From positions 37,895 to 101,894 of the forward strand of contig JBBHKE010000396.1 of assembly GCA_037447655.1 (NCBI GenBank): a stretch of 64,000 bases of DNA, given 5' to 3'. A model generated the notes under the pieces. The model worked only from the letters and a program-made list of their open reading frames with translations. It was not told where the DNA came from and ran no database searches. The stretch comes from Zygnema cylindricum (taxonomy: Eukaryota > Streptophyta > Zygnematophyceae > Zygnematales > Zygnemataceae). Shown piece by piece: positions 1-64,000 of the stretch (position 1 is the stretch's first letter; every line of letters begins with the position of its first letter). A program made the translations under genes and the position numbers.

Positions 1-191
1 AAAATAAAAAAGCCAAAAACACGAATGCTATACATGAAACAATAAAGAATATCGAAACAAACACGGAAGAAGATGTTATACGAGGTATCAAATCAAAGTA
101 GTGTAAAACAAAACAAAGGAAAAACAAACAAGCTTGGCTTGAAAAATATAGATAATCCAAAATTTGTTGCTTGAAGAGGTGAATCCTCCTT

Positions 192-410
192 TCAATTCAA
201 CAGAAGAAAGTTATCTGGTGTTAAATCCTTGTGCATCACGCCAAGAGAATAGCACCTCTCTACCACTTGAACAATTGAACGAGTTAACTCAGCGGCTCTT
301 TTTTCACTGTAATGTCCTCTTCCAATAATTTTGTCAAAATGCTCTCCTCTGCACAAAGTTCCATGACAATGTAAACTCTTCATATGTTCCTTTCATTTCC
401 AAGAAGAGGA
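192..410 (-). pseudogene. Calcium-dependent protein kinase fragment (pseudogene)
   Basis: Read on the minus strand, this stretch encodes part of a plant-type CDPK catalytic domain: a KGTYE-like strand, VYIVMELC in the hinge, a GEHFDKIIGRGHYSE segment, the RAAELTRSIVQVVE helix, and the catalytic loop written MHKDLTPDNFLL instead of the usual HRDLKPENFLL. The residues before and after VYIVMELC lie in different frames, so at least two small indels break it. The conserved catalytic-loop arginine is lysine. Only about 70 residues remain; no N-lobe ATP site, EF hands or later kinase subdomains are seen. CDPKs occur in plants, green algae and alveolates, so this is the best host clue in the window. 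I am fairly sure of the family and sure that this copy is non-functional. Confidence 0.7.
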
Positions 411-516
411 TGAGCTGAATTTGACATACACGAACTTGGACTTGGAGTACATCTTGTACCCGGAGGCGAGGTTTTACCTACTTGGCATTCTTCAATTGAC
501 AATCAGACAAGTGTGC

Positions 517-941
517 GAACCAATGTAAACGAATGTCAACCAATATAAACCAACGTAAACCAATGTAATCCAAAGTCAACCAATGTCAACCAATGTGAAC
601 CAATGTCTGCCAATGTCAACCAATGTTAACAAATGTCAACCAATGTCAACCAATGTAAACCAATGTAAACATATGTGAACAAATGTCAACCAATGTCAAC
701 CAATGTAAACGAATGTCTACCAATGTCAACTAATGTCAACCAATTTCAACCAGTGTCAACCAATGTCAACATATGTGAACAAATGTTAACCAATCTCAAC
801 CAATGTAAACAGATGTCAACCAATGTAAACGAATGCCAACCAATGTAAACGAATGTCAACCAATGTAAGCCAATGTCAACCAATGTAAACCAATGTATGT
901 AAACGAATGTCAACCAATGTCAACCAATGTCAACCGATGTT
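517..941. repeat. 10-bp minisatellite (CAATGTCAAC-type)
   Basis: About 42 tandem units of a decamer with consensus CAATGTCAAC or CAATGTAAAC. Units differ mostly by C/A at one position and by occasional ATATGTGAAC or GAATGTAAAC variants. No reading frame of note crosses it. Confidence 0.9.
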
Positions 942-1368
942 TTATATAAAAAGTATTTATAATAACATTTGTTTTTTCTTAACACAATAATTTTGAGAGC
1001 ACAAGAAGTCTCAGCAGATATTAGAGAGCTAAGCTCTACGTTCCGTCAACATTCCTTGCAAGAGTTTATTTAATTGGAGATTATAATATACATTAACAAA
1101 ACTGAAAGTAAACAAATAAAACGTGCGGATAATTGGACTGTAGATTGATGTACCACAAACATATCCAAAATAAACGCATCCCAACAAACAAAATAAAACA
1201 TCACAACATACATTGCATCGAGACGAATAGAATAAGAAACATATTGGCAGAGATGGTTGCGCAACAAACCACACAATTTAGATTCGAAGAGATGAAAAGA
1301 AACCATTGTTGGCTTCGTGTTGAGAGAAAGAGGGAGAAACTAAGCGTATAAAAACTATGGCGTAATAC

Positions 1369-1407
<39 letters not shown>

Positions 1408-1660
1408 TATATTAAACCCTAAAAAAACCCTATATATATTCGACTCTGACTAAAGCTTCATTGTACAATTTAAACCACACCAAATAAGGTGCAATATTTT
1501 CCTAAACCAGCACAACTCCGATAAAAACGTGCGATAACGTTGACAAATGACAAAAAAAAAATATAGCCTTCGCATAAAACGGATAAAATTGACAAGATAA
1601 AAATGACAAGATTTGACAGATAAATTACAAGATTTGACATAAACAGATAGAAAAAGGTAC
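942..1660. other. Intergenic, no gene seen; (AT)n at 1374-1404
   Basis: AT-rich sequence with a dinucleotide AT microsatellite at about 1374-1404, followed by a short AAACCCTAAAAAAACCC stretch too short to call telomeric. Overlapping small open frames at 1029-1351 show no recognisable protein features on either strand. Confidence 0.6.
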
Positions 1661-1750
1661 CTGGGGAAAGAGAGATCCGAGAAAGGTACTTGTGAGGGCG
1701 GCCAAGGCAGTGAATGTCACGGCATACTTGGCAATAACTTCCCTCTCACC
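1661..1750 (-). CDS. Candidate internal host exon, 30 codons
   Basis: On the minus strand a 90-nt open segment is bounded by a good acceptor (pyrimidine-rich, ending CTGCAG) and a good donor (CAG|GTACC). It reads as a mixed, partly hydrophobic peptide (GEREVIAKYAVTF followed by an Ala/Leu/Thr-rich stretch), which could be a membrane segment. A possible upstream exon lies at 1967-2018 with acceptor CAACAG and a GT donor; joined, the two keep one frame. I do not recognise the protein. Copia A inserted 58 bp beyond the upstream exon, so it may sit in an intron of this gene. The call rests only on splice signals and open frame. Confidence 0.3.
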
Positions 1751-1776
1751 CTGCAGTTAGAAAACAAACAACTTCA

Positions 1777-1947
1777 CTTCTCCTCTCCCTCTCCCTCCCT
1801 CTCTCCCTTTCCCTCTCCCTCTCCCTCTCCCTGTCCTTCTCCCTCTCCCTCTCCCTCTCCCTCTCCCTCTCCCTCTCCCTCTCCTCTATATAATATTCAA
1901 AATATCTAGAATTGATGAATCAAAACGGAGGGAGGGAGGGAGGGAGG
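1777..1947. repeat. CTCCCT low-complexity tract and GGGA repeats
   Basis: Pyrimidine-rich hexanucleotide-like tract (CTCCCT) at about 1777-1886, followed at 1926-1947 by five GGGA units. They lie in the presumed intron between the two candidate exons described at 1661-1750. Confidence 0.8.
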
Positions 1948-2080
1948 AAAAGGGAGATAGAGGTACTGGTTGACAGGAAGAGAACCAGATTCGCGCTCCA
2001 ATGAGAAGACAAGGGGAGCTGTTGACAAGACAGTCCACAACCGCCGGTCTCAAAAATCAAAATGTTTGACATTTTGTTGT

Positions 2081-2916
2081 TGTTGTTCTACAACCACCGG
2101 TGCAGGTGGAGGAGCAGCAGTAGTAGTAGAAGTAGACATGATACACTCTCAGAAGCTATCAAGAATCCTACCAAATAGCTGTTCTTAAGTGCTCACCAAT
2201 TCTTATACAAGCATCAAATCTCACAAAACTCTATCAGAATATAGAGTAGCATAAACACTGACAACTCCCAAAGTTTCAGCACAATTGACGCAACAACACT
2301 CAAGATATAATACTCAGAAGTTTCCCAAAAACTGTCTGCAGTTTTACTACTTAGAAGTCTGGATACATGAAATGCTCTAAGTCCTAAGTCTTATACTTTC
2401 GGTGTTCTACCGCCGATAACAGTGTACCTGAGAGGTACGTCCAGAATCAACCCACCTACTGAGATCTACGTGTTCTTGATCGTGCCAACCCAATCTATCA
2501 TTGTACAGTCAATATTACTCAGAATCTATATTAAGTTATTGTACAAATACTTGTCGGCTAAGTCACTTGTGATACTCTTATGAATCTCGTCCGTTGACAA
2601 GATTCATATCAATCGCAGCTGCGTTGTCCCGTACCGGATAACATTTATATCACCCGCGGCTGCGGTGTCCTGCACCAAATCATATCAAAGATAGTAGCAG
2701 CTGCGTTGTCTGTACGGATCTTATCCAAAGTGACCGCAGCTGCGTTTGTCCTGTCTGTATCGCAGCTTCACTGCTGCGCTGCTCTGCTGCTGCGCTGCTG
2801 CGCAGCTCTGCTGTATAGCAGCTGCGCTGCTCTTCCGTATAGCAGCTGCGCTGCTGTCTGTATAGTTGCTGCGCTGCTGCGCTGCTCTGAGACTGAAAGC
2901 TTTCCAAAAGACAACA
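2081..2916 (-). repeat. 3' LTR of Copia A
   Basis: 836-bp LTR matching 13465-14308 with few differences. On the internal side it is preceded in element orientation by a polypurine tract ending AGGGGAG (plus strand 2917-2923). U3 holds four spaced palindromes of the type CGCAGCTGCG (about 2614, 2655, 2697 and 2735), each followed by TTGTCC-like sequence, and then an imperfect GCTGC-rich repeat at 2755-2885 that differs in copy number between the two LTRs. Confidence 0.92.
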
Positions 2917-3066
2917 CTCCCCTAAAGCTTTAGACTCAGTATACCAGCGCAGCTGCGGTGATAAACTAGCGCAGTATCAATATAGCAGTTAGCAAGTCAC
3001 TCAGTCCCACTGCTTCTCAATGATGGACTTATCGCAGCGTGGCAGTATAGCAGTGCAGCAATTCAA

Positions 3067-6000
3067 CTATTCACTTAATCCCACTGCTTCCCTACAATAC
3101 TTCAGCTTAGGAGCAGGAAGAGCTTTAGTGAGCATATCAGCAATCATTTTTGCATCTGGTAAGTAACATAATTTAATCACTCTAGAGAACACTTTTTCTC
3201 TTACAAAGTGTAATCGTACATCCATGTGCTTACTTTTGAAGTGATGACTCGGGTTAGAAGCAATGGCAATGGCAGCCTGGTTATCACACCAGATCACCTG
3301 TGGACCAACTTGCATGTATCCTAGTTCTTGTAACATGGATTTTACCCATAAGAGTTCTTTGAGGGCCGAGCTTGCTGCCATATATTCCGACTCCATTGTC
3401 GACTGTGCTGTCACCTTTTGAAGTTTGCTGCTCCAGCTGCAAGTACCGTTCCCAACTTGTAGAACGAATCCCGTGGTAGATTTCCGGCTTGGCATGTCAC
3501 CATAGCTTGCATCACTCCATGTTTGCAGCTTGACTTCTCCTCCGCCTAATGTGAGTTTGAGGTCTTTGGTTCCGGCCAAATATTTTAAGACTCTCCTTGC
3601 TGCGTCAAAGTCAGATTTTCTCGGATTCTCTAGACTCCTACTCAATACCCCGACTGCTGCATCTATGTCAGGTCGGGTACAATTCATGAAGTATATTAAG
3701 CTTCCCACTATCTGTCTATAAGGTATTATTGTCATAGGATCATTCTCCCCTGATTCTAAATACTCGCTAACAATGACACCTGGTTCTGTCTCTTCTCCCT
3801 CTAACTTCTGCCGAAACTCCATTGGAGTTAGACATCCTTTTGCCCCCCGCATTCCGTACTCATCTAACATGTTTCCAATAGCCTCTTTTTGAGTCAGTTT
3901 TATTATTTTCTTATTTTTGTCCCTCTCTACCTGGATACCCAAAATATATTTTGCCTCACCGAGGTCTTTCATCTCGAACCGTGAGTTTAGAGCAGTTTTG
4001 ATTTTGTTAATTTCAGCCATTGATTTACTAATTAATAGCAAACATCTACATATACTGCTATATACACTATCCCATTTTCACCCTTTAGAACGTAGACTGA
4101 GTGATCAGAACTTATCCTTTGAAATCCTAGACTAGTCAAGAATTCATCAAGCTTTATATTCCACTGTCTCGGGGCCTGTTTTAGGCCGTACAAAGATTTT
4201 AGCAACTTGCATACTAAGTGCTCTTTTCCTGGTTCCACATACTTTTCAGGCTGCTGCATGTAAATGGTCTTTTCTAGTTCTCCATGCAAAAAGGCCGTTT
4301 TTACATCCATCTGATGAATTTCCATATCTTCTATAGCAGTTAGGGACAGCAAAATCCTAACTGTTGGAAATCTTACAACCGGAGAAAATGTTTCTTCAAA
4401 ATCGATTCCTTCCTTTTGATTGTACCCCTTCGCCACAAGTCTGGCCTTATAGCGTTCAATGGTGCTATCGGGATTTAACTTCACCTTGAATACCCATTTG
4501 CTGCCGATCGCTTTTCGGTCTGGAGGAAGGTCCACGAGCTCCCATGTTTGAGCCTCCATGATGGACTTCATTTCGTCGTTTGCCGCCTCAATCCAGTGAT
4601 TCCGCTCTGGTGATGAGAAAGCCTCTTGGATGGTCAAGGGCTCCCCTGAGACTGCCGAGTAGGCACAGTGAGAGCTTGCTTGCAGGCGGCTGCTTGATCT
4701 TCTTCCCCCCAGAAATTCTGAGGCTGAGATCGTCGGATCCCGCGCATTGCGCTGATTCGCTGGTTGCGATCCGTGTTTTCGTGATTGCGCTGGTTGCGAT
4801 CCGTGTCTTGCTGATTGCGCTGGTTGCGATCCGTGTTTTCGTGATTGCGCTGGTTGCGTTCCGTGTGTACTGACTGCTCTTGGTCCGTCTGGACCCGATG
4901 TTGGTGAAGAAGTGGGAGAGAGTCTGACGCCGGAGTTATAACCGGAGTTTGTGGAATCTGCGGGACAATTTCCTGCATGCAATCTAAGATGACATATTCC
5001 TGTATTTTTTGTTGCTTTTGCTGGTCTGTCAATTGAAATAAATCTATGGAGTCTAGTTCATCTTTAACAATGATGTTTCTAGCTACAACTATTTTCTGCC
5101 TTTCAAACACAAAGACTCTATAACCTTTCGAGTGATCATCATATCCTAACAAAATACCCGGTAATCCCTTTGGTTCCATTTTCCATTTATTTGTAGACGT
5201 ATCCAATATAAAGCATTGACTACCAAAGACCTTGAAATGGCTAACATCTGGTTTGCTACCTGTCCATATTTCGTAAGGAGTTGTTTCTACCGATCTTGAT
5301 CCTATCCTATTTTTAATATAAACTACACAATTTAGAGCCTCAGCCCAGAATTTCGGATCCACATTTTTATCTGCGAGCATAGATCTAGAGCTTTCCGTGA
5401 GAGTTCTATTTAGCCTTTCCGACACCCCATTTTGTTCCGGTGAATATGGAACAGTCAATAGATGACTAATGCCTTCCTCGAGTAAAAATGTTTCAAATTC
5501 TTTCGATGTATATTCACCACCATTGTCCAATCTGAGCTGTAAAATAGATGTATTATGAAGTTTTTCAGCCCATGCTTTATAGTGTTTGAAGTGACCAAAC
5601 ACTTCACTCTTCTCCTTCATGAAGTAAACTTTTGTAAACCTGGAGAAATCATCTGTGAAGGTGACCATATATTTCATCCCTCCGGCAGAAGGAACCTTCG
5701 CCGGACCAAAGACATCCGAATGAATTTGCTGTAAAAGTTTCGTCGACCGATGCTCAGACTCATTAGGAAATGGCAATCTGTGGATTTTGCCTAAAGTGCA
5801 ACCATCGCAAGTTTTGACCGGCCCATCTGTGAGTGATACACCCTCTATTTTTCCAACAACGACCATTTTCTTCAAACTATCATAGTTTACATGGCCTAAT
5901 CTTTTATGCCACAACTCATCTGAGTGCAAAACACCGGAGTACAAAACATCATTTTCTTTTGTATTAGCCATATCCATGCGATACATCTTGCTACTATCTC

Positions 6001-7054
6001 TAGTACTTGTAACTGCAACCTTGCCGTTTTTGCTAACAACCTGCCGACCATTTTTCAAACTGACCTCAAAGCCTTTACTCTCAACCAACGACGTAGAAAA
6101 CAGATTTTTCTTAAAGTCAGGCACAAATAAGACATTGTGAAGAGTCCTTTCAATTGCTTTTCCATCCACATCAACTAGCAAGGACACATCACCCATTGCA
6201 CGAGTTTGGACACTCATTCCACAAGCATAATAAATATTTTTCTCCGGCGTTGCTTTCAGATTTTTGAAGATGGAATTGTTCCAACACATATGTGCTGACG
6301 CTCCTGTATCCATAATCCATCCAGGGTCCTTTGCGCCTTCCATTGATGCCGCCATGGCGAATAGATCCGTGTCGTCCTCCTCAGAAAATGTCAGAGTTTC
6401 GTCTTGGAGGGATGAAGAAGCTGAAAACAGTGCATTTCCACGAGGTGTAGGCCTCGTGAAGCTTTTGTAAAACTGACTTTGTTGCCATCCCGGCCTGTAT
6501 AAACCAGAATCGTTAGCTTGTTTAAGTTTAGGACAGAATTTGTATCCATGGCCTCTCTCACTACAATAAAAACATGCATTGTGTGATTGTCTATTTCCAC
6601 CCTGATTAAACTGTCTGAAATTGGGAAACTGATTACGGTTCTGATTAAATTGACCTTTCTTTCCAAAATCTGAATTAAAAGCCTCTACTTGCTCAACATT
6701 GAGAATGTTAGATGTAGCTTCCTCCTCTTATAAAATATTGATTGCTAACTGTAAAGTCCAGCTAGCTTTATCTTTTTGTTTGAGCATGTCAGATGCTCCT
6801 TTCATACTACGAGGGAGAGCCCTCATGAGCAATGCTGCCTGTTGAAACTGAGGAAACACCCCACCGGCACAAGCATGTGCATCTACAAGAATACGAAATT
6901 TGTTAGAATATTGAGCCATTGTACCGCCAGTGTACTTATAGTCCCAAATTTTTCCAGCCAATAGAAGTTCTTCTTGAACATTAGCCTTTTCATAATCACT
7001 TTTAAGAGATTTCCAGATATCAATTGCTTTTTTCATTTTTATCCGAGACATAGC
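3067..7054 (-). pseudogene. Copia A gag-pol, main part (broken)
   Basis: Continues gag from 13261-13523 across the B1 insertion. In order: rest of gag (UBN2-like, from 7051), a CCHC zinc knuckle (CFYCSERGHGYKFC, near 6560), protease with DTGASAHMC (near 6290), integrase with the HKRLGH/CDGC zinc site, the catalytic aspartates (HSDVFGP, RLDNGGEY) and the NGVSERLNRT glutamate; a linker of 30-bp repeats; RT with MDVKTAFLHGE and YGLKQAPRQWN; RNase H with WSDASYGD, STMESEYM and CDNQAAI. Defects: a TAA stop near 6727, a frame change in the repeat linker (4640-4980), and a one-base deletion near 4047 that falls inside the catalytic YVDD box of RT. It cannot make a full polyprotein. Confidence 0.9.
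4745..4866 (-). repeat. 30-bp coding minisatellite in the Copia A integrase-RT linker
   Basis: About four copies of a 30-bp unit lie between integrase and RT. Because 30 is a multiple of three, it gives ten-residue repeats in more than one frame (NQRNHENTDR in one, QPAQSRKHGS in another). The frame change between the integrase and RT halves falls in or beside it, consistent with slippage. Confidence 0.75.
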
Positions 7055-7939
7055 TGTTGAAAAGAGGAAATTAATAGTTCACTTCCCTATTTTAGTTTTG
7101 TTTTAAAGAAAGAGAGTGAGGATCAAAGGCGCGCCATGGCTGCCGCCATATTTAGAAAGTGGCAGTTTTTGCAGATAAGGGTATTTTGGATAAAATGCTG
7201 TCTAGGTCTAGATTTGAACTTGTGACCTCTAGACTCTTTATAGCCAAACGCCTTAACCATTAAGGCGTTACGAAACGTTGATGGGTTTCATAAATATATA
7301 AACATTAACGAAACAGCTAATTAACAGCAGACTAACCAAAATGTGCAATTTCTGCATGTACGCGAATCTGAACCGTGTAAAATATGTTTTGATCGGACGG
7401 CCGGCATTAAAGCCGCCACGCGAAGTGAGCTTTTCGGCGGCATACGGATATAGCGTCACGCGGTGCCACGTGGCGCCACATTATTTGATACCGGAGAAGA
7501 TGGGAGGAGGAACCATGGCTTCCGATATGACAGGTGTCACCTTGTAGACCTTGTCGTACAATAGTTGTACAATAAGTACATCGCCCATTGTACCTTCTTG
7601 TACTTTATAGTGTTCCTATTGGACTAGGGTTTAATAGTAGGTAGTCGTGAGTAGGCAGACCGAGACTTAGTAATATTTAGGTACCTCTCTCTCTAAGAGA
7701 GCTTGTAACTATAAAGGTCATCTTTGACCAGCCATAACTTACTGCTCGGGTGAGCAAATTCAGTGATTCTTTTTGCGTTTGACTCAGGGGAGTCTTGTCC
7801 TCACAAGGGTGAGAGTGGTCAGAATATTTGTGTGCCTGGGCGGCGCTTATTCAGCGGGAAAGTAGAAGGGGCAAATATTATCCTAGAGGCTTTACATAGG
7901 CTGCTCATTCTGTGGGTCAATGGAGACCACAGAATTTCA
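7055..7939 (+). repeat. 5' LTR of Copia B1
   Basis: 885-bp LTR, TGTTGAAAAG to ATTTCA. It holds an antisense tRNA-like module (about 7203-7272), a TATA-like CTATAAAGG (near 7710) just after a CTCTCT/AGAGAG hairpin, and a run of small hairpins at about 7742-7850. The gag start codon (7920) lies inside the LTR. Confidence 0.93.
7203..7272 (-). other. tRNA-like module (A-box and B-box like) inside the B-family LTR
   Basis: Read on the minus strand, the sequence has a D-arm-like inverted repeat (GCCTTAATGGTTAAGGC) resembling a Pol III A box, followed about 30 nt later by a B-box-like GTTCAAATC in a T-arm-like context. Anticodon and acceptor stems do not pair well, so it is a tRNA-derived or SINE-like relic, not a tRNA gene. 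The same module occurs in every B-family LTR here, and a related one in D-family LTRs. Confidence 0.5.
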
Positions 7940-10900
7940 GGTTATGGGCCCACCCTCTAGGGTGCCCATATTTGATGGATCAGACTTTCTTTATTGGGAA
8001 ATGATGATGGAGGGAGAACTATTTGAGAAGCATTTATGGGGCATAGTGTCTGGACAAATTCGATGCCCACCTCCACCTGGGTTTGGAGGGACACGTTTTT
8101 CTGGCACCTCCGCCTCTACAGTTGGTAGAACAGCTGCCACCATCACCGAGGATGAAGATGAGGAAGGAGAAGAGATTGTCATGGAAGGAGAAAAGGAAAG
8201 AGTTGCAACTCAAGTAACACCATTGCCGAAGGCGATACCGGCAGCAGCACCACCAGCAACAACGACAAGGGTTCAGACCGAAAGATCAGAGTCTGAAAAG
8301 TGGAACTACAAAGACAAGGTTGCTAAGCTCTTAATTCTTAAAAGTGTAGCAAAGGGCATTACCATTCCCCTTATGCATGTCAAATCTTCATCTCAGATGT
8401 GGATATCACTAGTTAACAAATATAAGAGTGGATCATTGCAGCAGCAACAGTTGGCAGAAAATAAGATTGCAGCTTATACTTATAAGGGAGGAAGTATGGA
8501 TAATTATTGCAATGATTTAGGAGCATTGTTTGGAGAGTTAGAGAGTGCAGGTAACTCATGGTCTGAGAGACAAAGAGTGAACACATTAATGATGAAACTA
8601 CCTAAAGAGTATGAGAATATCATTAACCGATTGCAGGACATAGGAGATAGCAATTGGAATTGGGATGACACTGTGGGAATGATTTTAGTGAAAGAAAGCA
8701 CCATAGAGCTTAGGAGAGGGAGTCCAAGTGTTCAAGCATTGTCTGCAGGAGCTGATTGGCGGAAGCGTGATGAGGAGAGAGGGAAAGATCCTTATCGAAA
8801 CTTTGGTGGAAGAGGACAAGGAGGTGGCAGATTTGATAGACAGGGGAGAGGAACTTCTCGAGGAGGATTATGTCACTTTTGCAAGAAACCGGGACACTAT
8901 ATGGCAGATTGTGTCAGACTTGCAGATCTTCGACTGAAAGATGGTCAAGGAACCTCAAAGGACGGAGGAAAGAAAAAGGCTTTCCTGACTCAAGTTCTTG
9001 ATGAGGAAGTGGAAGAAAAAACTGAACCTGAAGAGGTGCTTGAGGAGCTTCTCCTTAATCCGAAAAACACTGAAAAGCATGTCGACATTCCACGGAGACA
9101 AAAGTGTGCTTTCGGAGGTAAGAGGGATCCACCCGAGGATGGGTGGATCATAGACTCAGGGGCTTCAATGCATATGTGCAAAGATAAGCGGTGGTTCACT
9201 AAACTGAGAAAGATCCCAACAGTTGAGATAGAGTACGGAGATGGTAGAGTAGAAACCACAAGTCTTGTTGGAACTGTTGACTTGAAGGTTCTAGTTGATG
9301 GAAAGGCCTCAATTGTAACACTCTCAGACGTTCTTTACATTCCACAACTTAGCAAGAACCTAGTCTCAACAGCTGTCCTAGATGAAAAGGAGTTTGAAAC
9401 AGGAACTAGGAAAGGAATCTTCACAGCAAGCTTTGATAATGAGGTTTATTTCATAGCTGAGAAGGGCAGTCAAGGAATGTTCAGAATTGTACTTTGCAAT
9501 GAAAAGAGTGTTCTCTACTCGTGTGTAAGTGAGATGATGCTTTGGCATAAAAGGTTGGGGCATGTGCATCTAGATAGATTAAAGAAAATGAAGAAAAATG
9601 GAATAGTGGAGGGTATTACTTTTGAAGATGATGAGACATTTGATGATTGTAGTGGATGTGCCCAAGGGAAGATTCATAGACTTCCATTTCCAAAGGCAAC
9701 CACATTTAGGAGAGAGAAAGTATTAGATCTAGTTCACACTGATGTTTGGGGACCTGCTAGGTATGCCTCACATGGGGGGAAAAGATGGATGTTAACTATC
9801 ACAGATGATTGGTCTAGATACACGAAGGTATACTTTCTCAGACATAAGTCAGAGGTATTAAGATGTTTCAAAGAGTATAAAGTATGGAGTGAAAAGCTAC
9901 ATGAAACCTCAATAAAAGAGATAAGAAGTGATAATGGGAAAGAATACACCTCAAGGGATTTTGAAGAATATCTTAAAGAAGAAGGAATTCATCATGAGAA
10001 AACTGTTCCCTATAATCCGGAACAAAATGGGGTAGCAGAAAGAGTGAATAGAACTTTAGGAGATATGTCCAGAAGTATGTTAAGTGATAAGAGGATAGGG
10101 CTGCAGTTTTGGGCTGAGTCTATGAACTATGCTAATTTCATCAAAAATAGAGTCCTAACTTCAGCAAATAAAGAGAAAACTCCGTATGAGAGGTGGACAG
10201 GAAGAAAGCCTGATTTGTCTAGTTTGAGAGTGTTCGGAAGTCAAGTCTACAGTTTGGATTCCGATAAGACTAAATGGAAGTTAGAGGGAAGAGGGAAACC
10301 AGGATATCTTGTAGGATATGATGAGAGCACAAAAGGATACCGAGTGTATGACTTGAAAAAGAGAGATATAATTTTGGTAAAACACATAGTGGTGATGAAT
10401 GAAGAGAAGTCCATTGATCCATTCAAATATAATAAGGAAGTCAAAATCAGATTTGAAACGGATCAGTTTTCTGACTTTGACTTTGAAAATGAAGAGAAGG
10501 AAGAGGGAGAAAAAGAAAAATCTGCAGATCTACCAAAGGAGAAGGAGGAAAGGACAACATCCGAGGCAACGCCACAATACGAAGTGGAAACCGATGAGGA
10601 ACTTGATGAGACACCGGAATTGGAAGATAGGGAAGCTGAAAATTTCCCAAAACGAAACCCAAGAATGCCTTCCATACCAGCGTCCGATTTTGAAGGGGGA
10701 AGAAGAAGTAGTAAACGACTTCAAGAAAGACAAGTAAATAACCAACTCACAAAGATGTCTCACCCAGATGAACCTCAAACATACTTAGAGGCCATAAACA
10801 CTCCAGAAAGTAGCCGGTGGATCACAGCTATAAATGAAGAAATGGCCTCTATCATGGAAGCCAATACATGGGAGTTGGTAGATTGTCCACCGGACCGAAA

Positions 10901-12356
10901 ACCGATCGGATGTAAGTGGGTGTTTAAACTTAAATTAAACCCGGATAATACCATTGAGAGGTACAAAGCTAGGTTAGTTGCAAAAGGTTATACACAGAAA
11001 GAGGGGATAGACTACGAAGAAACCTTTGCACCTGTAGTCAGATTTCCTTCTGTTAGAATCCTTTTAAGTATAGCCGCAGCGGAGGATATGGAAATCCACC
11101 AGATGGATATTAAAACTGCCTTTTTGCACGGAGAGTTGGAAGAAGAAATTTACATGAGGCAACCGGAAGGATTCGTGGAAAGTGGGGAAGAAAACAAAGT
11201 TTGCAAACTGATAAAATCACTCTATGGGCTTAAGCAAGCCCCGCGACAGTGGAATATAAAGCTCGACGAATTTCTGACCGGTTTGGGGTATATCAGAATT
11301 AGTTCAGATCACTCTATATATTTATTTGAGGATGAGAATGGAGTGATATTTATTGCTATTTATGTGGATGATTTGTTGGTCTTAAGCAAGTCCTTAGATA
11401 AAATTAACAAACTAAAACGGGATCTTAGAAGCAGTTTTGATATGAAAGATCTTGGCGAAGCAAAGTACATTTTGGGAATTCAGATGGAGAGAGATAGAGG
11501 GAATAGAATTATAAGACTCACTCAAAAAGAAGCAATCGGTAATATGCTAGAAAAATTTCAAATGGAGAAAGCAAACGGATGTACTACTCCCATGGATTTG
11601 AAGAAAGTGAGTGAGGGGAGTGAAGAGGGAGGAATATTCATCATTAATGATGAGATGGACGAGATAAAAAGAAAATTTATGGAAAATATCCCTTATCGGC
11701 AGATTGTAGGCAGTTTAATTTATTTTATGAACTGTACCCGTCCGGATATAGCTGCAGCTGTAGGTGTCCTTAGTAGAAATCTAAATGAACCAACAAAGAG
11801 AGATTGGGAGGCTGCCAAAAGGGTGATGAGGTATCTGGTGGGGACAAGGGAATTATGGTTGCATTTGGGAGGGGAGCACACTGACATCACCACTTGGAGT
11901 GATGCCAGTTATGGAGATGTGCCTTTAAGGAGGTGTACGACTGGATATGTGTTGCAAATTGGATCCGGTGCATGTTGTTGAAGTAGCAAGCAACAAAAAG
12001 TAGTTGCTCAGTCCACTATGGAGGCTGAATACATGGCTTCCTGTGCTGCCACCAAAGAATTAATGTGGGTTAAATCCCTTCTTGAAGAACTTGGGTTCAT
12101 GAAGTCTGGAACTCAAAATGTTTTTTGTGATAATCAAGCTGCTATCTCTATTGCAGCTAATCCGAAACATCACTTCAAAGCTAAGCATATGGATATTTAA
12201 CTAAGCTTTGTCAAAGAGAAGGTAGAAAATAAAATTATTAAACTGGTTCATAAAACTGATAGAGAAATGATTGCAGACATGATGACAAAAGCAGTGCCTT
12301 CCCCTAAGTTGATTTATTGCAGAGAAAACTGTGGATTAAAATTGAAAAGTGGCTAG
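7920..12356 (+). pseudogene. Copia B1 gag-pol (two stop codons)
   Basis: Same length and plan as the intact B2 gene: gag from codon 1 (METTEF), CCHC knuckle CHFCKKPGHYMADC near residue 317, protease DSGASMHMC near 411, GAG-pre-integrase HKRLGH near 541, integrase catalytic Asp near 607 and 671 and Glu near 706, RT with YVDD near 1149, RNase H from about 1326. Two nonsense changes break it compared with B2: TGG to TGA at 11979-11981 in the RNase H GACCW motif, and an Arg codon to TAA at 12198-12200 in HMDIR. Everything up to RNase H is open. It starts at 7920, inside the LTR; an ATG within the primer-binding site (near 7944) is an alternative. Confidence 0.92.
7940..7954 (+). other. Primer-binding site of Copia B1 (initiator tRNA-Met anticodon arm)
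   Basis: Directly after the LTR comes GGTTATGGGCCCACC, the complement of the anticodon stem-loop of eukaryotic initiator tRNA-Met (GGTGGGCCCATAACC), not of the tRNA 3' end. This matches the half-tRNA priming mode known for Drosophila copia. It is also read as codons for Val-Met-Gly-Pro in gag. Confidence 0.85.
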
Positions 12357-12369
12357 GAATTAAGGGGAG

Positions 12370-13260
12370 TGTTGAAAAGAGGTAATTAATAGTTCACTTC
12401 CCTATTTTAGTTTTGTTTTAAAGAAAGAGAGTGAGGATCAAAGGCGCGCCATGGCTGCCGCCATATTTAGAAAGTGGCAGTTTTTGCAGATAAGGGTATT
12501 TTGGATAAAATGATGCCTAGGTCTAGATTTGAACCTGTGACCTCTATATTCTTTGTAGCCTAACGCCTTAACCATTAAGGCGTTACGAAACGATACACGT
12601 GACGGGTTTCATAAATATATAAACATTAACGAAACAGCTAATTAACAACAGACTAACCAAAATGAGCAATTTCTGCATGTACGCGAATCTGAACCGTGTA
12701 AAATATGTTTTGATCGGACGGCCGGCATTAAAGCCGCCACGCGAAGTGAGCTTTTCGGCGGCATACGGATATAGCGTCACGCGGTGCCACGTGGCGCCAC
12801 ATTATTTGATACCGGAGAAGATGGGAGGAGGAACCATGGCTTCCGATATGACAGGTGTCACCTTGTAGACCTTGTCGTACAATAGTTGTACAATAAGTAC
12901 ATCGCCCATTGTACCTTCTTGTACTTTATAGTGTTCCTATTGGACTAGGGTTTAATAGTAGGTAGTCGTGAGTAGGCAGACCGAGACTTAGTAATATTTA
13001 GGTACCTCTCTCTCTAAGAGAGCTTGTAACTATAAAGGTCATCTTTGACCAGCCATAACTTACTGCTCGGGTGAGCAAATTCAGTGATTCTTTTTGCGTT
13101 TGACTCAGGGGAGTCTTGTCCTCACAAGGGTGAGAGTGGTCAGAATATTTGTGTGCCTGGGCGGCGCTTATTCAGCGGGAAAGTAGAAGGGGCAAATATT
13201 ATCCTAGAGGCTTTACATAGGCTGCTCATTCTGTGGGTCAATGGAGACCACAAAATTTCA
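12370..13260 (+). repeat. 3' LTR of Copia B1
   Basis: 891-bp copy of 7055-7939. The polypurine tract AAGGGGAG (12362-12369) lies directly before it. Next to the target-site duplication at 13261. Confidence 0.94.
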
Positions 13261-13523
13261 ATAGCTAAGTCCTCAGATATACAAAATTTCAAAATAGAAC
13301 GAGCCTGCGTATTTTTCTTAGACCATGACGGATCAAATTCATCCAAAGAACCATCCAATATATCCAAAAGATTGACATTTTCAAAATGTGTTTCCACCAT
13401 ATCTGCCCAGTAAACATACTTATCCCCGGAAAAGATAGGAATTCTTGATGACAGGCCCATAACCTGTTGTTCTACAACCACCGGTGCAGGTGGAGGAGCA
13501 GCAGTAGTAGTAGAAGTAGACAT
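13261..13523 (-). pseudogene. Copia A gag N-terminus (separated by B1)
   Basis: Minus-strand reading begins MSTSTTTAAPPP and runs through QQVMGLSSRIPIF and DKYVYWADMVETHF, the usual N-terminal gag region of copia elements, to SEDLAIEIL, where the B1 LTR begins. The start codon at 13523 lies 59 nt inside the A LTR. The primer-binding-site complement (13454-13464, reading GGTTATGGGCC) is in frame. Confidence 0.85.
13454..13464 (-). other. Primer-binding site of Copia A
   Basis: On the minus strand GGTTATGGGCC follows the LTR end directly. It is an 11-nt match to the complement of the initiator tRNA-Met anticodon loop; the match is shorter than in the B, C and D families. Confidence 0.75.
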
Positions 13524-14308
13524 GATACACTCTTAGAAGCTATCAAGAATCCTACCAAACAGCTGTTCTTAAGTGCTCACCAATTCTTATACAAGCATCA
13601 AATCTCACAAAACTCTATCAGAATATAGAGTAGTATAAACACTGACAACTCCCAAAGTTTCAGCACAATTGACCCAACAACACTCAAGATATAATACTCA
13701 GAAGTTTCCCAAAAACTGTCTGCAGTTTTACTACTTGGAAGTCTGGATACATGAAATGCTCTAAGTCCTAAGTCTTATACTTTCGGTGTTCTACCGCCGA
13801 TAACAGTGTACCTGAGAGGTACGTCCAGAATCAACCCACCTACTGAGATCTACGTGTTCTTGATCGTGCCAACCCAATCTATCATTGTACAGTCAATATT
13901 ACTCAGAATCTATATTAAGTTATTGTACAAATACTTGTCGGCTAAGTCACTTGTGATACTCTTATGAATCTCGTCCGTTGACAAGATTCATATCAATCGC
14001 AGCTGCGTTGTCCCGTACCGGATCACATTTATATCACCCGCGGCTGCGGTGTCCTGCACCAAATCATATCCAAGATAGTAGCAGCTGCGTTGTCTGTACG
14101 GATCTTATCCAAAGTGACCGCAGCTGCGTTTGTCCTGTCTGTATCGCAGCTTCGCTGCTGCGCTGCTCTGCTGCTCTGCTGCTGCGCTGTTGCGCAGCTC
14201 TGCTGTATAGCAGCTGCGCTGCTCTTCCGTATAGCAGCTGCGCTGCTGTCTGTATAGTTGCTGCGCTGCTGCGCTGCTCTGAGACTGAAAGCTTTCCAAA
14301 AGACAACA
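13465..14308 (-). repeat. 5' LTR of Copia A
   Basis: 844-bp copy of 2081-2916, containing the same spaced CGCAGCTGCG palindromes (first near 13998) and GCTGC-rich repeat (about 14140-14280, one extra CTGCTG unit). Ends at the TSD GTTGT. Confidence 0.92.
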
Positions 14309-14313
14309 GTTGT

Positions 14314-17275
14314 CACCTAGAATAGTACAGTAGAAATTTTGCCATAGAGGTACCAAACGTACGGATTTTCACTTTGTTACAAAAATGCGTTAAGTTTTTA
14401 AGATTTTGAAATCTTCATTAAATTTGTATACTTTTCGTGTACGGAAAATGTACGGAAGTATACGGACGGGAATTGTAAAAAAAAAAATACTTTTCATTTT
14501 TGCGCGTGCGATCCCATCATATCACGCCACTATCTGTACACTACTGGAAACGGATTGATACATGAAGGAGTACGTCTAAGGGTGTGTCCCCATGTGCATA
14601 AAGGCGTGTTCCCATGTGTTCAAGTAAGGGTTTATTTTCGTCGTTTTCACAGAAAATGGGACTTCCAATGAGAAAATATTACGCCGTACTAAAAATGGGC
14701 AAAAACACAAGTACATTTGCGTCTTCTTGGAACTTGGAAGGTACGGCAATTTGGCGTTATTATCATCGCGACCAACTTCCGGTTCATCTTCACACTTGCA
14801 CTAGAATCAAATCGCGACCTCATTTTAATCAAAATAATACCCTATTGACGAATAGAAAACAAGGATTTTAGCGTCAAACATTTTTGATTTTTTTTTTGCA
14901 GTTGGGAGAGTACACGAAAAAAAAGTTGTTTGTCCGTTTGCAAACAATTTGTTTGTTTGTTTGGATGTACATAATTTTTATGTAATTGCGTTAAATGGAA
15001 AAGCGTAGAAAATGGCAACAAGCAGCCGGACAGGATCCGCCAAAACTACACTACGCACATGGCAGTGAAAGAAAGCCTGACGTCTACAATGTCACGCTGA
15101 ACATTCAATGTCACTTTCACTACAGTACACCGCCAATCGTTATTAGCGTTGTGTACGCTAATTCCGTCCCGCTTATTTTTTTTTTTATTCTCCATTAGTG
15201 CAGTTCATTCTATTTTTTTCTTTATTCTATTTAGGGTTATTTTTAGTACGTTGTCTCTTAAATAGAGTGGTGTACGGTCATTGTTTAACCGTACATACAT
15301 GTACCTTTTTAAGTTAAAAAGTACAATAAATTAGTTTTAGTAACCGCGGACGCATGAGAATGTGCGTTGTCAAAAGGAAAAAAAACCAGGTCGTAAAAAA
15401 TCCCGCTCGCACATATTTCGTCCGACAACCGCGTTTCGACCGTGTGAATGTACGATTTATGTACGACTTGTCAGATTTTGTACAAAGACTTATATTAGTG
15501 TAAGCATGTTTGCGACCGACATTTTTTTTTTCAAAGATCCAAATTACCATAACCAAACAATTAGAATGAATGCTTTTTTCCAAAATTTTCAAATTCTTAA
15601 ATAGCGTACACCACGGTAATTATTTTTATACGCTAAAAAAACTTACACGCTAATAACGATTGGCGGTGTACTGTGCAACCCGTTTGTAGACGTAGGCGAT
15701 CGGTAATGTTGTCCACGTGTGGGCGTCTACAAATGTCAGTAGCTCGTTGGCGTCGACAAATGTCCGCAGTATGTCAGGAGCTCGTTCTAGTGTACAAATG
15801 TCCGCAGTTTGTTGGCGTCTACAGGTGTCGCAAGATATTGGCGACGTCTACAACAGTCACATATTGGAAGTAATGAAGGCGAAAGTAACGACTGACATAG
15901 GCACACTTTGAAAAGTACACTGTAAAATCTGCGCTAAAATCCAAAGTAACGTTTCAAAGTTTCAGTTACATGGGAACACGCCCTAAGTGAGGGTTTTTTT
16001 CTGTCGTTTTCCTGTAAAAATTAGCGTCGTTCTGCCTAAGTTCCAACCGTACAAAGGAATTGCAAATTTGTATAGTACAATTTGAGTCACCCTCGAACTT
16101 AGGATGTACGAAAAATTGTCGTCTTGTGTTTTTCGACCCAATTCGACGACAAAAAACGTCATCTTCAACCTTATCTTTAAAACACATGCGCCATGTGTTT
16201 TAAAACTATGGATTTTATGTAAACAGATAGGAACACATATTCGCACCTGCCTTTCGAAGTATTTCACACGATTTTCAAAGGTAAGGAAAGTACGGAAGTT
16301 GCTATGTTTTGTTCGTTTGCATTTAATACGACAAAGAAAATTACACAATTTGTTTGGTTTTGTCCGTTTTCATCTAGTACGGATTTTTTTCTTGCAGGGG
16401 TCTCGAAATTCCGATGCCATTTCACGTCGACCGGACAGGAGACGCAAAGGCAAAGCGCAACTTCTTCAACCGTGAAACGGTACAGGGTGGAAGGCGGTAC
16501 ATCTACGACTCATGGTAAGACATGCGACGTCACACAAGCAGTTCCAAAAAATAACGTCCGACAACACAGATTGTAGATGTTGACAACCGTCACAGGTATT
16601 GTCGACGTATACAATGGTCACAGACGTAACTTACGATACGTTCTTACACATAGGGACACTTGAAAAGCGGGTCCGCCGGATCCGCGCTAAAATACAAAGA
16701 AAGTTCGCTAAGTTACAAGTACATAGGGACATATCCTAAGGGTTCGTCTTTGTGTGCTTAAGTAAGGGTTTTTTTCTGCCATTTTCCTGTAAAACTTAGA
16801 GTCGTACCGCGTAAATTTCAACCGTAAAAAAAAATAGAAAAAAAGAGAAATACATTTTGCATCATCATCGAATTTAAAATGTACTACATCTTGCCGTCTT
16901 GTGTTCTTCGACCCAAAGCCACCCCAAAAAACGTCATCTTCAAACTTTTCTTTAAAATACAGGGTCGATGAGTTTTAAAACAAAGTATTTTTGAAAAACA
17001 AATAGGAACACATATTCGCACGTGTAATGTTTTTTTTTCAAAAATTTCAAACGGATTCATGCAACGGCGGAAGGTACACTATTCGTTATGTTTTTTCCGT
17101 TTGCGTCCAACAAAGTACACAATTTGTTTTGTTTTGTCGCGTTTCATTCAGTATGGACTTTTCCATCCCAGGGTCTGAAAATTCGAATGCCATTTGACGA
17201 AATCTTGAGAAATCTTTGAGGGCGCCCTAGCAAGTCGCACACGACGCCTCTCTCACGCAGCCTCGCATTCTCGCG
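14314..17275. repeat. Divergent tandem array of about 750-bp units
   Basis: Three related units follow each other: about 14560-15898 (enlarged by a MITE-like insertion), 15899-16650, and 16651-17280 continuing at 22776-22985 after Copia C. Landmarks recur in the same order: a CATAGGGACAC block, GGATCCGCGCTAAAA, a TAAGGGTTTTTTTCTG block followed by CGTTTTCCTGTAAAA, a CTTGTGTTTTTCGACCCA block, and an end with GACGTATACAATGGTCAC. Units are clearly diverged, and no long open frame is conserved among them. I see no gene here; the small open frames do not keep their sequence between units. 14314-14560 holds nothing I recognise. Confidence 0.65.
15122..15674. mobile_element. MITE-like element with 28-bp terminal inverted repeats
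   Basis: A 28-bp terminal inverted repeat, ACAGTACACCGCCAATCGTT continuing to TATTAGCGT, lies at 15122-15149 and its exact complement at 15647-15674. The 553-bp interior has further inverted pieces (a TTAAATAG..GGTGTACGG type) but no transposase. It interrupts one unit of the 750-bp array; the flanking units lack it. I could not find a clear target-site duplication, so the superfamily is not assigned. Confidence 0.65.
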
Positions 17276-17280
17276 ATGTC

Positions 17281-17963
17281 TGTTGAAGGTCATGGGCATT
17301 AAGACTCGGCTGCGATCCACTCCCACTAGGAGTCACACTTGCACCAGCAGGTGGAGCACTAGGGCTAATAGGAGCACTTGCAACAGGAGCTGACCCATTA
17401 TCAGACATGTTAACGGAAGCAAACCCAAAGAGAAATGCCTAAAAGACTAGATCTATATTGTAAGATATGTTACTCCCAAAGAAAGAGGTCTTTCAACCAA
17501 ACAAACATGTACTACAAGCAAATTAGAGACAATAGAGCATAAAACACCTTAAACTGCACTCAGTGCTCTCATTTCCTTAACTCTTGTGTAGAATGTACAT
17601 TCTGTATTGAAATGATCAATCCTAATTGAACTAAATACTCAAAAGATCTAAAAACATCTAAAATATCTAGAAAACATCTAAAACGTATGTACATGGTTCA
17701 CCAGACACTGTACTAACAAAAATCTAAGTGTTTGGACCAGAATTGTCCACTAACAATATCTATACCCTAAAAATCCGGGTGATTCTTATCACGTCTACAT
17801 TCATTGGCGGCCCTACACACTAATTAACTTAAAGATATCAATTCGTGTAGATACTACAAAAAATCCACACTAAATTTGGTCAATATTGAACAGTTGGTAT
17901 TCCAAAAATATTCTAAGTCCTAGACTCAAATTTCTAAGACTTACTAAAGCTTACTTTTCAATA
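17281..17963 (-). repeat. 3' LTR of Copia C
   Basis: 683 bp. Preceded in element orientation by the polypurine tract AAGGGGAG (plus 17964-17971). Nearly identical to 22088-22770. Confidence 0.95.
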
Positions 17964-17985
17964 CTCCCCTTAAGCTTTAGAAGGC

Positions 17986-20900
17986 TTACTCACTTAGACC
18001 ACATGCTTTTCTGCAGTACTCCAATTTAGGAGCGGGAAGGGCTTTTGTCAACATGTCCGCAACCATTTTCTCATCAGGCAAAAAACAAAGTTTTACCACC
18101 TTTGCAAAGACTTTCTCACGTACCAAATGTAGCCGAATTTCCATATGTTTACTCTTAAAATGGTGACTAGGGTTTGTAGCCACAGAAATGGCAGCTTGAT
18201 TGTCGCACCACATTATTTGTGTCCCGTGTTGCGTAAAACCCAATTCTTGAAGAAATGCCTTAATCCATAGCAACTCTTTCAAGGCTGCGCTCGCAGCCAT
18301 GTATTCGGCTTCCATAGTAGGTTGAGCCGTGACTTTTTGAAGTTTACTACTCCAACTACAAGTTCCACTTCCAATCTGAATGACATACCCTGTTGTAGAC
18401 TTCCTACTAGGCACATCACCATAGCTAGCATCACTCCAAGTATTAATACTAACCTTGTCCCCTCCCAAAGTAAACCAAAGATTTCTAGTCCCAACAAGAT
18501 ATCTTAAGACCCTTTTTGCTGCCTCCCAATCTCTCTTTCGTGGATTTTGTAGACTTCTACTCAACACACCAACAGTTGCAGATATATCAGGCCTAGTGCA
18601 ATTCATGAAGTAAATCAAACCTCCTACTACTTGCCTGTAGGGTACTTGGGACATAAATTTTTGCTCTTCTGCACTGAGTTCCTCATCTATTATGACTCCA
18701 AACTCATGCTCCATTCCTTCAAGTTTTTGCTTATACTCCATAGGAGTTGCACAACCTTTGGCATCAGCCAAGCCAAATTTTTCCAACATGTTTCCTATCG
18801 CTTCTTTTTGAGTTAGTCTAATTATTTTCTTTTCTCTATCTCTTTCAACTTGTATTCCAAGGATATATTTTGCCTCACCCAAATCTTTCATTTCAAATTT
18901 TGAATTAAGAGCCTGTTTTACCCTAGCAATTCCCTCTTTGTTCCTACTAATTAGCAGCAAATCATCAACATACACGGCAATGAATATCACCTCATCAGGA
19001 TTATCACCACACATCACATATACTGAATGATCTGAGCTAATTCTAGTAAACCCTAATCCTGTCAAGAACTCATCTAATTTTCGGTTCCACTGCCTAGGGG
19101 CCTGTTTTAGGCCATACAATGATTTTAAAAGTCTGCACACAAGATTTTCTTTTCCTACTTCCTCATAACCCTCAGGCTGCTTCATATAAATGACCTCATC
19201 TAAATCACCATGCAAAAAGGCAGTTTTGACATCCATTTGGTGGATGTCAAAATCCTCTATAGCAGCTAATGTAAGTAAGATGCGGACAGATGGAAACCTT
19301 ACAACTGGTGAAAATGTTTCTTCATAATCTATCCCCTCCTTTTGATTATATCCCTTAGCAACCAAGCGAGCCTTATACCTGTCTATGGTATTATCTGGGT
19401 TCAATTTTAACTTAAACACCCATTTACTTCCAATAGCCTTTCTTCCTGGAGGAAGTTCCACCAGATCCCAAGTTTGGGCCTCCATGATGGACTTCATTTC
19501 CTCATTGACGGCTTCCACCCAATGTTCCCTTTCATTACTCGAAAAAGCTTCTTTCAATGTTAAAGGCTCTTCTATGTGTGCAGAATGAGCAAAGGCTGCA
19601 TTTTCTCCCCTGAGTCGTGCACTTCGCCTCACTCCACCTGGAAATTCTGTCGCTGGTATAGATGGTTGGGTCCTCCTCCTTGATACATGTGATTCTTCTT
19701 GTGATTCAGTTTCAGCTTGAGGTAGAGGAGATTCTACAACTCTTTCGGGCATAACACTTCCTGTTTCTGGTGGAGAAGATGATTCCAAGTCATTTTGACT
19801 TAAACTAGATGCATTTTCTACATTTTTCTTGAAAAATAAAGGATTTTCCTCTAAAAAGATATAATCAACACTTTTATCTTTCTTTTCATTGCTACATTGA
19901 CTAAATACATCTACTCCTCTTCCCTCATCCTTCACTATGATGTTTCTGGCTACCACAACTCTATTTCTCTTAATGTCATATACTTTATAACCCTTGGCAT
20001 GATCATCATACCCTAAAAATATACCTGGTATGCCTTTTGGCTCTAATTTCCATTTTTGTGGATCATTATCTAGCAAAAATACCTTACTTCCAAACACTTT
20101 GAAGTGACTTACATCTGGTTTGTGTCCTGTCCACATTTCATAAGGAGTTTTATCTTTTATTGCCCTTGTTTCTAGCCTATTTCTCACATAAGCTGCACAA
20201 TGCATAGCCTCTGCCCAAAATTTGTAATCTATGTCCATATCAGCCATCATTGTCCTAGCACACTCTGATATGGTCCTATTCATCCTTTCTGAAACACCGT
20301 TTTGTTCCGGAGAATAAGGAACGGTTAGTTGACGTGAGATTCCATGCAATTTTAGGAATTCTGCAAACTCATTAGAAATGTACTCCCCTCCATTATCAGA
20401 TCTGAATCCCGCTATCTTTCTCTCATGTAGATTCTCAACCCAAGCCTTATACTCTTTAAATTTTGAAAAAACTTCATCCTTACTTCTCAAAAAATAAACT
20501 GTAGTAAATCTACTATAGTCATCAGTAAAGGTAAGCATAAACTTAGCACCTCCCACAGATGGATACCTAGATGGCCCCCATACATCTGAATAAATTAGTT
20601 CTAGCACCCTGCTACTTCTATGATCAGTTTGCGAAGGGAAAGGCAACTTATGAATTTTTCCCATTGCACAACCATCACATACATTTGATGCTGGTTTTTG
20701 ACTAATTTTTACACCTTCCACCATTTTTTGATTTACCATCTTTTCTAATCTATCATAATTCACATGTCCTAAACGTTTATGCCATAAATCACAATCACTG
20801 ATTACACTTGAGTACATAACATCATTGTCATTATCATTTGCAAGACTCAACCGATACAAATTGTTTCCTCCAGCAAATCCTTCTGCAACTATTTTCCCAT

Positions 20901-22215
20901 TCTTACTCACTGTTTTCTTTCCATTCTCAGATATAGTTTTAAAACCTTTCTTTTCTACCACTGACGTAGAGAAAAAGTTTCTTTTAAAAGCTGGGACATG
21001 CAACACATCTTCCAAAACCCTTTTCACAGGTTTTCCCTCTACGTTCAACATAAGTGACACCCTCCCCTTTGCTTTTGACTCAACAAAGGTATCATCACTA
21101 AAATAAATTTTGATGGGTGAAATAGATTGAATACTCTCATATAGATGGCGATTGCGGCACATGTGGGCAGATGCACCGGAGTCCATTATCCATTCGTCTT
21201 CCTCCACGCCTTCCGTTGCTTGTGCCATCGCAAAGTATTTCTTTTCGCTGTTGATAGGATAGCTGCTCACATCCTCCTCCTTTAGTTCGTTGAATAGAGA
21301 AGTTGGCCGTCCACCAGATTGAGAAGGAACCCGGCTTTCGTCCCAACCAGAGCGAAAATTTCCTGTAGCTTTCGCTCTCTTGTAGGCATTACACAATCTG
21401 AAAACATGGCCTTTTTCATCACAATAATAGCATGTCAAAGGTGTCCTTCTAGGACCACTACCTCTGCCACTGCCATTGCCAATCTTAGAGTCTGAAAACT
21501 GGTTAGCTAGTGCCTGAACAGACTTACTACTACCTCTTTGTGACATTTGGTTAGCTTCTTCACTCAAAATAAGTTGAATTGCTAATGCTATGTTCCATTG
21601 ACGCTGTGGAATAGCCCTAAGCCTATCCATGGCTCCCTTATATTCATCGGGCAAAGTTCTCATCAACAACATAGCCTGCTGAGGTGGTGAAAAGTCCCCA
21701 CCTGCACTAGTACTCTGAAGAAACAACCTTTTCATAGCATGACAATGATCTGACATACTACCTCCAGAATACTTAAATTCAAAAATCTGAGTGGCTATGT
21801 TTGTCTGGACGGTAACATCTAGCTGAACATACATAGCACGTACACTAAACCAAACATCAGATGCTTTCTTCATCCAAGATACGACATTAGCAAATCTTTG
21901 TCATAGACTGCTTCAAGACGTTGAGGCAATGGAGATTATTCTTTCTCCAATCCGGCGCAGTCACATTCGCTGATCCTTCCACAATGGATGACAAGTCCCT
22001 CTCCTCGAAATATGAGCTCAACATATCTTCCAGTATAAGTAGTCAGTTCCGTCAAAAATAGGCAATTTGGGCGGTGGGCCCATAACCTGTTGAAGGTCAT
22101 GGGCATTAAGACTCGGCTGCGATCCACTCCCACTAGGAGTCACACTTGCACCAGCAGGTGGAGCACTAGGGCTAATAGGAGCACTTGCAACAGGAGCTGA
22201 CCCATTATCAGACAT
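17986..22215 (-). pseudogene. Copia C gag-pol (two compensating frameshifts in gag)
   Basis: The start MSDNGSAPVASAPIS at 22215 lies in the LTR and reads through the primer-binding site (QVMGPPPKLPIFDGTDYLYWK). Near 22025 a missing base shifts the frame; gag-like sequence continues in another frame (MLSSYFEERDLSSIVEG) and returns to the first frame near 21895 (ANVVSWMKKASDVW) through an extra base. From 21873 there are 1295 open codons: UBN2 gag, CCHC knuckle CYYCDEKGHVFRLC, protease DSGASAHMC, integrase (HKRLGH, YSDVWGP, RSDNGGEY, NGVSERMNRT), RT (MDVKTAFLHGD, YVDDLL), RNase H (WSDASYGD, TMEAEYM, CDNQAAI). All catalytic motifs are intact. With near-identical LTRs, the two indels may be sequencing errors or very recent damage. 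Confidence 0.9.
22073..22087 (-). other. Primer-binding site of Copia C
   Basis: GGTGGGCCCATAACC on the plus strand (element sense GGTTATGGGCCCACC) abuts the LTR at 22088. Same initiator tRNA-Met anticodon-arm match as in B and D. Confidence 0.85.
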
Positions 22216-22770
22216 GTTAACGGAAGCAAACCCAAAGAGAAATGCCTAAAAGACTAGATCTATATTGTAAGATATGTTACTCCCAAAGAAAGAGGTCTTT
22301 CTACCAAACAAACATGTACTACAAGCAAATTAGAGACAATAGAGCATAAAACACCTTAAACTGCACTCAGTGCTCTCATTTCCTTAACTCTTGTGTAGAA
22401 TGTACATTCTGTATTGAAATGATCAATCCTAATTGAACTAAATACTCAAAAGATCTAAAAACATCTAAAATATCTAGAAAACATCTAAAACGTATGTACA
22501 TGGTTCACCAGACACTGTACTAACAAAAATCTAAGTGTTTGGACCAGAATTGTCCACTAACAATATCTATACCCTAAAAATCCGGGTGATTCTTATCACG
22601 TCTACATTCATTGGCGGCCCTACACACTAATTAACTTAAAGATATCAATTCGTGTAGATACTACAAAAAATCCACACTAAATTTGGTCAATATTGAACAG
22701 TTGGTATTCCAAAAATATTCTAAGTCCTAGACTCAAATTTCTAAGACTTACTAAAGCTTACTTTTCAATA
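22088..22770 (-). repeat. 5' LTR of Copia C
   Basis: 683 bp, one difference from the 3' copy. The gag start codon (22215) lies 128 nt inside the LTR. Confidence 0.95.
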
Positions 22771-22775
22771 ATGTC

Positions 22776-24280
22776 TAAGGCAATTTTTAACAATTTGTTG
22801 CGTCATCACAGATTGTACACTGTCGACAACCGTCACGGGCATTGTTGACGTATACAATCGTCGCGCCCTTAAGTGACAACTTCGTTTGGTACACATAGGG
22901 ACACCCAAAATCCGGGTCCGCCGGATCCGCGCTAAAAAAACAAAAAAAAATCTCTAAATTTTGAAGTACATAGAGACACACCCTAACTCCTACGACAAAT
23001 TGTGACGCTCCTATTGGTCCGCGTGTCCAAAAACGACTGGCCTTTGGCTACCAAAGGGCAAAGCACCGGGTCGCCCGCGACTATTATTTAGTGTACTACC
23101 GAGAGGGAGACCAACAGATTGTCCTTTACCCCATACGCTTGATCAAATTTCAAAACGCCATCGAACGATATCATTTTCGTTTGGAATTGATGTTTAGGTC
23201 GCACAAACTACGACACATGAATGTATTTTTAGTATTTTATATATATTTTTTATGTACATGTAAAATGTATAAAGCCTACAAGATCATGCCACGTTTAGGC
23301 ACAAGATATTTCAAAACAACCTTTTCAATCATAGTTCAAAAGTAGTTTTTTTTATGGCATGCCTTTGGTCGGCGTCTTTATCATAAGTTGTGTTATGGGC
23401 TTTTCATGTGGTCTTCTTAGATCGCTAATTTGATCAGCGACCTTGCGATCATCGGAATTTGAAGGTGTATATAATTTTTTTTGGTCCAAATGTTTTAATT
23501 GGTCCGAATAGGTCCGAATACAGTATGGGTCATAAGGTCATATTATATGTTTTGCATACAATAGGCATATTGTATGGGCCTACTTTCACCTGCTTTTGAA
23601 CTATGATTTCAATAAAAACTCATGTTTTCATAGGGTCGTACATTCATCGATTTTGTTTCACCTATATCGAACAGATTCGATATTCCGAAAATTCTTTGCG
23701 ACAATTGAGAATCTTGACGTTTTGTCTTCTACGCCGCACAAATTGGTGTGAGAACCCCGGCAATTTCCAATGTTCGGTTCTGAAATTTACACCCTTGCTG
23801 ACGTACAGTATTGTACTGAACCTTCCGATTTTACCTTGCAATTTTTGGCCCCGACGCGCGGCACCGCGCGGCCATTTTCCCAACCGCCCGTCTGTAAAAG
23901 TGACAAACGACAAAACATGATGACAAATGACAAAACATGAAACATTTTACCTGCCCCGTACTTTTTTTCTTAATTCGCGGACCCCTTTATTTTTCGACTG
24001 TACTTCAAACGGCTCTAACGAAACATAAACGTTTTTTCATTAAGTCTTTCCATCTATGGTGTATCATTGTTGTATATCACTATCGTATATCAACTTAAAA
24101 ACCGTTCATTCATTCTACTCTTTCCTTCACACGTGTAGCACATTTTATTCCACCAACCTTTTTTTCCTATTTTGCTCTTTACCACCCATTTTTTTGTCCT
24201 TATCATCGTGATTTTAAACTTGGTGGTGTTTCCTTCAATGATGTGTGGCTCTTTACACATGTTGTTTCCACCTTTTTTTG
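22776..24280. other. End of 750-bp unit, then intergenic without a recognised gene
   Basis: 22776-22985 completes the third 750-bp unit interrupted by Copia C (GACAACCGTCAC, CATAGGGACAC and GGATCCGCGCTAAAA blocks). From 22986 to 24280 I see AT-rich sequence with short open frames and no convincing protein, RNA or repeat. Confidence 0.55.
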
Positions 24281-24282
24281 TG

Positions 24283-24285
<3 letters not shown>

Positions 24286-24330
<45 letters not shown>

Positions 24331-24486
24331 TCCCCCTCCCCCTCCCCCTCTCCCTCTCCCCCTCCCCCTCCCTCTCCCTCTCCCCCTCCCCCTCCCTCTC
24401 CCCCTCCCCCTCCCCCTCCCCCTCCCCCTCCCCCTCCCCCTCCCCCTCCCCCTCCCCCTCCCCCTCCCCTTCCCTCTCCCTCTCCA
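24286..24486. repeat. (CT)n and (CCCCCT)n microsatellite
   Basis: A (CT) run of about 22 units (24286-24330) passes into CCCTCT and then CCCCCT hexanucleotide repeats to 24486. It is a long polypyrimidine/polypurine tract; the Leu/Pro/Ser and Glu/Gly/Arg open frames over it are artefacts of the repeat. Confidence 0.95.
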
Positions 24487-24589
24487 TTAGGTGTTCAATG
24501 GGAGACCTTGCAAGTAGGGCTCAAACAAGTGGGATAGGATTAAAACGTCTTCTCCATCTACAAGGCCAACAAACCAATGCAAGTAGTTC

Positions 24590-26361
24590 AATGCCTAAAA
24601 AAAGAAAAAAAAGAACGCAGGTTCTTGCTTGATATGACGAACTGGGAACATAAAATGAGGATGATGAGGGACCCAGTAAGGGACCCAGTAGGCGCACTCG
24701 CAATAATATGGTAAAGTTAGACTCTTTTGTTTCGAACACAGAACAATCTAGACGAAACGAAGTTGCTTGTCAAAAAAAGATAGTCAATCTCGAAACCTTC
24801 ATACAGTACAAGCGACGCATGCGACAATGGAGGGTAATGGGAAAACATCTCTTTATGTTTTAAATGTATTGTTGGATATTTAGCAAATTTAAAAAATCTT
24901 CTATCGCATGAATGTTTCGTGATTGAATTGATTTGTCTCTGTTTAATTTCTTTTAAAAAATTCGAAGTTGTTTTCGTTGATGTAATTACATTACAGGAAT
25001 GGTGGGCCAAGCAAGAATTTATATTACACAAACAAATGAGGCCTTTCCTAACTACATCCGAAAAATGAGAGGAGGTAGTTTGGGAGATCATGGGCCGAAC
25101 TTGGAACAACCTTGGTGTGACAGCGTATCAATTCAATAAGTGTCGGTTGATGATTTTTATGCGGTCCATGCCAAACAGGTATGTTAGAGCACGGTTTATT
25201 TTTTACAACAACCAAGCATTGAGTTGTGAAACATGTTCAAAAAGAAGAGGAATGATATAAGAATTTGCGGTATGAGGTGGAGGTAGGGAAGAAAAAAATT
25301 GGGGTTACAGTTTTGTGCGTTAAGAAATTTTAAAAATTGCATCATGTATATTTGTATTTTGTTTGTTGTCTGCTTTTTTTGCAGAAAATATGTTTCTTAC
25401 AAGCAATCATGAAAGCACTAAAGTTTTTTCAAAACATGAAGTTTAGAATTTTGGATATGACAGTTGTAGAAGATATTGCAAAGGGACCTCGAACAGAAGT
25501 TATTATGAAAGGGATGATTCGACAGACTGGGGTGAGGTGTAAACACGAATACATAGATCGCAACTAGGAGCTGTTAGTGATGGTTAAAATGGCAAACAAC
25601 TTAAGGAAATGAGTAGAAATGGCTTGAAGCATATATGACGATGGATAAGGTTGATGAGAACATGTTAGCTAGGCTTATAACGCTTTTAACTCAGTTTTCT
25701 GTCGGAAGGGGAAATAGTGCCAAGGCGGTGAACTTATGCGATTTGTTTGAGATGGAAATGGAGACCGTGGGGCCAACACCTTGTCGCATTGTGGTATTAT
25801 TTTACATGAACGACAAAACAAACAAGGTAAATTAGGGTATTTTTTTGATGTATAAACTGGCTTACACATTATAATATTTTCCAGTTTACATGGTTAAATT
25901 CTGCATTGTTATTCGTATTGCAGAATGGCCGAAAGGAGCACTTTGGTGTTATCCGAAACAAAAAATGGGACGTTTGTCCTGTCGGCGGAGTCACTTTGTG
26001 GTTGTTGTACCTGTTCCATATGAAAAGAGGAGCAGGTTCGGGGTGCCTCGACTTCTCATCGAGAGAGTCATGGTACGCCTAAACGATTGTAATTGGAAAC
26101 TTAATCCTCTTCAAACTTGAATATGTAAATGTAATTTTGATTTCACTGACAAATTTGTTTTTTGTAATATATACATTTGTAAACATGAGCAGGTACGATC
26201 TATTTTTATTCGCAAAGGCTTCGGCCAATGAAAAATCTTTGGATTACTATAGCCCTTTATGGTTTTTCCAGACAATGTTCTCCAGTCTAAACATTGCCTC
26301 TAACTCGAAGACATACGCAATGCGAAGGGCAGGTGCAAAGGTAGCACAAAGCAAAGGGTGA
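24590..26361 (+). pseudogene. Crypton-like tyrosine recombinase, intron-containing and decayed
   Basis: Exon-like blocks with GT-AG borders: up to 24833 (basic start MPKKRKKR, then a QYKRRMRQW block), 24997-25178, 25385-25826, 25924-26072 and 26193 to about 26356. The joined reading resembles the GCR1/Ndc10-type recombinase of Cryptons: GRGNSAKAVNLCDLF (first catalytic Arg), TPCRIVVLFYMNDKTNK joined across an intron to NGRKEHFGVIRNK, CPVGGVTLWLLYLFH, then FFQTMFSSLNIASNSKTYAMRRAGAK. In this last motif the usual His of H-x-x-R is Tyr. Stops interrupt it: TGA near 25067, then TAG near 25565 and TGA near 25609 and 25632; exon 3 also joins out of frame. Family assignment is from memory of motifs; DNA transposon remnant or domesticated host gene are both possible. 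Confidence 0.5.
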
Positions 26362-26441
26362 GAACTTCCCCATTTGACTTGCATTCAATTATAAAATCTC
26401 ATGATAATAAGTTTTAATATTTTTGTGTTCATAATCCTTTA

Positions 26442-26894
26442 TTAAAGTGATAAAAGTTGAATAACTCTAGGACTTAAGAAGCGTCTGGGCCTGGGCAGCG
26501 CAAAATAACACGAATATGGGTGATATTTAAAGAGGAATAAAAACGTCAAATTTGAATTTGAATTATAAGCGCGCGCCAATCGACAAAGATCGCCACATGG
26601 TTTTAAAAATCGCGTCGGACGACAAAATATGAAAGTGTGATCGTCATAATTGAAACGCGATGTACTTCCTATTTTTGTCAAAATAGCAACGTGAAATGAC
26701 GTCAAGTTTCGTACGCGACGTTAAGTTAAATTTAGTACGAAAAGCTAAGTCAAATTTTGTACATTGGGTATATTTAAGTACCCATCGTACAACCATGTTT
26801 ACTTTGAAAGGTAAGAAATGTACCTTTGAACATTAATCCTCTCTCTCTCTCTCTCTCTTCCACTCTCATCCTATGCAAAATTGAAGTCGCCGCC
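26442..26894. other. Intergenic; short CT repeat
   Basis: AT-rich spacer with a short (CT)n at about 26840-26862 just before a strong start context. A further recombinase exon may lie at about 26455-26525 but is interrupted by stops. Confidence 0.4.
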
Positions 26895-27419
26895 ATGGAT
26901 TTATCCCTCAACCGAAATTATCGTCTAAACACTAAAAAACAACGTCATGACCTACTTGTCCAAGAAAAAGGGGAAACCAATGATGCGCTTTTGTGTCAAT
27001 CACGTACAAAGAGAAAGGGAAAAAAAATCAAACTTATTCGATGCCCCAAGATGTAGAAATTGTAGAAGGGGAACAAAGGGGGAACAGTAGCTCCGATGAC
27101 TACAAACCATCTTCATCTTCGACTGTTGAATCCATCGTCGACGGTGCTGAACCCACGGAGGAGCCTAATTTATCAGAGAAAACCATGGAAGGTGACATCA
27201 AAGTTTACAAATTGGAGGGGGGTGACACTACATAGGACGAGCAATCAGTAAACAGCGAAGAACGACAAAATGAATAGGAGTTTGGTAGTGCGGACGAAGT
27301 AATGGGGGTTACCTTGTCAGAATCCCCCCAAGAGTTACCTTCAGCTTCAATGTTGAAGGGAGAAAAGGTTCTCTCGCCAATACAACCTAGGCGGAGGACC
27401 TGGATTGGTTATTTCCTCC
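26895..27419 (+). pseudogene. Unknown host-like gene, 5' part (broken)
   Basis: Starts with a textbook strong context, GCCGCCATGG, and MDLSLNRNYRLN. A one-base slip in an A8 run near 27026 moves the frame into an acidic/Ser-rich region (DVEIVEGEQRGNSSSDDYK), which then carries TAG stops near 27233 and 27274 and reaches RRRTWIGYFLHL. Copia B2 lies directly downstream. Similar-frame sequence resumes beyond B2 at 33764. I do not recognise the protein; low-complexity acidic and serine-rich segments suggest a nuclear protein or a transposon second ORF, but this is a guess. Confidence 0.4.
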
Positions 27420-27452
27420 ACCTGTAGGTTAAGAATCAGCCATATAGGCCTT
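27353..27452 (+). repeat. 100-bp direct repeat flanking Copia B2 (left copy)
   Basis: The 100 bp directly left of B2 (TTGAAGGGAGAAAAGG to ATAGGCCTT) is repeated directly right of B2 at 33664-33763 with two substitutions. It replaces the 5-bp target-site duplication seen at all other complete Copia elements here. Confidence 0.93.
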
Positions 27453-28343
27453 TGAAATTCTGTGGTCTCCATTGACCCACAGAATGAGCAGCCTATGTAA
27501 AGCCTCTAGGATAATATTTGCCCCTTCTACTTTCCCGCTGAATAAGCGCCACCCAGGCACACAAATATTCTGACCACTCTCACCCCTGTGAGGACAAGAC
27601 TCCCCTGAGTCAAACGCAAAAAGAATCACTGAATTTGCTCACCCGAGCAGTAAGTTATGGCTGGTCAAAGATGACCTTTATAGTTACAAGCTCTCTTAGA
27701 GAGAGAGGTACCTAAATATTACTAAGTCTCGGTCTGCCTACTCACGACTACCTACTATTAAACCCTAGTCCAATAGGAACACTATAAAGTACAAGAAGGT
27801 ACAATGGGCGATGTACTTATTGTACAACTATTGTACGACAAGGTCTACAAGGTGACACCTGTCATATCGGAAGCCATGGTTCCTCCTCCCATCTTCTCCG
27901 GTATCAAATAATGTGGCGCCACGTGGCACCGCGTGACGCTATATCCGTATGCCGCCGAAAAGCTCACTTCGCGTGGCGGCTTTAATGCCGGCCGTCCGAT
28001 CAAAACATATTTTACACGGTTCAGATTCGCGTACATGCAGAAATTGCTCATTTTGGTTAGTCTGTTGTTAATTAGCTGTTTCGTTAATGTTTATATATTT
28101 ATGAAACCCGTCACGTGTATCGTTTCGTAACGCCTTAATGGTTAAGGCGTTAGGCTACAAAGAATATAGAGGTCACAGGTTCAAATCTAGTACTAGGCAC
28201 TATTTTAGCCAAAATACCCTTAACTGCAAAAACTGCCACTTTCTAAATATGGCGGCAGCCATGGCGCGCCTTTGATCCTCACTCTCTTTCTTTAGAACAA
28301 AACTAAAATAGGGAAGTGAACTATTAATTACCTCTTTTCAACA
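27453..28343 (-). repeat. 3' LTR of Copia B2
   Basis: 891 bp, TGTTGAAAAG to ATTTCA in element orientation. Contains the tRNA-like module (about 28125-28195) in the direction opposite to element transcription. Confidence 0.93.
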
Positions 28344-28356
28344 CTCCCCTTAATTC

Positions 28357-31300
28357 CTAGCCACTTTTCAATTTTAATCCACAGTTTTCTCTGCAATAAA
28401 TCAACTTAGGGGAAGGCACTGCTTTTGTCATCATGTCTGCAATCATTTCTCTATCAGTTTTATGAACCAGTTTAATAATTTTATTTTCTACCTTCTCTCT
28501 GACAAAGCTTAGTCTAATATCCATATGCTTAGCTTTGAAGTGATGTTTCGGATTAGCTGCAATCGAGATAGCAGCTTGATTATCACAAAAAACATTTTGA
28601 GTTCCAGACTTCATGAACCCAAGTTCTTCAAGAAGAGATTTAACCCACATTAATTCTTTGGTGGCAGCACAGGAAACCATGTATTCAGCCTCCATAGTGG
28701 ACTGAGCAACTACTTTTTGTTGCTTGCTACTCCAACAACATGCACCGGATCCAATTTGCAACACATATCCAGTCGTACACCTCCTTAAAGGCACATCTCC
28801 ATAACTAGCATCACTCCAAGTGGTGATGTCAGTGTGCTCCCCTCCCAAATGCAACCATAATTCCCTTGTCCCCACCAGATACCTCATCACTCTTTTGGCA
28901 GCCTCCCAATCTCTCTTTCTTGGTTCATTTAGATTTCTACTAAGGACACCTACAGCTGCAGCTATATCCGGACGGGTACAGTTCATAAAATAAATTAAAC
29001 TGCCTACAATCTGCCGATAAGGGATATTTTCCATAAATTTTCTTTCTATCTCGTCCATCTCATCATTAATGATGAATATTCCTCCTTCTTCACTCCCCTC
29101 ACTCACTTTCTTCAAATCCATGGGAGTAGTACATCCGTTTGCTTTCTCCATTTGAAATTTTTCTAGCATATTACCGATTGCTTCTTTTTGAGTGAGTCTT
29201 ATAATTCTATTCCCTCTATCTCTCTCCATCTGAATTCCCAAAATGTACTTTGCTTCGCCAAGATCTTTCATATCAAAACTGCTTCTAAGATCCCGTTTTA
29301 GTTTGTTAATTTTATCTAAGGACTTGCTTAAGACCAACAAATCATCCACATAAATAGCAATAAATATCACTCCATTCTCATCCTCAAATAAATATATAGA
29401 GTGATCTGAACTAATTCTGATATACCCCAAACCGGTCAGAAATTCGTCGAGCTTTATATTCCACTGTCGCGGGGCTTGCTTAAGCCCATAGAGTGATTTT
29501 ATCAGTTTGCAAACTTTGTTTTCTTCCCCACTTTCCACGAATCCTTCCGGTTGCCTCATGTAAATTTCTTCTTCCAACTCTCCGTGCAAAAAGGCAGTTT
29601 TAATATCCATCTGGTGGATTTCCATATCCTCCGCTGCGGCTATACTTAAAAGGATTCTAACAGAAGGAAATCTGACTACAGGTGCAAAGGTTTCTTCGTA
29701 GTCTATCCCCTCTTTCTGTGTATAACCTTTTGCAACTAACCTAGCTTTGTACCTCTCAATGGTATTATCCGGGTTTAATTTAAGTTTAAACACCCACTTA
29801 CATCCGATCGGTTTTCGGTCCGGTGGACAATCTACCAACTCCCATGTATTGGCTTCCATAATAGAGGCCATTTCTTCATTTATAGCTGTGATCCACCGGC
29901 TACTTTCTGGAGTGTTTATAGCCTCTAAGTATGTTTGAGGTTCATCTGGGTGAGACATCTTTGTGAGTTGGTTATTTGCTTGTCTTTCTTGAAGTCGTTT
30001 ACTACTTCTTCTTCCCCCTTCAAAATCGGACGCCGGTATGGAAGGCATCCTTGGGTTTCTTTTTGGGAGATTTTCAGCTCCCCTATCTTCCAATTCTGGT
30101 GTCTCATCAAGTTCCTCATCGGTTTCCACTTCGTATTGTGGCGTTGCCTCGGATGTTGTCCTTTCCTCCTTCTCCTTTGGTAGATCTGCAGATTTTTCTT
30201 TTTCTCCCTCTTCCTTCTCTTCATTTTCAAAGTCAAAGTCAGAAAACTGATCCGTTTCAAATCTGATTTTGACTTCCTTATTATATTTGAATGGATCAAT
30301 GGACTTCTCTTCATTCATCACCACTATGTGTTTTACCAAAATTATATCTCTCTTTTTCAAGTCATACACTCGGTATCCTTTTGTGCTCTCATCATATCCT
30401 ACAAGATATCCTGGTTTCCCTCTTCCCTCTAACTTCCATTTAGTCTTATCGGAATCCAAACTGTAGACTTGACTTCCGAACACTCTCAAACTAGACAAAT
30501 CAGGCTTTCTTCCTGTCCACCTCTCATACGGAGTTTCCTCCTTATTTGCTGAAGTTAGGACTCTATTTTTGATGAAATTAGCATAGTTCATAGACTCAGC
30601 CCAAAACTGCAGCCCTATCCTCTTATCACTTAACATACTTCTGGACATATCTCCTAAAGTTCTATTCACTCTTTCTGCTACTCCATTTTGTTTCGGATTA
30701 TACGGAACAGTTTTCTCATGATGAATTCCTTCTTCTTTAAGATATTCTTCAAAATCCCTTGAGGTGTATTCTTTCCCATTATCACTTCTTATCTCTTTTA
30801 TTGAGGTTTCATGTAGCTTTTCACTCCATACTTTATACTCTTTGAAACATCTTAATACCTCTGACTTATGTCTAAGAAAGTATACCTTTGTGTATCTAGA
30901 CCAATCATCTGTGATAGTTAACATCCATCTTTTCCCCCCATGTGAGGCATACCTAGCAGGTCCCCAAACATCAGTGTGAACTAGATCTAATACTTTCTCT
31001 CTCCTAAATGTGGTTGCCTTTGGAAATGGAAGTCTATGAATCTTCCCTTGGGCACATCCACTGCAATCATCAAAGGTCTCATCATCTTCAAAAGTAATAC
31101 CCTCCACTATTCCATTTTTCTTCATTTTCTTTAATCTATCTAGATGCACATGCCCCAACCTTTTATGCCAAAGCATCATCTCACTTACACACGAGTAGAG
31201 AACACTCTTTTCATTGCAAAGTACAATTCTGAACATTCCTTGACTGCCCTTCTCAGCTATGAAATAAACCTCATTATCAAAGCTTGCTGTGAAGATTCCT

Positions 31301-32793
31301 TTCCTAGTTCCTGTTTCAAACTCCTTTTCATCTAGGACAGCTGTTGAGACTAGGTTCTTGCTAAGTTGTGGAATGTAAAGAACGTCTGAGAGTGTTACAA
31401 TTGAGGCCTTTCCATCAACTAGAACCTTCAAGTCAACAGTTCCAACAAGACTTGTGGTTTCTACTCTACCATCTCCGTACTCTATCTCAACTGTTGGGAT
31501 CTTTCTCAGTTTAGTGAACCACCGCTTATCTTTGCACATATGCATTGAAGCCCCTGAGTCTATGATCCACCCATCCTCGGGTGGATCCCTCTTACCTCCG
31601 AAAGCACACTTTTGTCTCCGTGGAATGTCGACATGCTTTTCAGTGTTTTTCGGATTAAGGAGAAGCTCCTCAAGCACCTCTTCAGGTTCAGTTTTTTCTT
31701 CCACTTCCTCATCAAGAACTTGAGTCAGGAAAGCCTTTTTCTTTCCTCCGTCCTTTGAGGTTCCTTGACCATCTTTCAGTCGAAGATCTGCAAGTCTGAC
31801 ACAATCTGCCATATAGTGTCCCGGTTTCTTGCAAAAGTGACATAATCCTCCTCGAGAAGTTCCTCTCCCCTGTCTATCAAATCTGCCACCTCCTTGTTCT
31901 CTTCCACCAAAGTTTCGATAAGGATCTTTCCCTCTCTCCTCATCACGCTTCCGCCAATCAGCTCCTGCAGACAATGCTTGAACACTTGGACTCCCTCTCC
32001 TAAGCTCTATGGTGCTTTCTTTCACTAAAATCATTCCCACAGTGTCATCCCAATTCCAATTGCTATCTCCTATGTCCTGCAATCGGTTAATGATATTCTC
32101 ATACTCTTCAGGTAGTTTCATCATTAATGTGTTCACTCTTTGTCTCTCAGACCATGAGTTACCTGCACTCTCTAACTCTCCAAACAATGCTCCTAAATCA
32201 TTGCAATAATTATCCATACTTCCTCCCTTATAAGTATAAGCTGCAATCTTATTTTCTGCCAACTGTTGCTGCTGCAATGATCCACTCTTATATTTGTTAA
32301 CTAGTGATATCCAAATCTGAGATGAAGATTTGACATGCATAAGAGGAATGGCAATGCCCTTTGCTACACTTTTAAGAATTAAGAGCTTAGCAACCTTGTC
32401 TTTGTAGTTCCACTTTTCAGACTCTGATCTTTCGGTCTGAACCCTTGTCGTTGTTGCTAGTGGTGCTGCTGCCGGTATCGCCTTCGGCAATGGTGTTACT
32501 TGAGTTGCAACTCCTTCCTTTTCTCCTTCCATGACAATCTCTTCTCCTTCCTCATCTTCATCCTCGGTGATGGTGGCAGCTGTTCTACCAACTGTAGAGG
32601 CGGAGGTGCCAGAAAAACGTGTCCCTCCAAACCCAGGTGGAGGTGGGCATCGAATTTGTCCAGACACTATGCCCCATAAATGCTTCTCAAATAGTTCTCC
32701 CTCCATCATCATTTCCCAATAAAGAAAGTCTGATCCATCAAATATGGGCACCCTAGAGGGTGGGCCCATAACCTGAAATTCTGTGGTCTCCAT
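28357..32793 (-). CDS. Copia B2 gag-pol polyprotein, 1478 aa
   Basis: Single open frame with every copia domain: N-terminal gag (RVPIFDGSDFLYWE), acidic linker, UBN2 gag core, CCHC zinc knuckle near 317, aspartic protease DSGASMHMC near 411, GAG-pre-integrase (HKRLGH, CSGC), integrase with catalytic Asp near 607 (HTDVWGP) and 671 (RSDNGKEY) and Glu near 706 (NGVAERVNRT), acidic linker, RT with MDIKTAFLHGE and YVDD near 1149, RNase H with WSDASYGD, STMEAEYM and CDNQAAI, ending LKLKSG. The start at 32793 lies 20 nt inside the 5' LTR, and the primer-binding site is in frame. Compared with B1 there are scattered substitutions, one being NPEQNG to NPKQNG next to, but not at, the catalytic Glu. The single frame implies gag and pol are made together and cut by the protease; no frameshift signal is seen. 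Confidence 0.95.
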   Translation of the reverse strand: METTEFQVMGPPSRVPIFDGSDFLYWEMMMEGELFEKHLWGIVSGQIRCPPPPGFGGTRFSGTSASTVGRTAATITEDEDEEGEEIVMEGEKEGVATQVTPLPKAIPAAAPLATTTRVQTERSESEKWNYKDKVAKLLILKSVAKGIAIPLMHVKSSSQIWISLVNKYKSGSLQQQQLAENKIAAYTYKGGSMDNYCNDLGALFGELESAGNSWSERQRVNTLMMKLPEEYENIINRLQDIGDSNWNWDDTVGMILVKESTIELRRGSPSVQALSAGADWRKRDEERGKDPYRNFGGREQGGGRFDRQGRGTSRGGLCHFCKKPGHYMADCVRLADLRLKDGQGTSKDGGKKKAFLTQVLDEEVEEKTEPEEVLEELLLNPKNTEKHVDIPRRQKCAFGGKRDPPEDGWIIDSGASMHMCKDKRWFTKLRKIPTVEIEYGDGRVETTSLVGTVDLKVLVDGKASIVTLSDVLYIPQLSKNLVSTAVLDEKEFETGTRKGIFTASFDNEVYFIAEKGSQGMFRIVLCNEKSVLYSCVSEMMLWHKRLGHVHLDRLKKMKKNGIVEGITFEDDETFDDCSGCAQGKIHRLPFPKATTFRREKVLDLVHTDVWGPARYASHGGKRWMLTITDDWSRYTKVYFLRHKSEVLRCFKEYKVWSEKLHETSIKEIRSDNGKEYTSRDFEEYLKEEGIHHEKTVPYNPKQNGVAERVNRTLGDMSRSMLSDKRIGLQFWAESMNYANFIKNRVLTSANKEETPYERWTGRKPDLSSLRVFGSQVYSLDSDKTKWKLEGRGKPGYLVGYDESTKGYRVYDLKKRDIILVKHIVVMNEEKSIDPFKYNKEVKIRFETDQFSDFDFENEEKEEGEKEKSADLPKEKEERTTSEATPQYEVETDEELDETPELEDRGAENLPKRNPRMPSIPASDFEGGRRSSKRLQERQANNQLTKMSHPDEPQTYLEAINTPESSRWITAINEEMASIMEANTWELVDCPPDRKPIGCKWVFKLKLNPDNTIERYKARLVAKGYTQKEGIDYEETFAPVVRFPSVRILLSIAAAEDMEIHQMDIKTAFLHGELEEEIYMRQPEGFVESGEENKVCKLIKSLYGLKQAPRQWNIKLDEFLTGLGYIRISSDHSIYLFEDENGVIFIAIYVDDLLVLSKSLDKINKLKRDLRSSFDMKDLGEAKYILGIQMERDRGNRIIRLTQKEAIGNMLEKFQMEKANGCTTPMDLKKVSEGSEEGGIFIINDEMDEIERKFMENIPYRQIVGSLIYFMNCTRPDIAAAVGVLSRNLNEPRKRDWEAAKRVMRYLVGTRELWLHLGGEHTDITTWSDASYGDVPLRRCTTGYVLQIGSGACCWSSKQQKVVAQSTMEAEYMVSCAATKELMWVKSLLEELGFMKSGTQNVFCDNQAAISIAANPKHHFKAKHMDIRLSFVREKVENKIIKLVHKTDREMIADMMTKAVPSPKLIYCRENCGLKLKSG
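32759..32773 (-). other. Primer-binding site of Copia B2
   Basis: GGTGGGCCCATAACC on the plus strand, abutting the 5' LTR at 32774; identical to the initiator tRNA-Met anticodon arm. Confidence 0.87.
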
Positions 32794-33663
32794 TGACCCA
32801 CAGAATGAGCAGCCTATGTAAAGCCTCTAGGATAATATTTGCCCCTTCTACTTTCCCGCTGAATAAGCGCCACCCAGGCACACAAATATTCTGACCACTC
32901 TCACCCTTGTGAGGACAAGACTCCCCTGAGTCAAACGCAAAAAGAATCACTGAATTTGCTCACCCGAGCAGTAAGTTATGGCTGGTCAAAGATGACCTTT
33001 ATAGTTACAAGCTCTCTTAGAGAGAGAGGTACCTAAATATTACTAAGTCTCGGTCTGCCTACTCACGACTACCTACTATTAAACCCTAGTCCAATAGGAA
33101 CACTATAAAGTACAAGAAGGTACAATGGGCGATGTACTTATTGTACAACAATTGTACGACAAGGTCTACAAGGTGACACCTGTCATATCGGAAGCCATGG
33201 TTCCTCCTCCCATCTTCTCCGGTATCAAATAATGTGGCGCCACGTGGCACCGCGTGACGCTATATCCGTATGCCGCCGAAAAGCTCACTTCGCGTGGCGG
33301 CTATAATGCCGGCCGTCCGATCAAAACATATTTTACACGGTTCAGATTCGCGTACATGCAGAAATTGCTCATTTTGGTTAGTCTGCTGTTAATTAGCTGT
33401 TTTGTTAATGTTTATATATTTATGAAACCCGTCACGTGTATCGTTTCGTAACGCCTTAATGGTTAAGGCGTTAGGCTACAAAGAATATAGAGGTCACAGG
33501 TTCAAAATAGTACTAGGCACTATTTTAGCCAAAATACCCTTAACTGCAAAAACTGCCACTTTCTAAATATGGCGGCAGCCATGGCGCGCCTTTGATCCTC
33601 ACTCTCTTTCTTTAAAACAAAACTAAAATAGGGAAGTGAACTATTAATTACCTCTTTTCAACA
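32774..33663 (-). repeat. 5' LTR of Copia B2
   Basis: 890 bp, close to the 3' copy but with a few substitutions and a 3-base deletion beside the tRNA-like module (near 33506), so the insertion is recent but not brand new. Confidence 0.93.
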
Positions 33664-33763
33664 TTGAAGGGAGAAAAGGTTCTCTCGCGAATACAGCCTA
33701 GGCGGAGGACCTGGATTGGTTATTTCCTCCACCTGTAGGTTAAGAATCAGCCATATAGGCCTT
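33664..33763 (+). repeat. 100-bp direct repeat flanking Copia B2 (right copy)
   Basis: Copy of 27353-27452 with two substitutions (CGCCAATACAACC versus CGCGAATACAGCC), joined directly to the outer LTR end. Confidence 0.93.
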
Positions 33764-34335
33764 TTTCCCTAATCCTTCCCAGTTCATACTGATTACGGAT
33801 TGGCCTTTAGAGTGGAGGTACGAGGCTCGTGAAGCGATTACAGGTAGTATACGACTACATCCCCTCACCATATCTACTAATAAACCGGCTCACCCTACAT
33901 GGATATACATGTCTTCTATAGACAATGGTACAACATTCACTGCTTTTACACAATTTAATAGAAGAGACACTTGCCTCAACTTGGTTATCCATGAAGCGGA
34001 TGGCTTTAAGCTTGATTGGTTTAAGTATCTCCGGCAACATCACATTTGAGACCCGAGATTGTATGCAATTCTTAAAATGTGCAAAGACATATCAGACGTG
34101 CAATGACTCAAAGATGTCAAAGTACAGTTTTAAAGCAAAATTGATATTTTTTGGTGAATAAGCCACGCATACGCCTCAAAGACATAATCAGGATTCCTCG
34201 ACCGATTCCAGCGTCACAACGTAGTGACGCCAGGTTACCTCAACCAAATCTCGAGAGGCAACATACAGAAGACGACCAATCAATCTGAACTATACGGTTG
34301 GAGCTCGTGGAACTTCGGCGAATGGTGAAAAAGCT
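33764..34335 (+). pseudogene. Unknown host-like gene, 3' part (after B2)
   Basis: An open frame of about 95 codons without its own ATG runs to a TGA near 34048: FFPNPSQFILITDWPLEW, EAREAITGSIRLHP, then a TRP-rich aromatic stretch and DGFKLDWFKYLRQHH. A further segment (about 34165-34330) reads PRPIPASQRSDARLPQPNLE and, after one stop, a basic coiled-coil-like VELRRMVKKLSRRVHMLERE that passes into the purine-rich repeat. It plausibly continues the gene starting at 26895. I do not recognise it. It looks loosely like the protein flanking element E (54700-55200). Confidence 0.35.
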
Positions 34336-34336
34336 A

Positions 34337-34786
34337 AGCCGTAGGGTACATATGTTAGAGAGAGAAGTGAAAAGAGCGAAAGAGGGAGAGAGGAATGGGG
34401 AGAGGGAGGAAGGGGAAGAGGGAGAGGGAGGCGAGAGAGGGACAATGGGAGTGAGGGAAGGAGAAAAGTGGGGGGAGGAAAGGGATGAGAGAGGGAAGGA
34501 AAAAGAGGGAGTGAGGGAGGGAGAGAGGGAGGAAGAATGGGTAGAGGTTGGGGATGAGGGAAAGAAGGAGAAAACAAAAGTGCGAGGGGGAGAGGGAGGG
34601 AGAGGAAGGGGGAGAAGGAGTAGCGAGGGAGGGATAAAAGTGTGGGAAAGAAGGGGATGAGGGAAGGAAGAGAGAAGAGGGAGAGAGGGGGAGAGAGAGG
34701 GAGGATGATGAAAGGGGAGAGGGACAAGAAGGATGGACAAAAGAAAAAAGGGAGGTAGAAAAATGGGTGGAGGAAGGGGATGAGGG
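34337..34786. repeat. Purine-rich (GAGGGA) low-complexity tract, left part
   Basis: Almost pure A/G on the plus strand. Copia D1 inserted in it; the same type of sequence resumes at 41239. Long open frames on both strands here come from composition, not from genes. Confidence 0.9.
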
Positions 34787-35845
34787 TGTAGAAATTAAGG
34801 GTCTTTTATTTTAAGTATTTTCTAGGTCTGAATAGAAATAAAAAGAAGCCGAGGCAGTTTACCTCTAACTTCTCTCTCCAACTTCTCAAACTTGTCGCAG
34901 TCACTGAGAAATTGGAGAAGGAGCTAGAGCCATGGCTACCTAGGCTATCCAAAGGTTTACGGGAAAATATATTTTAGTTAGGGGTTTAATTTACCAAAAG
35001 ATATGTGCCGGCGACAGGATTTGATCCTGATACCTGCAGGCCGGCAGACAGCCGGTAGCCGGTAGCCTTAGCCGTTAAGTCTAGGAATAGTGTTATGTAC
35101 TATATGGTTTGATAATTAGTTAAACATTTATACGTATGATAGTTCATTTAACTGTAACTGTTTACGGGAGACATATATCCAGTAAATGTAAAAATACGGA
35201 TTCCGGTACGGATACGAAACCAATACCCCGCATTTATTTCTTTAGTGAAACGAATACCGCGCATGTATTTATTACGGCTACCATTAAATGTGAATTTAAT
35301 CGGACGACCGAAATTAACGCCGAGATCGCGGAAGAGGATTTCGGCGGTTTGTGGTCATCGCCACATCGGATGACACGTGGCGGAATGACATTGGATCACG
35401 GCATCTAAGAGGATTAAGGGAGCGAAACCGAACATACCACGTGTTGACATTTAGGCCATGTCGTACAATGGCCGGTCATAAAGTACACCGGCAGCTATAC
35501 TTTTGTGTAGGAAAACGAAATCTGATTCGTTCCGTACATCAGGAGATAAAGTCTGTGAGAGAGATAGGACTTAGAAAAATTAGAAGATAGGACCCTCTCT
35601 CCCAAAGAGCTTCTGTACAAAAGGTCAACTTTGACCCTCCATAACTTACTGCTCAGGGGAGCAAATTCAGAGATTCTTTTTGCTATCCACTCAGAGGAGT
35701 CTTGTCTCCACAGGGATGAAAATTGTCAGGTTTTTGTTTGCCAGGGTGGCAGTTATTTTTTCTGAAACACAAAGGGGTCAGGGTTATCCTAGAGGCTTCT
35801 TAGAAGCTGTCCACTGTGAGGACTTATGGAGGTCTCAGAGTTTCA
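34787..35845 (+). repeat. 5' LTR of Copia D1
   Basis: 1059 bp, TGTAGAAATT to GTTTCA. Contains an antisense tRNA-like module at about 35005-35084 whose T-arm-like part is AGGATCAAATCCT on the minus strand, and the same hairpin series as B LTRs at about 35650-35760. Distantly homologous to the B LTR. Confidence 0.92.
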
Positions 35846-38800
35846 GGTTATGGGCCCACCCTCTAGGGTACTAATCTTTAATGGAACGGGCTTCATATAC
35901 TGGGAAAGTATGATGATAGGAGCTCTATGCCAAAAAAGGTTTTGGGGGATAGTGAGTGGACGGTTAGGGCGTCCATCGAGTCTTGGAATCCCTCCAGGGT
36001 TTGGAGGAAGCAGATTCACCAGGAAAGAGGATCCACCTTCAACGGAGGAAACAAAAGAAGGAGAGGTGGTGGACAAAGGAAAGGAGAAGGAGGCGACCAC
36101 ACCAATAACAACTGGTTCGGCATTCATGTCACCTATTCCGACAAACGAGGAGAATGATACTGAAACCTGGGACTTCAACAATATGGCGGCAAAGCACTTC
36201 ATCCTACGCCATCTCACTCAAGGACTTGCATGTCCTCATTTGCAGGTAGAAAGGGCATCCGATCTTTGGATGGCTCTCATAGAGATGTACCGAAGTGGTA
36301 CGATTCAGCAAGAACAGTTGTTTGATCATAAAGTTAAGGAGTATGTATACAAAGGGGGAGGGATGTTGGATTTTTGCAATGAGCTTGCTACACTCTTCAT
36401 GGAGCTAGAGAGTGCGGGAAAATATTTTAGTGAAAAAGAAAAGGTAAACTGTTTACTGATGAAGTTACCCGATGAGTTCGAAAACATAGTCAACCGTGTG
36501 CAGGACTTACCGAACTCAAGGTGGATATGGAACTCAGTGGTAGGGATGATTCTCGTTCGGGAGAATACGATTGAGATCTGAAGGGAAGGAAAGAGTGGCC
36601 AAGCCTTGGCAACTTTGACCGATTAGAGGAACAAGGATTCTCGTAAACCGGTCGGAAACTATGGGGGGAGGGAGCAGAAAAATCAGACCGACGAGTTTGG
36701 ACCAAGGGCTCCCAACGATTTATGTCATTTTTGTAAGAAACTTGGGCAATATATGGCAGAGTGCACTAAGCTAACCGAGCTTCGGTAAAAGGAGGGGCAG
36801 ACCGGTGGTATCCCGAGAGGAAAGAAAAAGGCCCTTGTCACACAGGTACATGAGACGGAATCCGAGGACGAGGACGTTGAGCTCCTTTTGGATGAGGAGT
36901 TGGAGGCAAAAACGAGGTCGAAATACCACGAAGGCAGAAATGTGCTTACGGTGGATGGAAAGGTGAAGCAGGCTGGATTGTAGATTCAGGTGCCTCCATG
37001 CACACGTGTAAGGATAGGCACCTGTTCACTAAGATAAGAAATATTCCCACCGTAGAGATAGCGTACGGGGATTGAAGGATAGTCACCACTACTCTTGTAG
37101 GATCGATAGATTTGAAATTGTTAGTAGAAGGAAAGACATCCATAGTAACATTCTCCGATGTATTGTTTATTCCGGAGCTGAACAAAAACCTCATCTCTAC
37201 ATCCGTATTAGATGATAAGGGTTTTTTTACTAGCACTAGGGAAGGAGTCTTTACTGCTAGTTTTGAGGAGGATGTCTATTTCATTGCTGAGGAAGGTAGC
37301 CATGGGAAGTTTAGGCTGGTTTTAAGTAATGAAAAGAAGAAACTTTATTATGCTGGTAATCATGATATTATGATGTGGCATAAGAGGTTTGGGCATGTGA
37401 ATCTAGACAAGTTAAGAGAGATGAAAAAGATGGGAGTGGTGGAAGGGATTAAGTTTAGTGAGAATGATAATATAAGTGATTGTAGTGGATGTGCTCAAGG
37501 TAAAACACACAGATTACCCTTTCCTAAAACAACCACCTATAAGGGAGAAAAAATTCTAGATCGAGTACACACAGATATTTGGGGACCGGCTAAAGTGCCC
37601 TCACCGGGGGGGAAGAGATTTATGATGACTATCACTGATGATTGGTCTCGGTATTCCAGAGTGTATTTTTTGAAAAACAAGTCCGAAGCTCAGGATTGTT
37701 TTAGACAATATAAAGCATAGAGCAAAAAACTTCATGAAACTCCAATCAAGAGAATAAGGAGTGACAATGGTGGAGAGTATACTTCTAACCAGTTTGAGGA
37801 TTTTCTGAGGGAAGATGGAGTCCAACACCAAAAGACAGTTCCAGAAAACCCGGAACAGCATGGGGTAGCTGAAAGGCTAAATAGAACACTAAGTGATAGT
37901 GCTAGAAGTATGTTGTCAGATAAGAAGATAGGAAAAAGGTTTTGGGCAAAAGCAATGAACTGTGCTAATTACCTCAAAAATAGAGTTCTTACTTCAGCTA
38001 TAAAAGATCAAACACCTTATGAGAGATGTACAGGCCGGAAACCAAACATATCTCACTTGAAGGTTTTCGGAAGTCAAGTATTCAGTCTAGATACAAATCG
38101 GTCTAATTGGAAGCTACATCCTAAAAGAAAACCGGGATACTTATTAGGATATGATAAGGATGTTAAAGGATATAGAGTTTATGATCCAAAAAGAGAATAT
38201 ATAATCTTGGTAAAACATCTAGTAGTTATGGATGAAGGAAAGTCTGTGGATCCCTTCAAATATACAAAGTCAGTAAAAATCAGATTTGAGTTAGAAAATT
38301 CCGATGACTTTGAGCTCCCTAACTATCCGGGTTTTAGAGAAGATGACATTCTTCCAGATACAAATCAGACAGAAAAGGACTCAGCTTTGGAAACTCCAGT
38401 GACAACTCTACCCGAAGTGGAAGACGTGGTGGAAATTGATTCAGAATCAAGGGATAGGGGAGAAGCCGAGTTTGCTCGAAAGAATCCACGAGAACCATCT
38501 ATTCTGACCTCAGATTTTCGAGGGGAACGAGAAGCAGCAAAAGACTACAAGAAAAATAGGTTAATAACAAGGTAACTAAACTATCTCATCAAGATGAGCC
38601 ACAAACTTATGTAGAGGCGATGACTTGTCCAAAAAAAAACCGGTGGAAGACAGCCATCAATGAGGAGATGGCCTCAATTATGGCAGCCGATACTTGGGAG
38701 CTGGTGGATTCTCCACCTAACCAAAAACCAATCGGTTATAAGTGGGTTTTCAAATTAAAACTGAACCCAGATAACACAATTGAGTGCTACAAAGCCCGAT

Positions 38801-40158
38801 TAGTGGCAAAGGGATTTACACAAAAAGAGGGAATTGACTACGAGGAAACCTTTGCCTCGGTTGTCAGATTTCCCTCCGTCCGCATACTTCTCAGCTTGGC
38901 AGCAGCGGAAGACATGGAAGTGCACCAGATGGACATCAAAACAGCCTTTTTGCATGGAGAATTGGAAGAGGAGATCTTCATGCGACAACCCGAAGTGTTT
39001 GTGGAGGAAGGAGAGGAGAGTAAGGTATGCCGGCTGATTAAATCTCTTTATGGTTTGAAACAGGGGCCTCGACAGTGGAATAAGAAGCTTGATGAGTTTC
39101 TTACCGGTCTGGGATATATCCGGATCAGCTCAGATCACTCAATCTATGTTTTCGAAGATGAGGAAGGTTTTATATTTATTGCAATTTATGTTGATGATTT
39201 GCTTGTCTTAAGTAAATCAATGGAAAAAAATAATAAACTGAAAACCGATCTTAAGGGGAGATTTGAAATGAAGTATATGGGGGAAGCAAAATATATTTTG
39301 GGAATTCAAGTAGAGAGAGACCGAAAAAGAAAAATTATAAGATTGACTTAAAAGGAAGCAATAGGGAACATGCTTGAAAAATTTCAAATGGATAAAGCTT
39401 ATAGTTGTATAACTCCAATGGAGTTGAAGAAGGGAAGTGAGGGGAGTGAGGAAGAAGGAGTCATAGTTTTAGACGAGGAATTATCTCCTCAAGGACTGAA
39501 GTTCATGCAGACTATTCCTTACAGGCAAGTAGTGGGAAGTCTAATCTATTTTATGAATTGTACCCGGTCGGATTTAGCTGTAGCTGTAGGAGTGCTGTGT
39601 AAAAGTCTAAATGCTCCCACTAAGAGGGATTGGGAGGCAGCTAAGAGAGTCCTTAGATATGTGATAGGAACTAGGGATCTATGGTTGCATTTGGGTGGGG
39701 AGAATACTGACATCACTACTTGGAGTGATGCCAGTTATGGTGATGCTCCGATGAGGAGATGCACTTCTAGATATGTATTATATGTGGGTGATGGGGCTTG
39801 CTGTTGGAGTAGCAAACAACAAAATGTTATTGCTCAGTCCACCATGGAGGCTGAGTATATGGCCTCTTGCTCTGCTGTAAAAGAATTGATGTGGGTCAAG
39901 GCTTTGCTTGGTGAGCTTGGTCACCTTAAGAGTGGTGTGCAGAAATTTTTTTGTGATAATCAGGCAGCAATCGCTATTTTTGCCAATCCTAAACATCATT
40001 TTAAAGCTAAACACATGGACATTAGACTCAGCTTTGTTAGAGAGAAAGTAGAAAACGGCCAGATAGTGAGATGGTAGCAGATATGATGACCAAACTTGTG
40101 CCTTCCCCTAAGCTAATTTTCTGCAGGGAAAAGTGTGGTCTGAAATTAAAGATTGACT
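35826..40158 (+). pseudogene. Copia D1 gag-pol (many stops and frameshifts)
   Basis: Starts MEVSEFQVMGPPSR at 35826, inside the LTR, reading through the primer-binding site at 35846-35860. Domains can be followed in order: gag, degraded CCHC knuckle (CHFCKKLGQYMAEC, with Gln for His), protease DSGASMHTC, integrase (HKRFGH, RSDNGGEY), RT (MDIKTAFLHGE, YVDD), RNase H (WSDASYGD, CDNQAAI). Breaks include TGA at 36579-36581, TAG at 36624-36626, TAG at 37718-37720, TAA at 39349-39351, a small indel near 36908, and a deletion of about 20 bp near 40058. Compared with D2, most stops come from C-to-T or G-to-A changes. Confidence 0.9.
35846..35860 (+). other. Primer-binding site of Copia D1
   Basis: GGTTATGGGCCCACC directly after the LTR; initiator tRNA-Met anticodon-arm complement. 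Confidence 0.87.
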
Positions 40159-40173
40159 ATAAAATAAGGGGAG

Positions 40174-41233
40174 TGTAGAAATTAACCCTATTTTTTTTAA
40201 AGTATTTTCTAGGTCTGAATAGAAATATGAAAGAAGCCGAGGCACTCTACCTCTAACTTCTCTCTCCAACTTCTCAAACTTGTCGCAGTCACTGAGAAAT
40301 TGGACAAGGAGCTAGAGCTATGGCTACCTAGGCTATCCGGAGGTTTACGGGAAAATATATTTTAGTTAGGGGTTTAATTTACTAAAAGATATGTGCCGGC
40401 GACAGGACTTGATCCTGGTACCTGCCAGGCGGCAAACAGCCGGTAGCCGGTAGCCTTAGCCGTTAGGTCTAGGAGTAGTGTTATGTACTATATGGTTTGA
40501 TAATTAGTTAAACATTTATACGTATGATAGTTCATTTAACTGTAACTGTTTACGGGAGACATATATCCAGTAAATGTAAAAGTACGGATTTCGGTACGGA
40601 TACGAAACCAATACCGCGCATTTATTTCTTTAGTGAAACGAATACCGCGCATGTATTTATTACGGCTACGATTAAATGTGAATTTAATCGGACGGCCGGA
40701 ATTAACGCCGAGATCGCGGAAGAGGATTTCGGCGGTTTGTGGTCATCGCCACATCGGATGACACGTGACGGAATGACATTGGATCACGGCATCTTCGAGG
40801 ATTAAGGGAGCAAATCCGGACATACCACGTGTCGACATTTAGGCCATGTCGTACAATGGCCGTACATAAAGTACACCGGCAGCTGTACTTTTGTGTACGA
40901 ACTGAAATCTGATTGGTTCCGTACATCAGTAGATAGAGTCTGTGAGAGAGATAGGACTTAGAAAAATTAGAAGATAGGACCCTCTCTCCTAGAGAGCTTC
41001 TGTACAAAAGGTCAACTTTGACCCTCCATAACTTACTGCTCAGGGGAGCAAATTCAGATATTCTTTTTGCTATCGACTCAGCGGAGTCTTGTCTTCACAG
41101 AGGTGAAGTTGGTCAGAGTTTTTGTTTGCCTGGGTGGCAGTTATTTTTGCTGAAACACAAAGGGGTCAGGGTTATCCTAGAGGCTTTTGGGAAGCTGTCC
41201 ACTTTGAGGACTTATGGAGGTCTCAGAGTTTCA
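40174..41233 (+). repeat. 3' LTR of Copia D1
   Basis: 1060 bp, preceded by the polypurine tract AAGGGGAG. The two LTRs differ at many positions, in keeping with the decayed coding region. Confidence 0.92.
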
Positions 41234-41238
41234 GAGGG

Positions 41239-42015
41239 AGGGAAGAAAGAAGATGGAGAGAGGGAGTAAGAGAGGGAGGAAAAGAAAAGGAGAGAGTGAG
41301 GGGAAAGAGGAACAAAGAGAAAGATAGAGGGAGAAACAGAAAAATAGGTAGTGGGGGGGAGGGAGGATGGAGCGAGAGAAAAGAAGGGAGATAGTGAGGG
41401 AGAGGAATGAGAAGCGGTAGAGGGGGTAAAAGGGAAGGAGATAGGGAGAGAAAAAGAGGGAGAGAGAGAGAGAGAAGAAGTGGGAGGGGAAAGATAAGAG
41501 GGGGAGAGAGAGGGAGAGATGGAGGGAGAGAGAGAGAGAATAAGACGGGAAGAGGGGGAAAAAGGAAGAGGGGGGAGACATATGCCAAAGGGGGGATGGG
41601 TAGAGAGAGTGAGGAAGAGGGTGAAATGGGGAAAATGGAAAAGATAGAGAGGGAGAAGGTTGAAGTGAGGGAGGGGGAGAGAGAGATAGAGAGAGAGGGG
41701 AAGATGGGCAAATTGTGCTAGAGGGAGAGAGAGAGAGAATAAGAGGGGAAGAGGGGGAAAATGGAAGAGGGGGGTGAGGGGGAAGAGGGGGGAGACGAAT
41801 GCCGAATGGGGAAAGGGAAATGAGAGCGAGGAAAAGGGTGAAATGGGGGAATGGCAAATAGAGGGAGGAAAAGGTTGAAAGGGGGAGAGGGGAAGAGATA
41901 GAGATAGAGAAGGCAGAAGTGGGTTAAAAGAAAGGAGAGATGGAGAGGAAGAGGGAGGGAAATATAGACATATCGAGATAGAGGGAGAGAGAGAAAGAGA
42001 GAGAGATAGGGGAGG
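41239..42015. repeat. Purine-rich (GAGAGG) low-complexity tract, right part
   Basis: Continuation of the tract at 34337 beyond D1, almost pure A/G. An (AT)n run of about 24 bp follows at 42050-42073. No gene. Confidence 0.9.
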
Positions 42016-42066
42016 AATAATTAAATAAATAAACCCAAAAAAAAGTTTATATATATATATATATAT

Positions 42067-42775
42067 ATATATGCAGGAGTGGGGAAGGTTGAAATTTGGC
42101 TCTTAGCAAGTGTCGGCGCCGAGTGAATGTTGGCGATGGCTCGGCGTCATATAGGCATTGAATTGACTAACTAGAGGTGAAGTGGAGAGGATAAATTTAG
42201 GAGTGAGGAAGGGGAAATTTTGCTCGTGACAAGTGTCGGCGCCGAGATGATGTCGGCGACGGCTCTGCGCCATAGAGACACCAAGGTGGCGAAGTGGAGA
42301 TGGAGTGAGGAGGTATTATTTAGGAGTGTGAAAGGTTCAAATTTGGCTCCAGGCAAGTGTCGGCGCCGAGTTAATGCGGCCCCGGGTCAGGGCCATAGGG
42401 GCATTGAAGTGGCTAAGTAGAGGTGAAGTGAGGAGGAAGTATTTAGGAGTGGGGAAGGGGGACATTTTCCTCCTGGCAAGTTTCGGCACCGAGTCCACGT
42501 CGGCGCTGGCTCGGCGCCATAGAGGCACCGAGGTGGCCAAGTGGATATGGAGTGAGAAGGAAGTATTTAAGAGTGGGGAAAGGAAAATTTTCCTCCTGGC
42601 AAGTGTCGGCGCCGAGTCGATGTAGGCAATGGCTCGGCGCCATAGAGGCACCGAGGTGGCTAAGTGGAGATGGAGTGAGAAAAAAAAATAGGAGTTGGGA
42701 AGGGGGAAATTTGGCCCTTGGCAAGTGTCGACGCCGAGTCGATGGCGTCGCTTGCTCGGCGCCATTAGTCGTTAT
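42067..42775. repeat. 123-bp satellite, about 5.5 copies
   Basis: The landmark AAGTGTCGGCGCCGAG recurs at about 42108, 42231, 42355, 42478, 42601 and 42723, giving a period of 122-124 bp. Each unit has GGCGCCGAG followed about 19 bp later by CTCGGCGCC, an inverted repeat able to form a 9-bp hairpin, then an A/G-rich half. Open frames across it have no recognisable protein. Confidence 0.9.
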
Positions 42776-43258
42776 AAATTAGTAAGTATTCGGGAAAGAG
42801 GGGAAAATTGGGGAGACCCCTTAGTTAGTTGGTATAGGATATAGTATTATGGATTCATTACAATATATCCAAAAGCTTTATTGTGACTTGTACCACCTTT
42901 GTACCACCTTAGTGGTTGAGATATAATAATAATAAAAATCATTGTTGCATTCCGTTTCGTGACGTGTATTTTGACTTGTGTGACCTTTGCAAATGTCCTT
43001 GAAAATAGAGTGAGTGTGATCTTTTAGAAAACACTCTAATTTGAATAAAATTGTTTTTCATTTCCTCTTTATTTGCGGATAATGTTTATTTCCACTCCTC
43101 AAAAAATATGTGTTCAAAAAGCATCATGTTTTAGTCTATATTCTGAATTTTTGTTTTCTTGTTTTGACATGTAGAGGAATTATGTGTAAGTGACAAAACT
43201 CGAGATATATCGGCCCAAAAATTTCTCGAGTTATTAACAGCACCATTAGACACACTAT
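42776..43258. other. Intergenic, nothing recognised
   Basis: AT-rich sequence between the satellite and the open frame starting at 43259. No repeat, RNA or coding signal that I can support. Confidence 0.5.
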
Positions 43259-44221
43259 ATGGCAAGACCTAACACTTTTGCACAAAGATTTCCCCGAGCA
43301 CGCTTTCTTCAGCAGTTCTTTTTTTTGACCATATTAGAAGAATGCGGTACGGAGTGGGGAACTTTCGCTGAATCAGTACAGAAAATGGACGATAAGAAAG
43401 GCGAAAGATCGCCTTTTGCGGACATTCCAATTCTGACCGAGGTAAAAGTTGAACTCCAAGCATTACGAGTCGGTGTTGACGCTATTCCACCCCTCATAGG
43501 ATTAATACAAAAACTCCAAAATACTGTGGAGAATTTGGGCAAACAATTAGAAACGTGTTTGACGATGATTGACACGAGGCTCGTGACAGTGCAACGCCAA
43601 ATTCACGGACTGGATTCCAAAGTTGATTGCAGATTTTTGAGGATCAAGTCAAAACTTTTAAGCTCAACACCACCTTTTACGCACGACTTTACTTTTTTTT
43701 TCGCAACCTTCGTTTCTCCCTCCCTCTCATCCTACTCCTCGCCCTCCTCCTCCCTCGTGATATACAAGTTCAACCACTTTTTCATTTCCCCTTTTTGTAC
43801 CCATGTCTTCTACCCAACCAACACCTTCTCTTTCCCAACCTTCTACCTCTACCTATGCTCCCTCTTCCCCTATTGTCTCCACACCGTCTCTTTCCCAACC
43901 TTCTACCTCTACCTATGCTCCCTCCCCCCCTATTGTCTCCACACCTTCTCTTTCCCAACCTTCTACGCCTACCCATGCTCCCTCCCCCCCTATTGTCTCC
44001 ACACCTTCTCTTTCCCAACCTTCTACCCCTACCCATGCTCCCTCCTCCCCTATTGTCTCCACACCTTCTCTTTCCCAACCTTCTACCTCTACCCATGCTC
44101 CCTCTTCCCCTATTGTCTCCACACCTTCTCTTTCCCAACCTTCTACCTCTACCCATGCTCCCTCTTCCCCTATTGTCTCCACACCTTCTCTTTCCCAACC
44201 TTCTCCTCTACCCATGCGCCC
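43259..44221 (+). pseudogene. Unknown host-like gene with coiled coil and S/T/P repeats, 5' part (split by E)
   Basis: An open frame from 43259 gives a predicted helical, probably coiled-coil region (ELQALRVGVDAIPPLIGLIQ, then NLGKQLETC and VTVQRQIHGLDSK). After a pyrimidine-rich gap, possibly an intron, MSSTQPTPSLSQ at 43803 begins a run of 20-residue repeats PSTSTHAPSSPIVSTPSLSQ. The same repeat in the same frame resumes at 54607, beyond element E, which therefore split this gene. I do not recognise the family. A cell-surface or nuclear low-complexity protein are equally open. Confidence 0.45.
43830..44213 (+). repeat. 60-bp coding tandem repeat, about 6.5 units
   Basis: Units are over 90 percent alike with an exact 60-bp period. 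Since 60 is divisible by three and the units lack stops, all three forward frames and one reverse frame stay open. The frame reading S/T/P-rich is chosen because it continues past element E. Confidence 0.93.
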
Positions 44222-46030
44222 TGTCATGCCGCATGTCGTCGGACATTTTAGTTGTTTATATTTAGGCGTTAGACGGGCAGCCGCTACACTAATTTGTATT
44301 TGGGTGTTATTTGGGTTTCGCAAGACTGTACGACGTGTACCGTACGACCTACATTCTCCGTAATTTCCGGGATGACGATTTGGACCGTACCCGCGTTCCT
44401 ACCGAACTATGTATATTTTCCGAGATTTCCGCCGACGGTGGATTTGATTATTTCGCGTCGACCGTACGACTTACGCCGACCGGGATTCCCGCGGCCACAA
44501 TTTACCGTACCATAGATATCTTACGCGATTTCCGCCGACGGTGGATTTCATTATTCTACGTCGACCGTACGACTTACATTAACCGGAATTCTCGCGACTA
44601 CAAATTGGACCGTACCTTCAGTCCTACCGTACCTACTTTCATTTCCTCAAATCTCGGCCGATGACAATTTGAAATCGTTTCGCGTGACGTAGCATCCCGG
44701 CCGTCGACGTTGATTATGTAATTTTAGTAACTTCGCATCTGGACCGTCGAAGTAAATGACAAACAAATCCGTTGTTAGTTCTGACGAAGCTACGCTATTG
44801 GACTATTTTAAGTCGTGAACCATTTGAAGTTGAAGCATTCACATGTAGATAGGAAGGGTTTTAATCCGTAGGTTATAGATTCTGTAACGTAGGGCATAGG
44901 ATTTCGGCTTCCTATTCGTTGAATCCAAACTAGACGCAAATACTTACATATCACGCTGTACTCTGATTGGCATGTTTTCACTAGGCGTAGTTTTGGTTAC
45001 TTAGTTCATTTCGGATCATTTCCTGCACACAATTTTTAAGAGCAGGATTTATTTATTTTATTTATTTTCGGTATTGAGGATTTTCTACAGCCATTTTTTT
45101 ATTTGTAAAATTGTCCGGACAGCTTAGAGGCATCTTTCTGCCTTTGCGTGAAGCATCTAGTTTTCTATTACATTATCAATATCTTGTAAAGCCTTACATA
45201 TTAATCTATACGGCTTCGGCCAAGACCTACACGTTTCCCTTCATTTTTCTCGTCCTTTTGAGTGGATTTCGACCGCGTTCTCACTACACAAACCTCTTTT
45301 CCCGACTGGGGATGAGATTTTATTAGTGTAGAAGTTGCATGTTGGGATATTGATTTGTTGTTTTTATTTCTTGAGATTGTGTTTTTTTTTCTATTTGGCT
45401 TATGCGCATCTTTTGAGTTTGGCTATCTAAAACTTCATAAGTGTCGTGCATATTGTCATTTTCAGTTTTTATTTATCTTTCTCGGTTGTTTATGCTTTGA
45501 TTTATTCTATTTAAGTATAAATTCAGATTATCCTTGATAAGATAACTCCTGCAAGGAATATAAATAGACCGTGGGGCCTAGTATCATCCATCGGCTTAGT
45601 ATTCCTGCACTTGAAAATTGTCGTATTTTCTTTTCTCGCTTGTTTGTTTTTATTTCAATTTCGGTTTTCTTTTTATCTAAAGAAAAAAAAAACAAAAATA
45701 TTTAAAAAAAATCAAAAATATATATTTATATATACATTTCTACGAAAATTTATAAATAGCTTTACATATATAATTACCATTTGCTTATTAGTTGACGTTT
45801 TACTTTATTGGCCAATTTTCGGCCAAGGATATACTACGCTAACTTAAGTATTTGGTTTTTGTTTCCTCCATTTTCTTTGTTATATATATGGGGCATCGTT
45901 TGCTCACATTGAGTTATATTTCAATAAAGAGTGGAGTTAGTGGAGCGGATCCGTTCTTGGGAGCTCTGCAAAACTTCGGTTGTAGCGAACAACCGCAGTT
46001 CACCATTGGCAATCACCAGATTGGTAAGAG
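44222..46030 (+). repeat. 5' LTR of element E (right border uncertain)
   Basis: Begins TGTCATGCC. The first 644 bp are matched by 53774-54418. This part is very rich in CpG (about 8 per 60 bp between 44340 and 44580) and holds a partial internal duplication (TTTCCGCCGACGGTGGATTT and GTCGACCGTACGACTTAC blocks, twice). The rest, 44866 to about 46030, is AT-rich and has no second copy here, so the LTR end and primer-binding site are not fixed. Confidence 0.55.
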
Positions 46031-46170
46031 TGGTATGTAAGTATCACGATGCCTTGCGGGTACAGGCGCGTGCTAAGGTAGTCGGTTGATCGTATAGAGG
46101 GATCGTCGTTGGAGTGGATTAGTGTTAATCCACTTGTATTGAGCATTGCATTTGTCCAGCTTTCCCTGCT

Positions 46171-46420
46171 TGATATCTGGCCCTGAGGGGCCTTGGCTGA
46201 GTTTGCTTTGCCCGGAGTGGGATTTCTTCCATAGATCTTGCCGTTGGAGGCACTGGTTAGCTCTTTTGTGGATTATGCCGCATTAGATCTGCACTTGGGA
46301 GTGCTTGGATAGTAGTTATTTGCCTTTATAGATCTGGCCCTTCGGCCTTGTCCCCTTGTTTGCAGGGTAGAAGGTTTTGGTAATACGGCTTCCTGATAGA
46401 TCTGGCCATCGAGGCCCTGT
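46171..46420 (+). other. Array of five small hairpins in the element E leader
   Basis: Five times, sequence like TAGATCT is followed by a short stem-loop and then YTGG: GGCCC-TGAG-GGGCC (46179), TGCC-GTTGGA-GGCA (46239), GCACT-TGGG-AGTGC (46291), GGCC-CTTC-GGCC (46336) and GGCC-ATCGA-GGCC (46404). Arms differ but stay complementary. It lies between the LTR and gag. Confidence 0.6.
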
Positions 46421-46527
46421 TAGGGATTGATTGGCTGATTGGACAAAAGAGTGGTGTGGCCTGGCATTTGAAGCATATCGGATAGATCGGTTTTGTTATC
46501 TGGTCATCATTTGGTGTTATCATTTTT

Positions 46528-48468
46528 ATGCCCACCAATTGGGATAATCTTGATTATCCTGTCGGAACCACTCGATCGTCGGCCTCGTTTAGGCCCACGG
46601 AATCCGGACCATCAGATTTCTCTAGTCTTTTGGACCATCCTTCCCTAAATATCTCGGGTCAAATTTCCCCTTCGGTTCGATCCACTCTCACCTCAGTATC
46701 TTCCTTATCATCAGTCTCTTCCACATTTTTCGAAGAGGAATCTGACCGCGATTCCCTTGACGGGTCGGATTCCGATTCATTATCTTTTTGGTTTCCGCAA
46801 ATTTCCAAGCTTGTTTTATCTCCAAGCATTCCATTATTGGAAATGGCTTCCACATCCGAGGGGGGGGGCCGCCTTCATTTCTGTTTTTCAGGAATGAAGG
46901 ATACCATGACGTTATCGCATTTTCGAATGCTATTCGATACCGAAATGCGTGATCTTGCATTTCGGTACCAAGATCGGTTCGACCTACGGGTCGCTTTCTC
47001 TCTCTTAGGTCGTTACCTTCGAGGTTCAGCCCTTACTCTTTATTCTCGCAAGTATGATTCCGTACTTGCGATGACAGAGTTCTCTCCGTCTTTTGCTGGG
47101 AGTCCTGCTATTATAGGACAACCAGAAATTCCATACCAACCGGCTATCCCGGAAGTCCTTGATCTCAATGGCGATGTTATTACAGCAGCAGTTGCGGAAA
47201 TACCGCAACAGTTTGCTATAGCCGCACGTGCTGGAATTCCAGCACGACCAGCGATGACGATCCCTATATTGGATCCGCTCTCTGTCATGTTTGAAATGTT
47301 GCAAGCGGAATACCGTAGCAAAACCCTGACCAAGTTCGCGAGTTAATCAACTTCGAACGGAAGTCAAGAGAGACCGCCCCTGCCATGCGTGCTCGTATGG
47401 AAGCTCTTCGTGAAGCATTGCCGGACTTAATTTCGGATGCTGAAGCTGTCCAAAAATTTGTAGGACAGTTTCCGAGTCAGTCTAAGAAATTTATCCAGAG
47501 TCACCTGACTCAAACATATGGCTTGAAGTTCACTTTCGACCAAGCCGCCCAGCATGCCGTGGAATACGAAATGCAAAATTGTTGGTGGGAAGCCCATGAC
47601 CGACCTAAAGCGGTCTCGAAAGAACCGATTGTTCCACCATGGAACAATCCTCGTCTTAACAACTGGCCTCCTAAAGTCCCGGCCATGGGAACGCGACCTA
47701 GTTCTCCCGGAAACCGATTATGTTTCCGATGTGGGAAGACCGAGCATGATGCCCTAATGTGTCCAGACAAAACTGCTTCCTGCCCTAATGTGTCCACATT
47801 GCAAGCAAACCGGACATTATGTCCATCGTTGTCATATAAAAAACCCACAATATTACTATCAGAACGAAATTAAGAGTGGTGGCATTCCAGCTCGATCCGC
47901 AAGCGTGGTTCAACAGGTTAAAGAACCGGAAAAAGACACCACTCCACCTAAGGTATCTCGAAGAGATAGAGAGCGTTTAGAAATGCAAGAGCAAATGGCG
48001 GCTATGATGAAAGAACAATTCGCAGCTTTCATGACCCAAATGAAGCCACAATTTACAAGCATGGCTCGCACTGTTGTACACATGCCCACGTTGGCAGGTC
48101 GAATCTTACGAGATTCCACCATCCAACAACGAGAGGCTACGTTCGATAAAGGTTCGACCGATCACAGTCGTGACGGTAAAACACCTAACACGCGTATTCC
48201 TTTGTCATTCACTAAAGAACCTTCTTCTCTCTTGCCCGAAACCGCTTCAGCCATCGCGGCTGAAGCTCTCAACATAGTGGATCGAACTATACATGAGGCA
48301 CACCGCGTGAAAGAACGCTTGTGCATTCTATCCGCTATGATTTGTGACTCACCAAAAATCTCCCCTATCTCCTTACCCTCTGATAGCTCAGCTGCAGCTG
48401 CCGCGTTACAAGCACTTCAGCTGCACAAAAATCTTGCTGCTATTCAGCCTATTTCCATAGAGGAGTGA
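46528..48468 (+). pseudogene. Element E gag with two zinc knuckles (frameshifted)
   Basis: Three overlapping frames together form gag: 46528-47346 (Ser-rich start MPTNWDNLDYPVG, then a capsid-like region GLRMLFDTEMRD-type with LLGRYLRGSALTLYSRKYD), 47385-47873 (helical ALPDLISDAEAVQKFVGQFP and a CCHC knuckle CFRCGKTEHDALMC), and 47788-48468 (second CCHC knuckle CPHCKQTGHYVHRC, then a Met/Gln-rich helical tail). A frame change just after 47330 and another between the knuckles break it. In the family this packages genomic RNA in cytoplasmic particles. Confidence 0.75.
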
Positions 48469-48516
48469 AAGTCTCTCGATCCTCACATCAGTTTTTTAAA
48501 TAATGCGAAGGGTGCA

Positions 48517-49197
48517 TTGTTGATCAATGGTATAGCCCCTTCCCTGCCTCTCATGGATTCGGGTGCAAAGCCGGTGATATTGGGCTCTAGCTTTGCACTG
48601 AAGCTTGGTATAACTCTGAACAAGCTTCAGTCCACTTCTACTCGCTTGTTAACATCAGCGGGAACAACCAAACGTGTCCTCCGAATCACTAAGGAACCGC
48701 TTGTTTTCAGGTTCCAGAACGAAACGGCCACAGACTTTGCTGAAATCTCAGTTCACGCTCTAGTCACTAAATGTACTGACTATGAATGCCTAGTGGGACA
48801 GGACGTTATATTTCGTGTAGGGGGTGGTGTTGACATGCATGATCAGACATTTTGTTATAGGCCCACTAGCTTCCCGGAACGCAAAATCTGCATTCCGCTA
48901 ATTTCCGCTAGGAAGCCCATGCCTATTATGGCAAATTCGGCCACCTCCATACCTGCATTTTCAGGGAATTCGGTGGGGGCCGAAATATTTCATTCATTGT
49001 CAGCAGAAGAAATTCTGCCTGATAGTTCTTACTTACCAGAAATTTTCAGTGACCCAAGTTTTCTTATAGATACGAGGGAATTTGACCAAATCTATAACCA
49101 ACCTTGTCAATTCCACTTTCTCCGGTCTCTCCCCCAATCCCAATCCCTACAGACTCTTTTGGGTTTCTTCCCATTGATTGGAATCCGGTCCAATTGA
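48517..49197 (+). pseudogene. Element E retropepsin-like protease region
   Basis: LMDSGAKPVILGSSFALKLG is the active-site loop of a retroviral-type aspartic protease (D-S-G-A, where D-S/T-G-A is normal), followed by a DYECLVGQDVIF strand resembling the second conserved protease segment. It matures the polyprotein in intact relatives. The frame runs past the protease and ends in GIRSN at 49197; the methyltransferase begins in another frame that overlaps it from 49104, so an indel near 49110-49150 separates them. Confidence 0.7.
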
Positions 49198-50211
49198 AAC
49201 CTCATCGAAATGGATTAGTGATTTTGGACCTTTTCGCTGGAATAGGCACTTCTCTCCTTCCATGTTTGCGGGACGGATTATTAATCCGATTTTATTATTC
49301 GGTGGAGATTGATCCGTTAGCACGGAAAGCACAATTACATCATTGTAATCTGTCGCATTCCCAATACCCGCATTTGTTACCAAAATCTGCATACGACCCT
49401 CCCACAAGACATTCGGATTGTGGGCAACCATCACTTACTGGAGATTGGTCCAATCGATCTTGTTTTTGGCGGATGGGAGTGCCAGGGAATGTCTCGTGCC
49501 GGGAAAGGTCTCGGATTAGCCGATCCCCGCACCAAATTATTTTATGAGTTGGTTCGCATCCTGCATTTTCTACAAACTTTAGATCATCCTATGGGCTATA
49601 TCTTGGAAAATGTCGCAGCCTACAATGATCCAAGACCTACAATTTTGGCTGATTATCAACGAATTGAACAATTAATTGGTCCGCCTCTTATTATTGACGC
49701 GGCTCGCCATGGTTCACTAGCACACCGGGTTCGCTCCAAATGGATGAACCTGATCGATATTGGTAGACTCCGTGAGGCCAACTTGTTAGTTCGTCCTCCT
49801 CATTCATACATTCAGGCTGCCCTTCTTCCTTTTCATAAGGTGCAGCCTTGCATTCAAAAGGACTGTCCCCCTAATTTCAGTGTCAATGTCCCGGGTCAAC
49901 CTCTCAAGGTGCTTCCTACCTTAGTTTCTTACCCACATTCACATGCATTCTCTAATGACGGTCCTGGCATGCTCCGAAACATTCATACCGGTGAGCTCGA
50001 AGAGCCTACCTCTACGGAACGAGAACACCTAATGCATTTCATTCCCGGCACTACTGCCGCTCCTGGTCTTACTGAACGTCAAAGATGCACTTTATTAGGT
50101 CGTGTCATGGACCCTCAGTCTTTGTCTTTTGTTTTAGGTCTTGGGTATTCAGCTGGTCGCCACTCAAAGCACATCCGTCTCAACCAGCTAGGGGGGGGAA
50201 TGCATCACTAA
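49104..50211 (+). pseudogene. DNMT3-like C5-cytosine DNA methyltransferase domain in element E
   Basis: Motif I VILDLFAGIGTSL (49224 onward) is the SAM-binding loop, followed by YYSVEIDPLARKA (motif II). After one frameshift near 49400, the second part reads IDLVFGGWECQGMSRAGKG (motif IV, catalytic Cys at 49480-49482), LADPRTKLFYELVRILHFL, GYILENVAAY (motif VI, Glu at 49606), LIIDAARHGSLAHRVRSKWM (motif VIII) and TERQRCTLLGRV (resembling the DNMT3 C-terminal RQKLLGR motif). Motif order is not permuted, and spacing and the ENV and RxR contexts fit DNMT3 better than DNMT1 or DRM. The usual Pro-Cys is Glu-Cys here. It lies between protease and RT, so it was part of pol. The frameshifts make this copy inactive as it stands. 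DNMT-bearing retrotransposons are known from charophytes and dinoflagellates. Confidence 0.87.
50191..50198 (+). other. G8 run at the end of the methyltransferase domain
   Basis: CTA followed by eight G and AATG. It resembles the G10 run before the 3' LTR (53571-53580) and could be an internal polypurine tract, or simply a slippage-prone homopolymer. Confidence 0.35.
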
Positions 50212-50501
50212 GAAAATCTTTCCGTACCACTCTCCAAGGGACCACATTTCATTTTTTCCTCTTTCCTTCTCCAATTCCACCAGTTCCGGAAATCTCTATC
50301 TACGATTTCCTCAATCTTAGCCATATGTCCTGGTCTATTCCCACATACACGGTTGTCCAGTCTACAAGTCCCATGCATATTCCACCCACTCCTCATTGGA
50401 GTGTTGCTTTTCCAACACGCAGTTAGAATCATTCAGTTAATTGCCTTAAACAGACACGTGTATTTTACAAGTTAGGTCAAACGCTTATCGCAAATGAGCA
50501 G

Positions 50502-51814
50502 TTGGCCTTTGCACAAGCCATGGAAGCTATGACAACCGAAAATCCCGATGCTCATAAATGGAAATTTGGCACCAATCTAACAAAGGCCGAACAAGAGTTA
50601 CTGAATGACGTAGTTTTACAAAATATCAATGCCTTTGCCTTTTCTATGAATGATTTGGGTCGTCACACCGCTTATAAAATGTCGATAGATCTCGAAGATG
50701 ATCGCCCTATATTTAAACCGAAACATCGTTTGTCAGAAACTGAATAGGAAATGGTAGACAAGCGATGTGCTGAACTAGAGGAAGCTGGCCTAATCTATCG
50801 GTCAGACTCCACATTTGCAGCTCCCACTGTCATGCCTCGGAAAAAGGATTCCGATGGTAATTTTACTGAACTTCGAATGTGAGGTGACTATCGTGAACTA
50901 AATGCTAGAACAGTTCAAGATCGCCATCCCATGCCTCTTGCCGAAGAAATATTTGATCATGTAGGCGGAGCAAATTATTTTAGTATCCTTGACCTCTGTC
51001 AAGGATTTAATCAAATCGAGATAGAGGAAAAAGACCGGCATAAAACTGCCTTTTGGGGTAGCGACGGCCGATGGGAATGGGCCGTAATGCCATTCGGACT
51101 GAAAAATGCTCCGTCAGTATTTCAAAAAGTCATGGACTCCGTTCTTGGAGGCTGTAAGTTTGCTAGATGTTACATCGATGACCTTATCATTGCCTCGGCT
51201 ACTATCGAAGAGCACGCTGCTCACATCGAATGGGTATTGACTGAATTGAAAAAGGTCGGATTAAAATGTCATCCAACGAAATACACCTTTGGAGCCCTGG
51301 GAGTGCCTTACCTCGGCCATTTTATCTTGGCTGAGGGGATCACTCCTCTCGAAGCAAAGGTAGAGGCAATCAATAAATTGCCTGCTCCCACGGACCTCAC
51401 CAGTCTGCGAGCCTTTCTCGGACTTGCTAATTATTATCGCAGGTTCGTACTCAATTTCAGCACAATCGCATCTCCTCTAAACGATCTTCTCAAGAAGGAA
51501 GTGGCGTTTATATAGGGTCCCGATCAGATTTCCGCATTTCAAAAAATAAAAACCGCCTTATTGAGTGCTCCAATTCTCCGTCCTCCCAATCACAAACTTC
51601 CTTTTTGTATCCAAACAGATTTGGAAAACCCGGAATCGCTGCCATCTTGACACAAAGAGAGTTGAGCGGAGAGGAATACGTAGTTGCTTACGCGAGTAGA
51701 AGCAATAACCGGGCTGAATCAAATTATATTAGCTACGAAAGAGAGTGTCTAGCCGCGGTTTGGGGTGTCGTTCACTTCCGCCATTATTTGTACGGAAACC
51801 TTTCACACTCTTAA
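50502..51814 (+). pseudogene. Element E reverse transcriptase and RNase H start
   Basis: RT begins in the 50502 frame (PIFKPKHRLSETE), has a TAG at 50745-50747 and a TGA near 50880 (in an RM-GDYRELN motif), then is open from 50931: YFSILDLCQGFNQIEI, KTAFWG, MPFGLKNAPSVFQKVMD, the catalytic CYIDDLIIAS (51172-51183), CHPTKYTFG, LGHFILAEGI and LRAFLGLANYYRRF. These are standard Ty3/gypsy RT blocks. A TAG at about 51513 separates it from the connection/RNase H region (AAILTQRELSGEEYVVAYAS, ESNYISYERECLAAVW). A frame change near 51798 follows. Confidence 0.87.
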
Positions 51815-53435
51815 CTGACCATCAGCCCTTACATTGGCTGATGACGAACGATAAGCTTTCCGGGAAGTTAGCCCGATGGGCTTTAATCTTACAAGAATAT
51901 GACGTTGAAATAATTCAACGACCAGGTCTGCTTAGTCTAAACGCAGACGGAATTTCCCGAAATCCTTTGCCCCGAACAACAGATAACGGAGTTCGACAGG
52001 ATTTCGATGACGTTGATGTTCCCGTCATATCAATAGGTACTTATCTTACTTACTGCCTGGCTTCTATTCCGAACCCCCGTCTCGCCACAGATCCTTGGCG
52101 TGATGGGCCTCTCATTCTTTTCCTATCCTCCCAGACCTTCTGGTCCGGCACGACCACTGATGAAGAAGACAGAGTGAAAAAGAGGGCCAAAGGTTACCTT
52201 TGGCTCGGGGGATCTTTAGTTCGGTTGTTGGCAGACGGAAGCCATAGGCACGTTCCACGGCCTACCAAGCATCTTTCTCTCATTGAGCAGATTCACACCA
52301 AGCTTGGTCACTACGGTACCAAGCGAACGTTAAGTCTAGTTCAGGCACGATATTGGTGGTCAAGAATGCAAGCTGATCTTGCTGCTATTGTGCACAAGTG
52401 TGCCACCTGTGACCGTCTCCGAACTTCTTTTTCTAACCAGCAGACTACGCTCCAACCTCTACCTATCAGGGGTTTGTTCTATCGATGGTCAGTCGATTTA
52501 GCCGGACCTTTTCCTATCTCACGTAGGGGGAAACAATACATCATGATTATGATTGAAAATTTCAGTAAGTGGGTAGAAGTTGTAGCTCTGCCTCAGAAGA
52601 CAGCTAAGTTAACCACCGCAGCTTTTAAGGAACATGTCCTTATGAGATACGGTGCCCCAGCCGAGGTCCTTACGGACAAGGTACAGAATTTCGGGGAGAA
52701 TTTCAAGAGATGCTTGATGAGGCTCTCATCGATCATCGTCGTACTAGTCGGGATCACCCCCAGGCCGATGGCCTGGCTGAACGAGCAGTCCAGACATTTA
52801 AGCGTGCCTTGCGTAAGCATTGCTTAGAAAAACACATTTCAGTTTGGGACGAGTCCCTCGGTAACATTACCATGGGATATCGCATGTCGGTGCAAGCTAG
52901 TCTGGCTAATTTCATCCCGTATTATGTTTTATTTGGGCGACAACCGTTGCTCGGTCGCAATATTCAGAAGGCCGCAAGCTTCCAACTTCCGCTGATGTTT
53001 GACACTATTTTTTTGGAAGAACTCACTCGTCGTGCTTTGCTTTTTGCCCGTGAAATGCCCATGGCTTTTGATAACCTGCAGATTGTCCAACATCGGGACA
53101 CACTTCGGTTTGCCACCACTCGCAGCGGAAATTACAGGCCGCAACAAAAGCCCTATCGGGTGGGAGATTATGTTTATCTTCGCAGGCAATCTTTTGACAC
53201 TTTGGACACGGATGTTTCTGCACACATCTTACGGATTATCGAGGTGGATCCGAACGGGATGTTAGGATTACAAGGAGCAGACACGGATTTTTCGAGAGCA
53301 CTCCAAGAATTGTTCTCCATGTTACTTACCAGATTTGTCGCAGGATATGGATCCTATGCGGATGCCGATTACGGAGGCGACGGCATGTACCTTTTGTCAT
53401 CGATCGGACGGGGAAACTACCATGTTACTTTGTGA
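51745..53435 (+). pseudogene. Element E RNase H end and integrase
   Basis: From about 51795 the frame reads PFTLLTDHQPLHWLM (RNase H end), then a spacer, the HHCC zinc domain (HTKLGHYGTKRTLSLVQARYW with CATCDRLR), and the integrase core: WSVDLAGPFP (first Asp), EVLTDKVQNFGENF (second Asp). A frameshift near 52710 leads to HPQADGLAERAVQTFKRAL (catalytic Glu) and a C-terminal region with YRVGDYVYLRRQ, a GPY/F-like segment. The order RT, RNase H, integrase is diagnostic of Ty3/gypsy. The Gly after the second Asp (TD-x-G) is replaced by Val. Confidence 0.85.
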
Positions 53436-53562
53436 TCACTGGAATCAGGGGTTTCACATGGAGTGTTTGGTGCCACCTTTATTGGCAGTTCCGGACGATC
53501 AGTGGTTTTACCACGGATGTCGCGAGCTACCGGTCGCCTTGGCCAACTCCTCTGCCGGCTAA
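53320..53562 (+). pseudogene. PHD-finger-like domain after the element E integrase
   Basis: In the frame starting about 53320: ACTFCHRSDGETTMLLCDHW, NQGFHMECLVPPLLAVPDDQ, WFYHGC. This follows the Cys4-His-Cys3 PHD pattern with correct spacing (CxxC, LLCDxx, GFHxxCL-PPL-VP, WxxxxC). Two of the eight zinc ligands are replaced: the fourth Cys by Trp and the seventh by Tyr, both one-base changes from Cys codons. It is out of frame with the integrase by one indel. In chromatin proteins PHD fingers read histone H3 tails; on an integrase it could guide target choice. The ancestor probably had a working finger. Confidence 0.68.
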
Positions 53563-53570
53563 AGAGCTGT

Positions 53571-53580
53571 GGGGGGGGGG
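53571..53580 (+). other. G10 run, possible polypurine tract of element E
   Basis: Ten G follow the coding region. The LTR proper (TGTCATGCC) begins 193 bp later at 53774, so if this is the polypurine tract it is unusually far away. Alternatively the true LTR includes the intervening 193 bp, which the left LTR lacks. Confidence 0.35.
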
Positions 53581-53773
53581 AATAAACCGACCTAACCATA
53601 ACCAGCTAAGTCGTTGACTTTTCTTTTTCTTCCACCTTGCCTGTTGCGGTATCTATCCATTTGTACTTTTTTGTTTTATTTCATTTACGATATCTCGTTA
53701 TCATTTGAGTTTAAGTTGAGCACAGTTGATGATATTCATGCATCTTCATGTTATTTGACACATGCACGACAGC
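53581..53773 (+). repeat. 193-bp segment, first copy
   Basis: AATAAACCGACCTAACC to CATGCACGACAGC; repeated at 54416-54606 with moderate divergence. It lies between the G10 run and the truncated 3' LTR. Confidence 0.88.
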
Positions 53774-54418
53774 TGTCATGCCCCATCTCGTCAGCTATTT
53801 TAGTTGTTTATATTTGGGTGTTAGGACGGGCAGCCGCTACACTAATTTGTATTTGGGTATTATTTGGGTTTCGCAGGACCGTACGACGTGTATCGTACGA
53901 CCTACATTCTCCGTGATTTCCGGGATGGCGATTTGGATCGTACCCGCGGTCCTACCGTACGACGTATATTTTCCACGATTTCCGCCGACGCGGATTTGAT
54001 TATTTCGCTTCGACCGTACGACTTACGCCGACCGGAATTCCCGCGGCCACGACTTACCGTACAATAGATATCTTACGCGATTTTTGCCGACGGTGGATTC
54101 GATTATTTTACGTCCACAGTACGACTTACATTACCCGGAATTTCCGCGATTACAAATTGGACCGTACTTTCGGTCCTACCGTACCTACTTTCATTTCCGG
54201 AAATCCTGGCCGACGACAATTTTTAATCGTTTCTCGTAAAGTAGCATCCCGGCCGTCGACGCTGATTATGTAATTTTCGTAACTTCGCATCTGGACCGTC
54301 GACGCAAATGACAGACAAATTCGCTGTCAGTTCTGATGAAGCTACGCTATTGGACTATTTTAAGTCGTGAACCATTTGGAGGTTCACGCATTCACATGTA
54401 GATAGGAAGGGGTTTAAT
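53774..54418 (+). repeat. Truncated 3' LTR of element E
   Basis: 645 bp matching 44222-44865, including the CpG-rich part and its internal duplication. Homology stops in a short TTTAAT stretch where the second copy of the 191-bp segment begins. Confidence 0.87.
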
Positions 54419-54606
54419 AAACCGACCTAACCATAACCAGCTAAGTCGTTGATCTTTCTTTTTCTTCCACCTTGCCTGTTGTTGTATTTACCCATTTTTA
54501 CTTTTATGATTTATTTCATTTCCGATATCTCGCTATCATTTGAGTTTAAGTTGAGCACAGTTGATGATATTGCATGCACCTTCATGTTATTGGACACATG
54601 CACGAC
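54416..54606 (+). repeat. 191-bp segment, second copy
   Basis: Duplicate of 53581-53773, joined on the right directly to host 60-bp-repeat sequence (CCCTCTTCCCC). The arrangement suggests template switching or unequal recombination at the element's end. Confidence 0.87.
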
Positions 54607-55200
54607 AACCCTCTTCCCCTATTGTCTCCACACTTTCTCTTTCACGACCTTCTACCTCCACCAATGCTCCCTCCTCCCCTATTGTCTCCACGACTACTCA
54701 CGACCCATCTTATGTTGACCTTGATGCATTTCCTATAGATTGGGCCAATTGGCAAGGATATTCCTTACAAAGCAATGGGCCTAATGTTAATGTTGAATGT
54801 ATATTCAAAAAGTATCATTATGGACAAAATGGTCATCCTCCAATAAAGTTGATAACGGGCATAAAAGGAAGAACGAAATACACAAAAAAGGGATCTTTGT
54901 ATCCGATATGGGCGGAAGGAGAACACTCGAAGTGGGCCCGGTGTAAAAAAAATGTGCAATGTATTGAAAAATTAATGTATTGAAAAAATAATGATAGTTC
55001 CAGGGTGTGATTTGATGAAATCAATACACTTTTTAGAAAAGCTTAGAATAGAGAAGTTTGATGGGAGCACGGCGGAACTTAAAGAAGCTTTAGGTATCTC
55101 TACTGAACTGGTTTCCAAAGGTCGCTTGAAGCACAGAGAATTTGAGCGAAAATTGACCCGATATCAAAAGTTACAAGAGTTGCGTGCAATCACGGGCTAA
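54607..55200 (+). pseudogene. Unknown host-like gene, 3' part (after element E)
   Basis: The S/T/P repeat resumes (SSPIVSTLSLSRPSTSTNAP) and passes into a globular stretch: THDPSYVDLDAFPIDWANWQ, then GYSLQSNGPNVNVECIFKKY, GQNGHPPIKLITGIKGRTKY, ending at a TGA near 54983. A further frame from 54991 (KSIHFLEKLRIEKFDGST, GISTELVSKGRLKHREFERK) is charged and helical and ends at 55200. Aromatic residues and the HPPIKLITGI block suggest a folded domain I cannot name; a similar layout is seen at 33764-34335. Copia D2 inserted 19 bp after its end. Confidence 0.45.
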
Positions 55201-55218
55201 CTTAGGATTTGCATGTTT

Positions 55219-56266
55219 TGTAGAAACTAATAGTTTTATTAGTATTTTCTAGGTCTGAAAAGAAATATAGAAGTCGAGGCAGTCTATCTCTAACTTCTCT
55301 CTCCAACTCTCAAACTTGTCGCAGTCACTGAGAAATTGGAGAGGAAGCTAGAGCCATGGCTACCTTGGCTATCCTGAGGTTTACGCGAATTTTATATTAG
55401 GGTTTATTTATTTAAGTAAAAGTCATGTGCCGGCGGCAGGATTTGATCCTTGTACCTACCGGCCGGCAGGCAGGAAATAGCCGGTAGCCTTAGCCGTTTA
55501 GTCTAGCGGTAGTGTTACGAACTATATGGTTTGATATTTACTTAAACATTATCAGGTAGGATAATTCATTTAACTCTAACTGTTTACGGGATACATAGAT
55601 CAAGTAATGTAAAAGTACGGATTACGGTACGGATAAGAATTAAATACCGTGCAGTTATTTCTTTAGCGAAAAAAATATCGCGCATGTATTTATTACGGCT
55701 ACGATTTAAAATGAATGTAATCCGACGGCCAGAATTAACGCCGATATCGCGGAAGGGAATTTTGGCGGTTTGTGGTCATCGCCACATCGGATGACATGTG
55801 GCAGAATTACATTGGATCGCGGCATCTTCGAGGATTAAGGGAGCGAATCCGGACATACCACGTGTCGACATTTAGGCCATGTCGTACAATGTCCGTAAAG
55901 AAAGTACATCGGCAGCTGTACTTCTGTGTACGGGAGTGTACTCTGATTGGCTCCGTACATCAGTAGATATAGTATGTGAGAGAGATAGGACTTAGAAAAT
56001 TAGGAGATAGAACCCTCTCTCCCAGAGAGCTTCTGTAAAAAAGGTCAACTTTGACCCTCCATAACTTACTGCTCAAGGGAGCAAATTCAGAGATTGTTTT
56101 TGCTATCAACTCACGGGAGTCTTCCCTTTACAAGGGTGAAGGTGGTCAGAGTTATTGTCTACCAGGGTGGCAGTTTTTGTTGCTGAAAGAGAAAGGGGTA
56201 AGGGTAATCCTAGAGGCTTCTTGGAAGTTATCCACTCTGAGGACTTATGGAGGTCTTAGAGTTTCA
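55219..56266 (+). repeat. 5' LTR of Copia D2
   Basis: 1048 bp, TGTAGAAACT to GTTTCA, with the D-type antisense tRNA-like module at about 55427-55505. Confidence 0.92.
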
Positions 56267-59200
56267 GGTTATGGGCCCACCCTCTAGGGTACCAATCTTT
56301 AATCGAACTGGCTTCATATAATGGGAAAGTATGATGATAGGAGCTCTATGCGAAAAAAGGTTTTGGGGGATAGTGAGTGGACGGTTGGGGCGTCCATCAA
56401 GTCTTGGAATCCCTCCAGGGTTTGGAGGAAGCAGATTCACCAAGAAAGAGGATCCACCTTCAACGGAGGAAACAAAGGAAGGAGAGGTGGTGGACAAAGG
56501 AAAGGAGAAAGAGACGACCACACCAATAGCAACTGGTTCGGCATTCATGTCACCTATTCCGAGGAACGAGGAGAATGATATTGAAACCTGGGACTTCAAC
56601 ATATGGCGGCAAAGCACTTCATCCTACGCCATCTCACTCAAGGACTTGCATGTCCTCATTTGCAGGTAGAAAGGGCATCCGATCTTTGGATGGCTCTCAT
56701 AGAGATGTACCGAAGTGGTACGATTCAGCAACAACAGTTGGCTGATCAGAAAGTTAACGAGTATGTATACAAAGGGGGAAATATGTTGGATTTTTGCAAT
56801 GAGTTTGCTACACTCTTCATGGAGCTAGAGAGTGCGGGAAAAGTTTTTAGTGAAAAAGAAAAGGTTAACTGTTTACTGATGAAGTTACCTGATGAGTTCG
56901 AGAACATAGTCAACCGTGTGCAGGACTTGCCGGACTCAAGGTGGATATGGAACTCAGTGGTAGGGATGATTCTCGTTCGAGAGAATACGATTGAGATCCG
57001 AAGGGGAGGAAAGAGTGGCCAAGCCTTGGCAACAGCGACCGATTGGAGGAACAAGGATTCACGGAAACCGGTCGGAATCTATAGGGGGAGGGAGCAGAAT
57101 AATGAGGTTGACGAGTTCGAACCAAGGGCTCCCAAAGGTTTATGTCATTTTTGTAACAAACCGGGGCACTATATGGCAGAGTGCACTAATCTAACCAAGC
57201 TTCGGTTAAAGGAGGGGCAGACCGGTGGTACCCCGAGAAGAAAGAAAAAGGCCCTTGTCACACAGGTACTTGAGGCAGAATCCGAGGACGAGGACGATGA
57301 GCTCCTTTTGGATGAGGAGTTGGAGGCGAAAAATGAGGTTAAAATTCCACGAAGGCAGAAATGTGTTTACGGTGGATTGAAAGGTGAAGCAGGCTAGATT
57401 ATAGATTCAGGTGCCTCCATGCACATGTGTAAGGATAGGCACCTGTTCAATAAGATAAGAAAGATTCCCACCGTAGAGATAGAGTACGGGGATGGGAGGA
57501 TAGTCACCACTACTCTTGTAGGATTGGTAGATGTGAAAGTGTTAGTAGAAGGAAAGACATCCATATTAACATTCTCCGATGTATTGTTTATTCCGGAGCT
57601 GAACAAAAACCTTATCTCTACATCTGTATTAGATGATAAGGGTTTTTTCACTAGCACTAGGGAAGGAGTCTTTACTGCTAGTTTTGAGGAGGATGTCTAT
57701 TTCATTGCTGAGAAAGGTAGCCATGGGATGTTTAGGCTGATCTTAAGTAATGAAATAAAGAAACTTTATTATGCTGGTGTTCATGATATTATGATGTGGC
57801 ATAAGAGGCTTGGGCATGTGAATCTAGATAAGTTAAGAGAGATGAAAAAGATGGGAGTGGTAGAAGGGATTCAGTTCAGTGAGAGTGATGATATAAGTGA
57901 TTGTAGTGGGTGTGCTCAAGGTAAAGCACACAGATTACCCTTTCCTAAAACAACCACCTATAAGGGAGAAAAAGTTATAGATTTAGTACACACAGATATT
58001 TGGGGACCGGCTAGAGTGCCCTCACCGGGGGGGGAAGAGATTTATGATGACTATAACTGATGATTGGTCTCGGTATTCCCGGGTATATTTTTTGAGAAAC
58101 AAGTCAGAAGTTGAGGATTGTTTTAGACAATATAAAACATGGAGGGAAACACTCCATGAAACTCTAATCAAGAGAGTAAGGAGTGACAATGGTGGAGAGT
58201 ATAATTCTAACCAGTTTGAGGATTTTTTGAGGGAAGATGGGATCCAACACCAAAAGACAGTACCAGAAAATCCGGAACAGAATGGGGTAGCTGAAAGGTT
58301 AAATAGAACACTAAGTGATAGTGCTAGAAGTATGTTGTCAGATAAGAAGATAGGAAAATGGTTTTGGGTAGAAGCAATGAACTGTGCTAATTTCCTCAAA
58401 AATAGAGTTATTACTTCAGCTATAAAAGATCAAACACCTTATGAGATATGGGCAGGCCCAAAACCAGACATATCTCACTTAAATGTTTTTTGCAGTCAAG
58501 TATTCAGTCTAGATACAGATCGGTCTAATTCGAAGCTAGATCCTAAAGGAAAACCGGGATACTTATTAGGATATGATGAGGATGTTAAAATTATATAGAG
58601 TTTATGATCTAAAAAGGGAAAATATAATCTAAGTAAAGCATCTAGTAGTTATGGATGAAGGAAAGTCTGTAGATCCCTTCAAATATACGAAGTCAGTAAA
58701 AATCAGATTTGAGTCAGAAAATTCCGATGACTTTGAGCTTCCAAACTATCCAGGTTTTAGAGAAGATGACATTCTTGCAGGAATAAATCAGACTGAAAAG
58801 GACTCGGCTGTGGAAACTCCAGTGACAAGTCTACTCGAAGCGGAAGACGTGGTGGAAATTGATTCGGAATCAAGGGATAGGGGAGAAGCCGAGTTTGTTC
58901 GAAAGAATCCACGAGAACCATCTATTCCGGCCTCAAATTTTGAGGGGGGAAGGAGAAATAGCAAAAGACTGCAAGAAAAATAGGTTAATAACAAGGTAAC
59001 TAAACTATCTCATCAAGCTGAACCTCAAAGTTATGGAGAGGCGATGACTTGTCCAGAAAGAAATCGGTGGAAGACAGCCATCAATGAGGAGATGCCCTCA
59101 ATTATGGCAGCCGATACTTAGGAGCTAGTGGATTGTCCACCTAACCAAAAACCAATCGGTTGTAAGTGGGTTTTCAAATTAAAACTGAACCCAGATAACA

Positions 59201-60608
59201 CAATGGAGCGCTACAATGCCCGATTAGTGGCAAAGGGATTTACACAAAAAGAGGGAATTGACTACGAGGAAACCTTTGCCCCGGTGGTCAGATTTCCCTC
59301 CGTCTGCATACTTCTCAGCTTGGCAGCAGCGGAAGACATGGAAGTGCACCAGATGGACATCAAGACAACCTTTTTGCATGGAGAATTAGAAGAGGAGATC
59401 TTCATGCGACAACCCGAAGGGTTTGTGGAGGAAGGAGAGGAGAGTAAAGTATGCCGGCTGATTAAATCTCTTTATGGTTGGAAACAGGCGCCTCGACAGT
59501 GGAATAAGAAGCTTGATGAGTTTCTTACCGGTTTGGGATATATCCGGATCAGCTCATATCACTCAATTTGTGTTTTTGAAGATGAGGAAGGTTTTATATT
59601 TATTGCAATTTATGTTGATGATTTGCTTGTTTTCAGTAAATAAATAAAAAAAAAATAATAAACTGAAAAACCAATCTTAAGGGGAGATTTGAAATGAAGG
59701 ATATAGGGGAAGCAAAATATGTTTTGGGAATTCAAGTAGAGAGAGATTGAAAAAGAAAAATTATAAGATTGACTCAAAAAGAAGCAATAGGGATCATGCT
59801 CGAAAAATTTCAAATGGATAAAGCAAATACTTTTACAACTCCAATGGAGTTGAAGAACGGAAGTAAGGGGAGTGAGGAAGAAGGAGTCATAGTCTTAGAC
59901 GAGGAATTATCTCCTGAAGAACAGAAGTTCATGCAGACTATTCCTTACAGGCAAGTAGTGGGAAGTCTATTCTATTTTATGAATTGTACCCGGCCGGATT
60001 TAGCTGCAGCTGTTGGAGTGCTGAGTAGAAGTCTAAATGCTCCCACTAAGAGGGATTGGGAGGCAGCTAAGATAGTCCTTAGATATTTGATAGGAACTAG
60101 GGATCTATGGTTCCATTTGGGTGGGGAGAATACTGACATCACTACTTGGAGTGATGCCAGTTATGGTGATGCTCCGATCAGGAGATGTGTTTCTGGATAT
60201 GTATTATATGCGGGTGATGGGGCTTGCTGTTGGAGTAGCAAACAGCAAAAAGTTATTGCTTAGTCCACCATGGAAGCTGAGTATATGGCCTGTTGCTCTG
60301 CTGTAAAAGAATTGATGTGGGTCAAGTCTTTGCTTCGTGAGCTTGGTCACCTTAAGAGTGGTGTGCAGAATTTTTTTTGTGATAATCAGGCAGCAATCGT
60401 TATTTTTGCCAATCCTAAACATTATTTTAAAGCCAAACACATGGATATCATGCTCAGCTTTGTTAGAGAGAAAGTAGAAAACAAAATAATCAGTTTAGAG
60501 TACTGACCAGATAGTGAGATGGTAGTAGATATGATGACCAAACCTGTGCCTTCCCCTAAGCTAATTTTTTGCATGGAGAAGTGTGGTCTGAAATTAAAGA
60601 TTGACTAG
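56247..60608 (+). pseudogene. Copia D2 gag-pol (many stops and frameshifts)
   Basis: MEVLEFQVMGPPSR starts in the LTR at 56247 and hits a stop near 56319 (TAA where D1 has Tyr). A one-base deletion near 56600 follows, then an open gag stretch with an intact CCHC knuckle (CHFCNKPGHYMAEC), TAG at 57395-57397 (Trp in D1) just before protease DSGASMHMC, a G-run slip near 58028, integrase (RSDNGGEY, NGVAERLNRT), a broken linker, TAG at 59119-59121, RT (MDIKTTFLHGE, YVDD), stops near 59641 and 59750, RNase H (WSDASYGD) with a TAG at 60261-60263, and the terminal TAG at 60606-60608. D1 and D2 are broken at different sites, so they decayed independently. Confidence 0.9.
56267..56281 (+). other. Primer-binding site of Copia D2
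   Basis: GGTTATGGGCCCACC directly after the LTR; same initiator tRNA-Met anticodon-arm complement, fully conserved despite the decayed coding region. Confidence 0.87.
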
Positions 60609-60621
60609 AAAATAAGCGGAG

Positions 60622-61675
60622 TGTAGAAATTAATGGTCCATTTAAAGTATTTTCTAGGTCTAAATAGAAATAAAGAAAGAAGCCAAGGAAGTCTTCCTCT
60701 AACTTCTCTCTCCAACTCTCAAACTTGTCGTAGTCACTGAGAAATTGGAGAGGGAGCTAGAGCCATGGCTACCTAGGCTATCCAGAGGTTTACGGGAAAT
60801 ATATATTAGTTAGGGGTTTATTTACTAAAAGGTATGTGCCGGCCACAGGATTTGATCCTGGTACCTACCGGACGGCAGACAGCCGGTAGCCGGTAGCCTT
60901 AGGCATTAAGTCTTTAACTTGTGTAACGTACTATATGATTTGATATTTAATTAAACATTATCAGGTAGGATAATTCATTTAACAGTAACTGTTTACGGGA
61001 GATATAGATCCATTAATGTAAAAGTACGGATTAAGGTATGGATAACAAACTAATACCGCGCATTTATTTCTTTAATGAAACAAATACCGCGTATGTATTT
61101 ATTACGGCTACAATTAAATGTGAATTTAATCGGACGACTGGAATTAACGCCGAGATCGCGGAAGAGGATTTCGGCGGTTTGTGGTCATCGCCACATCAGA
61201 TGACAAGTGGCGGAATTACATTGGATCGCGGCATTTTCGAGGATTACGGGAAAGAATCCGGACATACCACGTGTCGACATTTAGGCCATGTCGTACAGTG
61301 TCCGTACAGAAAGTACACCGGCAGCTGTACTTTTGTGTACGGAACTATAATTTGATTAGCTGCGTGCATCATTAGATAGAATATGTGAGAGAGATAGGAC
61401 TTAGAAAAATTAGGAGATAGGACCCTCTCTCCCAGAGAGCTTCTCTACAAAAGGTCAACTTTGACCCTCTATAGCTTACTGCTCAGAGGAGCAATTCAGA
61501 GATTCTTTTTGCTATCGACTCAGGGGAGTCTTGTCTTCACAGGGGTGAAGTTGGTCAGAGTTTTTGTCTGCCAGGGTGGCAGTTATTTTTGCTTAAACAC
61601 AAAGGGGTCAGGATTATCCTAGAGGCTTCTTGGAAGCTGTCCACTCTGAGGACTTATGGAGGTCTCAGAGTTTCA
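60622..61675 (+). repeat. 3' LTR of Copia D2
   Basis: 1054 bp, preceded by a mutated polypurine tract (AAGCGGAG). Ends GTTTCA at the TSD. Confidence 0.92.
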
Positions 61676-61680
61676 TGTTT

Positions 61681-62060
61681 GACGTAGGAGTAACGGTGTT
61701 TTAGGTAGCTAAATACCTTTTTTATAATTCTTGTACCAAAGCTTCACCTAATAGCTAACATTCGTAAAAATTGGTGATTGGTCGATTGGGACTGTTGGTC
61801 GATTTTTCAATAGTTTAACCCACAAATGGGTGTGTGGTGCTTTGTGTTTCATATGTGGTATGCCCCTTGAAGAACTAGGTTTGTTGTTGAAAACACCGGT
61901 ATAAACACACCTTTGTGCTTAAACCGTCGACAAAGTCATAAAATCATTGCCAAAAAATATGGTTTTTATGCGTATCGGGTATTTTTTTTACTTGTAACGC
62001 CCAACAACATAGGGTTAAACGTTTGAAATGATCGTTCTAACACATATCCAACCAAAACTT
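61681..62060. other. Intergenic, nothing recognised
   Basis: AT-rich sequence between D2 and the next LTR. No gene, repeat or RNA that I can support. Confidence 0.5.
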
Positions 62061-62354
62061 TGAAATTCCGTGGGCTCCGTTGCCCACATAATGCACAATT
62101 CACAAGTAGCCACTAAGATATCATCAACCCACTTTGGTTTCCCCGATATTAACTACCACCCTGGCATACAATGACTCTGACCAGCCTCACTTCTGTGAGG
62201 ACAAAACTCCGCTGAGTCCAACGCAAAAAGAATCACCGAATTTGCTCCCCTGAGCAATTAGTTATGGTTGGCCAAAGACAGCCTATTTATACAGAAGGTC
62301 ACCTGGAGAGAGGCGTCTCAAATATTACAAAGTCGTAGTCTGCCTACTCTCAGC

Positions 62355-63386
62355 TAAAACTTTGAGACCTCCATAAGTCCTCAAAGTGGACAGCTTCCAA
62401 GAAGCCTCTAGGATAACCCTGACCCCTTTGTGTTTCAGCAATAACAACTGCCACCATGGCAGACAAAAACTCTGACCAACTTCACCCTTGTGAAGGCAAG
62501 ACTCCCTTGAGTCGATAGCAAAAAGAATATCTAAGTTTGCTCCCCTGAGCAGTAAGTTATGGAGGGTCAAAGTTGACCTTTTGTACAGAAGCTCTTTGGG
62601 AGAGAGGGTCATATTTACCAATTTTTCTAAGTCCTATCTCTCTCACAAACTCTATCTACTGGTGTACGGCACCAATCATATTAAATTGTCGTAAATAAAA
62701 GTACAGTCGCCGGTGTACTTTATGTAAGGAAATTGTACGACATGGCCTAAAAGTCGACACATGTCATATCCGGATTCGGTGTCGTAATCCCCGGAGATAC
62801 CGCGATCCAACGCAATTTTGCCACGTGTCATCCGATGTGGCGATGACCATAAACCGCCGAGAATCTCTTTCGCGATCTCAGCTTTCTTCCCGGTCGTCCG
62901 ATTAAATGCAGATTTCAATCGGAGCCGTCATAAATACATGCGCGGTACTTGTTTCTTGTCCATACCGTAATCCGACGTTTACATAACGGGTTCTATGTAA
63001 TCGTAAACATCCGCCTTTAAATGAATTTTCCTACGTCGTAACATATTAATACAAATCAAACCTAATAGTATGTATAGGGACTTCTAAATTTAACGGCTAA
63101 GGCTACCGGCTACCGGCGCTTTGACTGTCGGCAGGTGTCAGGATCAAATCGTGTCACCGACATTTATCTTTTAGTAAACAAACCTTCTTATCTATTAATT
63201 GACTAATCTATTTCCCGTAAACCTCTAGATAGCCTAGGTAGCCATGGCTCTAGCTTCCTCTCCAACTTCTCAGTGACTGCAACAAGTGTGGGAGTTTGAG
63301 AGAGAAGCTAGAGGCAGACTTCCTCGGCTTCTTTCTATATTCCAATTTAGACCAAGAAAATAATGAAATAACCATTGATTTCTACA
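62355..63386 (-). repeat. Solo LTR of the Copia D family (minus strand), nested
   Basis: About 1030 bp matching D LTRs in reverse, from TAAAACTTTGAGACC to ATTTCTACA. It splits the B-like LTR and is flanked by TCAGC (62350-62354) and TCGGC (63387-63391), an imperfect 5-bp TSD. No internal region is present, as expected after LTR-LTR recombination. Confidence 0.85.
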
Positions 63387-63917
63387 TCGGCTACCTATTA
63401 CTAAACCCTAGTCCAATAGGAACACTAAATAGTACAAAAGGTACAGTGGCGGATGTACTTATTGTACCACCATTGTACAACATGGCCTTCAAGGTGACAC
63501 ATGTCAAATCGGGAGCCATGGTTACTCCTCCCATCTTCTGTGGTATCCAAATAGTGTGACGCCATGTGACATTGCGTGAAGCTATTTCCAAATGCCGCCA
63601 AAAACGCATTCCAGGTGGCGGCTGCAATGAAGGTCGTCCGATCAATTAAATTTACACGGTTCAGATTCGCATTCGTGCATGAATGGTTTCATATGCGTCT
63701 CGTAGTCAGTTTGGTGTGAATTCGTTGTTGTGTCACAGTTTAAGTACGTATCAAATCTCATACGTTCATCGTTTTGAGTGTCTTAATGGTTAAGGCGTGC
63801 TACATAGAATCCACAGGTCGCAGGTTTACATCCAGCAGAAGGCAAAATTTTGGTAAAATGCCCCTCTACTTTAGTCTGCACCTTCTAAATAGCGGGGTAG
63901 CCATGGTGTGTCTTTCA

Positions 63918-63919
<2 letters not shown>

Positions 63920-63998
<79 letters not shown>
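63920..63998. repeat. (TC)n microsatellite
   Basis: Nearly 40 TC units, grown from the short CTCTCTTTC motif at the end of the B-type LTR. The window ends in it. Confidence 0.95.

Positions 63999-64000
<2 letters not shown>

Follow-up and report, generated by a model that had tools for sequence, protein, structure and literature searches.

Judging from its sequence, a DNMT3-type cytosine methyltransferase domain is a built-in part of the Gag-Pol of a large family of Ty3-like retrotransposons, family A, in which it lies between protease and reverse transcriptase (RT) and is kept by selection. The element found in the window, that is the whole stretch of 64,000 nucleotides analysed here, is to all appearance a decayed copy of this family. 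The identity of the domain and of the family, a DNMT3-type methyltransferase in a Ty3-like element, is close to certain.

The window element spans positions 44222-54607; it is of Ty3 type and broken, and its DNMT3-like methyltransferase sits between retropepsin and RT (Table 1). As the original prediction had stated, the motifs DLFAGIG (49227-49247), GGWECQG (49468-49488), ENV (within 49606-49623), AHRVR (from 49720) and RQRCTLLGR (50077-50103) are all present and the copy is frameshifted, with the methyltransferase split over the two frames 49098-49547 and 49321-50211. The match to the Pfam family DNA_methylase (PF00145) covers 49321-50208. Gag, protease-DNMT and pol are all disrupted, and ten stop-to-stop pieces of at least 120 aa were found between 46486 and 53435, on the forward strand. 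The retropepsin announced upstream corresponds to a weak match (48469-49194, Pfam E 0.0022, below the Pfam cut-off) with LMDSGAK, which recurs in other copies, and the YIDD-type RT was found downstream, followed by RNase H and integrase. The closest solved relative of the window RT is that of Ty3 (4ol8), with an E value of 1.3e-45. The element shows the Ty3/gypsy order protease-RT-RNase H-DDE integrase together with a Ty3-type RT; plain LTRs at both ends, also a Ty3/gypsy trait, were not seen, and split repeats are present instead. No tyrosine recombinase (phage-integrase family) was detected in the pieces scanned by Pfam, in which H2C2 and rve were matched instead. The Pfam scan of the gag-like pieces from 47319 onward, outside which the piece 46486-47346 lay, gave no match.

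Table 1 Features of the DNMT-bearing element of the window, in window positions
Feature	Position	Strand	Remarks
Left flank	43821..44221	.	60-bp minisatellite array; the final 4 bases, GCCC, are the left target duplication
Left repeat A	44222..45602	+	begins TGTCATGC; 44222-44865 matches the right A too, the remainder matches A of copy C1915
Gag-like coding region, two frames	46486..47873	+	zinc knuckle 47721-47762
Second zinc knuckle and linker	47758..48468	+	knuckle 47791-47832; no Pfam match
Retropepsin-like protease	48469..49197	+	LMDSGAK 48550-48570; Asp_protease_2 E 0.0022, below cut-off; found in other copies
DNMT3-like domain, first frame	49098..49547	+	motif I DLFAGIG; no Pfam match alone; aligns with L031
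DNMT3-like domain, second frame	49321..50211	+	motifs IV, VI, VIII, X; PF00145 E 2.5e-10
Ty3-type reverse transcriptase	50883..51515	+	RVT_1 E 1.1e-27; YIDD at 51171
End of RNase H, H2C2 zinc finger, beginning of DDE integrase	51733..52827	+	Pfam
Remaining integrase, different frame	52629..53435	+	no Pfam match on its own
PHD finger, in open stretch 53266-53559	53386..53508	+	PF00628 E 1.2e-7, above cut-off; directly 5' of polypurine tract
G-run (polypurine tract)	53571..53580	+	adjoins repeat B, directly 5' of B
Internal repeat B	53581..53771	+	92.7% to 54416-54607
GC dinucleotide joining GCACGACA, the terminus of B, to TGTCATGC, where A starts	53772..53773	+	proposed integrase site of the circle
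Internal repeat A	53774..54415	+	about 737 bases shorter than left A
Right repeat B, right element end	54416..54607	+	ends GCACGACA
Right flank	54608..54691	.	ACCC, the target duplication with one mismatch, plus units of the minisatellite

The DNMT3-like character proposed for the domain was borne out, its closest PDB relatives being DNMT3A/DNMT3B (best E 6.5e-11), followed by DRM2. With an AlphaFold2 model of the related protein P0001 (mean pLDDT 71; residues 171-430 at 74-96 per ten-residue block), the 50 best fold matches were all DNMT3 entries, with about 20% identity in the fold alignments. As in the catalytic domains of DNMT3A and DNMT3B, which gave the best sequence and fold matches, motifs I to X are unrearranged, with the DNMT3-type AHR.R and W.N. 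A DRM identity was rejected, the motif order of DRM being rearranged whereas family A runs from I to X. The catalytic cysteine, the glutamate of ENV, R.R and W.N are retained in family A and in the window copy. Family A differs from DNMT3A/DNMT3B in its motif IV, where glutamate replaces proline (EC for PC) in 7/7 family A sequences and in the window copy, as well as in 5/5 Closterium sequences and in 8 of the 17 rows of a second clade; the proline is kept in the families B and C of the same genome (7/7) and in Klebsormidium and a near relative (2/2). It differs also in that DNMT3A and DNMT3B carry an ADD domain beside the enzyme, whereas the PHD finger of family A is far off in pol. In the phylogeny, a tree with long branches that has DNMT3A as its single DNMT3 row and no row of DNMT1, CMT or DRM, the element domains grouped with DNMT3A at 100/100 against M.HhaI, DNMT2 and phage Dcm.

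The host genome also contains a CMT-like exon (L007), with best match 9mvy at 3.4e-29 and a match to 4fsx, which we take to be maize ZMET2, and a DRM-like fragment (L090, C2414:41528-41908), which matches DRM2 at 2.1e-25, up to motif IV. L090 and a second place on the same contig (C2414:27597-27959) match motifs I-IV of DNMT3A only. DRM has been reported from streptophytes only (PMC12344493), and the CMT-like exon and DRM-like fragment indicate a streptophyte host. When human DNMT3A served as query, no separate host DNMT3 gene emerged from the 138 candidates scored out of 510 (best 53 bits), although an intron-split gene could be concealed in the unread rows; the readable loci among the 12 fetched were family B. 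A viral origin found no support in two scans of viral contigs with single sequences, which reach close relatives only: one gave an ordinary phage Dcm, 25% identical, and the other nothing.

The genome searched, with the DNMT domain of copy L029 as query, comprises 2689 contigs that total 352,776,454 bases. At a lower bound, family A numbers more than 100 copies (119 of 1871 candidates scored; 121 listed matches, 67-100% identical), and stop-free coverage of at least residues 1-328 of the 337 of the domain was found in 12 of the 121 matches listed. Intact copies, on which the prediction for the family depended, exist in the host genome: of the 30 best copies, four carry protease, methyltransferase and RT in a single uninterrupted frame. 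L047, L052 and L054, in which protease and RT motifs were recognised, have no stop in the 1337 residues read; in L058 one frame of 933 residues spans protease, DNMT and RT. The domain order of L052 is CCHC-protease-DNMT-RT-RNase H, and the open frame around its DNMT reaches 2395 residues. The presence of protease, methyltransferase and RT in one open frame in these four copies argues for a real capture and not for chance.

The stop-free methyltransferase copies look selected. For the nine stop-free DNMT sequences of family A, the median omega was 0.194 (0.163-0.326) in the 8 of 36 pairs that were usable, the other 28 having been dropped as saturated or with dS <=0.02; the pairs share sequences and are hence not independent, and not every usable pair is below 0.2. 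DNMT copies with stops gave a median of 0.431 (189/190 pairs). The protease behaved in the same way, with an omega of 0.313 (32/66 pairs) compared to 0.610 for copies with stops (21/21 pairs). The RT showed no selection contrast, the value for stop-free copies (0.429, 8/36 pairs) not being below that for copies with stops (0.347, 36/36 pairs).

We found also that pol ends in a PHD finger (PF00628), which was recognised in the window copy, where it has its own frame, and in C1344 (E 5.4e-12), C232 and C2526 (range of the three, 5.4e-12 to 1e-9). In C1344 the PHD stretch (L075) and the L052 stretch share their reading frame, and the 1.65 kb that separate them are unread. Solved relatives of this finger include the PHD fingers of PHF12, KDM5, KAT6 and UHRF1. 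The finger is absent from the original prediction and adds to its description of pol; with it, family A unites a methylation writer with a finger of chromatin-reader type in one polyprotein.

As to function, the leading reading, which we hold tentatively, is that the methyltransferase, delivered together with RT and integrase, would act on newly made DNA of the element itself, before insertion or at about that time, with the PHD finger perhaps positioning it. The CpG content speaks to some extent against self-methylation in family A. The CpG observed/expected ratio was 0.70-1.01 in 31 stretches of the family (from 30 loci and a portion of the window copy) and 1.04 in the window element, compared to 0.64-0.73 in 8 B/C loci, 0.73 in the entire window and 0.52-0.70 in six further stretches of repeats within it, whose ORFs, where inspected, are copia-like. 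Family A thus shows no CpG depletion as a sign of self-methylation, and no footprint of long CG methylation.

A second reading, which we regard as unlikely though somewhat less so given the PHD finger, is that host chromatin at the target site, and not free cDNA, would be the substrate of the methyltransferase; the PHD finger would serve as reader, and the element might in this way be placed or kept in methylated, tolerated chromatin. This agrees with the position of the PHD finger, which closes pol in family A and in the relatives P0006, P0026 and P0030, and with the lack of CpG depletion in family A. However, an enzyme fused into Gag-Pol, with protease on one side and RT on the other, stays with the cDNA, and the PHD finger and the DNMT, situated at opposite ends of pol, may separate after processing. 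It is also doubtful, and slightly more so, that the domain is retained because it binds or helps RT/integrase to assemble, with catalysis lost or much reduced. The glutamate of motif IV, beside the catalytic cysteine in all family A, window and Closterium sequences, would suit such a loss, and the Klebsormidium relative, although that family has PC, gave no methylation in yeast, in a test that its authors grade as inconclusive (PMC5890265). The retention of the catalytic cysteine and of the other motif residues in family A and in the window speaks against it. Motif VIII has gaps in 4 of the 5 Closterium rows.

All four copies with both ends seen carry split repeats, A-coding-B-A-B, and not plain LTRs. 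In the window the same 60-bp minisatellite lies on both sides of the element, and the flanks joined with one 4-bp copy restore an unbroken array (94.5% over 91 columns, one gap). The repeats of C1344 are 100% (A, 931 bases) and 99.6% (B) identical to each other and those of C1915 99.6% (A) and 99.5% (B), and C2526 is older (A pieces 86-88%, B 79%). The left ends are TGTCATGC; the right ends are GCACGACA in three copies and altered in C2526. TG...CA ends with 4-bp target duplications were found in 3 of the 4 copies, TTGG/TTGG and CCCT/CCCT in the young ones and an inexact GCCC/ACCC in the window; C2526 showed no clear target duplication. Tandem or truncated plain LTRs were excluded by the TG...CA ends, the target duplications and the minisatellite flanks.

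Of the 12 copies with the 3' part read, 10 have the B|A joint, and in all 10 it consists of exactly two bases (GC in 7, AC in 3), in a reading that would have detected spacers of 0 to 5. A second B was seen in 9 of these 10 copies, and none in C1147 within 2 kb. C783 (L082) and C2293 (L087) stop after a single B; the supposed left end of C783 rests on 13 matching bases, with no matching 4 bp, and for C2293 no left end was found. The A|B joints vary: they are clean in C1344 and C1915, and the usual end of A is missing in C1407, C232 and the window. In C1407, A is about 235 bases shorter than in its close relative C1344; the left A of C1407 and C232 is unread, so that the shortening could be inherited. 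The A|B joint of C2526 extends beyond the end of A, and its B is short of 51 bases. Near-constant joints are common too, since among the same-strand B pairs (40 scored of 333 candidates) four are spaced 1576-1579 bases apart, one of them that of C2573; a fifth is spaced 1712. No primer site of tRNA type (TGG) was found after the left A.

We consider it fairly probable that the element inserts from a circle. A primer site downstream of A and the G-run that precedes B would start reverse transcription, giving a linear DNA with LTRs of the form B-NN-A, since with a G-run just before B plus-strand synthesis should begin the LTRs at B; the outer ends of such an LTR would not be TG...CA. The linear ends would then be joined, sometimes imprecisely (the joint A|B), into a two-LTR-type circle, and the DDE integrase would cut both strands after CA at the near-palindromic GCACGACA-NN-TGTCATGC inside one LTR, leaving two CA-3' ends with 2-base 5' overhangs. 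Such ends are the usual product of retroviral integrase processing. The circle opened at this place would insert as A-coding-B-NN-A-B, with TG...CA ends and a 4-bp duplication, and a one-LTR circle would give A-coding-B. The single-B copies C783 and C2293 fit a one-LTR circle, and equally B-B recombination. Integration from two-LTR-type circles was once proposed for retroviruses and later dropped.

That A-coding-B-A-B is instead copied as such from RNA to DNA, with no circle, is in our view improbable. This form is common to all four copies with both ends seen, and the four B pairs of nearly equal spacing tell that the joint can be constant, both of which such copying would accommodate; yet the usual strand transfers between G-run and left A would yield an LTR B-A, unlike the observed form, and A|B differs between the close relatives C1344 and C1407 while B|A is constant at two bases. 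If insertion from a circle is true, these elements would be living systems for testing DDE-integrase integration from circular retro-DNA, and methylation of that intermediate.

Three DNMT-bearing families are present in this one genome. In families B and C the domains follow one another as protease-DNMT-RT, and their DNMT is about 40% identical to that of family A and 54-59% between the two. An in-frame TAG followed by CAATTC (UAG-CAA-UUC) parts protease from DNMT in 23/23 B/C loci with the motif, among which are L001, L003, L006, L008, L018, L024 and L030; the pattern fixed CAR-TTY-NNN-ATY-TC after a free codon, loci without the motif were left uncounted, and four extra matches were in unrelated frames. 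The upstream 100 codons hold no other stop in 15 of these 23 loci. No such in-frame stop occurs in the intact family A frames. The UAG-CAA-UUC of B and C resembles UAG-CAA-UUA, the readthrough context of tobamoviruses, and TAG-CAATTC is likely to be a stop-codon readthrough site in these families, for which it is a candidate.

Protein searches gave 30 related proteins, the named sources being Klebsormidium nitens, Closterium NIES-54 and NIES-53, Mesostigma viride and Haematococcus lacustris. In a first arrangement (Klebsormidium P0009, Mesostigma P0019, Closterium P0020 and others) the order is protease-DNMT or DNMT-RT. In a second, DNMT comes after RT and RNase H: RT precedes DNMT in P0005, P0006, P0008, P0017 and Haematococcus P0030, and nine rows were also assigned here by integrase or RNase H matches and P0011 solely from its neighbours. 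In P0024 (Haematococcus) the protease is far upstream, and the protein contains no RT. PHD fingers were listed for many relatives and confirmed in P0006, which also has a sub-threshold Tudor-like match, P0026 and P0030. P0026, which is closest to family A in its RT, is ordered DNMT-RT-RNase H-integrase-PHD, and PHD-bearing pol proteins occur in both orders, with DNMT before RT (P0026) and after RNase H (P0006, P0030).

A phylogeny of 48 DNMT rows, without the partial P0026, placed the 15 rows of the second arrangement in one group (99/99), with P0002 and P0024 inside. Family A was recovered at 100/100, and with P0001 and P0003 at 99/98, B plus C at 100/99 and Closterium at 100/100; all element rows stood apart from DNMT3A at just 82/78. 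The RT tree (21 rows) showed the same four groups, and DNMT and RT have travelled together within each of them; the backbones of both trees are weak and Ty3 is the sole gypsy RT without DNMT included, so that the domain may have been captured once or several times. An unrelated gene landed by chance between protease and RT, for which nothing speaks except the broken state of the window copy, is ruled out for all practical purposes by the recurrence of the module, joined in one frame, elsewhere in the genome, by the more than 100 copies and four open joint frames, and by selection and the congruent trees. The original prediction would have fallen with the lack of an intact copy joined to pol, or with a phylogeny of an unrelated gene, and neither outcome occurred.

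The capture of DNMTs by retrotransposons, which the original prediction gave as known, is indeed published for a charophyte gypsy element: KnitGypsy-Dnmt3 of Klebsormidium nitens is described with a gypsy pol bearing a Dnmt3-type domain, DIRS-like repeats and purifying selection (de Mendoza et al. 2018, PMC5890265). As described there, it resembles family A in the Dnmt3-type domain within the gypsy Pol ORF, found here in 4/30 loci, and in the DIRS-like A-coding-B-A-B form, found here in 4/4 copies with both ends, two more ending in a single B. The partial K. nitens protein P0009 (KFL_013780020) has the order knuckle-protease-DNMT, as here. The two differ in that their domains are 35-37% identical and that motif IV is PC in Klebsormidium and EC in family A. 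SymbioDIRS-Dnmt3 and SymbioLINE-Dnmt of dinoflagellates, described as unrelated to the gypsy case, are likewise retroelement-borne cytosine methyltransferases, with A-coding-B-A-B in the DIRS type, but are reported to have a tyrosine recombinase or a LINE endonuclease, whereas family A has a DDE integrase (PMC5890265). PAT/Ngaro-type elements are described with similar split direct repeats, A1-B1-A2-B2, and with a tyrosine recombinase, no integrase and no target duplication, in contrast to the DDE integrase and 4-bp duplications of family A (PMC4157794); split repeats otherwise characterise tyrosine-recombinase elements that make no target duplication. A 2025 paper describes DNMT3 members in retrotransposons of streptophytes and dinoflagellates, termed Copia and DIRS (PMC12344493).

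In the main text of PMC5890265 the words PHD, readthrough, polypurine and target site duplication are absent, the sole TSD concerning LINEs, and the K. nitens element may still share these traits. Relative to that text, the PHD finger, the EC motif, the putative B/C readthrough site and the evidence from the joints may be new, unless some of these belong to the published element as well; the presence of three families in a single genome and of relatives in Closterium, Mesostigma and Haematococcus, at two positions in pol, also go beyond it. In the literature, supplements and preprints being outside the scope, we found no paper on circle insertion of such elements, nor on their green-algal spread beyond PMC5890265 and the papers citing it. 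The Klebsormidium case is no curiosity, captured-DNMT3 elements being abundant and apparently selected here, with relatives in streptophytes and chlorophytes. For this green-algal DNMT3-gypsy lineage as a whole, we propose as a possible scheme, put forward with reserve, that end-joined circular cDNA would be opened by the DDE integrase at the two-base joint, that the methyltransferase would write on the circle and the PHD finger read the target chromatin, and that in B and C the enzyme would be made only by UAG readthrough, tying its dose to Pol.

Other repeats were observed in the window. Two inverted repeat copies, at 7055-13261 and 27452-33663, are 98.8% identical over 6.2 kb, and an element that is copia-like by its ORFs is present in two copies, 91% identical, at 34787-41233 and 55219-61675, which flank the DNMT element.
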